Assembly: GCA_907163375.1 (NCBI GenBank)
Contig: CAJQUW010000468.1
Location: 62,001-126,000 of the forward strand
Direction of reading: 5' to 3'
Source of the DNA: Prostheceraeus crozeri
Lineage: Eukaryota; Platyhelminthes; Polycladida; Euryleptidae
Length of the DNA: 64,000 bases
Positions 1 to 64,000 of this stretch are shown here, one piece after another; positions within the stretch are counted from its first letter, which is position 1, and every line of letters begins with the position of its first letter. Below the pieces are notes generated by a model, which worked only from the letters and a program-made list of their open reading frames with translations, ran no database searches and was not told the DNA's origin. The position numbers and the translations under genes are program-made.

Positions 1-1036
1 GCACATATCTCCATCTGCATCAACGATATTTGGAGCTATTTTTTGCGAATTAAAGTCTTCAGTCCTGAGAACACATCCTCTCATGGTGCTGCAACTATCC
101 ATCAATAGACTCATAATGTTATGGAGGCATATTGTCTTTGTAGAAAGGCGCTTCTACAGTTTCGCAATGTTCAATGGCTTTACGGCCTGTTAACTTCAGT
201 GCTTCAATATGATGAGTGAATGAATCAATTGTCGTCCCAAAAATGACGAAGGGGGGTCAGGGGTATGATTTTTTGACGGATTTGAACAACTCACTAGACC
301 CAACCGAATTCAATATCTCAAGGCGGAATATCAGAAATTTCCGTCTGGAGGCGGAAAATTCTCATAGGCGGTTGTATGCAGTACGCAAGCGATGCATAGG
401 CTTTGAAAGAAGAAAATGAAAGAAGGCTGGATAAGGCTGAGATGTAAGCGTCGAATGTGTGGTGTTTGATGTGTCAGTCGGAACGATACCAAAGCGGGGA
501 AATGAGAACGCGTTTGAACTTGGATCCTAAAAGCAGCATCATCCGTAGAAATCGTTAGAAGTGAGAAGTGACAGGAAAAATATCGGAAGGGCGTCCGATA
601 TTTTTCCTGGGACGAAACGTTGGCATCTAATTGCCGTCTGCTGGACCTAACAGTTAAAGCAGCCTTCGACTGTCAGACGTGGAGGAGATCCATTAGAAGA
701 AATAGTCTGATCCAATGTAATTGAAACAAAAGGACTCAAAACGTCGAAAGTAAACAATACAAAGAAGCATAACGAAACAAATGAAAAGTCCTGTCTGTCA
801 CTTCCTATAAAATCGCAAATAAACTTTATCAAAAATGCGAGCAACGGCATTCGATCCTGCAGGCCATAACAGGGAGAATTCTTTCAGTTAGAAAGGAGGA
901 TCTCGATGTGCTTTGGAGTTAACATTAATTTTGGTATTTGTCAAAATTAACTCAATCTCAAACGAGTTTACGATTACTAAATATGACTATATAGAGAGTA
1001 CAGATGACACTTAATGATGGTCACAAATTTCACAAT

Positions 1037-1472
1037 TCCATTTAATTAAGACAAGTAACCTGGCAAACGATAAACTTATCAAATTTCAACAGATGTAGCC
1101 ACCACGAGACATGTTTCGGCCTGTTGGCTCTCATCAGTCGTGGGTAGGTTTGAACCAGCGACGTTGGAGCTACTTGTCTTAACATGTAGTAAGTAGTACC
1201 TGCGTGAAGCGCCTCAATCTCGGATGCGACATTAAGTGATTGCAAAATGCCATCTGCCCTCCACGTGCCTGCGTTAAAGCAGTGCCTTCCTGGCTAATTC
1301 ACGCTCTCAACAGATGGTCAACAGGTGGCCTTGTGGTTAGAGGGCATGCTTGCACGTCCTCTTGCTCCAACGTCGCTGGTTCAAACCTACCCACGACTGA
1401 TGAGGCTCAACAGGCCGAAACACGTCTCGTGGTGTTTACATCTGTTGAGATTTGATAAATCCATTTAATTAA
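1037..1472. repeat. Fold-back pair of tRNA-derived SINE-like arms flanked by a 13-bp direct repeat
   Basis: Two copies of the same sequence lie in opposite orientation: the right arm at about 1,352-1,458 and the left arm at about 1,065-1,172. The right arm continues leftwards into a Pol III promoter-like segment at about 1,323-1,390, with an A-box-like TGGCCTTGTGGTTAGAGG and a B-box-like GGTTCAAACC. The left arm keeps the B-box region (inverted at about 1,150-1,160) but lacks the A-box part. The sequence TCCATTTAATTAA occurs at 1,037-1,049 and again at 1,460-1,472, so the whole inverted pair looks like one insertion with a 13-bp target duplication. ORFs here are by-products of the repeat. Confidence 0.7.
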
Positions 1473-1515
1473 TCTACAAAAAGGAAATTGCCTGAGTGAG
1501 AAAATCAGTACTTAC

Positions 1516-1675
1516 AACCTGCTGTTCATTGTCTGTGCTTGGTTCATCCATAAAAACTGAGTCATCGTAAACTTCACCCTGAGTAGATCTTCGATTGGCA
1601 AGAGCCTGCCTTGCTTTGTGTATTCTTTGTGTTTCCGACTGAGACGATTGTGTCGGTGACATCATTGCTGAATGC
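1516..1675 (-). CDS. Internal coding exon of an unidentified host gene
   Basis: On the minus strand a pyrimidine-rich acceptor (ATTATTTCAG) precedes 1,675 and a consensus donor (GTAAGT) follows 1,516; an alternative donor GTTGTA would end the exon at 1,519. The exon is open and encodes about 52 residues rich in Ser, Gln and acidic residues, including a charged helix-like stretch around QRIHKARQALANRR. I do not recognise a domain. It shares strand and polar composition with the exons at 10.9-12.8, 20.9-21.9 and 25.7 kb, so one long-intron gene is the simplest reading, but linkage is inference. Confidence 0.5.
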
Positions 1676-4523
1676 CTGAAATAATGAAGCAATATTAGTC
1701 TGCGAGGCTGCAAATTCATTCAAAAGAAGCAAGAAGTCGATGAATCAATCGATTTCAGTCTATATTGACCACCATCAGGTATATAGATATCATACACATG
1801 CATGGAAAACTTATATATCGACTTATACATCAAAAATTGATTTAAATTAGTGGAATATCATTAAATGTCAAAAAACGATGGTCAGAGAGATCGAAAGACA
1901 AGGAGTTTACATCAGTCCTTCCTTAATCGTGTCCGTTCAACTAAGTTCTGCTGCTATGGCTAAGAGCCACACTTCAACTATTTCGCACACTTTGTTTTGT
2001 GTAACAGAGAAATCAGATGTCAACAGGGAACAAATGTTTAAATATTTCAGTTTCATTTGGAATGCGGAATGCCACAGATATTGTTATTTGTCGGATATTT
2101 CATTCGCGGCTTATTTCATATGACGTCTATAGTTTAATGATGAGAACTAGTCTTCAGCAGTTTTTAAGCAAATTTGTATATATACGTCATCAGACATCTA
2201 CATTCAACTTGTCATTGCTCGGAAGAAGTAAGCTGCTTTTCAGTTGCAAGTTGCATGAAAAGTGTACTACCAGCGCTGTGTTGATTATGTTTTCATGATG
2301 CTAGCGCGGAAAACCCTATAGGTTACTGATGTCACATGTAAATAAAGTATAATATATTAAAGTAAGAATCTCCCGGTTCAAATGATGAACTTCATGTTTT
2401 TGTATTTACCCTTTGTTAATGTGCTGCTAAATAACAAGATTTTAAAATTCGCTACAAATTCTTTTGATTCATTATTAAAATCCTTCCGAAAATTTGGTGC
2501 ATAAAAATTTATGTCCTGTCCTTGCAGAAATAGATTGCTATGTCCGTCATGGAGGACATGATTTCAGGATGCACAGACGGGTGGGCCATCCTTGCCCAAG
2601 TGGTTGCAGGATCTCATCAATATATTCAATTAGAGAAATTAAATCACTCAGTGAAAATTTAAAATAGGTTTGGAAGAGAGTCAAGTTATTTATTGTAAAT
2701 GTGTCAAAGTTGTGCAAAAAGTTGGTCAATATATTTCGACTATTTACACCATAACCATTATCAAGAAAAGAATGAGATAAGCAAAATTCAACTCAACTCA
2801 GTGAAAAGACAATTCTTTCTCACTTCAAGTCTAATTCCCTCAACTAATAGCTTTGCACTGTTGACTGAACTTTTGCTTCATATAGGTACGAGTTGATATA
2901 AAGACTAGAGACCTGCGAAGCTTCAAGATTCGATTCGCGAATCGGATGACGATTCGACAGTCGAAATTGTGATTAAAAAAATTTGAATCGGTTCGCGTGG
3001 ACTGGCCAAAAATTGTTTCAAATGTTTTCTTTTGATTTGCAGCCTCCCGTTCATTAATACTTGAAAGTGACATTGCAATATGTTTGAGATGCTGGATTCT
3101 CACTGAAAATATCTAAAAGCGACGGTTGCTGAACTGCGTCATTAATATAATTGCTTCATGTGCTACATGTTGCTCAGATCAGTGTTTCTGACTCGGTCGA
3201 TATTTCTGACCGAGTCTGATATACTTCGCAATTAGAAGAGACCAACCAGCCGATTCGAATTTAAAATAAGCTAAAAAGCGAATTCTTAACTCAGGAAAGC
3301 GGAAAAAAGCGAGTGCACAATTTTTAATCAAGCAATGTAGAATAGCCATGTAACGACATAATAAACCATCAAACCATACACTACCACGAATACTACGAAC
3401 CTGTGTAGATTGCGAGGATTACTTGCTGGTACAAAAATGATGACGGAGTACCTCCTAGGAGGCATTTTTCTTCTTGTTAAACGATTCGCAAATGCACCAG
3501 ACCATATTTATACATAAACTAGTTTTTGTATTCTATTAATGATCAGACATGTAACCAGCAATCGATTTAGATTGCTTCAATTTTAGACAAATAATGTAGA
3601 TTACAAGATTGTTTCATAGGATAGTTGAAACATAGTGCCTGAAAAAAATCAACAAAAATACTACTAGGAAATTCAGCAGAATGAAGATAATTTTTTAATT
3701 TCTAATGTGGTTAAGGAAATTTCTCTAACTTCCATGCTTCTAACTACTAAATTAGCCTAAAGCTTTGACCGTCTCTTTTATCTGAATATTCCAAAGCATA
3801 TTGATATTTTCAAGTATATTTATTAGATAGGGGTCAGTCAACGAAAGGACACAAAAGGTTTAATCTGATGATCGCTCCAGGTTTCTTCACTACTCGTAAG
3901 CCTAATAATATGCTAGTAATATTGCTTACTAGGATGCATTTTCGTGAAGGAAGATAATGCTCACAATTAGGCTATATTATTGAAGCAAAATTTGATCCTT
4001 TATTAAATGGACATTGTAGCAAGTGTTAATTTAGATGCAAAAGTGTCAACGTGTATATTTACGATCAATGAAATTGAAATTGCTGAATTATGCAGCCCTA
4101 TAATGATTAGATGACACATATTTCTAAAATAGAATTTTTACGACAATGGACGGCTGCCAAAGAGAGAAAATTATGTAGTCAATGATTTACATTCGAGTGG
4201 GCTCTTCACAGACCCTTTCCGTCAAGCTTTTAACTATAAGTGGGTCTATTCCAGAGATCAAAACTGCGTGCTATGAGACATATATTAGTACTCTTCCAAT
4301 CAAAACTTTGCAGTGTAATATATACATCAATCAACAATACACATAGGTAAATATACATCAATATTATAAATTTAAATTGATAAAAAACGACGATAAATAA
4401 TAATATTGGATAAACCTATGAAAATACTCCATAAAGAACTATGACTATGCAGCCTACTTCAACGGCCAATAATCAAGATCATGCTCCATGCACGTCTACT
4501 AGAATATGCAACCAATCCCAAGC
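1676..4523. other. No supported gene
   Basis: AT-rich host sequence. Only short ORFs without recognisable motifs or paired splice sites are seen. A small hairpin at about 3,191-3,222 (GACTCGGTC ... GACCGAGTC, 9-bp stem) is the only structure I noticed. Confidence 0.5.
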
Positions 4524-4657
4524 TTTGAATTGAATTGGAAATAGCCAATATTGGAAGATGCTGATTCTATTTTCGTCTTCAATATTTTGTAATAAATAAC
4601 GAAAACGAAAATATAATCAATATCTTTCAATATTAGCTCTTTCCAATTCAATTCAAA
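4524..4657. repeat. Near-perfect palindrome of about 134 bp (hairpin/MITE-like)
   Basis: The left half begins TTTGAATTGAATTGG and the right half ends CCAATTCAATTCAAAA. The halves are imperfect reverse complements along their length (for example AGCCAATATTGGAAGATG against the complement of TATCTTTCAATATTAGCT), with little or no loop. This is the structure expected of a small fold-back element or hairpin MITE. There is no coding content. Confidence 0.65.
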
Positions 4658-5975
4658 ACATGACAAATAGCCAAGATAATTCATCTAAGACCAAGTCCAA
4701 GCGTTTACGGTGCAAGGTTCTCATTGTCTTGGATCGTTGACTTCACTTTCTCTGGTTAAATTTTATGTGAGCATTCCTATTTTTTGACGCATTTGCCAGA
4801 AGTCACAAGTTGTTGAAGCACACCAGACAAGTCGATACCGTATAGGTTAGGACACAGAAGCTATGAAAATACATGTAGGCTATATAGCGGGTGAAGTATG
4901 ACGTAATCAGTGTGACTGCAATAATGTAAACGGTAGTCAAATTATTTACAAAATAGTGCATTAGGCCTACTGGTACATCTATTCTTCATTCTATAACTCA
5001 GAAAAATTCAGGTGGTTATGAGAAAAGAGGCTACACGTATCCGATTATATCAGTATCATATTAATGTCTTTATCAGTAGATGCAAAATAATTATTATACA
5101 TCAACTTTTTGCCTAATTACACGTGCTTCACGAAAATCACAGTGAAAGTGACAGTGCAATAAAAAAATTCAACAGAAAAAATTGCGTTGTGTACATTATC
5201 ATCTCAATTTCTTAGGCCTATTTATCAACATTATGCAATGCATCTCACTCATTCATTCGCATAAACTGAACAGTCTGTTTCACTAGTCCAACATCAATCT
5301 TCTAAGAGCACTCGGTAGTTGACCTACCGTGAGTCTAAGGCAAGCCAGCATGGATTGATGTCCCGAATTCCTTGACTGATAAATACGATGACATTCATTT
5401 GTAGCATATAGCCCGCTTGTACTTTCAACATGCATCAATTCAGACTCGTGTAAAAGCTATAGCACCATGGCCTTAAAGTTACTGTAAAAAAATGTGCATG
5501 TACCGGTACGCACTACGACAAGGCTTTGCCTTCAAGAATTGCTACAACATGACTTTTTTGCTAATAAGGGCACATTCTCCAATTCCTATAATATAGACCA
5601 TGCAATCGTCAAGATATGCATTCAATTTTCAACACATGGATGAAAGCATGACTAAGGTAAAGGGCAACATGACATAAAGTCGCGTTGCGTTTTCAACATC
5701 TAAAAAAGGCTTGTATTACGAAGAACTTTTTCCCTGCTCTACCAAAAAAGCGAAAAAAACGAATGCCACTCAATAAAAGTGAAAATTCAGGCATATTTTC
5801 TAAAAAGCGAATGTCTGCGTGGTCTGAATTAACTAACGCATTTAAAGCAGAATTGCAAATGGTCCATTTGCAGATTCGTTGGCCTCTATCTTACAAGGCT
5901 ATGGGACATACGTTTTAGACTATAGTTCGTCAGGACTCTTGGGCCAAAGTGTGGCTTACTAAAACAGTGAATTAT
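4658..5975. other. No supported gene
   Basis: AT-rich sequence with only short, motif-less ORFs; nothing else seen. Confidence 0.5.
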
Positions 5976-6650
5976 ACTACGTGTGTGAAGTTAGCACCGC
6001 CACTCAGCACCGTCATCTTGAAAATGGAATGTGCCACTCAAATAAACCTAACAGATCGATGCATTTGGTGTGTGCCAGCATGTGCCACCCATTATTTTGA
6101 AAGAATTCCCTCTAGTTTAGGAAAAATCGCTGCTCGAAAGTTCGACATGGCTGTGATGTGAAGTTAGCACCGCCACTAATTTTTTTTCCAAAATACACAA
6201 TCAAAACATACGAAACACGCACAACAGACAGAAGACCATGAAAACCTTTGTGCCAGCAAGTTTCAGCACCTAAATCCCCGTACTTGCTGAGAAATTAGTC
6301 CCCGAAACCACAAAATGGCGGTGATGTGAAGTTAGCACCGCCACTGAAGTCTTTTTTTAAAATACGCAAATAAAACACGCGAGACAAGTACAACTGAGAG
6401 ATGACCATCAAAAACATTGTGCTAGCAAGTTTCTTCTCCTAAGACGCCGTACTTGCGGAGAAATTAGCCCCCGAAAGCTCAATGTTCTGGCGGTGTTGTG
6501 AAGTTAGCACCGCCACTAAAATGTCAGAATCGATCTAGATGGAGTGTGCCAGCATGTGCCACCCATTATTTCACGAAAATCCCACCAGATCCGGTAGAAA
6601 ACCAACCCGAAAGCTCAATGGCGGTGATGTGAAGTTGGCACAAAGATATT
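5976..6650 (+). repeat. Satellite-bearing mobile repeat, left copy (four roughly 170-bp units)
   Basis: Four related units each end in a block of the form GGCGGTGATGTGAAGTTAGC followed by ACCGCCACT, so each junction carries the inverted motif GGCGGTG ... CACCGCC. Units also share phrases such as TGTGCCAGCATGTGCCACCC. A second copy lies inverted at 9,118-9,632, and a partial direct copy at 7,983-8,150. The layout, a short tandem core inside a dispersed element, resembles satellite-containing non-autonomous elements known from marine invertebrates; the family name is not established here. Confidence 0.75.
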
Positions 6651-7982
6651 TAATATTATAAAGGGCTAGATAGGAAATAGACGTGTTTTTACCTTGTGTG
6701 CAACGAAACCAGTGAAAATCAGCTGATATTCCATGAATTTGAAAATACATGTATTTGTAAGCAAGCAACACAGATTCCTTTTCAGTACCTCTTTTTAGTA
6801 ATTACAGAACCAAAACGCATTTTAATAATAAATCAAGGAATTTTTATACATGTCTGAAAAAAGCGTCCAAATTGCAACAAATACTAATAGTTTATTCTAC
6901 TTTTTCAGATGTCTTGAAAAACGCAGTTGTAAATAAGAGCATCCCGTTTCATACAATTCTTTCAATTGGACTTTATTGCATTATTTTATGTGAGTTGATT
7001 ATTAAATCTGAAGAGCGCATGTTATATAGGAATAGCACAAATGAAAACCAATTGTTTCATTCTTAGATAAAAGCAGAGTGAAGTTCACTTATAATTCACC
7101 TAATACATGACTAAATGACTTTTCTGAACAGAAAAAAGAGCCGCGTCTTTACTTTTGATCATGCAGATTTGTTTCTTTATAATAAGTACGAAGCCTGGCT
7201 ATGGTTGTACATGTACATCGTTGCTGTGCCCACCGTTGCCCGGCCACGCCAAACGCGACTGCCAAGCTTGCCATCTAACGTGTAAATGTAATTTTGCGGT
7301 AAGAAATTACCTGACACAACAGAAAAAATATATATGAATCATCAGAAAATTTGATATAAAATTGGCTTCAGCAAATAAAAACAAACAACATACATTACGC
7401 ACGTTATACAATGCACATTGACAACATCTTTGACATTGACAGACATCCGATGATCGATTCCACTTGGACCTAAAATGCCCTCTGTTAATTATCTGCAATA
7501 TATGGATCCATGTTGTAGTTTCGGCCTGGTGAATAGCTCGAAGAGCGTTGTTGACATGGTTGAGCCTTACTAATAGCCATTTGCTCAGGGTAATACTCGG
7601 ATTCTCACTGAATTTGTTGATAGTCATGAATTCTACAGAGGGAGTTGTGTGTTTAACAATACTCATCAGTCTTCATGTGAATATTTTTTCTTCCAAATTG
7701 ATAGTACTGCACTAAATTGCTGTATCACCGCTCTCATCTTTCATAATTTTTTTCAGAGAAACTGCTGAACGAATATTTTTCAAACTTATCATATAGTATC
7801 AGTGAATTGTGATTTACATCATGTGCCATTTCCAAGGCTTTTTGTAGCATTGCACACCGTAAAGCCGACAAAACAGCAATTTCGCCCCATTGCCGTAATG
7901 CTTTTTTTGCCACGATAAGGACCGTACTAAAATGGGTTCAAATTTAGGCATCTATTTCTCATCTAGCCCTTTTAAACAATTA

Positions 7983-8150
7983 AATATCTTTGAGTTGGCA
8001 CCGCCATCTTGAAAAATGCATGTGCCAGTCAAACCAACGATCAGAATCGATCTAGATAGAGTGTGCCAGCATGTGCCACTCGTTTATTTCAAGAAAATCC
8101 CACCAGATCCAGTGGAAAACCAATCCGAAAGCTCAATGGCGGTGATGTGA
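7983..8150 (+). repeat. Partial copy of the GGCGGTG satellite element
   Basis: A single unit in the same orientation as the copy at 5,976-6,650, from GAGTTGGCACCGCCATCTTG to GGCGGTGATGTGAA, with the same internal CAGAATCGATCTAGAT and AAAATCCCACCAGATCC phrases. It directly precedes a LINE fragment. Confidence 0.7.
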
Positions 8151-8212
8151 ACCAATGCAAGAAAGCCGCAAGACATCTGTTTTTCATACGAACCTGAAAG
8201 ATACTTTTAACA

Positions 8213-8560
8213 AATGAAGATCTTGTTTACATTTACAAACGTTTTGTCTTTCCAATCTTGGAATGTTGTAACCCTTTATTCACTGGTTTGATCAACAAAA
8301 ATTCTGAGCAATTAGAGAAGATTCAAATGCAATATCATCACATAATATGTGGTGTTCATTGTGATTGCGGAGAAGTTCCGTCCCTCGCCTCAAGAAGAAA
8401 AAATCACTAAAATTATTATCGGCCATGTCCGACGCCAACCATGCTCATCATACATTGCTTCCTCCAACGCTGCGATTTTCTGGACATAATGAGATGTCCT
8501 TTTGTAAAACACAAAGAAGATTTAAATCATGAACACATTGTACAAGAATTCTTTGACTTA
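8213..8560 (+). pseudogene. LINE reverse transcriptase C-terminal fragment
   Basis: Conceptual translation shows the thumb/C-terminal region typical of CR1/Jockey-type LINE polyproteins: VFPILECCNPLFTGL, then QLEKIQMQYHHIICG, then a SRRK-type basic motif, then LHHTLPPTLRF in another frame after a frameshift near 8,398. There is no catalytic palm in this stretch and no intact ORF. A dead 5'-truncated LINE copy is the natural reading. Confidence 0.6.
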
Positions 8561-9117
8561 GTAAGTGATTTGAGCGATCGTCAACCCCTGAGAATATTTT
8601 GCTTTGGATATCGAATGTGTATATATCATCTTAACTTTGAAATTTATGGATGTATCGTCTCGTAATTGGAACGATTCTTGTTATAAATGTCTCAAAACAC
8701 CTTCTGTACCGTCTGATTTTCAATCTCATAATAAACGAGTAAAATTATTATTATTATTATGTAACTACATCTACTTGTCCAGCATTGATGTAAGAGTAAA
8801 GAAATCTCTTTAAACCGAAGGCCTTCTGAAATAAAGTATAGAAAATGCTTAGTGCTTGGAATGCATGCTTCAAATTACTTGTAGACTTTCGTATGCGAGA
8901 CGATGTTATACACAGATAATTTTCACACACAAATCAAACCACTTCGTTCTGCATTTCAGAAATAAACAGTTGTTCAACAAAAATTAAACACCCGATATGC
9001 GCTTGGACTGAACGAAACCAGCTCATGCAATGAGTTCGTTTTGATAAGTCAGGAGAGAAAGAATTCCAGTGGTCGTCTTTTATGATAGCCAAGCCAAATA
9101 ATTCCTACCGTAGGTTT

Positions 9118-9632
9118 GACTGGTACATGCATTTTTCAAGATGGCGGTGCCAACTTCACATCACCGCCAGAACATTGAGCTTTCGGGTTGGTTTTCTACC
9201 GGATCTGGTGGGATTTTCGTGAAATAATGGGTGGCACATGCTGGCACACCCCATCTAGATCGATTCTGACATTTTAGTGGCGGTGCTAACTTCACATCAC
9301 CGCCATTTTGTGGTTTCGGGGACTAATTTCTCAGCAAGTACGGGGATTTAGGTGCTGAAACTTGCTGGCACAAAGGTTTTCATGGTCTTCTGTCTGTTGT
9401 GCGTGTTTCGTATGTTTTGATTGTGTATTTTGGAAAAAAAATTAGTGGCGGTGCTAACTTCACATCACAGCCATGTCGAACTTTCGAGCAGCGATTTTTC
9501 CTAAACTAGAGGGAATTCTTTCAAAATAATGGGTGGCACATGCTGGCACACACCAAATGCATCGATCTGTTGGGTTTATTTGAGTGGCACATTCCATTTT
9601 CAAGATGGCGGTGCTAACTTCACACACGTAAT
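9118..9632 (-). repeat. Satellite-bearing mobile repeat, inverted copy (three units)
   Basis: The reverse complement of this segment matches 5,976-6,650 closely and in the same unit order, but lacks one unit (the one at about 6,350-6,510 in the left copy). Together the copies form a long inverted repeat with a loop of about 2.5 kb containing the partial third copy. Confidence 0.75.
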
Positions 9633-10946
9633 TATACTACACATCCTAAAACACGAACTCATGCTAACAGTTCATGACGCAAGGAAGCAAAACTCAAAAG
9701 AATATAACATACAATGTATAAACAGAAAAATAAGAAAAGATTGAAAGATTGCTTTGTGCATCAGTATACCATCCGATCTTTTGACAATGTCCATCAGACT
9801 TCTTTCAGTCTGATTACACGTCTTTTAGTAAAGGCGGATTACATATTTATCACACAGCGATTACATCTTTATGGGATTCGAGGATGAACAGGATCTGTTT
9901 ACTTGTGGGAATCGAAAAGGCAAAGATTGATGTAGAGGATTTGTTTACATGTGCGGATCGCAAAAAGGCATACTGTATTTATTGATGGGATGAATTTAAT
10001 GACAGGATCAGTTTACATGTGGGAAACGCAACAATTGAATGATGTCTGATTTATCTTTGTGACATATCTTTCAAGACATATCATTACCTATTCAGTATTT
10101 TGTCAGCCACTATGTGTGGGACCCGCTCGTCTGGGTTTCAGTGTTCAGGTTAGGGGTCGAAACACAACTAGACGAGTACCTGCTGATGACTGACGGACTG
10201 CAGCATTATGTTTTATATCCCTTAATCGGTAGCTGAAGTAGTGGTCGATGTATTGTAATTCAAATGAAGAAATGTGGAATTACATGAAGTACTATAGACG
10301 GATGAAGAAACTGGCGATAACAAATTCAAGTGAAGAAATAGTATTTTCCATGTGTAGTCTTAGCTATAGTGTGTATAGTTTCATTGCTGTCGGTGTAGTA
10401 GAGTGTCATTGTAGTTCTATTGTTTACCTCCATAGACGTCTGTTTTGAATCTATGGTATTAGTATATCAACAGCAAGAATGAGTAGTATTACAAGTCTTA
10501 AGATTTCCATTTTTACCAGATATTGGGCCAAAGCTGATCAATTTTAATTCGTTGCCACGAGAAAGCTACATTGAGTTCTTTTAAGAACTGATTAATCCAA
10601 TGGTTACAGTAGTATTGCCTTTGTACACTTGCGGATTGGAGAACGCCATCAGTGCTCATTAGGACTACTTTAACTAATAATTTAAATTAATAAGCATTAT
10701 ATTCTATTATAAATGGCTACTGGGATGACTTTCACCATCGTATGAGAATTTAATGAGGCCTCTCAAATGACTTTTCTTAATGAGACTTTTTACACTTAAC
10801 TATTGCAACGTTTGAACCACCCGATTATTCAATTCTTGATGGAGGCCTACGGAAGCTTCAGAGCAAGAGGAACATTTTATCGCAACTGTATAAGGCCAAA
10901 TCTCAACCAGAGAAAATCTAGTCTGCGAAAGAAAAATCTACGGCTA
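9633..10946. other. No supported gene; degenerate short repeats
   Basis: Between about 9,890 and 10,060 a phrase like GGATCTGTTTACTTGTGGGAATCG recurs three times with variation, about 60-70 bp apart. It looks like a weak, diverged tandem repeat. No gene is supported. Confidence 0.4.
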
Positions 10947-11046
10947 TCAACTGGATTTCCCTCCGTCACTGATTTCCCGATCTTCAATTAATGATGAATG
11001 AAATAAATCTTCTTTTATGAGGGGTTGGAATTCGAGATGCTCCTGA
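10947..11046 (-). CDS. Possible terminal coding exon of the host gene
   Basis: A minus-strand acceptor (ATTTTCTACCAG) lies just before 11,046. Taking the two bases left over from the exon at 11,429-11,481, the reading frame continues for 33 residues (SQEHLEFQPLIKEDLF...) to a TGA at 10,947. The peptide is acidic and looks coding, and the phase fits. It could also splice onward from an internal donor. Confidence 0.4.
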
Positions 11047-11428
11047 CTGGTAGAAAATATATCAGATAAATGATCACCAGAAGAAAAGAATATCGAAACA
11101 TCGAATGAGGTCTGGTTCATTGGAAGCCAGTTCAAAGCGATGTCCTCATAAAATCATAAACTAAATGGTATTGAGATGAGAATGGAAGAGAAATAGAAAT
11201 CTACGATCACATATAATGTCGGGCAATCTTTTCTATGCTAAAAAGGCTATATACGCTTTTCACTAAATACGCATATTTCTTTACATGATCATTAATCTAT
11301 GTTAGTTGGATTTACTATCTTGACAATGGTTTACATATGCAGGCCAAAACGTAAAGAATAAACATGTAAGTTGAGAGAACAACAATCTTGCTAAAAGTCC
11401 GAGTAGAAAAGAAATGATTGCAATATAC

Positions 11429-11481
11429 CTGCTAGAGACATTATCAGAAGCGGAATGAACTTTTCTTCGATCCTTCGGTGG
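11429..11481 (-). CDS. Small coding exon (53 nt) of the host gene
   Basis: Acceptor CTTTATTTTCCAG and donor GTATAT flank the exon on the minus strand. In frame 0 it encodes PPKDRRKVHSASDNVSS plus two bases. It follows the 40-nt exon at 12,716-12,755 in phase and leads in phase into the exon at 11,046. The protein is not recognised; basic, Ser-rich, probably disordered. Confidence 0.5.
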
Positions 11482-12715
11482 CTGGAAAATAAAGAATTCT
11501 CATAGAAGCATTTGTATCTATTTACTTAACATGTTCATATTTAGTGTTCATGTACAGTAGAGCACATAATTGGTACATAAAACTTCCTCCATTCATCAAT
11601 TTAGTAAAATGCCGTTTGAATAACAAGGAGTTCCATTCTTATACTTCAAGTACTTGGAATGGAGGATAGCGATATTTGGACTTATTGGCAAGCTTCGTCC
11701 ATGTATGTTGAAAAGCAGGGCATTTGGGACTACAGCTGGTCACATTCAGAAATGACCAGAAATAACCATTAACACTGGAAAGCCCGGTATAAGAAATAAT
11801 AATACAAAATCACTGATGCTTTCCAAAATTGCCTATACTCACTCTGACTTCAATGGAGTGGCATTTTGAAATTAGTAAATATCTAAGTGCCAATTTGGGC
11901 ATGGGTCACCAACACAGGCGCCGCGTGCTAACAGACCATAGGCCTTCGCTCCTTAATGGATCCCTATTTCTGCAGCAGACTGCATGGACTGCATAAAATA
12001 ATTAATTCAGAGCTATCTTAATTTCAATGAATTTTCTAACTTTCTTGTACAAGTACATGTATATTTAAGTCTGACTACATAATGAAATGAAATTATGTGA
12101 GAAATAGATACTGATATCAAAATACAAATTCAACTGAAGTCCACAAACTACTATATCTTGACTACACTGCATGTGTATTGTGATTCACTTTAAGTCATAT
12201 GTGACAGCATATCTTTCTAAACAGCCTCATAATAACCATGCAGTTCTAAGCTGATTGTTCGTCGACTCTGTTTTCCTATGATTTTAAACGTCAAATGACT
12301 ATGAAGATGCAATATTGATTTCTCATATGACGCTTGATCGAATTGGTCAAGGAGCTGAGATTGCTATAGAGAATGTCCACTCTCGAGGAAGCTCTCGCCA
12401 ACGCAAGACCCTGTTGTCTTTATTATAGCCTGTCAATCACTTATATGTTTCAAATTTAGTGTTGCTAATTTTTTTTGTACTCCTCATATTCTATCCTTTG
12501 AGAGTAACTTAGTTTTTATTTCAACGCCATTAACTTCGTGCACGATGGTTAGTTTTCCTGCATAATCCCTCGGACGACTGGCCGGTGAACAAAATGACCA
12601 CTGATGAAATCGCCGACATAAACGTAGTATATGCGACTTGAAACAGTAAAATCACATATCATCACATATCAAATCATAGTAAAAATAGTTGAAGATCCTG
12701 TATTTGACAGCTTAC

Positions 12716-12755
12716 CGCTGGCGCTCTGAACGTATTTGAGAGTAGTGACTTGAGA
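12716..12755 (-). CDS. Microexon (40 nt) of the host gene
   Basis: The minus strand shows ACACTTTACAG directly before and GTAAGC directly after a 40-nt segment. In the frame needed by the next exon it reads LKSLLSNTFRAPA. This frame does not follow directly from the end of the exon at 20,906, so at least one further exon would be needed between them. Confidence 0.45.
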
Positions 12756-13442
12756 CTGTAAAGTGTAATGTAAACGAAAGATGCTCTCAAAAATAAATGA
12801 AAACTATTTGAACCTTTTGTTTTATGAAAGTATAAGTGATTATTTTTGGGTATGCGGTGAAGTCCTCGCAGGAACGGAGACGACGCCACTGGTCACCAGT
12901 GACCCATTGGACTTTTATGATATTGAAACCCCTGAAATTTCAATAAAAGAAAAATGCATTGATGCTCTTAGAAATTGCCTATTTATACATTACAACTTCA
13001 ATAAAATGATATTTCGCAAATAAAATTACAAAAGACTTGCTATTCTACAATGCTTGCACAAATTGTGGTTGATTTAGTATTTCGAAAATGCATGTACTAC
13101 TCATAAACTGCTCAAAACTCTTCGTATATCACCATCACTGCAGTTTAGTAGTGGTAAAAATTGAAGAATGAGTCACGTCCTTTCATGAAGCAATTAAATG
13201 TGTCATGATGCACTCTAAATTATCGCTTAATTTATAACTTGGTCATTGACCTGTTTGAATTCAATAGCTGTGATGCAGTAGGCCTACTTGCATTGTGAGT
13301 GTCAATCTGATCTGTACTTTTTAATAATAGTTTATACTAAGTTGCTTTTGCATTAAAAAGTCACAAATTTTTGTAAAAGACAAGAGCCACGAGTTGCTTC
13401 GAAAATATTTTTTTAAGAAAATCACAAAGAAATATAAAACTA

Positions 13443-14418
13443 CGAGGGGTGATTGATAAGTTCGCGGCCTGACATAGAGAGCTTAAAGCCAGACCATTAT
13501 GCACATGTGGATTGATACAATGGAATGTGCTGACGGCGCATGACGAGTGATCAGTCGATCCGGTGAAATGTTGGTAAACCACAGCTACTTAACTTCAGTT
13601 ACTAACTTATCAGTCAGTTAGTCAGATAAGTGTTGCGTAAGATGGATCACGTTTCAAATCGAGCTGTCATTCGTTATCTCGGCTTGAAAGTACTCACACC
13701 AAAGGAGATTCATGATGATATGGTTGGAACACTTGGTGAGAAAGCTCCGTCCTACACCACAGTCAAGAAGTGGGCTTCAGAATTCAAGCAAGGAAGAGAG
13801 AGCTTGGAAGATGATCCCCGTTGTGGAAGACCAGTGACAGTGAGCACAGAAGATGTGATCGATCATGTTCAAAAGATTATTCTTGATGATCGCCGTACAA
13901 CCGAGCGAAAGATTGCCTTCGAACTGAAGATTTCACAAGAGCGTGTCCATAACATCATCCATCATGAACTTGGCATGAACAAAGTTTCCGCTCGATGGGT
14001 GCCACGACTGCTCACACCAGAGAACAAACGAGCCCGCTTTCTCATCTCAAGGGACAACCTGGCGCTGTTCGTAAGAGATCCTGAAAATTTCATGGACCGG
14101 TTCATTACGATGGATGAGACTTGGGTTCAACACTATCAGCCAGAGTCGAAAGAACAATCGAAACAATGGAAGCACCCAGGATCACCAACTCCGCGGAAAG
14201 CCGAGGTCACCAGGTCCTCGGGAAAGGTCATGGCCTCCATTTTTTGGGATTCGAAGGGAGTTTTGTTGTTGGACTTCCTAGAGACTGATCGGACTCACCG
14301 GATCGACTGATCACTCGTCATGCGCCGTTAGCACATTCCATTGTATCAATCCACATGTGCATAATGGTCTGGCTTTAAGCTTTCTATGTCAGGCCGCGAA
14401 CTTATCAATCACCCCTCG
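13443..14418 (+). mobile_element. Mariner-family transposon, internally deleted, long terminal inverted repeats
   Basis: A 976-bp element flanked by the TA dinucleotide at 13,441-13,442 and 14,419-14,420. The ends are CGAGGGGTGATTGATAAG and its complement, and the inverted similarity runs for about 120 bp on each side (to about 13,566 and from about 14,297). Mariner elements are usually about 1.3 kb, so roughly 0.3 kb of the 3' coding part is missing. It encodes the truncated transposase described separately. Confidence 0.9.
13642..14310 (+). pseudogene. Mariner transposase, C-terminally truncated
   Basis: From the ATG at 13,642 the frame encodes an N-terminal helix-turn-helix domain (around YTTVKKWASEFKQGRESLED), the linker motif WVPRLL, and two catalytic aspartates, in ITMDETWV and in VLLLDFL. 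The family needs a third Asp about 34 residues after the second. Here the protein ends 10 residues later (ETDRTHRID), inside the extended right inverted repeat, so the third catalytic residue is absent and the enzyme should be inactive. Full-length transposases are about 345 residues; this is 222. Confidence 0.9.
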
Positions 14419-14420
14419 TA

Positions 14421-15209
14421 CACCGAGATCTTTCGTCTGGTCTTGTCAAGGTGGATCCAAATACTAAAATGAATGAACGATAAAGTTGAAACACTGATGA
14501 CAAGTGAGTACAATTTACATGATCACCACGGCAGTGACAGCTTTTCCTTTGCAGAGATGGACTTGTCTGACTGTTAAGTAGTACCAGTCGTGGTTGCACC
14601 AATACTCATCAAGTAATAAGTTGTCATTGTGAAAGTTACAAGATTAAAACTCGTGCTGCCAATCTTCATAGCTAGACATCACCAAGGTTGAAAGTTATTC
14701 GAATAAGCCCATCAGCTCCACGAAACGAAGTAAGTAGTTAGAATTCTCAGTTCTTCTATTCTTTCCCCCCCACATTTTCAGTTCACATTCACTTCTTCTC
14801 CATCTCCTAAAGGCAGTCTCATTTTACGACCATCGTCGCAAAAGCGTTAAGTGCGTAAAATTCTTTTGGTTTGGAGAAAATTTACACCAATTGCTCTGTC
14901 GTTCGCTGTAGACAACAATTCCACGAAGTTCATTATCACAACTGTCTGAAGTTATATTCTAACTAGTATCCAGGGGACCAATCCTTCATGCCAGGTTTCA
15001 AGAAAAACGTGTCAGTGCTGCTGTGCTACTATCCTTTATGACAGCAAAATCTTATCCTCAACCCAATGTAAATAAGTTTGAAAAATGAAAGATATATAAA
15101 AAAGTCAAGTAAAAGTCACAAAATTGTTGAAGTAAAAATACCATCATTCTATACAAATAAACCAGGGCGCATCCATTTGATTGCTGCACCCTCAGCGATG
15201 AAAAGTCCG
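14421..15209. other. No supported gene
   Basis: Host sequence between the mariner copy and the retroelement fragment; no motif-bearing ORF seen. Confidence 0.5.
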
Positions 15210-15390
15210 TAAGATGAGCTCCACTTTTTGATCTTTGAGAAGTCCTCGATGCTGGCCGATGTCCGATGGTTGCACTCTTGAAGATGTCGGGTGATGCTTG
15301 AGGCAGGAGGCTGTCTGGATCTGGGTCGCTTTTTGAAATCCATTTCGGTAGGTGCTCGTTAACACGGAACCTCAAACTTCTTTCACAGTT
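15210..15390 (-). pseudogene. Penelope-like/LINE GIY-YIG-type endonuclease fragment, frameshifted
   Basis: Two overlapping minus-strand frames carry consecutive pieces of a familiar retroelement C-terminus: ERSLRFRVNEHLPKW in one frame, then SSITRHLQECNHRTS in the next, with a shift near 15,335. The R-x-EH ... HL-x2-CNH pattern is what is seen at the end of GIY-YIG endonuclease domains attached to Penelope-type reverse transcriptases. The catalytic GIY-YIG strands themselves are not visible. Similarity is by eye. Confidence 0.4.
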
Positions 15391-15984
15391 TTCTATAAGC
15401 CGCTCCGCAGCCACAAGCGAATTCATATATAATAGTGTTTCGAAGAGGAAGTGGAATTGGGTCTTTGGGCGCGCTAGGACACATTTTGATCATGGAGAAA
15501 GCTAGTCTGACGTTTGTCTGGAAATAAGCATTTTGTACTGCCTTTGCGCCTTTGCGGTGTTGTTGCTAATTATGTTAGATTGTTCGCCATAATATGGAAG
15601 GCGCACAATTATCTATTTTCTCAGCTGTAGTGATTCTTATGCATCTCTTCTATTTTCATTTAAGCACTTTCCATAATTTTCACTGTCAGTCATGTCATCT
15701 GATCAGCTGGCTTGTTTATTTCAATTAATTCAATTTTGTCGATTTCTGCGTAGTGATTGTACAGATAGCGTGTTGGATCTCTATGATGGTTGTCACACGA
15801 TATCGTCGCAACATTGCTAGATCAATTTTAAGAAAAGATAATATTTCTTTATTCATGAAAAAAGACACAAGAAAATGAACAAGACAAGCGCAGGTCATGG
15901 CCGCAAAGGCACTTACAGACAAGCGCTACTTATAAAGTGTGGAATTCATAGTGTAACGTCTTCATAAAATTAGCCGAGGTCAAC

Positions 15985-16760
15985 ATTCTTCAATCTTTCT
16001 TTAAAGCAACTAACGGACGGAGTAGATGTGCATTCAACTGGCAAATGGTTCCAAATTTTGTAAACACGGTCAAAGAAAGTATTTCACAAATTACGTTCAT
16101 GAGGGAAAATGTACGGCTAAACTTGGAATGGGTTATTTTATTGACTGCGTGTACAATACGCTAGTGGATGGTATACTAAATAATCATCAATTCTAATGTC
16201 AAAGAAAACCATTACAAATTTTGAAAAATAAGCATAAGTCAAGAACAACGCGCCTGCGGCAGAGTGGCTCTAGATTCAATAAGAGGAGCTTATGCTTGTA
16301 GTCTGAATAAGTAACAGAACTCCGACAAGAGTAGTAAATTTTGAGGTCATCGGCAAAAAGTTTATAAGAAATGACATCTTCCTCAAAGGAATCGTTCAAG
16401 TCGTTAACATAAAAGAGAAAAATAATAGGTCCAAGAACTGAGCCCTGCGGGACTCCACTAATTACTGGTGGACTTTTGACGCAACAGAATCAATAATAAC
16501 GGATTGAGATCGGTTAGATAGAAACGCCTGAATCCATTGAAGTAATTCATATTTTATTCCATAGGCTTCAAGCTTGATCACCAGCTTTCGATGAATTACT
16601 GAGTGAAACGCCTATGCAAGATCGAGAAACATGCAGTCAACCTTCTCTCTGCGTATCAAAGCGCTAGTCCATTCATAAAGTGATGTTATCAGAAACGATG
16701 CCAAATAACCATAGAACTGCCAACGGAATCTTTGCTGCCAGAGAGACACCCGATAACCGA
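15985..16760 (-). pseudogene. LINE reverse transcriptase remnant with internal deletion
   Basis: Reading the minus strand downward, conceptual translation gives DCMFLDLA, then HRKLVIKLEAYGIKYELLQW, then SGVPQGSVLGPI (fingers/palm motif), KLFADDLKIYYS (FADD catalytic motif), then directly LLLNLEPLCRRRVVLDLCLF and finally WNHLPVECTSTPSVSCFKERL. The segment between the FADD motif and the RRR motif of CR1/Jockey-type elements is shortened, and there are stops and a frameshift, so this is a dead, internally deleted copy ending near 15,985. Confidence 0.75.
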
Positions 16761-19700
16761 CCAGCACGCTCGACGATTTTGTCATGAGATGTATTTGAAA
16801 TTCTTGTCACTCTCCAGTTCCGTTGTATTGCCTCTCAAGAACGGACGAAGCGCCGGCAAAATAAAAAGAATTTAATGAATTTTTCATTATTCAAAGTTAT
16901 TAACAAATTTGCACCAACAAAGAATCTTAACCGAATGTGACTAAGTTCGGCGAACTTAGGTGAAATCGGAAAAATTGGAATATGTTGGGGGAGGAAAGAA
17001 TAGAAGTACCGAATTCTCGCTTTCAAACCATTTTTGTGCCAGACAGCTATTCGAAATTAATGCTGATGCCACAATATGGATACCACAGTTTTCGTTTGAC
17101 GCCAGTGTCGATAATAACTTGCATTTTCCACACACTTTATCAATGAATTGATGTTTTTAAGATTACTTATATGACGAATTGAGTAGTAATAATTCAACGA
17201 TTCTAATAATCTAAAAGAATGGCATTTTATACAGAATCGCCGTTTTTCTTCCTATGAAGAGCTAACAGTGAAAGCAAAGTTGCCATTGTTGAACGATTGA
17301 CATTCTCCAAGCATTTGGGAGAGTCTTCAATGTTCGTTCCACCTCTTTTTATTTGCTCCTGCTCACAATTTCCTTCATACCGAAAATCCCTGTTACGAAA
17401 TTTTGGTACCTATCGCGGTATCAGCATTAGCTGTCACATTCTAGGTTTTCTACGTTCCCCTAACCTTTACACTGACCTCAATCCTTGCGATTACCTGTCA
17501 TCGGATAATCTTTCGTAAGAAATTTGCCACTTGATTCCACCGAAAACCGAAGAAGAGTTGATTTCCGCATCAATGAAGTGAAAGCGCATACATGTACAAG
17601 CACTTCAAGCGAAATAATTACATCAGCTATTGACTGACAATTTGTTCACGAAACTTACAGCAGCTTAGATGAAAAATCAAGAAAAAATCACAAGTTTGGT
17701 CGGATCATGATCGCGACAACAATTTTCGGTATCTGTTTCATCAATGTACATGGTCTGATGACCACGATCAGGCTTAGGCCTGTTAAAGGCCGTGCACACC
17801 GTCAAGAGCGCTACGAAACTAAAAGGACGATCTATGGGTGATGACTGGTTTCTTTTGAAAATGTTTTCAAACTATTGTTTCTTTAGAGTTATGTTTCATT
17901 AGAGTTTCATTAGCGGTTTCTAATGGAAATATCAATGCTCCAAGAAAATTTCATGATTTTTCTCAATTCATTTCAGGCTAACATGTAAAAAGCCCTTTAG
18001 ATCAATCAGTAATTGACTCTCTCTATTACTACAGCACTTATTTGAGGCTACCCAGTCGCCTGACAGAGACGCGTCATCCATAGAATGGCAGCACCAAAGT
18101 CAAAATATTACATTTAACGACAGTCTAAGAACGTAGTTACAATGACTGAATCCTGCGAATAGTAACTTAAATGTTTCAGATTTCGATGGCCTTTGTGCAG
18201 TTGAAGACAAACATGACATAAACATATGACTTGAATCTGGTGATAGCTCTAAAATCGTAACTGAAAAAAATTATACTTCGAATATCGCAGGAATACAAGC
18301 CTCATTCAAGCCATTTTTAGTGATGCTGTTCCAGTTGGATGATTTCGCTACTTTAAAAATTGAAACACTTTTGTTTGGTTGGCAGTATACCTGCAAACAC
18401 TTGAACATGACCTGCTGCCTGACAGCGATAAAATTGATACATAATATCTGGTCAGAGCTAACCTCCGCGTTGATCTACTGTACAGATCGCTATCGACGTA
18501 TCAACACTGTGGCTGATATGAAGTGACAGCCAGCATTCGAATTAAGACTCACGTGTTCATGGCAGCAGGCGATCATCAATCGTACAAAAATCGGTCATTC
18601 ACTTACATTATTAAATTGCTGCTCTCTACTCGCAGCCAACGATGCTGATGCATGTTAATTGCTGGAGGTTGCAGGAGTGTGAGAAAAATATGAAAGAAAA
18701 GATAAGTGTATGAAAGTCATGAATTAATTCAGAACTGAATCTTTCGTTTTCATACATCCTGAACTTACATGTAAATATTTTACAAGGTCACATGATGCGG
18801 CTATCATCCGCTTATCTATATCAAAAGTATTTGAAATACCGATTTTTTTAAAGAATCAAGCTGTACAACTATTGTGGAGGGGTCGGCAGTTGCGGTGCAG
18901 TCTATGCCTTCAACAAATCAACAGAATGGAAATCAATTTGGCTAAGCATCATCAAGAAGAAATTCGGTGCAAAATGATCATATGATTTTTGGACATGCCG
19001 TCACGAACCCTCACATTCAGGGGATCTTAAAGAACATAATTTTAAAGGATGTGTTCAAGAAACGATTGTGGTAAATAGAATATAGATGCATCGATCTGTG
19101 TTCATAATCAGCATATTTGTTAGCATTAGTGACAGCTTCAATTTATGGAATGCTTCCACATCAGAGCTCTTGGCATCTTCGTCTCCCAAAGTCCAATTGT
19201 CTCATTCGTGTCCAGTCCTGCATTAATCCCCGTTATACATTAATTTTCAATCAGAATTATTCTTGGTAAAGTGATTCGAATTTCTCTGTTCCCTACAGAA
19301 GTCATTGCTTTTATGGTCTTCTATGACCATGCAATCATTTTCTGTGACTTGACTGCTTTTTGATTTTCTAACTCATTATTTGTGAATTGATGTTTTCACA
19401 ATAAGGCATGTTGTTTGATTCCAAATCATTTAAAATAAACACATTACGATTATTATCAAGAGAATTCTCTCTCAACAGTACAAATATTTTTATCGATTAT
19501 GTAATTTGATTTCAACATTTCCACAAAGTCTAATTTGAAATTCCACTATCATCTTCCTTTGAGAGGTGCTGATGCAAATTCATTCCTTTTAAGAACAGGG
19601 GCATGCAAGAAATTTGCACCTCAGAGGACCCCAGTTGAGGATATAACAACGGTACCATGTCAGAATTTCGTAGAATGCCATGGTTGTGGACGCTTATAGG

Positions 19701-20905
19701 AAAATCCGGAGTTATGAATCTAACAAGCAGGCGAACAACGTACACAGTCGCGCATGTGAAACACGCCTCTCATAACTTTCAATCATGAAGGTCATTCAAA
19801 ATTATTCCACCTGAGCTTGCTACTTAAGTCAAATTTTAGAGAAAATGCGCTTTACTAATCATCTTCATCACATTGCATCAAAATGATACATGTATTGACA
19901 TAAACATAGATCTTTGGAACGACAGGTCATAAAGGAAATTTGTCTGCACTTCCTAATGATAGGAACACATGCGTTCATTCCAACAACATAAGCAAACAAA
20001 CATTTACGATAAACAGCTTTGAGAGATTTTCCAATTTCTTCTGTGATGCAAGACGCAATTACCTAATGCAGCAACAGCTGGATTGAGACCGAGCGGCGAA
20101 TAAAATAGACGTTTTTATTAAAATGGATGCTATCATGGTAGTCACCGCGAAAGCATTTGTCATCAGTAAACTTCTTTGAAATTACAAATTTCAAACGTCC
20201 TAGTAGTCTATAGAGTACAATACTTGATGTCAAGAACTCTCTTTATATTTTTGTCTTTCTTGGAAGAGATGAAGATAATAGAATTCTTAAGAATATTTTT
20301 TTACAATAAAATGATCTCCCCTTTAGCAGATCCTTCAAAAAGCTTTCAATTTCTGCTTTTCCAAGGATATCCATATTCAGTGATACAGCTTGTAGGAATC
20401 TTCCATGAAAATTATAAGCGGGTACAATAAACATGTAGGTCACGCTGGCACAGGTGCAGATAACTTTGGGATCGTAGGTTCGAGTCCTACCAGCTGCACA
20501 TGTTTCATGGCAATTTGATCCGTCGTTAATCTCACTTCATTCATTGCTAAATGCAAAGTCCAGTTCAGTCCGCACACTATGTTATACAGAAGTTCAATTT
20601 GTAAGACAACATTACATTTTATGGCCTTCTACGTTTTGTTTCGTCACATTTTTGGCGCTCATATGCTCATCGCTTGCGACTAATAAACTTTGAAACGTCG
20701 CCTTAATGTGTGAATGCCCACAATGACACATCCACTCGGTCAACCATTAGATAGATCGCTCTGTTGTTGTCTGCATCGGCTGCGAATGATTATAATAAAT
20801 TAAGAATTTCATTTCAGGTTGACATAATGTGAGTACATGCATTCAATGAGGTTAGTTGTCATCAAACTTTCTTTAAATTTTTCCAACATTTATTGACTCA
20901 CTCAC
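16761..20905. other. No supported gene (intron of the minus-strand host gene, by inference)
   Basis: Only short motif-less ORFs. Near 20,440-20,500 there is a tRNA-like B-box phrase (GGTTCGAGTCC) without a foldable acceptor stem. Nothing else supported. Confidence 0.4.
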
Positions 20906-21938
20906 TTTGGGAGAAATTGGCGGAGGTATGATTGCACTTATTGCTTTTCCACCAACACGCCTTTCAGGCGAATTCCTTTTCACCACTGCACTATTCCGAT
21001 TCAAATTTGTTACACTGGAACTGCTGGTGCTCATTGGAGCGTCTAAGTTATCATTGCCAACTCCTGACACTGAGGTGGATCGAGATTCAAGAGCCGATAT
21101 CAGTCTGTTGACACTCGGTTTCGGGGATTGGTGAGTACACATACTTTCATCTATCACATGATTTTGGAGACTCTTGCTCATTGTCAGGTCTTCGGCTGTC
21201 GAGGACAACCTACAGCTAAGGGTTTCATCCTGAATGTTCGAATCTCGCCAAGTGTCACTGCTGGACTGCACATTTGAAAGTATCCGAATACCACCTGAAG
21301 ATATGGACGCTGATATTGAAGAACCTGGTGATGTGGTGCTGTCAATCTGCGGCCTTTCTTCATTCGACGGAGGATCGAGATCATCCAGTGATGTTGTTTC
21401 TTCCTCGGTCGATGATGATGCCGTGTTATAATGATCTCCTTGAGAATCAACGTAGGAATTTTCAGTAACCTCCTCAACCAGTGATAGATGTTTATCCTCT
21501 GAGACATTGACAAATACCTGACCTGACTGAGGCCTGTCCACATTCAGTTCGGATTGAGATAGATTTTCTGGACTGAGAGTATCAGACGGAGGATTCTCTT
21601 GCTTTGAAAGGGGTCTGTCATCAGGTACTCGCTGTCTGATTGATGATTTGTCGAATGTTGGAGATCGAACAGCATGCAAGCAGCAATCTGACTGATCATG
21701 ACCACTAACACTGGTTGGTGTCTCAGGCCCGTCATGTGCTTCAAAAAGTGATAACATTTTCTGACGATACTGAACGACCTTGGATGGTTGATGCTCTCCG
21801 TTGTTAACATTGGGGCTGAAGTCTTTCTTTTCGGGGGGGAAAATACCGGACAGCGTTTTCTTTAACATCATGCGCTCCATCAACATGGCCACAGGTGAAG
21901 GTTCTTTCTGCATCCTTGTTAAATTTTTCTCTATCATG
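20906..21938 (-). CDS. Large coding exon (1,033 nt) of an unidentified host gene
   Basis: An acceptor (TACGTCACAG) precedes 21,938 and a strong donor (GTGAGT) follows 20,906 on the minus strand. The exon is open throughout and encodes about 344 residues. The first 90 or so include a charged, methionine-rich segment (MLMERMMLKKTLSGIFPPEK) and VVQYRQKMLSLFEAHDG. The rest is a long Ser/Thr/Pro/acidic low-complexity region with SP/TP sites, ending PPPISPK. No catalytic domain is visible; a scaffold or cytoskeletal regulator is possible but unproven. The upstream exon at 25,711-25,769 joins in a compatible phase. Confidence 0.7.
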
Positions 21939-23156
21939 CTGTGACGTATAACGGAACTTCTAAAATGAAGAATGAAGCAATCAAGAGAACACATTTCAGA
22001 CTCCAATCAAAGATATGTGAATTCATAGTGATTGATATGGAGGACAAGGGTTCAAAACATGTACATCAAATATACAATTTGTGTATTGTAAAAATTGATA
22101 AACAAAAATGCAGAGTTCCGAGAAAATGTAGAGAATTTCTTACTTCATGGTGTAGGGTCAAGACATGTTAAACTCAATGAAATACAAACAAGATTGTTAT
22201 TCAGTACAAGTGATGCAATACGACTCTGTGAACCTGACGGGATGTACTCATAAAACATTTGAAATTCATGATTGAAATATTATGTTAATTATTATGTTAA
22301 ATAAAATTCTACATTTTTATTTACTGCAACATACGAGCACATGGCATACATGAAAAATTACATTTGCACGTGTATGCTGAATATAGTACACATGCATAAA
22401 ATTGATACCGTGTTAGATACCAGAAATTGAATCTGTCTTTGGTATACAGTTGAGCAGGCTTATTGAGGCGAATCACAACTTAGGCCTAATTCCGATTTGG
22501 AGGATGAGCTTCGAGTATCAAAATGGGATATACGCATGGTACTAAATAATGACACAATTAAGAAAATCACTAAAACTATGGCTGCTGCAAACTGACTGAA
22601 GTGGGTCGCTAAGCAGACTTAGGAATAAATATCATTTTATAATGAGTGAAACACCAAAAGAAAAATTGCTATTCAGGAGATGTGCGTCTTACTTTAACCC
22701 ACGGCCACCCAGGTTATCTAGAGCCGTTTCACTGACTGCATATACGAGTAGGTTACTACTATTTCTCTCAGCTACAGACGATTGCATGCGACTAACGACA
22801 ATTGGTGGGATCAATTCTTCGCCATAAAAATCAATGAATAAATATTATGTCACATTCATGATATAATCAATTAAATTCATCAAATTTGGAAAATCAAGCT
22901 TTTAAAATCGATTTTCAATGTTTGTTTAGAACAACTTGACTCCATCCCGCATAAACAAACAAATCCTGCACCGAATTATCAATATTGTATACCGGTGTCT
23001 CATAATGGCAACAAGCTGATCTGTAAGTCATTACAAAATGGAAAACAACATCATGATACACCAGTTGATGATTACTTAAGTCTATGCATAATTATAAGAT
23101 CAATAGATTTGAAATTTTCAAATCTACCTGTTGATTTGCGAATTATCAAAACTAGC
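21939..23156. other. No supported gene
   Basis: AT-rich intronic-looking sequence. A 52-bp segment at about 23,061-23,112 recurs at about 23,449-23,500 (see the duplication features). Confidence 0.4.
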
Positions 23157-23442
23157 CACCACAACCAAAGACAGATTGGTATTTAACTCAAATATCAAAC
23201 AATACAACCAGTAAATTATTAATGTTTGCTTCTACTGGAACTGCATGAGGATAAGGCAACTAAATGTATTAGCATCGTTGAGTCACATCATAATTGCTTT
23301 AACATACTAAGAAAACAGATGCTTCGCTTAGTATATAAAGACCACATACAGTCCAGTAATTTGACTACAAAATGTCTTGCGATCATTGTAGTAGATTTAC
23401 GATTTTTTTAATAATTTGCCTTGATAATTCATATTCGATTAG
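23157..23442 (+). repeat. 286-bp direct duplication, copy 1
   Basis: From CACCACAACCAAAGACAG to ATATTCGATTAG this copy is almost identical to 24,947-25,232 (I see one substitution, CTACTGG against CTATTGG), with a constant offset of 1,790 bp. It is bracketed by a second short duplication: CCAGTTGATGATTACTTAAG at about 23,061 before it and at about 23,449 after it, the later copy lacking about 27 bp between two GATTTG words. A recent compound rearrangement is implied. Confidence 0.85.
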
Positions 23443-24946
23443 TTGACGCCAGTTGATGATTACTTAAGTCTATGCATAATTATAAGATCAATAGATTTGC
23501 GAATTATCAAAACTTGAAGTTGTCGAATAAAACACACAATCTTTACAGGAAAAATCACATATACTCGGCAATGAAATAGAATCCTACATGATTAATTATG
23601 ACTTTGGAGCCCACTGGTGCGAACACCTGTGAATCAAAGATTATTAGGCTTCATTGCAAAGCATTATAAAAACCCAAAACATTTTACTTTTAATTGATTA
23701 AATTTCAGTTTAATTTTGATTCTTTACTTTCGATAAATATTCCAAATTAACTATCTAATCAATTTTATTGGCATTTTTCTGTATACTGATCATCGTAAAT
23801 ATCTATCATTATTTAAGTATTAATTCACTATCGATAACATTTGAAGCTGTCATAAGACGATGATTGTTTACTTAACTACGCTAAAAGTTTTATTCTTTGA
23901 GGAATATTGATGAGAAAAAATAGTGTACATAATAATAAAGCAGTATTACATATTATCACTTTTATTTATTCTCTAAATTTCGGTTTTTCAATTTATAAAT
24001 GATGCATGCAATACGCAATATTTTTTTTTTGTGAAGATGAGTGAGCCTTTCGTATTCCAGACAGGTCAATCAAACTTCCCTGTCAGCGTAGACAGTGTCA
24101 GCTCAGACGTGTTCCGCCAATCTCACTCATTTGAGAGCGTGTCCCCGATTACGTCTTCACGAAGCTTTGCTACGTTCCTGAGCTTCAACGTTGATAAATT
24201 AGATAAAAGCATGTGGCGAGCATGGATCATGGAAGAGCATAGCTTGTTAGAGCGAATAAAAACAATATGTAAAATTGGCCGAACTACAGTACACCTTTAA
24301 ATAATTTGATCATTATAACACCAAATTTTCTGCCAAACAGCTTTAATGATGGTAAAGAAAAGAAACAACTAATCAATGACAATGCCACGTCATAATCATC
24401 ACATTGATGATCATTGTCTTCTTTGAAGTCATAATAAATCGAAGGAATATGCATTAAGTTGAACATTCCATTGGTCACCTTATTTGCTAATCGTGCACAT
24501 ATATTTGTCAAAAACATGATGCGATTATGCATGCACAATAAAATATGGTACACCAATATGGACTCAGATTCTGTTTTATCAGACAGATCGCCATCGAATA
24601 GAGTCAAATAAATAAAAAAAAAAAACAGTCACGAAAATTTAAAAAGCTATTCATTATCCTCTCTTTCTGCTCTATATTCTGGAAGAATGGTGTCATTAAT
24701 AACAAGCAGCCTAAAGACACAATAAGAACAAAATTAAAGACAAGTTGTATCAAATTAATTAAATTATTAAAGCCATTAATTTACCGGTGGGAATGAATCA
24801 GAAGATATTATTAAACGAAACATTGGCTAATTATCTACACCTGATCCGCAAGCAAAACCACTCTTTTCCTGATCTCACCTGCAACAAGCAAACTGATCTC
24901 ATCACATTGAATAACTTGAGCTATCTCATTGATTCATCTCCTGATA
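23443..24946. other. AT-rich segment with short unassigned ORFs
   Basis: Two modest ATG-initiated frames stand out: 24,037-24,300 on the plus strand (Ser/Phe-rich, about 87 residues) and 24,284-24,607 on the minus strand (about 107 residues, DYDVALSLISCFFSLPSL). I recognise neither. They may be chance ORFs. Confidence 0.25.
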
Positions 24947-25232
24947 CACCACAACCAAAGACAGATTGGTATTTAACTCAAATATCAAACAATACAACCA
25001 GTAAATTATTAATGTTTGCTTCTATTGGAACTGCATGAGGATAAGGCAACTAAATGTATTAGCATCGTTGAGTCACATCATAATTGCTTTAACATACTAA
25101 GAAAACAGATGCTTCGCTTAGTATATAAAGACCACATACAGTCCAGTAATTTGACTACAAAATGTCTTGCGATCATTGTAGTAGATTTACGATTTTTTTA
25201 ATAATTTGCCTTGATAATTCATATTCGATTAG
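24947..25232 (+). repeat. 286-bp direct duplication, copy 2
   Basis: Near-identical partner of 23,157-23,442. Here the block continues an open frame that starts at an ATG at 24,793, so this is more likely the source copy. No known protein family is recognised in that frame. Confidence 0.8.
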
Positions 25233-25710
25233 ATTGGAAAAGCCAAGTAAAATAGATGCAAAAAATGTTGTTTCTTTAATTTTATGCAACTTTGATATAC
25301 TTCGGCGATCTACGCGATCGCCATTATCAAAAAGAAAGAAGATAAAATTTTTGAAATTGAGAGATGCTTAGATCACAAAGAGGACTATGTTATAGACTGA
25401 AAACTCAGAATTACTAAATAACGCAATAGTAAAACCGGAAAAAAGGCTAAAAATCTTACATGTAAAACAAGGTTATAAAGCTATGCTACAAAAAGTCAAA
25501 GAGATATCTAGCAAATCTCAGCTTTTTCGCGTAGATCACCAAAATATGTCGAAGTTGTATAAATTTAAAGAAACTATATACTTGTCATTCCCAATCTAGT
25601 TTAGCAACGATGATTTATGTATTGTTATTTCTAAACAGTCTGTGAAAATAAAAGGTCTGCTTAATTCCCCGGCTTTTAGGTTTCATAGGGAGACACTATA
25701 AAAGTCTTAC

Positions 25711-25769
25711 CGTCGTCCAATGCCAGAATTTTTGATGTCATGTTCTCGATGATGCGGATCTCGCCGTCT
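25711..25769 (-). CDS. Small coding exon (59 nt) of the host gene
   Basis: Acceptor ATGATTACAG and donor GTAAGA flank this minus-strand segment. In the frame that leaves two bases to join the exon at 21,938 it encodes RRDPHHREHDIKNSGIGR, continuing in phase into MIEKNLTRMQ. Another frame (DGEIRIIENMTSKILALDD) also looks protein-like, so the frame is not certain. Confidence 0.55.
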
Positions 25770-25985
25770 CTGTAATCATAAATAGATTTTACAAATTTCT
25801 CTTTCAAAATTTATAAGTATTTAAATCTCAGCATAATATTCACAGATTATATCACAATTTGTTATGCATGTTACTTCCATTGCTCACATAACATAGTAAA
25901 TTCAAAATCATAGCAGGAACAAATAACACAAAGTATCACTTTTTCATGTAGCTAGCTTAATAGCTAGATCAATGCTTTCCTAATC

Positions 25986-26150
25986 AGTGGTCTCCGTGGC
26001 AAAGTGGTTAAGTGCTTGTCCTAGTGATCTTCTGGTCCAGAGGTCGAGCCCTGAAAGTGTCATTGGAGGTCGTCAGGAACGCCATCTGGACTAAAAGCAC
26101 TACAACGCTCCAGGGAAGTCTGACTATGTCAGCACCGTCATTCAATGCCA
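25986..26150 (+). repeat. tRNA-derived SINE, copy 1
   Basis: Begins GGTCTCCGTGGCAAAGTGG (A box) with a B-box-like GGTCGAGCCC about 50 bp on, followed by a shared non-tRNA body (CATCTGGACTAAAAGCACTA, then GACTATGTCAGCACCGTC). A copy in opposite orientation is at 27,605-27,768. Confidence 0.75.
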
Positions 26151-27604
26151 CCACTCAATGCTTGCCTAATCGAATACTACAACATAATTCTATAATTTTC
26201 ATCATAATAGTTTTATTAATTTTTGCTATAATATTTCATCACGACGTGGATGTACAATGTACATGCAGTTCAGAATATTTCTATCAGTATGCCACTGAAA
26301 CACTTCGACCAACACATCGTATAATCCCCTCTACGATGTCTTCAAAGTTATTTTATTTATCTGAAATGTCACCCACTAATTGTCACTTAGATTTAATGTC
26401 AAGCACATCTGCATTTTATCATTTTACTGTACTTTCTACAAGATACGAACTTTAGGGCGACAAAACCCTAAATTAATGCCTTCTTAAATTCTAGCGGTTC
26501 CTTCATTTAGAAAATATCCTATCTTTAAAACACGGGCCAGTCTAAGAATAGAAAACTTCATCGCTTACAAATATAGTAACTACATCATTAATACCGGTGC
26601 TGCGCTGCAAGAAATAATTTTCATTGAGTATCTTCTGATAATAATAGATAAGTCAACCAGCAAAGCAGGACATAATTATCATTGAGATTACTAACTGAAT
26701 ACTTTGAATTCAAGATCTTGTGACACTGCAAAAGTCTCTAATGCAATGTCCATCTCATCGTTGTTGAATATTAGAATCTATTTATAGACAATATACCATC
26801 AATTTAATTGTCACAGTCTTCGATTGTTAGACTTACAACATGACACTATTGTAAGGCTGTGATAGCGAAGGATTGTCACTACCATCTGTTAACTTTGATG
26901 TTCTTCACTGACAGCAACAGAAGAATAAAAAAGAATTGAGCCAAATTTTCTGAAATGATATTTCTTTACAGTATAATATGATGTTTTCAACCAAATGTCT
27001 AAGAGCCGATATCTTCACCTTTGTGCTGATAAATTCCATCGATGCATTACTGTGGTTGAAAATTTATATCAACTAGAATTACATGCGGAGTGGGCTGCCA
27101 CAACCTTTCGCTCGGCCCATAAGTTGTGAACCACAGACCGCCTTGCAAAATCATCACAGCAAAAACCGTCAATATTTCATTCAAGTTAATACCTATTTTC
27201 AACAAACATCATTGTGAAGCACATTTTCAAAAGTCTATTTCGAAAACTGAGATTCAGTTTATATTCAGTGATAAATATTGATTTTACAATGCACATCATC
27301 ATGTCACTTTTAAGTAAAATGTTCGTCTACGCGATAAGTCTGCAAAATTTACACTGCGTTGGGCGAGAGCAACATGTCGTCATTAGAGACCGGAAATACA
27401 TTAGAGTATTTTCACCCAAAATACCAGAATATCTATTTTCTAAGTGGTTGTTAATACTAATGAGATATTTGAGCCGAAATTAAACCACTCCAAATTATTA
27501 TAGCCATTGCATCCTTCAAAGTAGTCTTCGTGGCAGAGGGGTTTGTGATCAAAAGAAATGGCTGAATTGAGTATAAATATATGAAGCTTTTACGTCACTA
27601 CTCC
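26151..27604. other. No supported gene
   Basis: AT-rich sequence between two SINE copies; short ORFs only. Confidence 0.5.
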
Positions 27605-27768
27605 CCATACTTGGGGCTTGGACGGTGCTGACATAGTCAGACTTATGGAGCGTTGTAGTACTTTTAGTCCGGATGCCCTTCCTGCCGACTTCCAATGACA
27701 CCTTCGGGACTCGACCTCTGGACCAAAAGATCGCACTTAACCGCTGTGCCACGGAGACCACAGTATAA
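27605..27768 (-). repeat. tRNA-derived SINE, copy 2 (inverted)
   Basis: The reverse complement begins GGTCTCCGTGGCACAGCGG, with B box GGTCGAGTCCC, and continues GGCATCCGGACTAAAAGTAC and GACTATGTCAGCACCGTC. It matches copy 1 throughout and keeps the better tRNA-like boxes. Confidence 0.8.
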
Positions 27769-28829
27769 ATATATAAAATGTCTAAATTGAAGTGTCCTTA
27801 CATAGGTTATTCAGAATTCTGACAATGATGTACTTGTATTCAGAATGATAACTTTTTCATGCTACCGCAGATGAATCTGATGATTATGTAACTATTTGCT
27901 TGCTTCTTAAAATCCAGGCAGAGCATGGGTTCTGGTGAAATAGACTCAGCTACTTTTTGATTCAAATGAAATATGCGCGTTATGTTTCAACCACTCTATC
28001 TGGTTTCTACCCCAACAGTTCTCAAATAAAATGGGAAACAGTCATTTCTTAGTGACATAAAACTTTTAATAAGAATCTTGCGCAACTATGACACTTTTCT
28101 ATTTGTCTCATTGTCTATCACGACTATAGAAACAACTCGAATTACTCACTATTTGAAAGTTTGTAACGAAAAAGGTGTATTTATAGCTTAAAATGTTCTT
28201 CATAGCTGATGGAGTACACCTGAAGAAATGAACGTATAGCCTAATGGCGCACATGACATTTTGCTTGGTGAGTTCTTAGTATTGATTTTCAGAATAGGCC
28301 TACATTTTTATAAATTCAAGCATAGATGAATACATCGATTTCGATCATCGCAACCAGTTCACGAGTAAAGATGATCATCTTGATAGAAGTAACCTGACAG
28401 TGATAGCTTCGATTTTACCTTTACTATGTTGCAAAGTCTAAAGTCAGATGTTATTACGCATGAAGACACGGAACATCAATTTCCGATACATGCAGTGACT
28501 GAATACTATTGCAGATTAGAAAATTGACATGCATTATGAAAAATAAGTTGTCTTGAATGACAGAATATTTCCTAACTCTCTACCTTTCTTAGAATTCAAA
28601 GCTAAGTTCATTGACGTGTTTTGACTTCAATAACAGTGTACACAAATTCTTAGAAACTTTAGAGCTTGACTAGCAAATACATTAGCACCTATATAAAGAG
28701 GAAGGAGACTTTCTGGAAAAGTAAATAAGATAACTTGAAAAGAAAATTGTTCAAATTTATGAAAAGCAGAGGTGTGATGACCGTCACAATAAGCGTTTAA
28801 CATGACATCGGAGGTGCTGCTGGTCCCAT

Positions 28830-28848
28830 CTCTCTCTCTCTCTCTCTG
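28830..28848. repeat. CT/TC microsatellite
   Basis: A run of TC dinucleotides (TCTCTCTCTCTCTCTCTC), next to the reverse transcriptase fragment. Confidence 0.9.
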
Positions 28849-28888
28849 CCTTCAAATCGAAGGGATAAAGCGTTTGCTAGCAAAGTAT

Positions 28889-29060
28889 CGAAATGTTTAT
28901 AGTTGAACAGACATGCGAGTATATCATCAATGTATCGGGTGGCATTGGACAACAGTCTCGCTAGTCCAAACTTCTTATTCGAGAAATATGACTTCAAAAG
29001 AACAAGCTCACATTGACACAAAAAAATCGGACAATAAGGGACTGCATTTACCCCTATGGG
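28889..29060 (-). pseudogene. Penelope-like reverse transcriptase fragment (YIDD box)
   Basis: Minus-strand translation contains PIGVNAVPYCPIFLCQCE followed by LARLLSNATRYIDDILA. The G-x-N-x2-P motif and the RYIDD catalytic box are spaced as in the palm of Penelope-like and related reverse transcriptases. Only this palm piece is present; the flanks are unrelated low-complexity sequence, so it is a dead fragment. Confidence 0.65.
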
Positions 29061-32000
29061 CATGCAGCTTACTTGCTTGCGTAATGACAAACCTAATTGC
29101 GGCTTTAAATGCTTTCAAACTAAAACAATTATAGTTCTTGTATGTCTTACAAGTAAAAAATCTCTTATCAAAACCAACACAGCGGAATTATCTCGAGGTG
29201 GAGTTGAAAACCAACTCCTATAATCTAAGGAAATGTACAATAGTATCTCCATGGTTAAGGTTGGTAAACGTAGAAATGTGGAATACTTGCATTGAAAAGA
29301 CATTGTTATCATTTGCCATAGTATTCATAGACTCTTCAGTCGATTTTATACTCCAAAGACATCGGAAACCATTATTCTTTCTTATGGTTCCTCAAGAAAA
29401 GTTTACAAGTCTCTTATTAACGGAAGACCCTTATTGAAAACAATGGAAAATTGTGTACTCGTACATTTGGGCGCTCCAGCGAAGAACCTGAACTCATGAG
29501 GGGATTTACGAAACTTAGGGATACAAACCAATTCGGCAACTTTTTACAATCATCAGAGCAATTAATAACGATAGAAACATACACGTAGAATAGAAATGAC
29601 TGTAGTAGGTTTTTTTTAGAAAATCATCGAAGTGCACGAAGTTGTTAAGTATGAAATCTATTCCGTCTTAAAATCCGCAATTCGTGTCCTATTATGCGTG
29701 CATATATTAATCATCCACATCAAAGAAATTTTTCTAAGCAAGAAAATATGACGTAAAAAATGACGTGAAAACTTCTCCCGACAATTAATCAACTATGGAT
29801 CTTGTTTTGTCGAATTTGCCACTCAAAATTGCTCATTGAGATAACTAGAGTTTCTAATCAGTCAAAGCCTTCGAAACTGTCGGTGGTGCGAAGGCGTCGG
29901 GCTAGTTTTTGACAATCTTAAAATACAACTTTACGACAAACAAAGGGAGTAATTCAACTTTTTCTTTTTCCACGAACAATGACTAACATCCCGTACGGTC
30001 GAACTAATATTTTAGCATTGTCAGCATGATTCTAATATTATCAGTATAAATAACAAACAATTTATTGCATACATGCTCATTTTTCTGAAATAAAATCAGA
30101 GAGGTGCAGCTTCACAGCTCCATAGAACTACCTGCACTTGTTACTCTTATTCCATTTTCTTCCACCCAAAAACTTATAAACGTTCCTCATTTGCTGATTT
30201 CGATTTATAAATGACGTGTTGAAGAAAGAATTTCCTCAAAGCATTGTTTTGAAGTCACATTATAAAATCAAAATCATCATATGCATATAGATTCTGGGAA
30301 GCATTTCGAAGAAAAAAATTATTCATTATTATAAATAAATAATTTTATTATATTAATCATAATTAATAATTATTGAAATAATAAATAGTCAATTAGACGG
30401 AATAATTACTTTCATCAGTCTGTGCGCTTTTAACAAATTCAAAGTACATAAAGCATTACTACATAAATACTGCAAAAAATACTATGTACAACAATTTCAC
30501 TTCCAAACATATTTCGTAGTCTCACATCTCTTTCACACAGTTGCCAAAAGTAAAAATCCTTGTAGGCCGAAAATAAATTGGAAATGGGTTTGCAATGATA
30601 TTCATAATCCAGAAAAATTTAGTTAATGGAATTCTCGTTTTGTGGTCATTAATTGAGCTTCTTATTTCCACTAATTCGGCTATTTGTCGTAAAAATGCTT
30701 CGTTAAAACACATTTTAAATTAACTTCGTTGTACATAAATTTTATTTGTTTTGTTGCATTCATTCTAAATTTCACTATTTTGCTTTTATGTACTTCTAAA
30801 TAGTGTTTCTATAAAACTGAGCTTTCATTTTTCTGTTGCAATTGTTGCACATGTTTTTTGCTTCGAGTCTAATCCTTTCTTGAAGTTTCATCAATGTGTG
30901 CTTAGTCACATTCTTCACACTCCATTTCATAAGCAGCACCTTTCTTGTTAAATGGACCCTTACCGCCTGATGAGAATTTTGAAGATGTAGTTAAGTTCAG
31001 ACATAACATCTGTTATTAATGCAGCTGAAGCAGCCAGACCGGCGAAGTAGTTACTCTTTCAAATAACTTCTGATTAATTACTTTTTCTATTTCGTTACAA
31101 TTGCGAGTGGAATAGCTTTTAGAATTTGCATGCACAATTTTGATTTAATAGTACAAAAACAGTGATTGCAAGCCTTTCGGTCATGCAGTTTGATTTACCC
31201 ATTACAAGTGCAGTGTTCAATTTTCAATGTTAGCACGATAAATAATATCTGAATACAATTTACGAGCGCATGACGATAGAGAGACAACATCTCATCTATT
31301 ACATATTGATGTTGATATTATGATACATTGAATAGTGAAACCAAGCAACTTTCTCCATTCTAATATTTAGTAAAGCGAAATCAAATTTTAAAAATTTGAA
31401 TAGAATATATAAACTTAAAGTAGACTTAAGCAATCTACTTATGTGCAGCTATACTGATAAGTTTTTGACGTTAAGTTTGACTTAATGTCAAAGGCGTTTG
31501 TCTGCATTATCAAATCTGCTTCATCGAGGAGTTTAGGGAAAGTTGCTGTATTCGGAAGAATAAAATCTATAAAAATAGTTAAAGTCTTAAAAAATATTGC
31601 ACAGATAAACAGTGTTGACATTTTACACACGAGGTATCATACTAAGAATGCTGCCAGCATGACTACTAGATTTTTAAGGCTTACTGAAAGCGTGTAAACC
31701 TATGTAGATATATATAGGTCATTTATGAATTAATGGAGTCATGAGTGCAACAGCCAATTTTTTTAGTCAAACTACATTTAAGTCTATAAAACTGCATATA
31801 ACATAAGTTTTTTTCATTTATGAATTTAGTTATTTTGTATCAACACCTAACCCATACAATGTCATATAAAGACGGTTCACTTTAGCCAAACCAGGCGATA
31901 AAATCGTCACATTGTATTTATTGTCAGACAAAAGTTATTGCGAGGTCTGTATGATGCTGTTGTCAGACTTGCGTGAGACGAGTCAATAGCATCAACAAGC

Positions 32001-33142
32001 TGTGATGCAATCAGATGGCATTTGCAATCTCTGCAAATAAAAGAGATCGGACATTGAGCCAGCTTCTCTTTGTCAGTCTTGCAGTTCTAGAAATCAACAT
32101 AATGCACCATATGTTAACATAAGGGGTGACAAAAATGCATGTGTGAGCAATATGATAGCCGAAAACAGATAGCAGCATAGAGTAATCTGAACTTTCTGAT
32201 CTTGTAAATCTGAATAATTTTATGCTTTCTACTGGTGTCGGAGATTCTATAATCAATATCGAAAGCAGCAGCAATGCCTTTGCGATGCGGGAACATTAAA
32301 TGGGCACATTTAACTTTTACAATTATTCCGAGAAACATTTGACTTCCGTATTTTTAAGTTGTTTCTGGAAAAGATTTTTTGCACAAAGAACTGCCTCCTC
32401 GAATAATCCAAGTTTATAATTAATCTATGGCTTCATGTTGTACAAAAGATAAGTCAATCTTTAGTCCAGATAAATTTCTTCTGAACAACATCCAATGCAT
32501 AGAATCAACAAAAATTTTTACTTTTCTCTCAAAAATTATGACACCAACTTGTCAAAGAAGCTTTCATCAATTTTCGAAAGATCCGGGACGATTTTGTGCG
32601 TTACTTTTTATCTAGTGGTGCTAATCCAAGGTGACCAGATTTTCTTCATCAAAACCGGGACACTTTACAAAATAAGGAATAGGGCCAGTGAGTTCATGTT
32701 ATAGACATTACATATTACTTTATAAAAAGTATTCATCTTCGTAAACACAAACAACAATTTTTGAGATACCTTGCTAGGCTGTGCCGCGAGTAACAGCGTC
32801 AAACCCACGCTGTGACAGTCACTGAAACTTTGCTTCCATTCAGTCCATGTAATTATTTACAGCTTCCTAATATGATCTGCAAACTCACTACCGTCACATA
32901 TTCTTTATAAATGTGATGTTGAGTTTCTCATCATTTTTTATCGCCCTTTGTTTTCCTAACTTCGCACATGGTTCTGGTGTTTCTTTTTTAAATATCTCTC
33001 TAACATTTTACTAATGCTTTTGACATTCAATCTGTGTTCTATAACCCACTGTTCAGCTCCTCGCTGCTTTCACGTATGTGTAGCAACGGATTCCTACTAT
33101 GCATTCAAACATGCGGTATGTCTGCACAGTGGACATGTGTAC
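29061..33142. other. No supported gene
   Basis: AT-rich host DNA with short ORFs that carry no motif. Around 30,310-30,390 it becomes almost pure A/T with self-complementary words (AATAATTATT-type). Nothing else supported. Confidence 0.4.
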
Positions 33143-33797
33143 TGTATTTCTTCGAATAATAGCCGCGGCTACTATTCGAGGCAACGTTCTAGAGAACATA
33201 GAAATGCCGTGCATTTGCACATGCACACTCATCCTGGAAATTCTGAGCTGTGCCGTCGATAAAAGACGTCGGGTTATCGCTCCGTGCGCAGTTTTATATT
33301 GTTCTTGGTAGGAAGATGGTGAAATACTAGTTTGACGTCAATATACTGTAACTTCCGGTTATCTGACATACATAGCTTATCGGCGAAAGTTGTTCACAAT
33401 ACGCTGAGCTTTCCGATTATGAAGAAACAAGAAACATACGACCACCTGAGTCGAATCTACTGCGACTTTGAGTTGAGAATGAACAAATTCTTCTATTCAA
33501 ACTGCGTTAAGTTCTCAGGTTTCTGTTCAGTGAATAAGTGCTGCTGGTGTACAGCAAATTTAGCTGAATTTCCGTTATAGTTATCCATACCACGAGCGCT
33601 AAAATCAACTTCTATGCACCCACATCGTCTACCAGTGGACCAAGGAAATCAATTTCAAGTTAAAATTTTCGTCTCATCGCATTAGTCAAGTTACTGATCA
33701 TGGGACTTTTTAATAGTAGCCGCCCTCGAATAGTAGCCGGACCCGAAATGTACAATTCTAAATAGTAGCCGCGGCTATTATTCGAAGGAATACGGCA
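33143..33797. mobile_element. Non-autonomous DNA transposon-like element with about 32-bp inverted ends
   Basis: The left end TGTATTTCTTCGAATAATAG continues into AGCCGCGGCTACTATT. The right end is its near-exact complement (two mismatches), finishing ATTCGAAGGAATACG. Internal copies of AATAGTAGCCG occur just inside the right end. The palindrome AGCCGCGGCT lies in both ends. There is no transposase ORF in the 655 bp, so a MITE-like element is likely. The target duplication is not clear. Confidence 0.6.
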
Positions 33798-34951
33798 CGT
33801 GTATATACATAAACGCATGTATAGACTGTTGTATTTTAAAATAACTTGCTATGTAATCATCAGTGTTATTATATGTACTACGATTTCCTTTATTTTTTGC
33901 CATTGGTCTTTAGAATTTTAGATTGTATATTTCCCTTATTGTCCGATAATATTTTATCGTCACGTGTTTTGCAGAATTCATGAACCCTTGCCAAATTAGA
34001 CCAGCATCAGTGGGCCTGCATACAAAATGTATGCAAAATCAACTTCTATCAACAAAATCAACGCAAAATCAACGCTTTGTCAGTTGCTTTCTCTGAATGA
34101 AAATATGAATGATAATAATCTTCTGTGATGACGATCATTTTATTTATGTCTTTCCACCACATTGTTGCTGAATTTAAATTCGCGTTAATTTCGGCTTTAC
34201 AGTCTGTCACCTGGCTTCTCAAGTCTGTATACATTTAGTATACGTGTCATAATGTTATTTCTCACAGTACACATCTCAGCAAAGTCATGTCACATCGATA
34301 AAAATGATTGATTCTATATAATTCGATAGCGCTAATTTCTGATGTGTTCTCCTCTTTTTCCCGAATGCCCTACTTTGGTATCCCTTTCGTAAACAACCTG
34401 CGGCCTCAAAGCGGTGAAATCTTCATGTTGTTGAATCAGGTTTTTGGGCATGGCATTTATTTGGCTCATTCGTGATCGAACTTCCTTTCACTGTTCTCTT
34501 AGGCACTTCCCCAATTGTTGCAGGTTCAGGTGTGACAGATCCAACGTATTCACGGCATACGGGCGTCAGGTAGTTCGAGGGTCTCGAACCCACTGGTAAT
34601 GCTTTGGGAGGCATGCTTGGTCAACTGCTCGAAAAAGGCGGTACAGTTCCACTGCCACGGACATGCGTAGGTAGCTTTACTGAGGGGTTTAGCCCGTGTA
34701 GCTGCATCCGGTTCCTCTGTGGCCTACCTGCCTTGTACCCGTTGTAACGGCAAAGGGGTTCTCATTTGGGTTTCTTCAGGCTTTTGCGACATGAAATCTG
34801 TCTATAAGTATCTTTTTTTGTATTATATCATTTATCGCAGCTTTGTTGCTATTACGTATATACATTTTTCTGATGTCTTCCAAAGTTTCTTGTATCACTT
34901 TGTTGTACAGTTTAATTTTTGTTTATTTGATTGATATTCTACGCAGAAAAT
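33798..34951. other. No intact gene; probable 5' part of the interrupted LINE
   Basis: From about 34,380 the composition becomes less AT-rich. This may be the 5' region of the LINE whose endonuclease follows. No ORF with a recognised motif. Confidence 0.35.
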
Positions 34952-35552
34952 ATGAGAATGAGAAAGACACACAAGAAACCTAGTCAAGCCGTGAAGCTGA
35001 AAACCCCTCTCAAGATCAGCTTCAGCAATGTAGGAGGACTGAGGTCAAATTACGACGATATCAACATCTTCCTACAAGGCAATTCATTAGATCTTCTAGC
35101 CCTATCGGAAACCAGGTTAGATTCCAGTGTGTCATCAAGCGATGTTACTCCTAATGGACACATATTTCACCGGATGGATAAAGCACCTTGTCATGGTCTT
35201 GGAGTTTATGCCAAGACAAGCCTTCCCTTGAGAAGTCTTCGTAGCTCAGAGGATTCAAGGCATAAGTATCTTGCCTTCATTGCGCCGTTACATAAACCAC
35301 TCTTCTTTCTGATAAGATCGATTCTCTTCTACGCTGAGAGTATCCCAGCGCTGAGGCTGCCATTTTTGGTGACTTCAACGTGCACAATGTGCTCTCACGC
35401 ACCACTAATCTCTCCGGTCAGGCCTCCGAGGATTTTGCTGTCTATCACAATCTTAATCAAACTGTCACTTGTCCTACCAGTGTGCCTGAACAAGCTGGGG
35501 AAACTGGATATCTCCTTGACCTGCTTCTCACCTCTTTTTCACACAAGATAGT
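34952..35552 (+). pseudogene. LINE endonuclease (exonuclease-endonuclease-phosphatase) domain, broken
   Basis: From the ATG at 34,952 the frame encodes an EEP-fold endonuclease N-terminus: ISFSNVGGLRSNYDDI (catalytic Asn), LDLLALSETRLDSS (catalytic Glu) and HRMDKAPCHGLGVYAKTSL. A frameshift near 35,300-35,360 moves the GDFN catalytic motif into another frame, which continues to LLDLLLTSFSHKIV. That frame then runs straight into the Polinton left end at about 35,550, so reverse transcriptase should lie on the far side of the Polinton. Two events are visible: an older frameshift and the insertion. Confidence 0.75.
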
Positions 35553-35780
35553 AGTAAGTAAACGGCGAACACCCGACCGGCGCGCCCCCCCTCTGGAACG
35601 ACAGAGGTCTGTCGTGGTGTGCCGGCCAGGTTGGTCCAGGTTCGCTGACGTCCCCCCTCCCTTCGATAAACGACAGAGTGTCGTGGTGGACTTTGGCGAC
35701 CGCCAGGTTTTGTCTTGAGGCTATAGTGTGTGATGATTTTCGTGAAATCTGATGAATGTTGTGTTGTAAAATGGGATGTT
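35553..35780. repeat. Left terminal segment of the Polinton with two ACGACA...TGTCGT hairpins
   Basis: This GC-rich, non-repeated end contains two self-complementary elements: ACGACAGAGGTCTGTCGT at about 35,599-35,616 and ACGACAGAGTGTCGT at about 35,671-35,685. Each is followed by GGTG and then a CCAGG word. The core ACGACAGAG also occurs once in most 315-bp units of both arms. Such end-proximal palindromes could bind integrase or replication proteins; that is inference. Confidence 0.6.
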
Positions 35781-37420
35781 TCGAGTGGAAGCAGTGCTCG
35801 GATGTGAAAACGAAGGCCAGATTTGGATTCAGCGTGAGATTCTGCATCTGTATGGTGAATTTGAAAGCAATCGAAGAGAAAAATTTTCGTCACCCCCGGC
35901 ACCGACCTTCCAACTTTGCTTCTAGTGGACGGATTTTGTCGTGCAATAGCTCGTTTGAAAGCTAGGAGTGAGACAAATTCACTGAAAGAAACGGCTTGTT
36001 CATATCTGCCTTCGTTTAGATGTGAGACGCCATTTCAGATTTTGGGAGATTGGCGAAAAACGACAGAGTTAGAATTTTGGACGTTTTTGGCTCTAGCGTC
36101 AAAACGAAGCATCGGATGGGAAAACGGATTTCAGATTTGGAATCAGCATGAAATTCTCTATCAACATGGTGAGTTTCAAGTCAATCGGAGAGAAAAAATT
36201 TTCAACATTTTTCGAAAAAACGACAGAGTTAGAATTTGGGACGTTTTGGGCTGTAGCGTCAAAACGAAGCATCGGATGGGAAAACGGATTTCAGATTCGG
36301 ATTCAGCGTGAAATTCTGCATCTGTATGGTGAATTTGAAAGCAATCGGAGAGAAAAATTTTCGCTGACGTCCCCCCCGGCACCGACCTTCCAACTTTGCT
36401 TCCAGTGGACGGATTTTGTCGTGCAATAGCTCGTTTGAAAGCTAAGAGTGAGACAAATTCACTGAAAGAAACGGCTTGTTCATATCTGTCTTCGTTTAGA
36501 TGTGAGACGCCATTTAAGATTTTGGGAGATTGTCGAAAAAACGACAGAGTTAGAATTTTGGACGTTTTGGGCTCTAGCGTCAAAACGAAGCATCGGATGG
36601 GAAAACGGATTTCAGATTTGGAATCAGCATGAAATTCTCTATCAACATGGTGAGTTTCAAGTCAATCGGAGAGAAAAAATTTTCAACATTTTTCGAAAAA
36701 CCGACAGAGTTAGAATTTTTGCGATGGCTGTGGGCTGTAGAGCCAAAACGAAGCATCGGATGGGAAAACGGAGGCCAGATTCGGATTCAGCGTGAAATTC
36801 TGCATCTGTATGGTGAATTTGAAAGCAATCGAAGAGAAAAAATTTTCGCTGACGTCCCCCCCCCCGGCACCGACCTTCCAACCTTGCTTCTAGTGGACGG
36901 ATTTTGTCGTGCAATAGCTCGTTTGAAAGCTAAGAGTGAGACAAATTCACTGAAAGAAAAGGCGTGTTCATATCTGTCTTCGTTTAGATGTGAGACGCCA
37001 TTTAAGATTTTGGGAGATTGGCGAAAAACGACAGAGTTAGAATTTTGGACGTTTTGGGCTCTAGCGTCAAAACGAAGCATCGGATGGGAAAACGGAGGCC
37101 AGATTCGGATTCAGCGTGAAATTCTGCATCTGTATGGTGAATTTGAAAGCAATCGGAGAGAAAAATTTTCGCTGACGTACCCCCCACTTCGGCACCGACC
37201 TTCCAACTTTGCTTCCAGTAGACTGATTTTGTCGTGCAATAGCTCGTTTAAAAGCTAAGAGTGAGGCTTATTTACTGAAAGAAACGGCTTGTTCATATCT
37301 GTCTTTGTTTAGATGTGAGACGCCATTTAAGAGTTTGGGAGATTGGCGAAAAACGACAGAGTTAGAATTTCCCAAGAAACAGCTCCAGCGGACTCGGATT
37401 GGTAAACGGAGGCCAGATTT
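35780..37420. repeat. Left inverted arm: about five diverged units of a roughly 315-bp tandem repeat
   Basis: Units recur with marker phrases such as GTGAGACAAATTCACTGAAAG, ACGACAGAGTTAGAATTTT and AAAACGAAGCATCGGATGGG. Two subtypes alternate: one with CATCTGTATGGTGAATTTG and one with TATCAACATGGTGAGTTTC. A unit with the variant GATGGCTGTGGGCTGTAGAG (about 36,723) matches the innermost right-arm unit near 56,075, which ties the two arms together. G/C-run length differences shift frames, so the arm ORFs (for example 36,629-37,258) are periodicity by-products. Confidence 0.9.
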
Positions 37421-37442
37421 GGAATCAGCTTGATGTTATTGT

Positions 37443-37490
37443 CCAATGAGGATCATCATCCAATGAGAATCAAGCATTTCTATATAAATA
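37443..37490 (+). promoter_or_regulatory. Left early promoter: two CCAAT boxes and a TATA box
   Basis: CCAAT occurs at 37,443-37,447 and 37,460-37,464 (17 bp apart), followed by TATATAAATA at 37,481-37,490, about 100 bp before the ATG at 37,581. The right promoter (52,371-52,407, minus strand) has the same two CCAAT boxes with the same 17-bp spacing and a TATA box. Confidence 0.7.
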
Positions 37491-37580
37491 GCGAGCCTTC
37501 CACAGTGAGAATCATTCCATCGTTGAATCACACGAGTGACGGACGCACATTTTTTCTCTCTATTCTATTATCCAACTAAA

Positions 37581-38355
37581 ATGGCAAGTCGCTACTTCCC
37601 TCCCTCTCCTCCCTTGAACGTAAACTTAATACAATCTTTTTCATTTTCAGGCATCTACTCCATCTGCTGCACTAGTAGGACAAAATGGCGGTCAAACGTT
37701 ACATGGTTCGCTACGATCAGATCATCTACAACTGAGGCCAGTGGAAGAAACAACCAAAGTACATAATCCTACACCGCTACAGGTCAAATTTAAACAAGTC
37801 TTGCGTTATGACGATCATAGCGTAGTACTCCAAACGGGAATGCTCCCTTCCACGGATGTCAAGATAATGCGCAATCAGTATGGGGACTACATACTGATCC
37901 CCGTGAGTCCGTACATTCGCCACCAACTTGATATTATTGAGGAGTACGTGACATTAAATATGGACATTCCTACTCCTCTTGCTCAAGAGTGGAAGGCGAG
38001 AGATGACAAGGATACTCCCTATAGAAAGATTTGGGATCGTAATCACATTTGCCTACCGGTATCACATTGGTGTACTTACTATAAGAAGGAGGGAGATCAA
38101 TCAATACGCATCAGATGTGATGAGCTCGGAGAAGGTACTTGGGATATCCTTTTCAAAGTGAATGGGCTATATTATGGTCGGCATAAGGATAATAAAACAG
38201 CCTCTCTCTCCATGCATATGGAATCCATCCTATATATTCCAAAACTACCCAACGTGGATGACATAATTGATCAAATCCTTAACAGCAGTGGTACGAAGCG
38301 CAAGTCGGAGAAGAATGCTGCCTCAAAACGCAAATCAAAGAAGGAGAATTACTAG
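37581..38355 (+). CDS. Polinton first rightward protein, spliced; unidentified, basic C-terminus
   Basis: The open frame 37,651-38,355 lacks an in-frame ATG near its start. It is best joined to the ATG at 37,581-37,583 by removing a 67-nt intron (37,584-37,650), giving a protein of about 236 residues that begins MASTPSAALVG. The middle contains IRHQLDIIEEYV and a beta-rich stretch GTWDILFKVNGLYYG; the last 30 residues are Lys/Arg/Ser-rich (KRKSEKNAASKRKSKK), like a nuclear-localisation or nucleic-acid-binding tail. Position next to the terminal repeat and shared leader with the polymerase suggest an early, replication-linked role, perhaps single-strand DNA binding, but no family is recognised. 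Confidence 0.6.
37584..37650 (+). other. 67-nt intron directly after the start codon, GC-AG type
   Basis: The sequence after ATG is GCAAGT, a known non-canonical donor; the intron ends CTTTTTCATTTTCAG. It aligns ungapped over all 67 nt with the GT-AG intron at 52,107-52,173 (45 identities by hand count), including CTCCCT, AACGT, TAATA and ATCTT blocks. An alternative 31-nt intron (GTAAAC at 37,620 to the same acceptor) also restores the frame, but it is very short for an animal intron and lacks the parallel. Confidence 0.6.
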
Positions 38356-38389
38356 TCCTTTCCTAACTCTACCCCATGACAATTCGCTT

Positions 38390-38515
38390 ATGTGCTTTGA
38401 GTGTCGTAGACGTGGTCTTATTAGATACATTTTACTTCTTCGTTGCCATCATATCATTTGTGTATTTTGTCGTGAAAAGCATCGATGTAATTCTTCATTT
38501 TGTAATATGTTATAG
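38390..38515 (+). CDS. Small RING-like zinc-binding protein
   Basis: From the ATG at 38,390 a 41-residue protein reads MCFECRRRGLIRYILLLRCH, then HIICVFC and RCNSSFC. The C-x2-C ... C-x-H-x2-C-x2-C ... C order is that of a RING finger with its last pair reduced. RING proteins of this size could act as ubiquitin ligases or as zinc-binding adaptors in viruses. The frame is open upstream to 38,267, overlapping the previous gene, so a longer spliced form is possible. A second RING-like gene lies at 39,594. Confidence 0.45.
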   Translation: MCFECRRRGLIRYILLLRCHHIICVFCREKHRCNSSFCNML

Positions 38516-38549
38516 AACGTTTCCTTAGATGTGTAAATTTCCGTTTTAG

Positions 38550-39098
38550 GCTTCTATCATCATTTTTATGGATTGTGAGGGTGAACCTGTACAGGAGCTC
38601 AGTGCTATTGCTATGAACAATTGGACATATCAGATTGTTAGTGTCTATCATCAACATGCCAACTGCGATCCCAATGTTGATCAATGGGCGAGAAAACACA
38701 TTCATGGACTTAATCTGAAATATTTGCAAGACTATGGCTTTTCTTGTGACAGTGCTCTTCTTATTGACTTTAAACGATGGTTAGCTGCTTTCAATGTTAT
38801 ACGCATCTTTTGTAATAATCCTGGTAATGAGAGGAAAGTATTTCCCAATCTAATCATTGATGACATTTTGCTCCCGCCTTGGGAAAGTAGAGTGAATCAA
38901 CATTACCATGAAGTCACGAAACGTTTTAAGGATTTGTGTGTTCCTATTATGTCTGTTCGTTGTAGTAGCTACGTTCATAACCAATGCTTCTTTCCTCCTT
39001 ACCTCAACACTGCCAAAGTCCTGTATGGTTATCATTGCTCGCTGTATGATAGTTACCAGCTGTATCTATTTTATCTGTTTCAAACCATTGATTTATAA
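38550..39098 (+). CDS. DEDDh-type 3'-5' exonuclease-like protein
   Basis: Numbered from the ATG at 38,568 (176 residues), motif Exo I is D2-x-E4 (MDCEGEP) and Exo III is H-x4-D (YHCSLYD), the signature of the DEDDh superfamily. HIHGLN after WARK also fits. The hydrophobic strand that should precede D-x-E is encoded just upstream (IIIF), between a splice acceptor (CCGTTTTAG, ending 38,549) and the ATG. If the ATG leader exon at 37,581 is joined here, the protein begins Met-Ala-Ser-Ile. The polymerase has its own exonuclease domain, so this would be a second one, perhaps for end processing or RNA removal. The middle Asp is not assigned. Confidence 0.5.
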   Translation, partial: ASIIIFMDCEGEPVQELSAIAMNNWTYQIVSVYHQHANCDPNVDQWARKHIHGLNLKYLQDYGFSCDSALLIDFKRWLAAFNVIRIFCNNPGNERKVFPNLIIDDILLPPWESRVNQHYHEVTKRFKDLCVPIMSVRCSSYVHNQCFFPPYLNTAKVLYGYHCSLYDSYQLYLFYLFQTIDL

Positions 39099-39182
39099 TG
39101 CATGCTTGTTACCGTTATTCAATAAATGTTACTATGAGAAGAGTTGTTTTCATGCAATAGATGGGTTAGATAAAGGGCGATC

Positions 39183-39591
39183 ATGTCTTTCTCAAACGAC
39201 TGCGGAACATTACATTTTCATAGGCAAAGTTTAAAAGGAGCTGTTCAAGATTATGTGATAAATTTTCATAAAGATGAGACCGACATCAAAGCAGTGGTCG
39301 ATGATGCTAGCACTCTATTTCTAGAGTTAATGAATACATTCTCTGATAGCATTGTCATGGCGCGATTAGTTGCGAAAATTAAGTTTAGTCATTTTGGAAA
39401 GGAAGAGGTGGAAAGTCGCTCTTTCCATTTTGCTTCTTATTCAAAGGAAGTGGTAGATCACCCCGAAGAATTTTTTAAAAGACATGATAAAAATTGCTGA
39501 ACGTCTTAACGCATTTAACCATCATGGTAGCAGTCTAGTGATTGAAGCGATTTCAGATATTCACATTCAACTTTCTATAAAGAAAAATTGA
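39183..39591 (+). pseudogene. Polinton conserved protein of unknown function, frameshifted
   Basis: The first frame (39,183 to about 39,478) contains VVDDASTLFLELMNTFSDS and RLVAKIKFSHFGKEE. It then leaves frame at a T6A4 run (39,471-39,480), and the natural continuation (KIAERLNAFNHHGSSLVIEA) lies in the +1 frame to a TGA at 39,589-39,591. One extra base in the homopolymer explains it, either a mutation or a sequencing error. The two parts together would be about 135 residues. The architecture looks like a DNA-interacting helix-strand protein, but I do not assign a family. Confidence 0.5.
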
Positions 39592-39593
39592 AA

Positions 39594-39917
39594 ATGCAGT
39601 GGTACTTGATTGTAGCACAACTGGTTTTCGAGCTATGCCTGCTCACTCTCGAAGTATATTCCTTCTGTACATGCGTCTATTATTTAGAAAAGGCTAGCAA
39701 ATTCATATCTTCAAAAAGACTTGCTATAGACATCAGTAACGGTGAAACTATGTGTTGTGATGTATGTAAGCGAAAGGATGGAAATGAAAAGCGCATCTTC
39801 AAGAGATGTAAGCATGCTTTTTGTCAACGCTGTTTCATACGTAATTGCATTCAACTTTGCCAATGTAACCACTGTGATATTGCTCATTTCGAGTGTCACT
39901 TATGCCGAAATAGTTAG
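39594..39917 (+). CDS. Membrane-anchored RING-like protein
   Basis: From the ATG at 39,594 the 107-residue protein has an N-terminal hydrophobic segment (WYLIVAQLVFELCLLTLEVY) that could span a membrane. The C-terminal half is cysteine-rich: MCCDVCKRKDG, FKRCKHAFCQRCF, then CQCNHCDIAHFECHLC. The C-x2-C ... C-x-H-x2-C-x2-C ... C-x2-C pattern is RING-type. A membrane-tethered ubiquitin ligase that modifies host proteins would fit, by analogy with viral RING proteins; this is inference. The ATG follows the stop of the preceding gene by two bases. Confidence 0.55.
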   Translation: MQWYLIVAQLVFELCLLTLEVYSFCTCVYYLEKASKFISSKRLAIDISNGETMCCDVCKRKDGNEKRIFKRCKHAFCQRCFIRNCIQLCQCNHCDIAHFECHLCRNS

Positions 39918-39968
39918 TACCTATGCAAATGTGGTAAAGACAGGTTTTAGCAAAGACTAACACGAAAA

Positions 39969-40319
39969 ATGGCGAAACGTAAAAGTCAAAACTCTTCAAA
40001 GTTTTCTTCAGCCATGGAAGCTCTCCGACGAATGAAAGCAAATCAGCGATACAATGCTATACAACATGCTAACGATAAATTCATTCGTGAAATTATTTCT
40101 CATGTGAGGAAGTTGAGGACGAAGAAATTAGCACCAAAACAACGAAAGTTACTTAAGCGATATGCTACAAAATTGCGTTTCATCTCCAATCCTAAAGTCA
40201 CCCTTCAAAGAAAGAGGAAAACTCTAACACAAAAGGGTGGTTTCCTTTCAGCAATACTTCCGATGTTAGCTCCCGTCGTGGGTAACCTATTGGGTAATAT
40301 CTTTGGCTCTAGACGTTAA
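39969..40319 (+). CDS. Basic virion-core-like protein with hydrophobic C-terminus
   Basis: This 116-residue protein is Lys/Arg-rich for its first 90 residues (MAKRKSQNSSKF; RKLRTKKLAPKQRKLLKRY) and ends in a hydrophobic helix-like stretch GGFLSAILPMLAPVVGNLLG. A Gly-Gly-Phe step at KGGFL resembles processing sites used by adenain-type proteases, and the element encodes such a protease. A DNA-condensing or membrane-active minor virion component, comparable in layout to adenoviral core peptides, is plausible. The ATG context AAAATGG is good. Confidence 0.55.
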   Translation: MAKRKSQNSSKFSSAMEALRRMKANQRYNAIQHANDKFIREIISHVRKLRTKKLAPKQRKLLKRYATKLRFISNPKVTLQRKRKTLTQKGGFLSAILPMLAPVVGNLLGNIFGSRR

Positions 40320-40350
40320 TTATGCAAATGTTGAATCTCAAAGTATTAAA

Positions 40351-40966
40351 ATGGATTTCAGACTTCAATGCGATAAAGTTCTGACTGTATCAAGTCCATC
40401 TCATGCAGGTAAAACTTTTCACGCTGAATTTATTGGATAAAAGAAGGGAGTTGTTTAAGGAACCTATCAATCGAGTGATTTGGTGTTATGGTATTTATCA
40501 ACCGTCGCTGTTTCAGGAAATGCAAAGTCGCAACTTTATTTGACATGAAGGAATTATTCCAGTGGATAAACTTCAGTCTAATGATGTTGTTGTATTGGAT
40601 GATTTATTGAAAGAAAGTAAGAATTCAAAAGATGTTACAGATATGTTCACTCGCGCAGCACATCATAAAAAGTGTTTTATCATCTATATCACACAAAATT
40701 TGTTTCCTGATGGAAAAGAAGCTCGTACACGAAACCTGAATACACACTATTATGCTATTTTCAAGAATCCGCGAGATAAAAGTCAATTTGAAATTTTAGC
40801 GCGACAAGTTGCACCCAGAGGATCAAAAGCCTTAATTGAAATTTTTCAAGCAGCTACTGAAAAACCATACGGTTACTTATTCATTGACTTTACGCAAGAG
40901 TGTCCGGAAGAATTTAGATTTCGAAGTGATATTTTGAAAACTCCCATGATTATCTACAAACTATGA
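40351..40966 (+). pseudogene. Packaging ATPase (FtsK/HerA, A32-like), broken
   Basis: The 5' frame (ATG 40,351 to TAA 40,438) encodes the Walker A region SSPSHAGKTFHAEF. The frame then shifts near 40,430 to RELFKEPINRVIWCYGIYQP, meets an in-frame TGA at 40,541-40,543, and continues from 40,544 through DVVVLDDLLKES (Walker B), CFIIYITQNLFP and LNTHYYAIFKNPRD to the end. This order (P-loop, hydrophobic-DD, Q-N before a conserved N) is that of the genome-packaging ATPases of Polintons and related viruses. The Walker A glycine-rich loop is atypical, with Ser in place of the first Gly. Two independent lesions make loss of function likely. Confidence 0.8.
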
Positions 40967-41656
40967 GTTCTTATTCTCGCATGATTGTTATGCCTCAGGA
41001 TGAATATGTACAATTGACTGCCATGCAGCAAGTAAAGCAACCTCTTGCAAATCAAATGTATAGGAAAGAAATAGATTATCAGCAAAATGTTCACATCAAA
41101 GATCCACATCGTGCTGTATTATTACAATCGGAAACTGTTGAGCAATTGAAAAACTTGAAGAATAAGATGCGTGACTCTGTATCGACTGCTACACCTTCAG
41201 CATCTCGCGCACATGCCATATCTCTTTTCAATAGTATTGAACCCCATCTCAATGTAAATGATAGAGGAGAAATCATTACAGATGAAAATAAAGTGATTGA
41301 TGCTTCACGTTATGAAGACTTGATTCAGTATGCGACACGTAGAAAGCGCCGTCAGGGCTATGTTCCACCTGGTTGGTCATACTTTCTTAAACTATTGAAA
41401 AAGCATAATGTACCAAAATTTGCTTTGAACAATGAGACATTGAAAGAACTTGATTCAACAGTGGCTACTGCTCCAATGCTTCAGACGATGAAAATGCCAA
41501 CAAATTGGTTTAAGACGTCACCTCGCTACATCCCCTCCCACATTCACTAAGAAAACAAGAGGAAGAACTCGACGTAGATCTACGCCACCACTAAAACTAG
41601 TAAAAGGAAAACGTAAAACAGCTCCTCCTAGGAAATACATGTTCTCAGACTATTAA
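40963..41656 (+). pseudogene. Polinton virion-module protein with basic tail, frameshifted
   Basis: The ATG overlaps the ATPase stop (ATGA at 40,963). The frame gives 195 residues, polar with a central RYEDLIQYATRRKRRQGYVP and WSYFLKLLKKHNVP. Near 41,522 the natural continuation moves to the +1 frame, where a strongly basic tail (KKTRGRTRRRSTPPLK; PPRKYMFSDY) runs to TAA at 41,654. The protein class is not recognised; basic C-terminus and position between ATPase and integrase suggest a structural or DNA-binding virion component. Confidence 0.5.
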
Positions 41657-41657
41657 T

Positions 41658-41873
41658 ATGAAGCAGATGTGTTGCTTGCCATGTAATGAACCGCCAGAGG
41701 TGAATGTCGTTGTCACTTGCACTTGCTGCGCTAGCTCTCACAATGAAACCCCTATGCAATGTGAACACGATCGCAAAACCGCTAAAGCTAAATGCTGCAG
41801 TTGTTGTAAATGTAGAAAGGCAAGAAAACAAAAAGATGAGAAGGAGGAAAAAGAGTCAGTCGTCATCGACTGA
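41658..41873 (+). CDS. Small cysteine-rich ORF overlapping the integrase start
   Basis: 71 residues with about a dozen cysteines, many in C-C or C-x-C pairs (KQMCCLPCNEPP; CTCCASS; CCSCCKCRKARKQ), then a charged tail. It starts two bases after the preceding stop and overlaps the integrase ATG (41,836) in another frame. Spacing and composition argue for a real small protein, perhaps zinc-binding, but a chance ORF cannot be excluded. Confidence 0.4.
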   Translation: MKQMCCLPCNEPPEVNVVVTCTCCASSHNETPMQCEHDRKTAKAKCCSCCKCRKARKQKDEKEEKESVVID

Positions 41874-42567
41874 ACGTTTGAAGTCAATCTATTATGATGT
41901 AAAACATCCGGCAGGATTTGCATCTATCAAGAAATTATCAAAAGCGAGTGGTCTTCCACAATCACAAGTGAAACGATGGTTAAAGGGTCAGGCTACCTAT
42001 ACACTCCACAAACAAGTGAAAAAGAAGTACCGCACCCGCCATTATATTGTTCATGACATCGATGAACAGTGGCAAGCAGATTTGTGTGATGTTGCCTCCA
42101 TTTCAAAACATAACTCGGGTAATAATTTTATTTTAACCGTCATTGATATTTTCTCGCGTTATGCGTGGGCTCAACCTTTAAAAACTAAAGAAGGGAAAGG
42201 AGTAGCAAAAGCATTTCAAACATTTTTTCGAGGTCGCATTCCAAAAAGAATTCAGAGTGATCAAGGAAAAGAGTTTGAAAATCAGCATGTGAGAAGATTA
42301 TTTGAGAGGCATGACATTGAGTTGTTTAGTGTAAAGAGTGCTTATAAAGCTGCACTCGTTGAACGTTTTAATCGCACATTAAAAAATCGCTTGTGGCGAC
42401 ATTTTACTGCCAACTTGACACAAAATTGGACAAAGGTTCTACAAGATACACTCCATGCCTACAATCACTCTATCCATCGCTCTATTGGACTCAGACCAGT
42501 AGATGTAAATGCTGACAATGTAGATAAAGTGCGCGAATCATTCCAACGTAAACGCATCTTATTCTAA
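41836..42567 (+). CDS. Polinton integrase (retroviral-type, rve)
   Basis: From the ATG at 41,836 (243 residues; an earlier in-frame ATG lies at 41,704). The catalytic triad is D82 (WQADLCDV), D142 (RIQSDQGKEF) and E176 (LVERFNRTL), with 33 residues between the last two. The N-terminus has a helix-turn-helix-like region (IKKLSKASGLPQSQVKRWL). It inserts the element DNA by strand transfer. The protein stops soon after the catalytic core (RPVDVNADNVDKV); Polinton integrases usually carry a further C-terminal DNA-binding or chromo-like domain, which I do not find downstream, so it may be shortened. Otherwise open. Confidence 0.9.
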   Translation: MRRRKKSQSSSTERLKSIYYDVKHPAGFASIKKLSKASGLPQSQVKRWLKGQATYTLHKQVKKKYRTRHYIVHDIDEQWQADLCDVASISKHNSGNNFILTVIDIFSRYAWAQPLKTKEGKGVAKAFQTFFRGRIPKRIQSDQGKEFENQHVRRLFERHDIELFSVKSAYKAALVERFNRTLKNRLWRHFTANLTQNWTKVLQDTLHAYNHSIHRSIGLRPVDVNADNVDKVRESFQRKRILF

Positions 42568-42622
42568 GTGATCGACAGTGATTCATGCAAAGTTTTAACT
42601 AACAATGTTTAGGGTTTGAGCT

Positions 42623-43075
42623 ATGAATCAAACTGCCTCATTTTATTCACGACCCTCCTATGTAAGTGGTGGAGGACAAATTTACATCGGCGCTCGCCGC
42701 CAACGTGGAGGTAGCATACTTGGTGCGCTGAAATCTGTTGTAGCACCTCTCATATCCAATGTCGGAAGATCTTTAAAACGAAATGTTTTAAGTAATGCCG
42801 TTGGCTTTGCTGATGTCGCTAGTGATCTTTCCAGAGGTAGAAGTTTTAAGAGCAGTTTGTTGAATCGTGGGAAGGAACGCGGTTTAAAAACATTGAAGCA
42901 GACCTTTGCTGGTGTTACTCAAGGAAAGAAATCGCCTAAACGAATGAATAAAGGAAGAAGGAAACATCGCGGAGTTGGTAAGGTGCGATCTTCAGTCAAA
43001 AGGCATTCACGCAAACGTCGCAGAGGCTCTAATCATTCATCAGGCGCTAAACGACGACGCTGCCATAACTTCTAA
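42623..43075 (+). CDS. Minor virion protein with amphipathic helix and Arg/Lys tail
   Basis: 150 residues. After a Gly-rich N-terminus (SGGGQIYIGARRQRGG) follows an amphipathic segment (SILGALKSVVAPLISNVGRS), a central SDLSRGRSFKSSL, and a highly basic tail (KRHSRKRRRGSNHS). The RGG-S step could be a protease site, and the layout resembles adenoviral minor proteins that combine a membrane-active helix with a DNA-binding tail. This protein type is recurrent in Polintons just before the capsid gene. The precise homologue is not determined. Confidence 0.6.
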   Translation: MNQTASFYSRPSYVSGGGQIYIGARRQRGGSILGALKSVVAPLISNVGRSLKRNVLSNAVGFADVASDLSRGRSFKSSLLNRGKERGLKTLKQTFAGVTQGKKSPKRMNKGRRKHRGVGKVRSSVKRHSRKRRRGSNHSSGAKRRRCHNF

Positions 43076-43077
43076 TC

Positions 43078-44350
43078 ATGGAGTGTAAAACTTCCGTGTT
43101 TTGTTTGGTTGATCAACAAGCCATACAGACAGATATTCTTAGTTCAAGTATTGTAGATTATCATCCTCGAACAGCTGAGAATGCTGGCCCCATTGAATTT
43201 GTTATTCCTGGTGGTAGTGATGACTACATAGATTTGAGTTATGGTTGATTTGAGGTTTAGAATTCAGCAAGCAGATGGAACTGCTATTGACGATACACAT
43301 AAAGTTGGACTGAACAATTTACCATTGACTACATTACTTCGCGATGTTTCTCTAACGATTGGAGAGCAGCAGGTGGAAGGTGGCCAAAGCGATTATCCCT
43401 ATAAATCATATTTCAATCATGTATCACAGTTTCATCCAGCAGCACAAAAAAGTCATATGGAAGCCATGGGATGGTACAGAGATGAAGCAGGAAAATTTGA
43501 TGCTGAAACAAACAGTGGCTTTGTAAAGCGATCTGCTATGATTAAAGATAGTAAAGTATGTCAGCTATATGGTCCGCTGAATTTAGACTTCTTTAGACAG
43601 TCAAAGTTTTTACTCTGTAATACCAGCATGCGACTCAAGCTGACATTGAATAAGCCTGAATTTGCGCTGAATGCATTTGCTAAAGTTGACAATTTTAGAA
43701 TTCATGTGGAAGATATTGCACTTTACATTCGTCGAGTAGTACCGAATCCAAGTGTCATTAGAGGGCATGCTGAAGGTCTTAACCGCCAAAATGCCATTTA
43801 CCCCGTTCAGCATACAAAGCTTCACACCTTTACAATTCCAAAAGATCAAAAGAGTTTCATGAAAGATAACCTCTTTCCATCGGAAGCACCGAAGCTCCTC
43901 ATGGTGGCAATGGTTGAAAATGATGCATTTAATGGTAATATAAAGAAGAATCCTTTCAATTTTAAACACAATCAGTTAAGTGAAATTGCTTTACGTGTAA
44001 ATGGTGTGAGTCATCCTGGTCCACCCTACAAACCAGATTTTGCTGCGGATCAATTTATGCGCAGTTATGTTGATTTTATGGATGTCTTTGGCTTTTACAA
44101 TACGGATGACACCAACGGACTCACTATGAAAGAGTTTAAGAGTGGATATACTATTTATGCATTTGATTTGACTGCTGACAGCGATATTAGTGCACCCTAT
44201 CGTCAAGCGAACGTGCCTCATAATATTCGTTTGGATTTGACGTTCAAAAGAACACTACCTGAGACGATCAATGTATTAATTTATGCAGTCTTCGATTCAA
44301 ATATTGAAATTACAAAGTATCGTGACGTGATTCTTCAGTATAATCGTTAA
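43078..44350 (+). pseudogene. Capsid protein of the F54H12.2-like Polinton family, likely major capsid, one frameshift
   Basis: The ATG at 43,078 opens a 56-residue frame (VDYHPRTAENAGPIEFVIPG) that ends at TGA 43,246. The rest (43,241-44,350) is in the next frame, from VDLRFRIQQADGT onward. Markers of the family are QSDYPYKSYFNHVS, NPFNFKHNQLSEIALRVNG and the C-terminal ETINVLIYAVFDSNIEI. The protein would be about 425 residues. I read it as a jelly-roll capsid protein, probably the hexon-like major one, from its size, beta-rich pattern and place next to the protease; which Polinton capsid class it is remains uncertain. A single-base indel near 43,240 separates the frames. Confidence 0.6.
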
Positions 44351-44811
44351 TGAGTTGGTTGACTGCTGACGATATTAAAACTAAAGTACACCGTAATGCA
44401 GACGAAGTGACGTTGAAAGCTTTCGATAATGTCTATTCGCTCGATACCTTACCACCTGCAGTAAATCACTATCCCATCTTTATTGTACTAAACACTCATT
44501 CGCAGAATTTAGGCGGTGAGCATTGGAAAGCGATCTTTATTGGAGAAGACCGACGTGGTGAACTATTTGACTCTCGTGCTCAACCTCCAAATATACCAAC
44601 ACAGCAGTGGTTGAGAAAACATACGCGTCAATATCAGCGAAATGAACGCATACTACAACATCCACTTTCATCAACGTGTGGTGCTTTTGTACTGTACTTC
44701 ATCTTAAAACGTTTACATGTATCTCGATTTGTATCTGTTATTCAAAACTTTTCATGTAATCCATCCTCTAATGAAAAAATGATTTGTAAGTTCTATCATG
44801 ATTTGAAATAA
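44350..44811 (+). CDS. Adenain-like cysteine protease
   Basis: 153 residues, starting at an ATG that overlaps the previous stop (TAATG). Catalytic residues can be placed: H58 in GGEHWKAIF, D74 in LFDSRAQ, Q103 in ILQHPLSS and C110 in SSTCGAFVLYF, the H-D/E-Q-C order of the Ulp1/adenain (C5) fold. In adenoviruses and Polintons this enzyme matures virion proteins, here probably the GG-containing proteins at 39,969 and 42,623. The length is close to half-size adenains. Intact. The stop codon TAA is part of the polyadenylation signal AATAAA at 44,807-44,812. Confidence 0.85.
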   Translation: MSWLTADDIKTKVHRNADEVTLKAFDNVYSLDTLPPAVNHYPIFIVLNTHSQNLGGEHWKAIFIGEDRRGELFDSRAQPPNIPTQQWLRKHTRQYQRNERILQHPLSSTCGAFVLYFILKRLHVSRFVSVIQNFSCNPSSNEKMICKFYHDLK

Positions 44812-44842
44812 AAACATCATGTTGGAAAAATTGTTTTTTATT
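44807..44842. terminator. Convergent polyadenylation signals embedding both stop codons
   Basis: AATAAA at 44,807-44,812 serves the plus strand and contains the protease TAA. The complement TTTATT at 44,837-44,842 gives a minus-strand AATAAA that contains the TAA of the TBP-like gene (44,838-44,840). The two transcription units therefore end within about 36 bp. Confidence 0.65.
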
Positions 44843-45383
44843 TTACAATCGTCTGGGTACGTACATACTCGATGAGATAGTCTAGGATCACATTTGCTTG
44901 TACATGAGATTTTAGTCCAGTAATGATCACTTTACTATTATGAAAGATTGCCACATGCACAGGTAACCAACAACTAATGAGAGCTGCAGGAAAAAGTTCG
45001 GGTTCATAACACAAATTGTAACTGCTGGTACGAATCTTCAAAAATGATACACTTTCACTCAATTGAGTAGAGATCACCATATTGTCCACAGTCAGATTCG
45101 ACATCACACACCTCTCCCTCTTCCATATCCGACGTAGTAGTCTTTGTAGCTCTAAGCGCATTGACTGCGCCGATGAATGAGAAAGGGCGCCGAGAATCTG
45201 TACAGTCCCATTTGAGAAGAGTTGAAGATTCCGTGAATTGTTCATCTTCACCACTAACATTTGAGGACGGCCCGGGTAATACTTGCTGTTTGGAAGGTGT
45301 TGGTGTAATGTTGTGAGATCGATTTTGGTGTAGAGTCTGAAGCGACGGAGAATGTTGACGATGGTGTAGCGATAGCGCTTCAT
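44838..45383 (-). CDS. TATA-binding-protein-like protein (two TBP repeats)
   Basis: From the minus-strand ATG at 45,383 the frame encodes 181 residues, the size of a TBP core. Two halves show the TBP repeat pattern: first IVNILRRFRLYTKIDL, PNSKYYPGRPQMLVVK and LQLFSNGTVQILGALS; second MSNLTVDNMVIS, YEPELFPAALISCW and VAIFHNSKVIITGLKS. The YEPELFP motif and the F-x-SGK-x-x-x-TG strand (here HNSKVIITG) are hallmarks of TBP repeat 2; two DNA-intercalating Phe positions of each half are partly kept. It probably binds promoter DNA to direct element transcription. It overlaps the upstream PC4-like frame by about 330 bp. Intact, and conspicuous because TBP is not a standard Polinton gene. Confidence 0.65.
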   Translation of the reverse strand: MKRYRYTIVNILRRFRLYTKIDLTTLHQHLPNSKYYPGRPQMLVVKMNNSRNLQLFSNGTVQILGALSHSSAQSMRLELQRLLRRIWKRERCVMSNLTVDNMVISTQLSESVSFLKIRTSSYNLCYEPELFPAALISCWLPVHVAIFHNSKVIITGLKSHVQANVILDYLIEYVRTQTIVK

Positions 45384-45705
45384 GATGAAAAAATGAGTAA
45401 ATTGAGCGATGTACCTTCCTTTTATACTTTTCCCAACTACCTTGATGAAATGTGAAGTTAGTATGGAGTTGGGAATGATAGAGTTGAATTCGCCGTTTGT
45501 TGACGCACAACCAGATGCGATTTCCAATACGTGAATGTCTTTTCATATAGAAGTATTTCAAATCCTTCATGATATGATGTAGAGATTGAAAATGACGATA
45601 AGATAAAGCAAACTCTCTTCTCACATTTCCAGTTGAATCTTTGAAATAGACGTTTCGATCATGATCCGTTTCAATACGTTGTAGGGAATCTAATTTCCAA
45701 CTCAT
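45055..45705 (-). CDS. PC4-like/transcription-cofactor-like protein with acidic tail, copy 1
   Basis: 216 residues from the minus-strand ATG at 45,705. The N-terminal 105 residues form a domain (DRNVYFKDSTGNVRREFAL, FQSLHHIMKDLKYFY, IWLCVNKRRIQLYH, SWEKYKRKVHRSIYSFF). A beta-rich start followed by a long helix is compatible with the p15/PC4 single-strand-binding fold, though I rate this as a suggestion. The C-terminal part overlaps the TBP-like gene in another frame; it is Ser/Thr-rich and ends acidic (DMEEGEVCDVESD), which would suit an activation tail. A tandem paralogue lies upstream (45,728-46,083). Confidence 0.45.
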   Translation of the reverse strand: MSWKLDSLQRIETDHDRNVYFKDSTGNVRREFALSYRHFQSLHHIMKDLKYFYMKRHSRIGNRIWLCVNKRRIQLYHSQLHTNFTFHQGSWEKYKRKVHRSIYSFFHHEALSLHHRQHSPSLQTLHQNRSHNITPTPSKQQVLPGPSSNVSGEDEQFTESSTLLKWDCTDSRRPFSFIGAVNALRATKTTTSDMEEGEVCDVESDCGQYGDLYSIE

Positions 45706-45727
45706 GGTGCGTGGTAGTCATGTCTGA

Positions 45728-46083
45728 TTAAGATTTGCATAGTAGGGCGATGAACTCACGACGAATAAATGTCATGATGGAGCGATGTATGTATCTTCTA
45801 TACTTCTCCCAATTGTATTTGCGAAATGAGAAACAGTTTGCGGAATGAGAATGGCAGATTTGAATTTCATTTCTGTAATGTTGAAGCCAAACTTGATCAC
45901 CCAAGGAGATGAATCTTAATGTTTCAAAATATTCTAAAACTCTCATGATATCATGAGGTTGACAAATTGTCGCCATGTTAATGTAATACCTCTTGATGCA
46001 TGACCATGAGAATTTTTGAAATGTACGTTTCCATCACGATCAACTCTGATATATTGTAGAGAGTCCAAAATCCAAGTCTTCAT
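45728..46083 (-). pseudogene. PC4-like paralogue, copy 2, frameshifted
   Basis: The ATG at 46,083 opens MKTWILDSLQYIRVDRDGNV, parallel to MSWKLDSLQRIETDHDRNV of copy 1. The frame closes at a TGA near 45,950, and the second half of the domain (IMRVLEYFE, WLQHYRNEIQICHSH, NWEKYRRYIHRSIMTFI) is in another frame to 45,728. It has only the domain and no acidic tail. A tandem duplication followed by decay or a single indel near 45,960 explains it. It is divergent from, and only 35 bp from, the structural gene at 46,119. Confidence 0.6.
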
Positions 46084-46118
46084 GATGTTATGCAAAGCCG
46101 CAGATCAGCAATATCAAA

Positions 46119-47516
46119 ATGTCGTTTTATCATATTTTGCTTAGCAATGCGGCCGCAAATAGATTTTCTAGTAATCGAGCCGCACTCTTTTCTACTCCCA
46201 TTGATCATGCACAACAGCTAAATGGAAATTGGGAAGTGGGTGTCACTCAACTTGTTCATAGCAACTGTGTCTATACTTTTGATCATGAGGTGATGACTAT
46301 TAATATGAGACGTACAGCTGCTTACCAATGTGAAAAGGGGTGCCGAGTATACATTCCACAGTGGCCGAAGAAAGATCTCTTATCATGTAAAAAGTTTATA
46401 TATGATTTCTTGAATAAAGCGTGTAAACAGATTGTCCAATTTACTCCGCACAATGATGATCATAATTATGTACATCATGTAGTTGAGAAAGATTGGATTG
46501 TTGGTTTAAGTACAAGTTTAAGAAATGATTTAGGTTACCTCGCTAGCGCCTTAACAGGCTATGATAATTATAACGTTAATTACCATATAAGTGGTCATAA
46601 ACAGTTAATATATCGAGAGGAAGCTTATTATGTAGATCTTATTCCAAAAAATGAGAAGACGTTGGTGAAGAAGATTGTGATTAAGCCAAGAAAGACAAAC
46701 ATGACTCCTGAAACATTATTGAAGAAATTTAATTATCTCCTTCGAGTTGATGGTAAACAAGTGGCAACATTGACTTACATCAAATCATGTAATCATATTG
46801 CAATAAGTAAATTAAATGATGATGATCTAGTATTAGTTTGTTCAAGAGATTTTCATCAGTTCTTACGACATCGTTCTGCAGCTGTTCATGGAAAATTTGA
46901 TGTGGAACATTTACCATGTGAAAGGTCAAATCAATTTGATACAGAATGGACCGTATCTTTATACAGAAAGTGTGTAGAGCCTTTCGGTGGTATCTTACAT
47001 GAAACAAGAGTGTTGATGCCTCGCATTATTACTTCGGTTAAATTGGTTGTAGATTATTTAAATGAAGTGATTAATGAGCAACATATTTCATTTTCTGAAA
47101 AAGAAGGTGTTTTGTCTCTCACTATAAGTGGAAAAGGTATTGAACTAATTATGGATAAAACTCTAATGGACATTTTGGGTTTTGATCAAAATATCTTTAA
47201 AAGTGGTACTGTAACCAAAGCTAGCGCAGACATGTCACTATCGCGTCGTACTAACTATTTTCAGATATATTCCAATATTGGTGAAGATGTACGTGTGGGA
47301 GATGTTGAAGCTCCATTGCTAGCAATGATACCATACCAGCCAAAAAGCTGCAGTATTTTATCTGAGCATACTTTCAAGAAAGTGCATTATACAAAGCTGA
47401 AATCAAACTACATCCCACAAATTGATATTGCAATTTATGACGATGCTGGTGCGTTGATTCCTTTTCATAAAGATGCTGTGACAAGTATCACACTCCATTT
47501 CCGAATGAAGAGTTAA
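46119..47516 (+). CDS. Large Polinton structural-module protein, copy 1
   Basis: 465 residues, intact. The N-terminus has SFYHILLSNAAANRFSSN and LNGNWEVGVTQLVHSNCVY, a pattern (LPSN-like start, then L-x-G-x-W-E-V-G) I recognise as a recurrent Polinton protein. The C-terminus is YFQIYSNIGEDVRVGDVEAP and ends IPFHKDAVTSITLHFRMKS. It is mainly beta-strand in appearance, suiting a capsid or capsid-associated protein. Which numbered Polinton gene it corresponds to is not certain. It lies in a plus-strand pair with a shortened paralogue immediately downstream. Confidence 0.65.
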   Translation: MSFYHILLSNAAANRFSSNRAALFSTPIDHAQQLNGNWEVGVTQLVHSNCVYTFDHEVMTINMRRTAAYQCEKGCRVYIPQWPKKDLLSCKKFIYDFLNKACKQIVQFTPHNDDHNYVHHVVEKDWIVGLSTSLRNDLGYLASALTGYDNYNVNYHISGHKQLIYREEAYYVDLIPKNEKTLVKKIVIKPRKTNMTPETLLKKFNYLLRVDGKQVATLTYIKSCNHIAISKLNDDDLVLVCSRDFHQFLRHRSAAVHGKFDVEHLPCERSNQFDTEWTVSLYRKCVEPFGGILHETRVLMPRIITSVKLVVDYLNEVINEQHISFSEKEGVLSLTISGKGIELIMDKTLMDILGFDQNIFKSGTVTKASADMSLSRRTNYFQIYSNIGEDVRVGDVEAPLLAMIPYQPKSCSILSEHTFKKVHYTKLKSNYIPQIDIAIYDDAGALIPFHKDAVTSITLHFRMKS

Positions 47517-47555
47517 TGCAAACGTATGCTAATATATTTTTCCAATGTGAATAAT

Positions 47556-48517
47556 ATGGAAAGTGAAAATAAGGACTCGTTTCTAATCTACTTGCCCAGT
47601 AATGCTTCTATGAATCAATTTCCCAAAAACAAACCATCAGACTATCGAGTAGAATTAAACCGAGTAGAATTATTGAGTTAGTAAAACGATGGAATGAGAC
47701 TGTGGGTAAGAAGTATGGAGAGAAAATTATGGCGGACAAAAATAAGTTGGTCATTCAGAAATATAATGACAAACTTACAGTTTATTTCTCTCCAACCTTG
47801 CGTCATTTTGTAAGACATTATACACCTATTATTGGAAGCGGTCTGGTGTATGCTTCTCATGAATATCACACTACAGCTGATTCAGTTAATGATGAATGGT
47901 GGGTGGACATCTATGGTGATCGCATCAAGAAAATTTACCAGTCTTATGAAGAATCTAAAGTTGCTATCAATATAATGCCGCGTCTATATCATACAGTTGA
48001 AAGCTTCATTCATGTAGTAAATCCTTATATACAACAGAAGTTGAAGCATGTGATGAAAAGTAAATATGATGTAAAGATACACCACATTTCGTTTTCAATT
48101 GAAAATCAACGCGTTGTTCTGAAACTGGGTGATGACATTCAATGTCAATTGAGTAAAAATTTGAAAAAACTTTTTGGTTTTTCAATGCTACAAACTGTGT
48201 TTACTGCTGCGCATACGATTGGTATAGAAACACCAATGACACTTGATAAACATGAACAGCACCTTTACATTCAAAGTGATTTGATTCTACCTATTTCTGT
48301 TGGTGAGAAAAAAGAATACATTTTACGTGATTTCATTCATGATAGAGACGCTTCATATGGAATAGTCGAGAAGATGTTTGAATCTATTTTCTATCATCCC
48401 GTCGTCAAACAAACTATACCCTCTATTGCTATCAAAATTACCAATGGTTTACAAGAGTGCATCCATGTGAAAGATACTAAATCCCTCGTAACTTTAGTGT
48501 CTCGGAAAACAAAGTGA
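47556..48517 (+). pseudogene. Second copy of the large structural-module protein, internally deleted and split
   Basis: The ATG at 47,556 opens 41 residues (DSFLIYLPSNASMNQFPKN, the family N-terminus) that end at TAG 47,679. The remainder continues in another frame from about 47,675 (ELVKRWNETVGKKYGEK) to 48,517, with IPSIAIKITNGLQECIH at the end matching the IPQIDIAIYDDAGALIP region of copy 1. The WEVG block and roughly 130 residues present in copy 1 are absent at the junction. AATAAA follows at about 48,541. Confidence 0.6.
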
Positions 48518-51500
48518 AGTCATTGTGATATGTTTATTGAAATAAAAATGTGTATGAAAAAGTCTTTTCACAGATATAGGGGGAATGGGCTGACTGTAGG
48601 CATATATTCACAAGGAAGAAACGATCTCATGCGATACATAAAACAGCAATGTTTATCTACAGAAATCAACATGAAAATACTAAGTTAAGGATGATTATGC
48701 TAAGACGTCTCCTGAATGTGGCAGTGTGAGTTTTATTCTTTTGGGTGGAGGTATGTTTGTGTCAGGATGTCCATGTGGAAGAGATATGTTATGTTCTAAC
48801 CAGCACCTCTTATCCTCCCATACTGAAAGCGCCCGTTTCCTAAAAGTATGAGTTTTGATCTCATGCGACTTAGATTTTAAGATTGTCATATTGACAAACG
48901 TTATATTTTTATTTCTATCGGCTTCCCTGAAATTTTTATGTTTCATGTTAGAGACCAATGATCTTGATATGCCTTTAGCGCGCTTAATACTATCGTCTCT
49001 ATCCTTTAATTTCATACTGTACATTTTTGGGCGGAGGAGAATCATTTCATCTATTTCCTTCCCTGCTGTCTCATCCTTAAAGCAGCCAAGTTTTGCCTTA
49101 TTTTTGATGGAGTAGAGTGGGTGATCAGTAGGATAATTTGATGTATCAAAATATCTTTCTAAAGATTTTCCTACTTCATTGAAATTTAAATCTTTTTGAG
49201 TGGTAATACCTAAGAAGAAACTATCTGTATCGCCACCCAACAAACGAACCTCTTTTACGAGAGGACATGGTTTTAGTATTTTATAAAAGAGTTGGTACAT
49301 TTCAAGCTTAGAGTAATCTACGGAAGATCTACGGTTTTATGTTTAATATTATTTGGATAGATTAGATCTATCTCAAAATAATATCCCCAATCACCTTCAT
49401 CTGGAATTTCTAGTATGTTAGAAGGGTTGGAGAGATGCTGAATTTCACTATCATCTAACCAGCTAAACTCAGAATGAGGGAGTGGTTTGGATAGTGAACT
49501 ACCATATAAATTATTTTGGTCAGAATACTTAAGATGAGTCTGATCATTGCCTACTAATTTTGATTTTAACCTATGTCTATTTACAAATGTGAGACCACCG
49601 CGAATTCCTCGCTCAAATATGTTATACATCTCTGGATCTTGTAAGAGATGAATGGTCTCACCAGTCATTTTAAAAGCAGACTTAAATGACATGGCTGGCA
49701 GACTGACAAAGTGGACGGGATCTAACTTATCTTCTTCTAATGCCACTCGTCGAAACTCCTGAAATATATCAGCAGCAAAAATACATCTAACTTAAGATAG
49801 GCAATCATATATTCGCCAAATGTATGGCAGTCAAATTTTATCCATGCATCTTGTGCATGATCATAATCTTCGGTCTTACATTCTGCGCCGGTCAAATCAT
49901 TTTTAAATTTATCTATGGGCGGAAGAGAAGTCTCGCCGAGTTTACTAATCGCATCAAAATATGCATATGGAAGGACTCCTTTCCGTGTGATGACTTCATC
50001 GGTTAGATTTGGATATTGTTTCTTAAGATTTTGTGTTAGTGGAGGAGACTTTAGATTTTGTACGAGAGAGGCCAGTGATGCAGTCACAAATTGGTAGGAA
50101 TCTAAAAATTTTATATCAAAATAGACCGTCTTATTTTCTTTAGTTTTATCAACAGGCACTTTTGCTGTCATGGCCATAAACTTCTCTCTCGTTTGTGCTA
50201 TTACATCAAGCTTCCACTCTTTCATTTGACCTAAACCTCCTTTTATTATCATATGGATGTCGTAGCCCTTGAAATTATGGAAAATGACGGGTAATGTACG
50301 CCGTTTCATCCTAAGTGAAAAATTGCATTTTGAACATAGTGCGTTTCTAAATTTACCAGTGATGTGATCATGTTCGCGCACTTTCTTAATCTTATCATCA
50401 TCAAATGTTTTCCTACATTTGAGGCAAACGTTGCAACTATCAAATTTTGCTTGATCATCTGCTGTCATATGCAATGATCTGCGATAGAGTTCACCATCAT
50501 ACTTTTGTTGAAATTTTACAGCCTGTTCGAGGAATTGTAGGAATTGGTAAATACAATCCTCACCTTGCCAGACGTGCATTTTATTTTTTCTATTTTGGAA
50601 ATGGTCATGCCATACTTCATAGCACGATATGGCTGCTGGCTTGTGGATGATATCATCGATATAGCATTCGATGTCAGCATAGATGACACGAAGAGGACTT
50701 AGCTCATCGCCATTCTCTCTATATGAAAACTCCTTATCTTTGGGCATGCGCTCCATTTGTAGTTTACCTCGCTTACACCATTCGTAATGAGTTTCAAACT
50801 TGTTTTTACTCCTAAAGTTCCTAATGCATCTGTCACAGTAATAAATCTCTGATGAGCTAGAATTTCTTAAGTGGTGGTATAAGCGAGAAATTTTGGGAAT
50901 ACCGCAGTAGTGCCATTCCTCACTATCATCCTGTCTTACTAATAAAAGGTTGACAACGTGGTCATAACAACTCGAACGCGAGTTGTAGCGGACACCCTTC
51001 AATCCCTTTTCCCAAACATGGAGAACTATTTTGATGTTGTTCAATTTTTCAAATTTTTCTATATCTTTAATTTTCATATCTTCACTATTGCAGTCATCAA
51101 ACTTCAATTCATTCCCCCACTGTTGATACTTACTCTTACGGTATCGGCTATTCTGTACATCATTATAGTGGAGAATGGAGAGGACGGCATACTTAAAACA
51201 GTGCGATTCGCAATCTACAGAAATGACTGCTGTTTTATTTTTTAAATTTTTCGGAAGTTTAAAGGAGCCTCGTCCAGAGTAGTTCTCTAATAAAGTGATT
51301 TTAATCATGGCGGTCTCAATACCATCAAAAACGAGATCTATCACGCTCGTTAAAGTTATCTATGTTTAATTTTAACCCTTGGATATGAAAATTTATCCAA
51401 GACTCGCAGTCTACAACTTCGGTTGCAGGAGAGGAAGGTATGTGAAACTCCAACCTCTCTACTATTTGACCAGTATGGTGGTCGATTTTTGCATATTTTA

Positions 51501-51986
51501 TTTTGAGATAGATGAGCGCCTTCATTCTAAAATTGGCTAAATTGTTGAAGAGCGCACCAATCAAAGATGAATTTTGATGAAACCATTCTTCAAAGTCAGT
51601 AATGGTTTCTGAGGATTCCATCTGGTAGTTCCTCACTAAATTATTTATCGACACTTCAGAGAGTCGTATAGAGGAGGTGCTGTTAGTATAACTATCGTCA
51701 CTGTGTGCATGTCGAAGTCTATGTGAAGATAGTTCAAAATGTGACTCAAAAGACTGAATGCATAAATCGCAAGAAAAGGAGACATCGTTAACAGAATCAT
51801 CCCCACCTTCGGAGATTGATGCTGACTTAGGTCTACAAACACCTCGCTTGATGTGTCGGACGAGATCACGCTTCCTCGTGAAGATGTGTCCACAGTCAGC
51901 ACATTCCCGATCGTTGGATTCCCGCGACAATGTTGACATGGAGTCGCTGTTGTTATCTGACTCGCTCGAGATGGGACTGGTATCAC

Positions 51987-52045
51987 CTGAAAGAGAAATC
52001 ATTCTTTCATCTCTGTTAAAGTCTCAGTGTATTGTTACAACCTAC
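51987..52045 (-). other. Second intron (59 nt) of the DNA polymerase gene
   Basis: Donor GTAGGT and acceptor TTTCTCTTTCAG on the minus strand. Removing it joins LLSQ to GDTSPISS in phase (one base left from the 61-nt exon). Confidence 0.65.
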
Positions 52046-52106
52046 CTTGACTCAACAACTCTAAACTTTCCTCGAGAAGGGAGGGCGTTGGTGATGAAGT
52101 TGATGC

Positions 52107-52173
52107 CTGAAATTGAGGAAGATGCTATTAGCCACACGTTTGAGGGAGATGAGTGAAGAAATTTTCAACTTAC
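52107..52173 (-). other. First intron (67 nt) of the DNA polymerase gene, directly after the ATG
   Basis: Donor GTAAGT immediately follows ATG (52,174-52,176) and the acceptor is CTCAATTTCAG. The next exon begins GCATCAACTTCATC, giving Met-Ala-Ser-Thr-Ser. It is the counterpart of the 67-nt intron at 37,584-37,650. Confidence 0.7.
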
Positions 52174-52215
52174 CATTTGAACGAAATTATGTTTAAGGTT
52201 GATTCTTCAACAAGA

Positions 52216-52331
52216 TAGAGACTTTACTCAAATAATACGTCTCAAATTTGGATTTTACTAGAGAGCAGCTCACTTGTACGCCTCAAATATAGAATTCGCT
52301 AGAGAACACTTTACTTACACGTCTCAAAGAC
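52216..52331 (-). repeat. 41-bp tandem repeat in the polymerase 5' leader
   Basis: Copies start at 52,238, 52,279 and 52,320 with the header CGTCTCAAA or CGCCTCAAA and an internal CTAGAGA word, and a partial copy precedes them from about 52,216. The array lies between the TATA box and the ATG. There is no counterpart at the left promoter. Confidence 0.75.
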
Positions 52332-52370
52332 AGAGTGAAATGACACGAATGTCACTTTGCATATATACTT

Positions 52371-52407
52371 TCATATTCATCATTCATTGGCTGTTCATTC
52401 TGATTGG
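52371..52407 (-). promoter_or_regulatory. Right early promoter: two CCAAT boxes and a TATA box
   Basis: On the minus strand CCAAT lies at 52,403-52,407 and 52,386-52,390 (17 bp apart, as on the left), followed by TATATAT at 52,371-52,377. It drives the polymerase transcript leftward. The plus-strand gene starting at 52,465 is only about 60 bp away on the other side, so the region may work in both directions. Confidence 0.7.
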
Positions 52408-52464
52408 TTGCTTGTTTATACTTAAGAATTAGAAAACATTTCAAAGTTATTATTCACAGTCAAC

Positions 52465-52914
52465 ATGACAAACCCTCCGACAACACCGAACACTAAATTC
52501 TCTTCTCCATGCTCATCACCAAAGGCGCTCGTTGCACCAAACGCTCCAACGAAGGGGAAGGTAGAGAAGGTGTACCGACTCGACAATATCAGAAAGTTAT
52601 CATTACCAGCGGACGAGGAAGAGGAGAGTGTATGTGAGAAGTAGTATCCCGACTTAACAGGCGTGAGGTGGAAGTATCTGCAGTACGATACTGATGATGT
52701 GATGGAGATCACCAGCACCAAATTCCTCCACCAATTATGGGAATGGTACACCCCTAACTCCCAGCCACGAAATATGGTGGAATGGGAGTACATCGACAAA
52801 GTGAGGCTCGCGGTAGAAGAACGATTGAAGCAAGTGAACTGTTTTTGTGATCTATGTGAAGTCAGACTCTGGGACGATATTGAGGATGAAGACCTTTTGA
52901 AATACATGCCATAA
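52465..52914 (+). pseudogene. Unidentified plus-strand gene interrupted by one in-frame TAG
   Basis: A single reading frame runs from the ATG at 52,465 to TAA at 52,914 (149 codons), broken only by TAG at 52,642-52,644. Before the stop: Thr/Pro-rich start, KGKVEKVYRLDNIRKLSLP and an acidic DEEEESVCEK. After it: VRWKYLQYDTDDVMEI, LHQLWEWYTPNSQPRN and a C-terminal CFCDLCEVRLWDD. AATAAA follows the stop directly. I do not recognise it. Either one nonsense mutation or stop-codon readthrough would explain the layout; the downstream part is clearly coding-like. Confidence 0.55.
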
Positions 52915-53656
52915 TAAATTTTTATTTCGTATTATCTTTGCTTTCATACTGACTTACTTGAATGGGGCTTCAGTGGATGATTTAACCATGTATACTTTTT
53001 CATTTGGAAATAGTAGCACACTTAGTTTAACTTGCAATTCTTATAACATTTCATATGGATGATAATGGTAGATGAAATAGTGTTAAATAAAATTAAGATA
53101 GCTTACATGATTCTGGGATAGCAATCGACTGCGATCCATGTGTAAAGAGCTTGTTAGACTGCGGAAGAGAGAAGTGTGTTATGTTGCATGTGGCGCGTGA
53201 GTGTCCTCCCATTTCATTCATCAATTCATCTCATTGATAGAGGCAGGTAGAACTCATGGTTCTCATAACGTATGCAATGGATAGTTTATAAGGCAACCTT
53301 CGACAGTTGGCTAAATGTCGCCCTGGCGCGAATGCATACTACGTTGAGACAGATGCAATCACTTGCAAACATGACGCAGAGAGGTTTAACAAGATTGATC
53401 ATTGCCGAATGTCCCTTGCGGTATACATAGCTACGGGTTTCACCGCCGCCCTTTACAGGAACGCCCGTCGAAAGGAAGTATTACACTGAACTTCATTTGC
53501 AACGTTCAAGTTGACTGAGAGCAGATTCAACTTAATGATACTATTCGCCAGTCTGAAGACTGCCCAGGGCAAACCGCGAGGAGGTTCTATCATGTCTTGC
53601 CCCATGGTGGCCCCATAAGGACCGTTTGTGGCGTTCTCGGGGTGTGTGATAGGGAC
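52915..53656. other. No supported gene
   Basis: Non-repetitive element sequence, more GC-rich from about 53,300. A 60-codon ORF at 53,307-53,489 has no motif. Confidence 0.4.
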
Positions 53657-54807
53657 TCAGGCTTGCTGTTTCGACTGCGGCTCCGGCAACGGGGCGGGTG
53701 GTCGCTTCTCTTGGATGTCTGTAAAGAAAGAAGTAGTGAGTTATCATCTTACATTTTAATTTAGTCATTTTTACTTACAGATCTTCTCGGACGCTTCCTC
53801 ATAAAGTAAATTCGAGATCGGATCACGATGATCGAAGGTGAAGTGTAGACACTCCACCCCTTTTTTCACCCGAGAGTAGCATTTCTCCCCTCCTCCACGC
53901 TCGTACAAGAGAGGAGTTTCTGCTACTCTCCCCTTTCTAATAGGGATGTGCAGACGACTGGAACGCACCCTTCGATCGCGATCCACCAGCTGCGCCGAAC
54001 GGTGCAGCTCGTGGTTCGTCTCGACAACCTTAGTCATCTGCACACGGAGTCTCTCCACTTCCTCCTTCAACCTTCGTATCTCCTTCTCCCTACTTTCCTT
54101 CTCTGCTAGCAAAGCCTCTTCTCTGGCTTTCCCCTCGAGAGTCTTGAGCCTCTCCTGCTCCAACTCGCCATCCCGCTCGCTTAATCTCTCCTTCACCTTC
54201 TTCATCTCTCCGGCCACGTTCTTTAGGTCCTCATACTTTGCCTTGTATGAGAAGGCCTCCTCCTTCAACTTCTCCACCTCTTTCTTTAGTTTCTCCCGTT
54301 CGGCGATCACCGGCGGGCGCTTGACAAAATTGCGACATTGCGTTGCAATTCCTCTCGCAGTCACGGCTGCAGGGGTTTCGCGATCGAGGTCGACTGTAGC
54401 TCTCCCTCCTCCTCACTATCGCTGCTGGACAGCGAGCTCTCGCTACTAAGTGAGGATACAGCGGCAATCGCTTCAATGGCGGATTGTAGCTCAGTGGCCT
54501 CAGTGGCGAAGAGTGAACTCCGTACTTGTTTGTTGACGGATTGTAGCTCCAAAGAACGGAGCTCAGTGGCGAAGAGTGAACTCCGTTCTTCTTCGCCTAC
54601 TTCGCCTGTTTGACACTCGCTGTGTTGTGAGTGCCAATCCTCCAGCCGCTCACTTAAGCGACTGACTTTGTGGGCTCCGCAATAGTAGCGAGCGACCCCT
54701 ATCTGTTTCTTGCTAGTGCAAACGTGTTTCTTGAAGGCGTCAGCTCGGAATAACTTCCGGCATTGACACAGTTTGAAACTGGTCTTGACATTATTGTATT
54801 TCGGCAT
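53657..54807 (-). pseudogene. Zinc-finger plus coiled-coil protein, two exons, one frameshift
   Basis: The ATG at 54,807 opens a C2HC-type finger (LCQCRKLFRADAFKKHVC), then an acidic Ser-rich region (SSESSLSSSDSEEEGE). At a C4 run near 54,372 the frame shifts; the other frame continues AVTARGIATQCRNFVK into a heptad-type coiled coil (about 54,300-54,000: EKLKKEVEKLKEEAFSYK, EIRRLKEEVERLRVQM). Splicing out 53,719-53,778 (donor GTAAGT, acceptor TTCTTTCTTTACAG) replaces a premature end with IQEKRPPAPLPEPQSKQQA and a TGA at 53,657. The local base composition is more GC-rich than the neighbouring genes, hinting at a captured gene. Function unknown. Confidence 0.6.
53719..53778 (-). other. 60-nt intron in the zinc-finger/coiled-coil gene
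   Basis: GT-AG with a strong pyrimidine tract; the phase is preserved (ATC T|AC). Similar in size to the 59- and 67-nt introns of the polymerase gene. Confidence 0.65.
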
Positions 54808-55995
54808 TTCTGAAGCGAAAAACGGAAAACAATGATTTTACACTTAGTGAGGAATGATAGATTTCAGTATAGTGAGTGACACTCGATCCCGTCGACAGCC
54901 CGAAGGCCTTGTACTGATCACTAGGGAAGTGAAAGATCTTCCCCGATACCCGCTATTTACAGCTTAAGACATCATTGTCACTGCCCCGAAGTGGTACCAG
55001 CAACGCCGAGTCAAAGGTAGTGATCAGTAGCTGGGATCTAGCCCCTCAAAGCTGCCTTAGACTTAGTTAAACTTGAAATCTGATAGCAGATTTGAACTCA
55101 GCATACTTGAAAACCTTGAGGAAACATCCCAAGTCGTTGCTTTGATCAGCTTGATAGCAAGCCGTAGAGAGCTTGATTCACCAGCGTTTTGCAATAGAGA
55201 TGTTTAGAGGCCACCCATGACAAGATAGCTAAGACTCAACCGATTGGCGTTCAAAGTGCTACGTTGAGAACTGTGTCAAATGCCCAACATGAGTTGCCCC
55301 AGCGGTTTCGGTCCAAATATGACACACTCCCTTGCCAACCTTATCACTATGGCATCGTCCGCCGTCCCGAAGGAACACCCTGTCAGTGGAATATTACAGC
55401 AAAACTGTAAAACTGTAAAACTGTGTCTTGCTCACTTTCAGTGAAAAGCCACTTATACCATTAGAAGACTGGCTCAGACATCATTAAAAATGCTTTCATT
55501 GACTTCAGCAGGGTCGAAAACCCCAGAAAACCTCCAAAACTAGTGAATTTAAAATTTTCAACTTTTTAGCACTACTTATTAAATCTTATAAGTAGTCGAT
55601 CACTTCGGGCAGGTCAATAGCGACCGAACCTTTTTTGAATCAAGTCAAACGGACTTGTAGAAGCAAAGTTACAAGCCTTTAAAGTTTTGGAGTCTTTTAT
55701 GGCCTGGAGACGAAGGCCATCTCCTGGCTAACCTCTAAGTCTGACGGCTTAGCTGATATCAGCAATGAAATTTTCTAAGTCGGTTTCTTACAGAAACCCG
55801 GAATTTGGAATGTCCGAAGCTATCATCGGAGCTCAGAGAGACCTTTGACAATCGCTCTCCTCTAAATGAAAAGTCTCTGTCGGTTCCCGCTTATATTGTG
55901 TGTGGCGATCAGCTGATGACGTAATACCCATCATCCAAATCTCTAAATCCGTCTATCTCCGGTTCTAGTGCTCCGATTGAGCTGGATATGCCATT
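54808..55995. other. No supported coding gene; possible leader region and promoter
   Basis: There is no ORF of note. On the minus strand a TATAA (55,891-55,895) follows a CRE-like TTACGTCA (55,917-55,924) next to the repeat array, which could be a promoter for the zinc-finger/coiled-coil gene. A donor-like GTAAGA near 55,796 and an acceptor CGCTTCAG just before the ATG at 54,807 would make a leader intron of about 1 kb. This is only a suggestion. A triplet of CTGTAAAA words occurs near 55,405-55,422. Confidence 0.3.
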
Positions 55996-58900
55996 ACCAT
56001 GTAGAATTTGACGCTGAATCCGAATCTGGCCTCCGTTTTCCCATCCGATGCTTCGTTTTGGCTCTACAGCCCACAGCCATCGCAAAAATTCTTTCGTTTT
56101 TTCGAAAAAATTTCGTGAAGAAAAATTTTTTCTCTCCGATTGACTTGAAACTCACCATGTTGATAGAGAATTTCATGCTGATTCCAAATCTGAAATCCGT
56201 TTTCCCATCCGATGCTTCGTTTTGACGCTAGAGCCCAAAACGTCCAAAATTCTAACTCTGTCGTTTTTCGCCAATCTCCCAAAATCTGAAATGGCGTCTC
56301 ACATCTAAACGAAGGCAGATATGAACAAGCCGTTTCTTTCAGTGAATTTGTCTCACTCTTAGCTTTCAAACGAGCTATTGCACGACAAAATCCGTCCACT
56401 AGAAGCAAAGTTGGAAGGTCGGTGCCGGGGGGTGACGAAAATTTTTCTCTCCGATTGCTTTCAAATTCACCATACAGATGCAGAATTTCACGCTGAATCC
56501 GAATCTGGCCTCCGTTTTCCCATCCGATGCTTCGTTTTATAGCTAAAGCCCAAAACGTCCAAAATTCTAACTCTGTCGTTTTTCGCCAATCTCCCAAAAT
56601 CTGAAATGGCGTCTCACATCTAAACGAAGGCAGATATGAACAAGCCGTTTCTTTCAGTGAATTTGTCTCACTCTTAGCTTTCAAACAAGCTATTGCACGA
56701 CAAAATCCGTCCACTAGAAGCAAAGTTGGAAGGTCGGTGCCGGGGGAGACGAAAATTTTTCCCTCCGATTGCTTACAAATTCACCATACAGATGCAGAAT
56801 TTCACGCTGAATCCGAATCTGAAATCCGTTTTCCCATCCGATGCTTCGTTTTGACGCTACAGCCCAAAACGTCCAAAATTCTAACTCTGTCGTTTTTCGC
56901 CAATCTCCCAAAATCTGAAATGGCGTCTCACATCTAAACGAAGGCAGATATGAACAAGCCGTTTCTTTCAGTGAATTTGTCTCACTCTTAGCTTTCAAAC
57001 GAGCTATTGCACGACAAAATCCGTCCACTAGAAGCAAAGTTGGAAGGTCGGTGCCGGGGGGTGACGAAAATTTTTCTCTCCGATTGCTTTCAAATTCACC
57101 ATACAGATGCAGAATTTCACGCTGAATCTGAATCTGAAATCCGTTTTCCCATCCGATGCTTCGTTTTGACGCTACAGCCCAAAACGTCCAAAATTCTAAC
57201 TCTGTCGTTTTTCGCCAATCTCCCAAAATCTGAAATGGCGTCTCACATCTAAACGAAGGCAGATATGAACAAGCCGTTTCTTTCAGTGAATTTGTCTCAC
57301 TCTTAGCTTTCAAACGAGCTATTGCACGACAAAATCCGTCCACTAGAAGCAAAGTTGGAAGGTCGGTGCCGGGGGAGACGAAAATTTTTCCCTCCGATTG
57401 CTTACAAATTCACCATACAGATGCAGAATTTCACGCTGAATCCGAATCTGAAATCCGTTTTCCCATCCGATGCTTCGTTTTGACGCTACAGCCCAAAACG
57501 TCCAAAATTCTAACTCTGTCGTTTTTCGCCAATCTCCCAAAATCTGAAATGGCGTCTCACATCTAAACGAAGGCAGATATGAACAAGCCGTTTCTTTCAG
57601 TGAATTTGTCTCACTCTTAGCTTTCAAACGAGCTATTGCACGACAAAATCCGTCCACTAGAAGCAAAGTTGGAAGGTCGGTGCCGGGGGGTGACGAAAAT
57701 TTTTCTCTCCGATTGCTTTCAAATTCACCATACAGATGCAGAATTTCACGCTGAATCTGAATCTGAAATCCGTTTTCCCATCCGATGCTTCGTTTTGACG
57801 CTACAGCCCAAAACGTCCAAAATTCTAACTCTGTCGTTTTTCGCCAATCTCCCAAAATCTGAAATGGCGTCTCACATCTAAACGAAGGCAGATATGAACA
57901 AGCCGTTTCTTTCAGTGAATTTGTCTCACTCTTAGCTTTCAAACGAGCTATTGCACGACAAAATCCGTCCACTAGAAGCAAAGTTGGAAGGTCGGTGCCG
58001 GGGGGGACGAAAATTTTTCCCTCCGATTGCTTACAAATTCACCATACAGATGCAGAATTTCACGCTGAATCCGAATCTGAAATCCGTTTTCCCATCCGAT
58101 GCTTCGTTTTGACGCTACAGCCCAAAACGTCCAAAATTCTAACTCTGTCGTTTTTCGCCAATCTCCCAAAATCTGAAATGGCGTCTCACATCTAAACGAA
58201 GGCAGATATGAACAAGCCGTTTCTTTCAGTGAATTTGTCTCACTCTTAGCTTTCAAACGAGCTATTGCACGACAAAATCCGTCCACTAGAAGCAAAGTTG
58301 GAAGGTCGGTGCCGGGGGGTGACGAAAATTTTTCTCTCCGATTGCTTTCAAATTCACCATACAGATGCAGAATTTCACGCTGATTCCAAATCTGAAATCC
58401 GTTTTCCCATCCGATGCTTCGTTTTGACGCTACAGCCCAAAACGTCCAAAATTCTAACTCTGTCGTTTTTCGCCAATCTCCCAAAATCTGAAATGGCGTC
58501 TCACATCTAAACGAAGGCAGATATGAACAAGCCGTTTCTTTCAGTGAATTTGTCTCACTCTTAGCTTTCAAACGAGCTATTGCACGACAAAATCCGTCCA
58601 CTAGAAGCAAAGTTGGAAGGTCGGTGCCGGGGGGGACGAAAATTTTTCCCTCCGATTGCTTACAAATTCACCATACAGATGCAGAATTTCACGCTGAATC
58701 CGAATCTGAAATCCGTTTTCCCATCCGATGCTTCGTTTTGACGCTACAGCCCAAAACGTCCAAAATTCTAACTCTGTCGTTTTTCGCCAATCTCCCAAAA
58801 TCTGAAATGGCGTCTCACATCTAAACGAAGGCAGATATGAACAAGCCGTTTCTTTCAGTGAATTTGTCTCACTCTTAGCTTTCAAACGAGCTATTGCACG

Positions 58901-61900
58901 ACAAAATCCGTCCACTAGAAGCAAAGTTGGAAGGTCGGTGCCGGGGGGTGACGAAAATTTTTCCCTCCGATTGCTTTCAAATTCACCATACAGATGCAGA
59001 ATTTCACGCTGAATCTGAATCTGAAATCCGTTTTCCCATCCGATGCTTCGTTTTGACGCTACAGCCCAAAACGTCCAAAATTCTAACTCTGTCGTTTTTC
59101 GCCAATCTCCCAAAATCTGAAATGGCGTCTCACATCTAAACGAAGGCAGATATGAACAAGCCGTTTCTTTCAGTGAATTTGTCTCACTCTTAGCTTTCAA
59201 ACGAGCTATTGCACGACAAAATCCGTCCACTAGAAGCAAAGTTGGAAGGTCGGTGCCGGGGGGTGACGAAAATTTTTCTCTCCGATTGCTTTCAAATTCA
59301 CCATACAGATGCAGAATTTCACGCTGAATCTGAATCTGAAATCCGTTTTCCCATCCGATGCTTCGTTTTGACGCTACAGCCCAAAACGTCCAAAATTCTA
59401 ACTCTGTCGTTTTTCGCCAATCTCCCAAAATCTGAAATGGCGTCTCACATCTAAACGAAGGCAGATATGAACAAGCCGTTTCTTTCAGTGAATTTGTCTC
59501 ACTCTTAGCTTTCAAACGAGCTATTGCACGACAAAATCCGTCCACTAGAAGCAAAGTTGGAAGGTCGGTGCCGGGGGGGACGAAAATTTTTCCCTCCGAT
59601 TGCTTACAAATTCACCATACAGATGCAGAATTTCACGCTGAATCCGAATCTGAAATCCGTTTTCCCATCCGATGCTTCGTTTTGACGCTACAGCCCAAAA
59701 CGTCCAAAATTCTAACTCTGTCGTTTTTCGCCAATCTCCCAAAATCTGAAATGGCGTCTCACATCTAAACGAAGGCAGATATGAACAAGCCGTTTCTTTC
59801 AGTGAATTTGTCTCACTCTTAGCTTTCAAACGAGCTATTGCACGACAAAATCCGTCCACTAGAAGCAAAGTTGGAAGGTCGGTGCCGGGGGGTGACGAAA
59901 ATTTTTCTCTCCGATTGCTTTCAAATTCACCATACAGATGCAGAATTTCACGCTGAATCTGAATCTGAAATCCGTTTTCCCATCCGATGCTTCGTTTTGA
60001 CGCTACAGCCCAAAACGTCCAAAATTCTAACTCTGTCGTTTTTCGCCAATCTCCCAAAATCTGAAATGGCGTCTCACATCTAAACGAAGGCAGATATGAA
60101 CAAGCCGTTTCTTTCAGTGAATTTGTCTCACTCTTAGCTTTCAAACGAGCTATTGCACGACAAAATCCGTCCACTAGAAGCAAAGTTGGAAGGTCGGTGC
60201 CGGGGGGTGACGAAAATTTTTCCCTCCGATTGCTTACAAATTCACCATACAGATGCAGAATTTCACGCTGAATCTGAATCTGAAATCCGTTTTCCCATCC
60301 GATGCTTCGTTTTGACGCTACAGCCCAAAACGTCCAAAATTCTAACTCTGTCGTTTTTCGCCAATCTCCCAAAATCTGAAATGGCGTCTCACATCTAAAC
60401 GAAGGCAGATATGAACAAGCCGTTTCTTTCAGTGAATTTGTCTCACTCTTAGCTTTCAAACGAGCTATTGCACGACAAAATCCGTCCACTAGAAGCAAAG
60501 TTGGAAGGTCGGTGCCGGGGGGTGACGAAAATTTTTCTCTCCGATTGCTTTCAAATTCACCATACAGATGCAGAATTTCACGCTGAATCTGAATCTGAAA
60601 TCCGTTTTCCCATCCGATGCTTCGTTTTGACGCTACAGCCCAAAACGTCCAAAATTCTAACTCTGTCGTTTTTCGCCAATCTCCCAAAATCTGAAATGGC
60701 GTCTCACATCTAAACGAAGGCAGATATGAACAAGCCGTTTCTTTCAGTGAATTTGTCTCACTCTTAGCTTTCAAACGAGCTATTGCACGACAAAATCCGT
60801 CCACTAGAAGCAAAGTTGGAAGGTCGGTGCCGGGGGGTGACGAAAATTTTTCTCTCCGATTGCTTTCAAATTCACCATACAGATGCAGAATTTCACGCTG
60901 AATCTGAATCTGAAATCCGTTTTCCCATCCGATGCTTCGTTTTGACGCTACAGCCCAAAACGTCCAAAATTCTAACTCTGTCGTTTTTCGCCAATCTCCC
61001 AAAATCTGAAATGGCGTCTCACATCTAAACGAAGGCAGATATGAACAAGCCGTTTCTTTCAGTGAATTTGTCTCACTCTTAGCTTTCAAACGAGCTATTG
61101 CACGACAAAATCCGTCCACTAGAAGCAAAGTTGGAAGGTCGGTGCCGGGGGGTGACGAAAATTTTTCTCTCCGATTGCTTTCAAATTCACCATACAGATG
61201 CAGAATTTCACGCTGAATCTGAATCTGAAATCCGTTTTCCCATCCGATGCTTCGTTTTGACGCTACAGCCCAAAACGTCCAAAATTCTAACTCTGTCGTT
61301 TTTCGCCAATCTCCCAAAATCTGAAATGGCGTCTCACATCTAAACGAAGGCAGATATGAACAAGCCGTTTCTTTCAGTGAATTTGTCTCACTCTTAGCTT
61401 TCAAACGAGCTATTGCACGACAAAATCCGTCCACTAGAAGCAAAGTTGGAAGGTCGGTGCCGGGGGGTGACGAAAATTTTTCTCTCCGATTGCTTTCAAA
61501 TTCACCATACAGATGCAGAATTTCACGCTGAATCTGAATCTGAAATCCGTTTTCCCATCCGATGCTTCGTTTTGACGCTACAGCCCAAAACGTCCAAAAT
61601 TCTAACTCTGTCGTTTTTCGCCAATCTCCCAAAATCTGAAATGGCGTCTCACATCTAAACGAAGGCAGATATGAACAAGCCGTTTCTTTCAGTGAATTTG
61701 TCTCACTCTTAGCTTTCAAACGAGCTATTGCACGACAAAATCCGTCCACTAGAAGCAAAGTTGGAAGGTCGGTGCCGGGGGGTGACGAAAATTTTTCCCT
61801 CCGATTGCTTTCAAATTCACCATACAGATGCAGAATTTCACGCTGAATCTGAATCTGAAATCCGTTTTCCCATCCGATGCTTCGTTTTGACGCTACAGCC

Positions 61901-64000
61901 CAAAACGTCCAAAATTCTAACTCTGTCGTTTTTCGCCAATCTCCCAAAATCTGAAATGGCGTCTCACATCTAAACGAAGGCAGATATGAACAAGCCGTTT
62001 CTTTCAGTGAATTTGTCTCACTCTTAGCTTTCAAACGAGCTATTGCACGACAAAATCCGTCCACTAGAAGCAAAGTTGGAAGGTCGGTGCCGGGGGGTGA
62101 CGAAAATTTTTCTCTCCGATTGCTTTCAAATTCACCATACAGATGCAGAATTTCACGCTGAATCTGAATCTGAAATCCGTTTTCCCATCCGATGCTTCGT
62201 TTTGACGCTACAGCCCAAAACGTCCAAAATTCTAACTCTGTCGTTTTTCGCCAATCTCCCAAAATCTGAAATGGCGTCTCACATCTAAACGAAGGCAGAT
62301 ATGAACAAGCCGTTTCTTTCAGTGAATTTGTCTCACTCTTAGCTTTCAAACGAGCTATTGCACGACAAAATCCGTCCACTAGAAGCAAAGTTGGAAGGTC
62401 GGTGCCGGGGGGTGACGAAAATTTTTCTCTCCGATTGCTTTCAAATTCACCATACAGATGCAGAATTTCACGCTGAATCTGAATCTGAAATCCGTTTTCC
62501 CATCCGATGCTTCGTTTTGACGCTACAGCCCAAAACGTCCAAAATTCTAACTCTGTCGTTTTTCGCCAATCTCCCAAAATCTGAAATGGCGTCTCACATC
62601 TAAACGAAGGCAGATATGAACAAGCCGTTTCTTTCAGTGAATTTGTCTCACTCTTAGCTTTCAAACGAGCTATTGCACGACAAAATCCGTCCACTAGAAG
62701 CAAAGTTGGAAGGTCGGTGCCGGGGGGTGACGAAAATTTTTCTCTCCGATTGCTTTCAAATTCACCATACAGATGCAGAATTTCACGCTGAATCTGAATC
62801 TGAAATCCGTTTTCCCATCCGATGCTTCGTTTTGACGCTACAGCCCAAAACGTCCAAAATTCTAACTCTGTCGTTTTTCGCCAATCTCCCAAAATCTGAA
62901 ATGGCGTCTCACATCTAAACGAAGGCAGATATGAACAAGCCGTTTCTTTCAGTGAATTTGTCTCACTCTTAGCTTTCAAACGAGCTATTGCACGACAAAA
63001 TCCGTCCACTAGAAGCAAAGTTGGAAGGTCGGTGCCGGGGGGGACGAAAATTTTTCCCTCCGATTGCTTACAAATTCACCATACAGATGCAGAATTTCAC
63101 GCTGAATCCGAATCTGAAATCCGTTTTCCCATCCGATGCTTCGTTTTGACGCTACAGCCCAAAACGTCCAAAATTCTAACTCTGTCGTTTTTCGCCAATC
63201 TCCCAAAATCTGAAATGGCGTCTCACATCTAAACGAAGGCAGATATGAACAAGCCGTTTCTTTCAGTGAATTTGTCTCACTCTTAGCTTTCAAACGAGCT
63301 ATTGCACGACAAAATCCGTCCACTAGAAGCAAAGTTGGAAGGTCGGTGCCGGGGGGTGACGAAAATTTTTCTCTCCGATTGCTTTCAAATTCACCATACA
63401 GATGCAGAATTTCACGCTGAATCTGAATCTGAAATCCGTTTTCCCATCCGATGCTTCGTTTTGACGCTACAGCCCAAAACGTCCAAAATTCTAACTCTGT
63501 CGTTTTTCGCCAATCTCCCAAAATCTGAAATGGCGTCTCACATCTAAACGAAGGCAGATATGAACAAGCCGTTTCTTTCAGTGAATTTGTCTCACTCTTA
63601 GCTTTCAAACGAGCTATTGCACGACAAAATCCGTCCACTAGAAGCAAAGTTGGAAGGTCGGTGCCGGGGGGTGACGAAAATTTTTCTCTCCGATTGCTTT
63701 CAAATTCACCATACAGATGCAGAATTTCACGCTGAATCTGAATCTGAAATCCGTTTTCCCATCCGATGCTTCGTTTTGACGCTACAGCCCAAAACGTCCA
63801 AAATTCTAACTCTGTCGTTTTTCGCCAATCTCCCAAAATCTGAAATGGCGTCTCACATCTAAACGAAGGCAGATATGAACAAGCCGTTTCTTTCAGTGAA
63901 TTTGTCTCACTCTTAGCTTTCAAACGAGCTATTGCACGACAAAATCCGTCCACTAGAAGCAAAGTTGGAAGGTCGGTGCCGGGGGGTGACGAAAATTTTT
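55996..64000. repeat. Right inverted arm: at least 25 copies of a 314/315-bp tandem repeat, continuing past the window
   Basis: The unit is the reverse complement of the left-arm unit (CCCATCCGATGCTTCGTTTT, TCTAACTCTGTCGTTTTTCG, GTCTCACATCTAAACGAAGG). Most units are 315 bp (type B, with GGTGACG and TTGCTTTCAAATTC). Type A units are 314 bp (no T in the GGACG step, TTGCTTACAAATTC) and recur at about 56,737, 57,366, 57,995, 58,624, 59,568 and 63,032, that is with spacings 629, 629, 629, 944 and 3,464 bp. The two innermost units are more diverged and match distinctive left-arm variants. The array homogenises outward. Confidence 0.95.

Follow-up and report, generated by a model that had tools for sequence, protein, structure and literature searches.

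A Polinton-borne TATA-binding protein with an altered N-terminal lobe and a candidate promoter box

Introduction

In the window, that is, the whole stretch of 64,000 nucleotides of the Prostheceraeus crozeri contig CAJQUW010000468.1 analysed here, a gene resembling that of the TATA-binding protein (TBP) lies among the genes of a Polinton-type element. The locus raises the following question: is this protein a TBP proper that belongs to the element, and, if so, which promoters would it read? For a small virus-like element, a core-promoter factor of its own would constitute an unusually compact takeover of transcription.

Results

The element and its gene complement

The first-pass annotation had placed the TBP-like gene in a Polinton, and this placement is supported by the integrase match (Table 1) and by ATPase and DNA polymerase B (polB) pieces matching L001 (WPAE01000167.1, 1-3584), a Polinton-like contig. 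The ATPase piece is 40% identical over 118 residues to an L001 ORF that, judging by its motif, we take to be an ATPase, and it has no Pfam match above the cut-off. In polB, the piece 48695-49300 shows 42% identity over 77 residues to a polB-like piece of L001, the piece 49318-49746 matches DNA_pol_B_2 at 0.045 only, and the frames presumably contain the exonuclease and DTDS motifs, as read by eye. The C48 match of the protease stays below the cut-off, and for the probable capsid gene no convincing match was found in Pfam or the PDB.

The nearest relative of the probable capsid protein, P0053, is 98% identical to it over the full length (the best of 383 relatives), and no relatives were found in IMG/VR; our capsid alignment A2 comprises the window sequence and 32 of the best 120 of these 383 proteins. 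L001 holds the sole capsid relative in GTDB contigs, at 30% identity, and represents a different Polinton-like type. This 3.6-kb contig, from an Ignavibacteria MAG, carries pieces of capsid, protease, ATPase, and polB genes (partly recognized by eye); no TBP-like ORF was seen by eye in its ORF list, and the motif ATGCAAA (see below) occurs in it 0 times vs 1.3 expected by chance. Another capsid relative, P0054 (86% identity), is labelled by NCBI as a protein of a Pseudomonadota MAG (AAGK05_12265), and is probably a contaminant from a eukaryote or from an element of one.

The inverted arms of the element are about 310-404 nt long, with 92-99% identity (24 of the 25 longest among 106 pairs), and are built of tandem units. 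The right end of the element lies beyond the window, and hence the 6-bp target duplication is unreadable there. Spurious ORFs of up to 1157 aa arise in the right array, as the length of its 315-bp unit is a multiple of three. An ORF at 34931-35551 looks LINE-endonuclease-like by eye, without Pfam support; its apparent interruption near 35549 may mark where the element inserted on the left.

By eye, polB (52176-52107, minus strand) and gene 1 (37581-37650, plus strand) seem to share a leader-exon design: a first exon consisting of ATG alone, an immediate splice donor, a 67-nt intron, and then GCATCNACT; the intron of gene 1 is of the GC-AG type. ORF b has two relatives and a poor structural model (pLDDT 49); a guess by eye that it encodes a PC4-like coactivator was dropped, as there was no match in Pfam or the PDB either. 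The tandem of ORFs a and b appears to be present in one relative, P0173.

The TBP frame is unbroken, whereas the capsid, ATPase, and polB genes and ORF a have broken frames or stops. Because the capsid, ATPase, and polB frames are broken, this copy of the element may be inactive; the breaks may stem from decay or from assembly error.

Table 1. Features of the element, in the order of window positions.
Feature	Position	Strand	Remarks
Left terminal repeat (part)	35798..37370	+	Built of tandem units shared with the right array
TATATAAATA box of gene 1	37481..37490	+	
Gene 1	37581..38355	+	Apparently spliced directly after ATG
ATGCAAA	39923..39929	+	46 nt upstream of ATG 39969
Small basic ORF	39969..40319	+	Putatively virion-type, by composition
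ATGCAAA	40322..40328	+	29 nt upstream of ATPase ATG
Packaging-ATPase gene	40351..40966	+	Frame broken; C-terminal ORF 40562-40966
rve integrase	41704..42567	+	PF00665, 3.1e-10
ATGCAAA	42585..42591	+	38 nt upstream of ATG 42623
Basic ORF	42623..43075	+	Putatively virion-type, by composition and position
Probable major capsid gene (putative identity)	43078..44350	+	Frame change near 43235; 383 relatives
Ulp1/adenain-like cysteine protease ORF	44350..44811	+	Weak match: C48 E=0.012, C5 E=0.052, both below cut-off; catalytic motif by eye
TBP-like gene	44838..45383	-	Intact, 181 aa
ORF b (small)	45364..45705	-	Just upstream of and overlapping TBP gene; frame open to 45055
TATA box TATAAAAG of TBP gene	45419..45426	-	First T 43 nt upstream of ATG; overlaps coding end of ORF b
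ORF a (small)	45730..46083	-	Seeming paralogue in tandem with ORF b, judged by eye; internal stops
ATGCAAA	45734..45740	-	35 nt upstream of ORF b
ATGCAAA	46090..46096	+	29 nt upstream of penton-like ATG
Penton-like ORF	46119..47516	+	465 aa; assigned by position only
ATGCAAA	47516..47522	+	40 nt upstream of ATG 47556
ORF(s) 3' of penton-like ORF	47556..48517	+	Apparently more than one frame
polB gene	48695..52176	-	Several frames; first exon apparently ATG alone
TATATATGCAAA with polB TATA (52360)	52356..52367	-	Contained ATGCAAA starts 186 nt upstream of polB ATG
Right array of 315-bp unit	56123..64000	-	Inverted relative to the left one; reaches window end

A TBP core of a distinct family

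The ORF encodes a TBP core that is complete, with both repeats. It had been annotated from the sequence as a minus-strand TBP of 181 residues, the size of a TBP core, with two tandem halves, and the Pfam profile scan bears this out, matching PF00352 at 75.2 bits (gathering cut-off 22.9) in two stretches that correspond to the two TBP repeats. In structural alignments with cellular TBP cores (M. jannaschii 2z8u, yeast, and human), the protein shows the two-fold saddle at 19-26% identity. Thus, both the profile search and the structural comparison proposed with the annotation recovered a TBP.

We collected 51 related proteins, each with a TBP domain and at most 78% identical to the window protein; the membership of the most distant one, P0052, is doubtful. 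No relatives were found in IMG/VR (with P0052 as the query likewise), in GTDB contigs, or among phage records, and the plasmid search yielded three haloarchaeal TBPs only. The viral TBPs for comparison came from 12 IMG/VR loci (L002-L013), nine of which entered the signature table and six the tree: the table omits L003 and L009, which duplicate or nearly duplicate L002 and L008, as well as L010, whose frame stopped after 98 aa, and the tree additionally omits L005, L007, and L012.

In the tree of 33 rows, comprising 21 of the 51 family rows, five cellular and six viral TBPs, and P0052, a branch supported at 100/99 sets the 21 family rows on a side of their own, outside the five cellular TBPs, and their stem measures about two substitutions per site. 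The six viral TBPs do not group with the family; P0052 joins it on a long branch, and its placement may be wrong. The phylogeny suggested at first pass, run against cellular and viral TBPs, hence sets the family apart. With this long supported stem, the protein is not a copy taken recently from the cellular TBPs sampled, and the family shows long-term constraint. The best explanation is that the ORF is an element-encoded TBP of a distinct family. A comparison of TBP and capsid relatives on contigs of equal size, made with the best 120 of the 383 capsid matches, yielded one pair (P0008 and P0165, 7106 nt; chance 0.11), and we do not use it as proof of linkage.

DNA-contact and TFIIB-contact residues

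Signature residues were counted in 52 rows, i.e. the window protein and all 51 relatives; the doubtful P0052 was kept in every count and is behind some of the exceptions. In the alignment to canonical TBPs, repeat 1 retains Asn10 and Phe56 (the latter in 52 rows) and is changed at Pro40 (49 rows), Gln54 (50), Gln62 (52), and Leu64 (45). Repeat 2 retains Asn101 (51), Val103, Phe131 (51), Phe147 (52), and Thr155 (52). The invariant columns include F56, G59, Q62, G65, E129, P132, F147, T155, and G156.

The comparison table included 13 TBPs, four cellular and nine viral (the human core was absent from it and was used in the tree only). Position 40 is Phe in 12 of the 13 and the position of Leu64 is Thr in 11; Gln is absent from positions 54 and 62 in all 13. 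By our mapping, Pro40 aligns with human Phe193 (numbering as in the accessible text of PMC3142196). Three of the four intercalating phenylalanines are therefore kept (F56, F131, and F147), and the fourth is P40. The yeast residues matching the altered repeat-1 contact positions presumably touch the minor groove. Because other accepted TBPs have three such phenylalanines (PMC5825884, accessible part), the three-Phe state weakens only the case for canonical DNA bending; in the same part of that paper, such TBPs are discussed as binders of TATA variants such as TGTAA. With one intercalating Phe lost and two Gln gained at usually hydrophobic contacts throughout the family, the element TBP is probably no plain TATA reader. 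The best reading of the alignments is a half-reprogrammed TBP, in which the N-terminal lobe is rewritten and the C-terminal lobe is canonical in its DNA contacts.

The TFIIB-contact glutamates C.L3.2 and C.L3.4 (positions as given in the available text of PMC7221094, mapped by alignment) are E127 (51 of 52) and E129 (52 of 52). That text describes the TFIIB-contact positions as variable among viral TBPs, with conservation of about 40% at C.L3.2. Since all nine viral TBPs of our table also keep both glutamates, their retention is less distinctive than this source alone suggests; our sample favors kept glutamates, as the viral TBPs were fetched by a scan using the pattern YEPE[QL]FP. No TFIIB domain was recognized in the 22 element ORFs scanned; one might still lie in a broken or spliced frame outside these 22. 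TFIIA, Mot1, and TAF1 contact a basic patch of the N-lobe, of which positions 77, 81, and 85 (our mapping) are not conserved and vary across the family.

Promoter elements

Promoter-placed TATA boxes were observed at three genes, namely gene 1, the TBP gene, and polB (at 37481, 45419, and 52360, respectively). The window as a whole contains 41 matches to the consensus TATAWAWR vs 28.8 +/- 5.9 expected, and eight of the 41 lie within 37400-52500. The first-pass statement that the TATA promoters are well formed thus applies to these three genes and is to be narrowed for the rest of the element, where six other starts carry ATGCAAA instead.

In nine of the 16 listed relatives with N-terminal extensions (P0003, P0010, P0014, P0015, P0020, P0026, P0031, P0033, and P0034), x-I-K, as TATAAA would encode, is situated 14 codons upstream of the ATG (13 in P0014), and the upstream frame of P0001 likewise shows x-I-K. 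The extensions are a biased sample for a TATA footprint, and, because the TBP gene overlaps ORF b, the apparent TATA conservation may partly reflect ORF b coding; these sequences are only suggestive of a conserved footprint.

ATGCAAA is located 29-46 nt upstream of six of the 16 listed starts, a distance comparable to that of canonical TATA boxes, and four of these six sites read TATGCAAA. The box was found in one element, after surveying many 7-mers, on our own list of 16 starts. In permutations, the top 7-mer count reached six in one of 5000 random window sets, and ATGCAAA itself did so in none of the 5000. Among the 7-mers of the same composition (n = 210), 189 score zero, 20 score one, and ATGCAAA alone scores six. 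The reverse motif is absent from the upstream windows, and the downstream control also gave zero. The other ten starts, including those of the probable capsid, protease, and integrase genes, have no ATGCAAA. Ten sites lie within 37400-52500: six at starts, one beside the polB TATA, and three elsewhere. In the whole window, neither ATGCAAA (18 vs 24 expected) nor TATGCAAA (7 vs 4.7 expected; seven was reached in 18 of 100 shuffles) is enriched. It is plausible, on the evidence of this one element, that TATGCAAA is a late-promoter box of the element TBP.

Discussion

Proposed mode of action

The observations as a whole are probably best explained by an element-encoded, half-reprogrammed TBP that would recruit host TFIIB and RNA polymerase II to the element promoters, with ATGCAAA/TATGCAAA as its plausible altered target; we consider this reading rather likely, on sequence grounds. 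The host machinery would produce the TBP early, using the canonical TATA promoter of its gene. It would then bind element promoters with the C-lobe on the 5' TAT half and the N-lobe on the altered centre and the 3' half, the Gln-bearing N-lobe tolerating or reading the G-C centre of TATGCAAA, and the C-lobe would dock host TFIIB, so that host RNA polymerase II is recruited. The box upstream of the virion-type genes would thus mediate an early-to-late switch. The earlier suggestion that an element with its own TBP could select its own TATA promoters becomes more specific in this form: the N-lobe is altered family-wide (Phe lost, two Gln), and we infer the match between the protein and the box.

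A more far-reaching version remains tentative, with the balance of probability against it. It would make the element a member of a Polinton lineage with a one-protein early/late switch, where polB, gene 1, and the TBP gene rely on host-type TATA boxes, and TATGCAAA, placed before virion-type genes, is read by the TBP docking host TFIIB and RNA polymerase II.

Alternative explanations

For the box, the chief competing explanation is a POU-domain factor of the host: the ATGCAAA sites would be octamer sites driving the virion-type genes, and the TBP would read ordinary TATA, unrelated to them. We regard this as a serious possibility, short of an even chance. ATGCAAA is an octamer core, and the C. 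elegans octamer ATTTGCAT is bound by CEH-6, as described in the accessible part of PMC2841177; the canonical C-lobe contacts of the element TBP would also agree with reading of ordinary TATA. The core ATGCAAAT, sought in either orientation, is present in one orientation only, and the six placed sites keep that orientation at 29-46 nt from the ATG, with the reverse motif absent from the same windows, which argues against this rival. Octamers often function in both orientations.

The protein could also act as a decoy: its binding to host TFIIB or to TATA DNA would lead to no productive initiation, and host transcription would be dampened. The nearly invariant TFIIB-contact glutamates and the unconserved regulator-contacted patch of the N-lobe would fit a decoy, but the DNA-contact residues are mostly conserved across the family, and the element contains a non-random promoter-like box; we find this role unlikely.

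Still less credible is a passenger, i.e. a TBP or TBP-related gene of the host that this one element copy acquired recently, by capture or insertion. TBPs are universal in hosts, and the gene context is known from one window only; however, the 21 family rows form one clade on a long stem outside the five sampled cellular TBPs, and the signature is present in nearly all 52 rows. That the TBP fold serves replication or packaging, e.g. by marking the terminal repeats, instead of transcription is similarly improbable: divergent TBPs can bind DNA unusually, the Giardia TBP preferring single-stranded DNA (PMC12209930, accessible text), but the TFIIB-docking glutamates have no evident use outside transcription, and the gene is located among virion-type genes.

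The preferred reading, that of a half-reprogrammed TBP acting on element promoters, is directly testable owing to the paired protein signature and promoter box. If true, it would provide a natural TBP with rewritten minor-groove specificity.

Comparison with known systems

With its integrase, its candidate polB, ATPase, Ulp1-like protease, and capsid-type genes, and its probable inverted terminal repeats, the element resembles Polintons/Mavericks and adintoviruses. Some adintoviruses encode zinc-finger transcriptional regulators, according to the available text of PMC11071296. TATA or TBP is not mentioned in the main texts, as available, of PMC11071296, PMC11071308, PMC10120064, PMC4028283, PMC8097293, and PMC3671162, which deal with Polintons, Mavericks, and adintoviruses; this is mostly open literature, and an earlier mention elsewhere is possible. 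In the available text of PMC12220804, the matches to "TATA" are an author's name in the reference list.

Compared with the cellular TBP core (PF00352), the element TBP has Pro for the N-lobe intercalating Phe, Gln at two contacts, and Leu for Thr. The viral TBPs from IMG/VR are likewise virus-encoded, and the nine tabulated ones share both TFIIB glutamates with it, but they lack Gln at 54 and 62, and the six in the tree fall outside its family. Moreover, viral TBPs are nearly always accompanied by a viral TFIIB (PMC7221094, available text), whereas none was recognized in the 22 scanned ORFs of the element. B263R of African swine fever virus is described as having three, not four, intercalating phenylalanines (PMC5825884, accessible part), as the element TBP does.

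The closest functional parallel, by analogy, may be ORF24 of KSHV, a viral mimic of TBP whose DNA interface is polar and which serves late genes from TATTWAA (PMC12529657, accessible text): the logic would be the same if our reading of the box is right. As described there, ORF24 differs in having extra N- and C-terminal domains, in needing all four phenylalanines and the viral ORF34, and in binding RNA polymerase II directly, whereas the element TBP is a bare TBP core.
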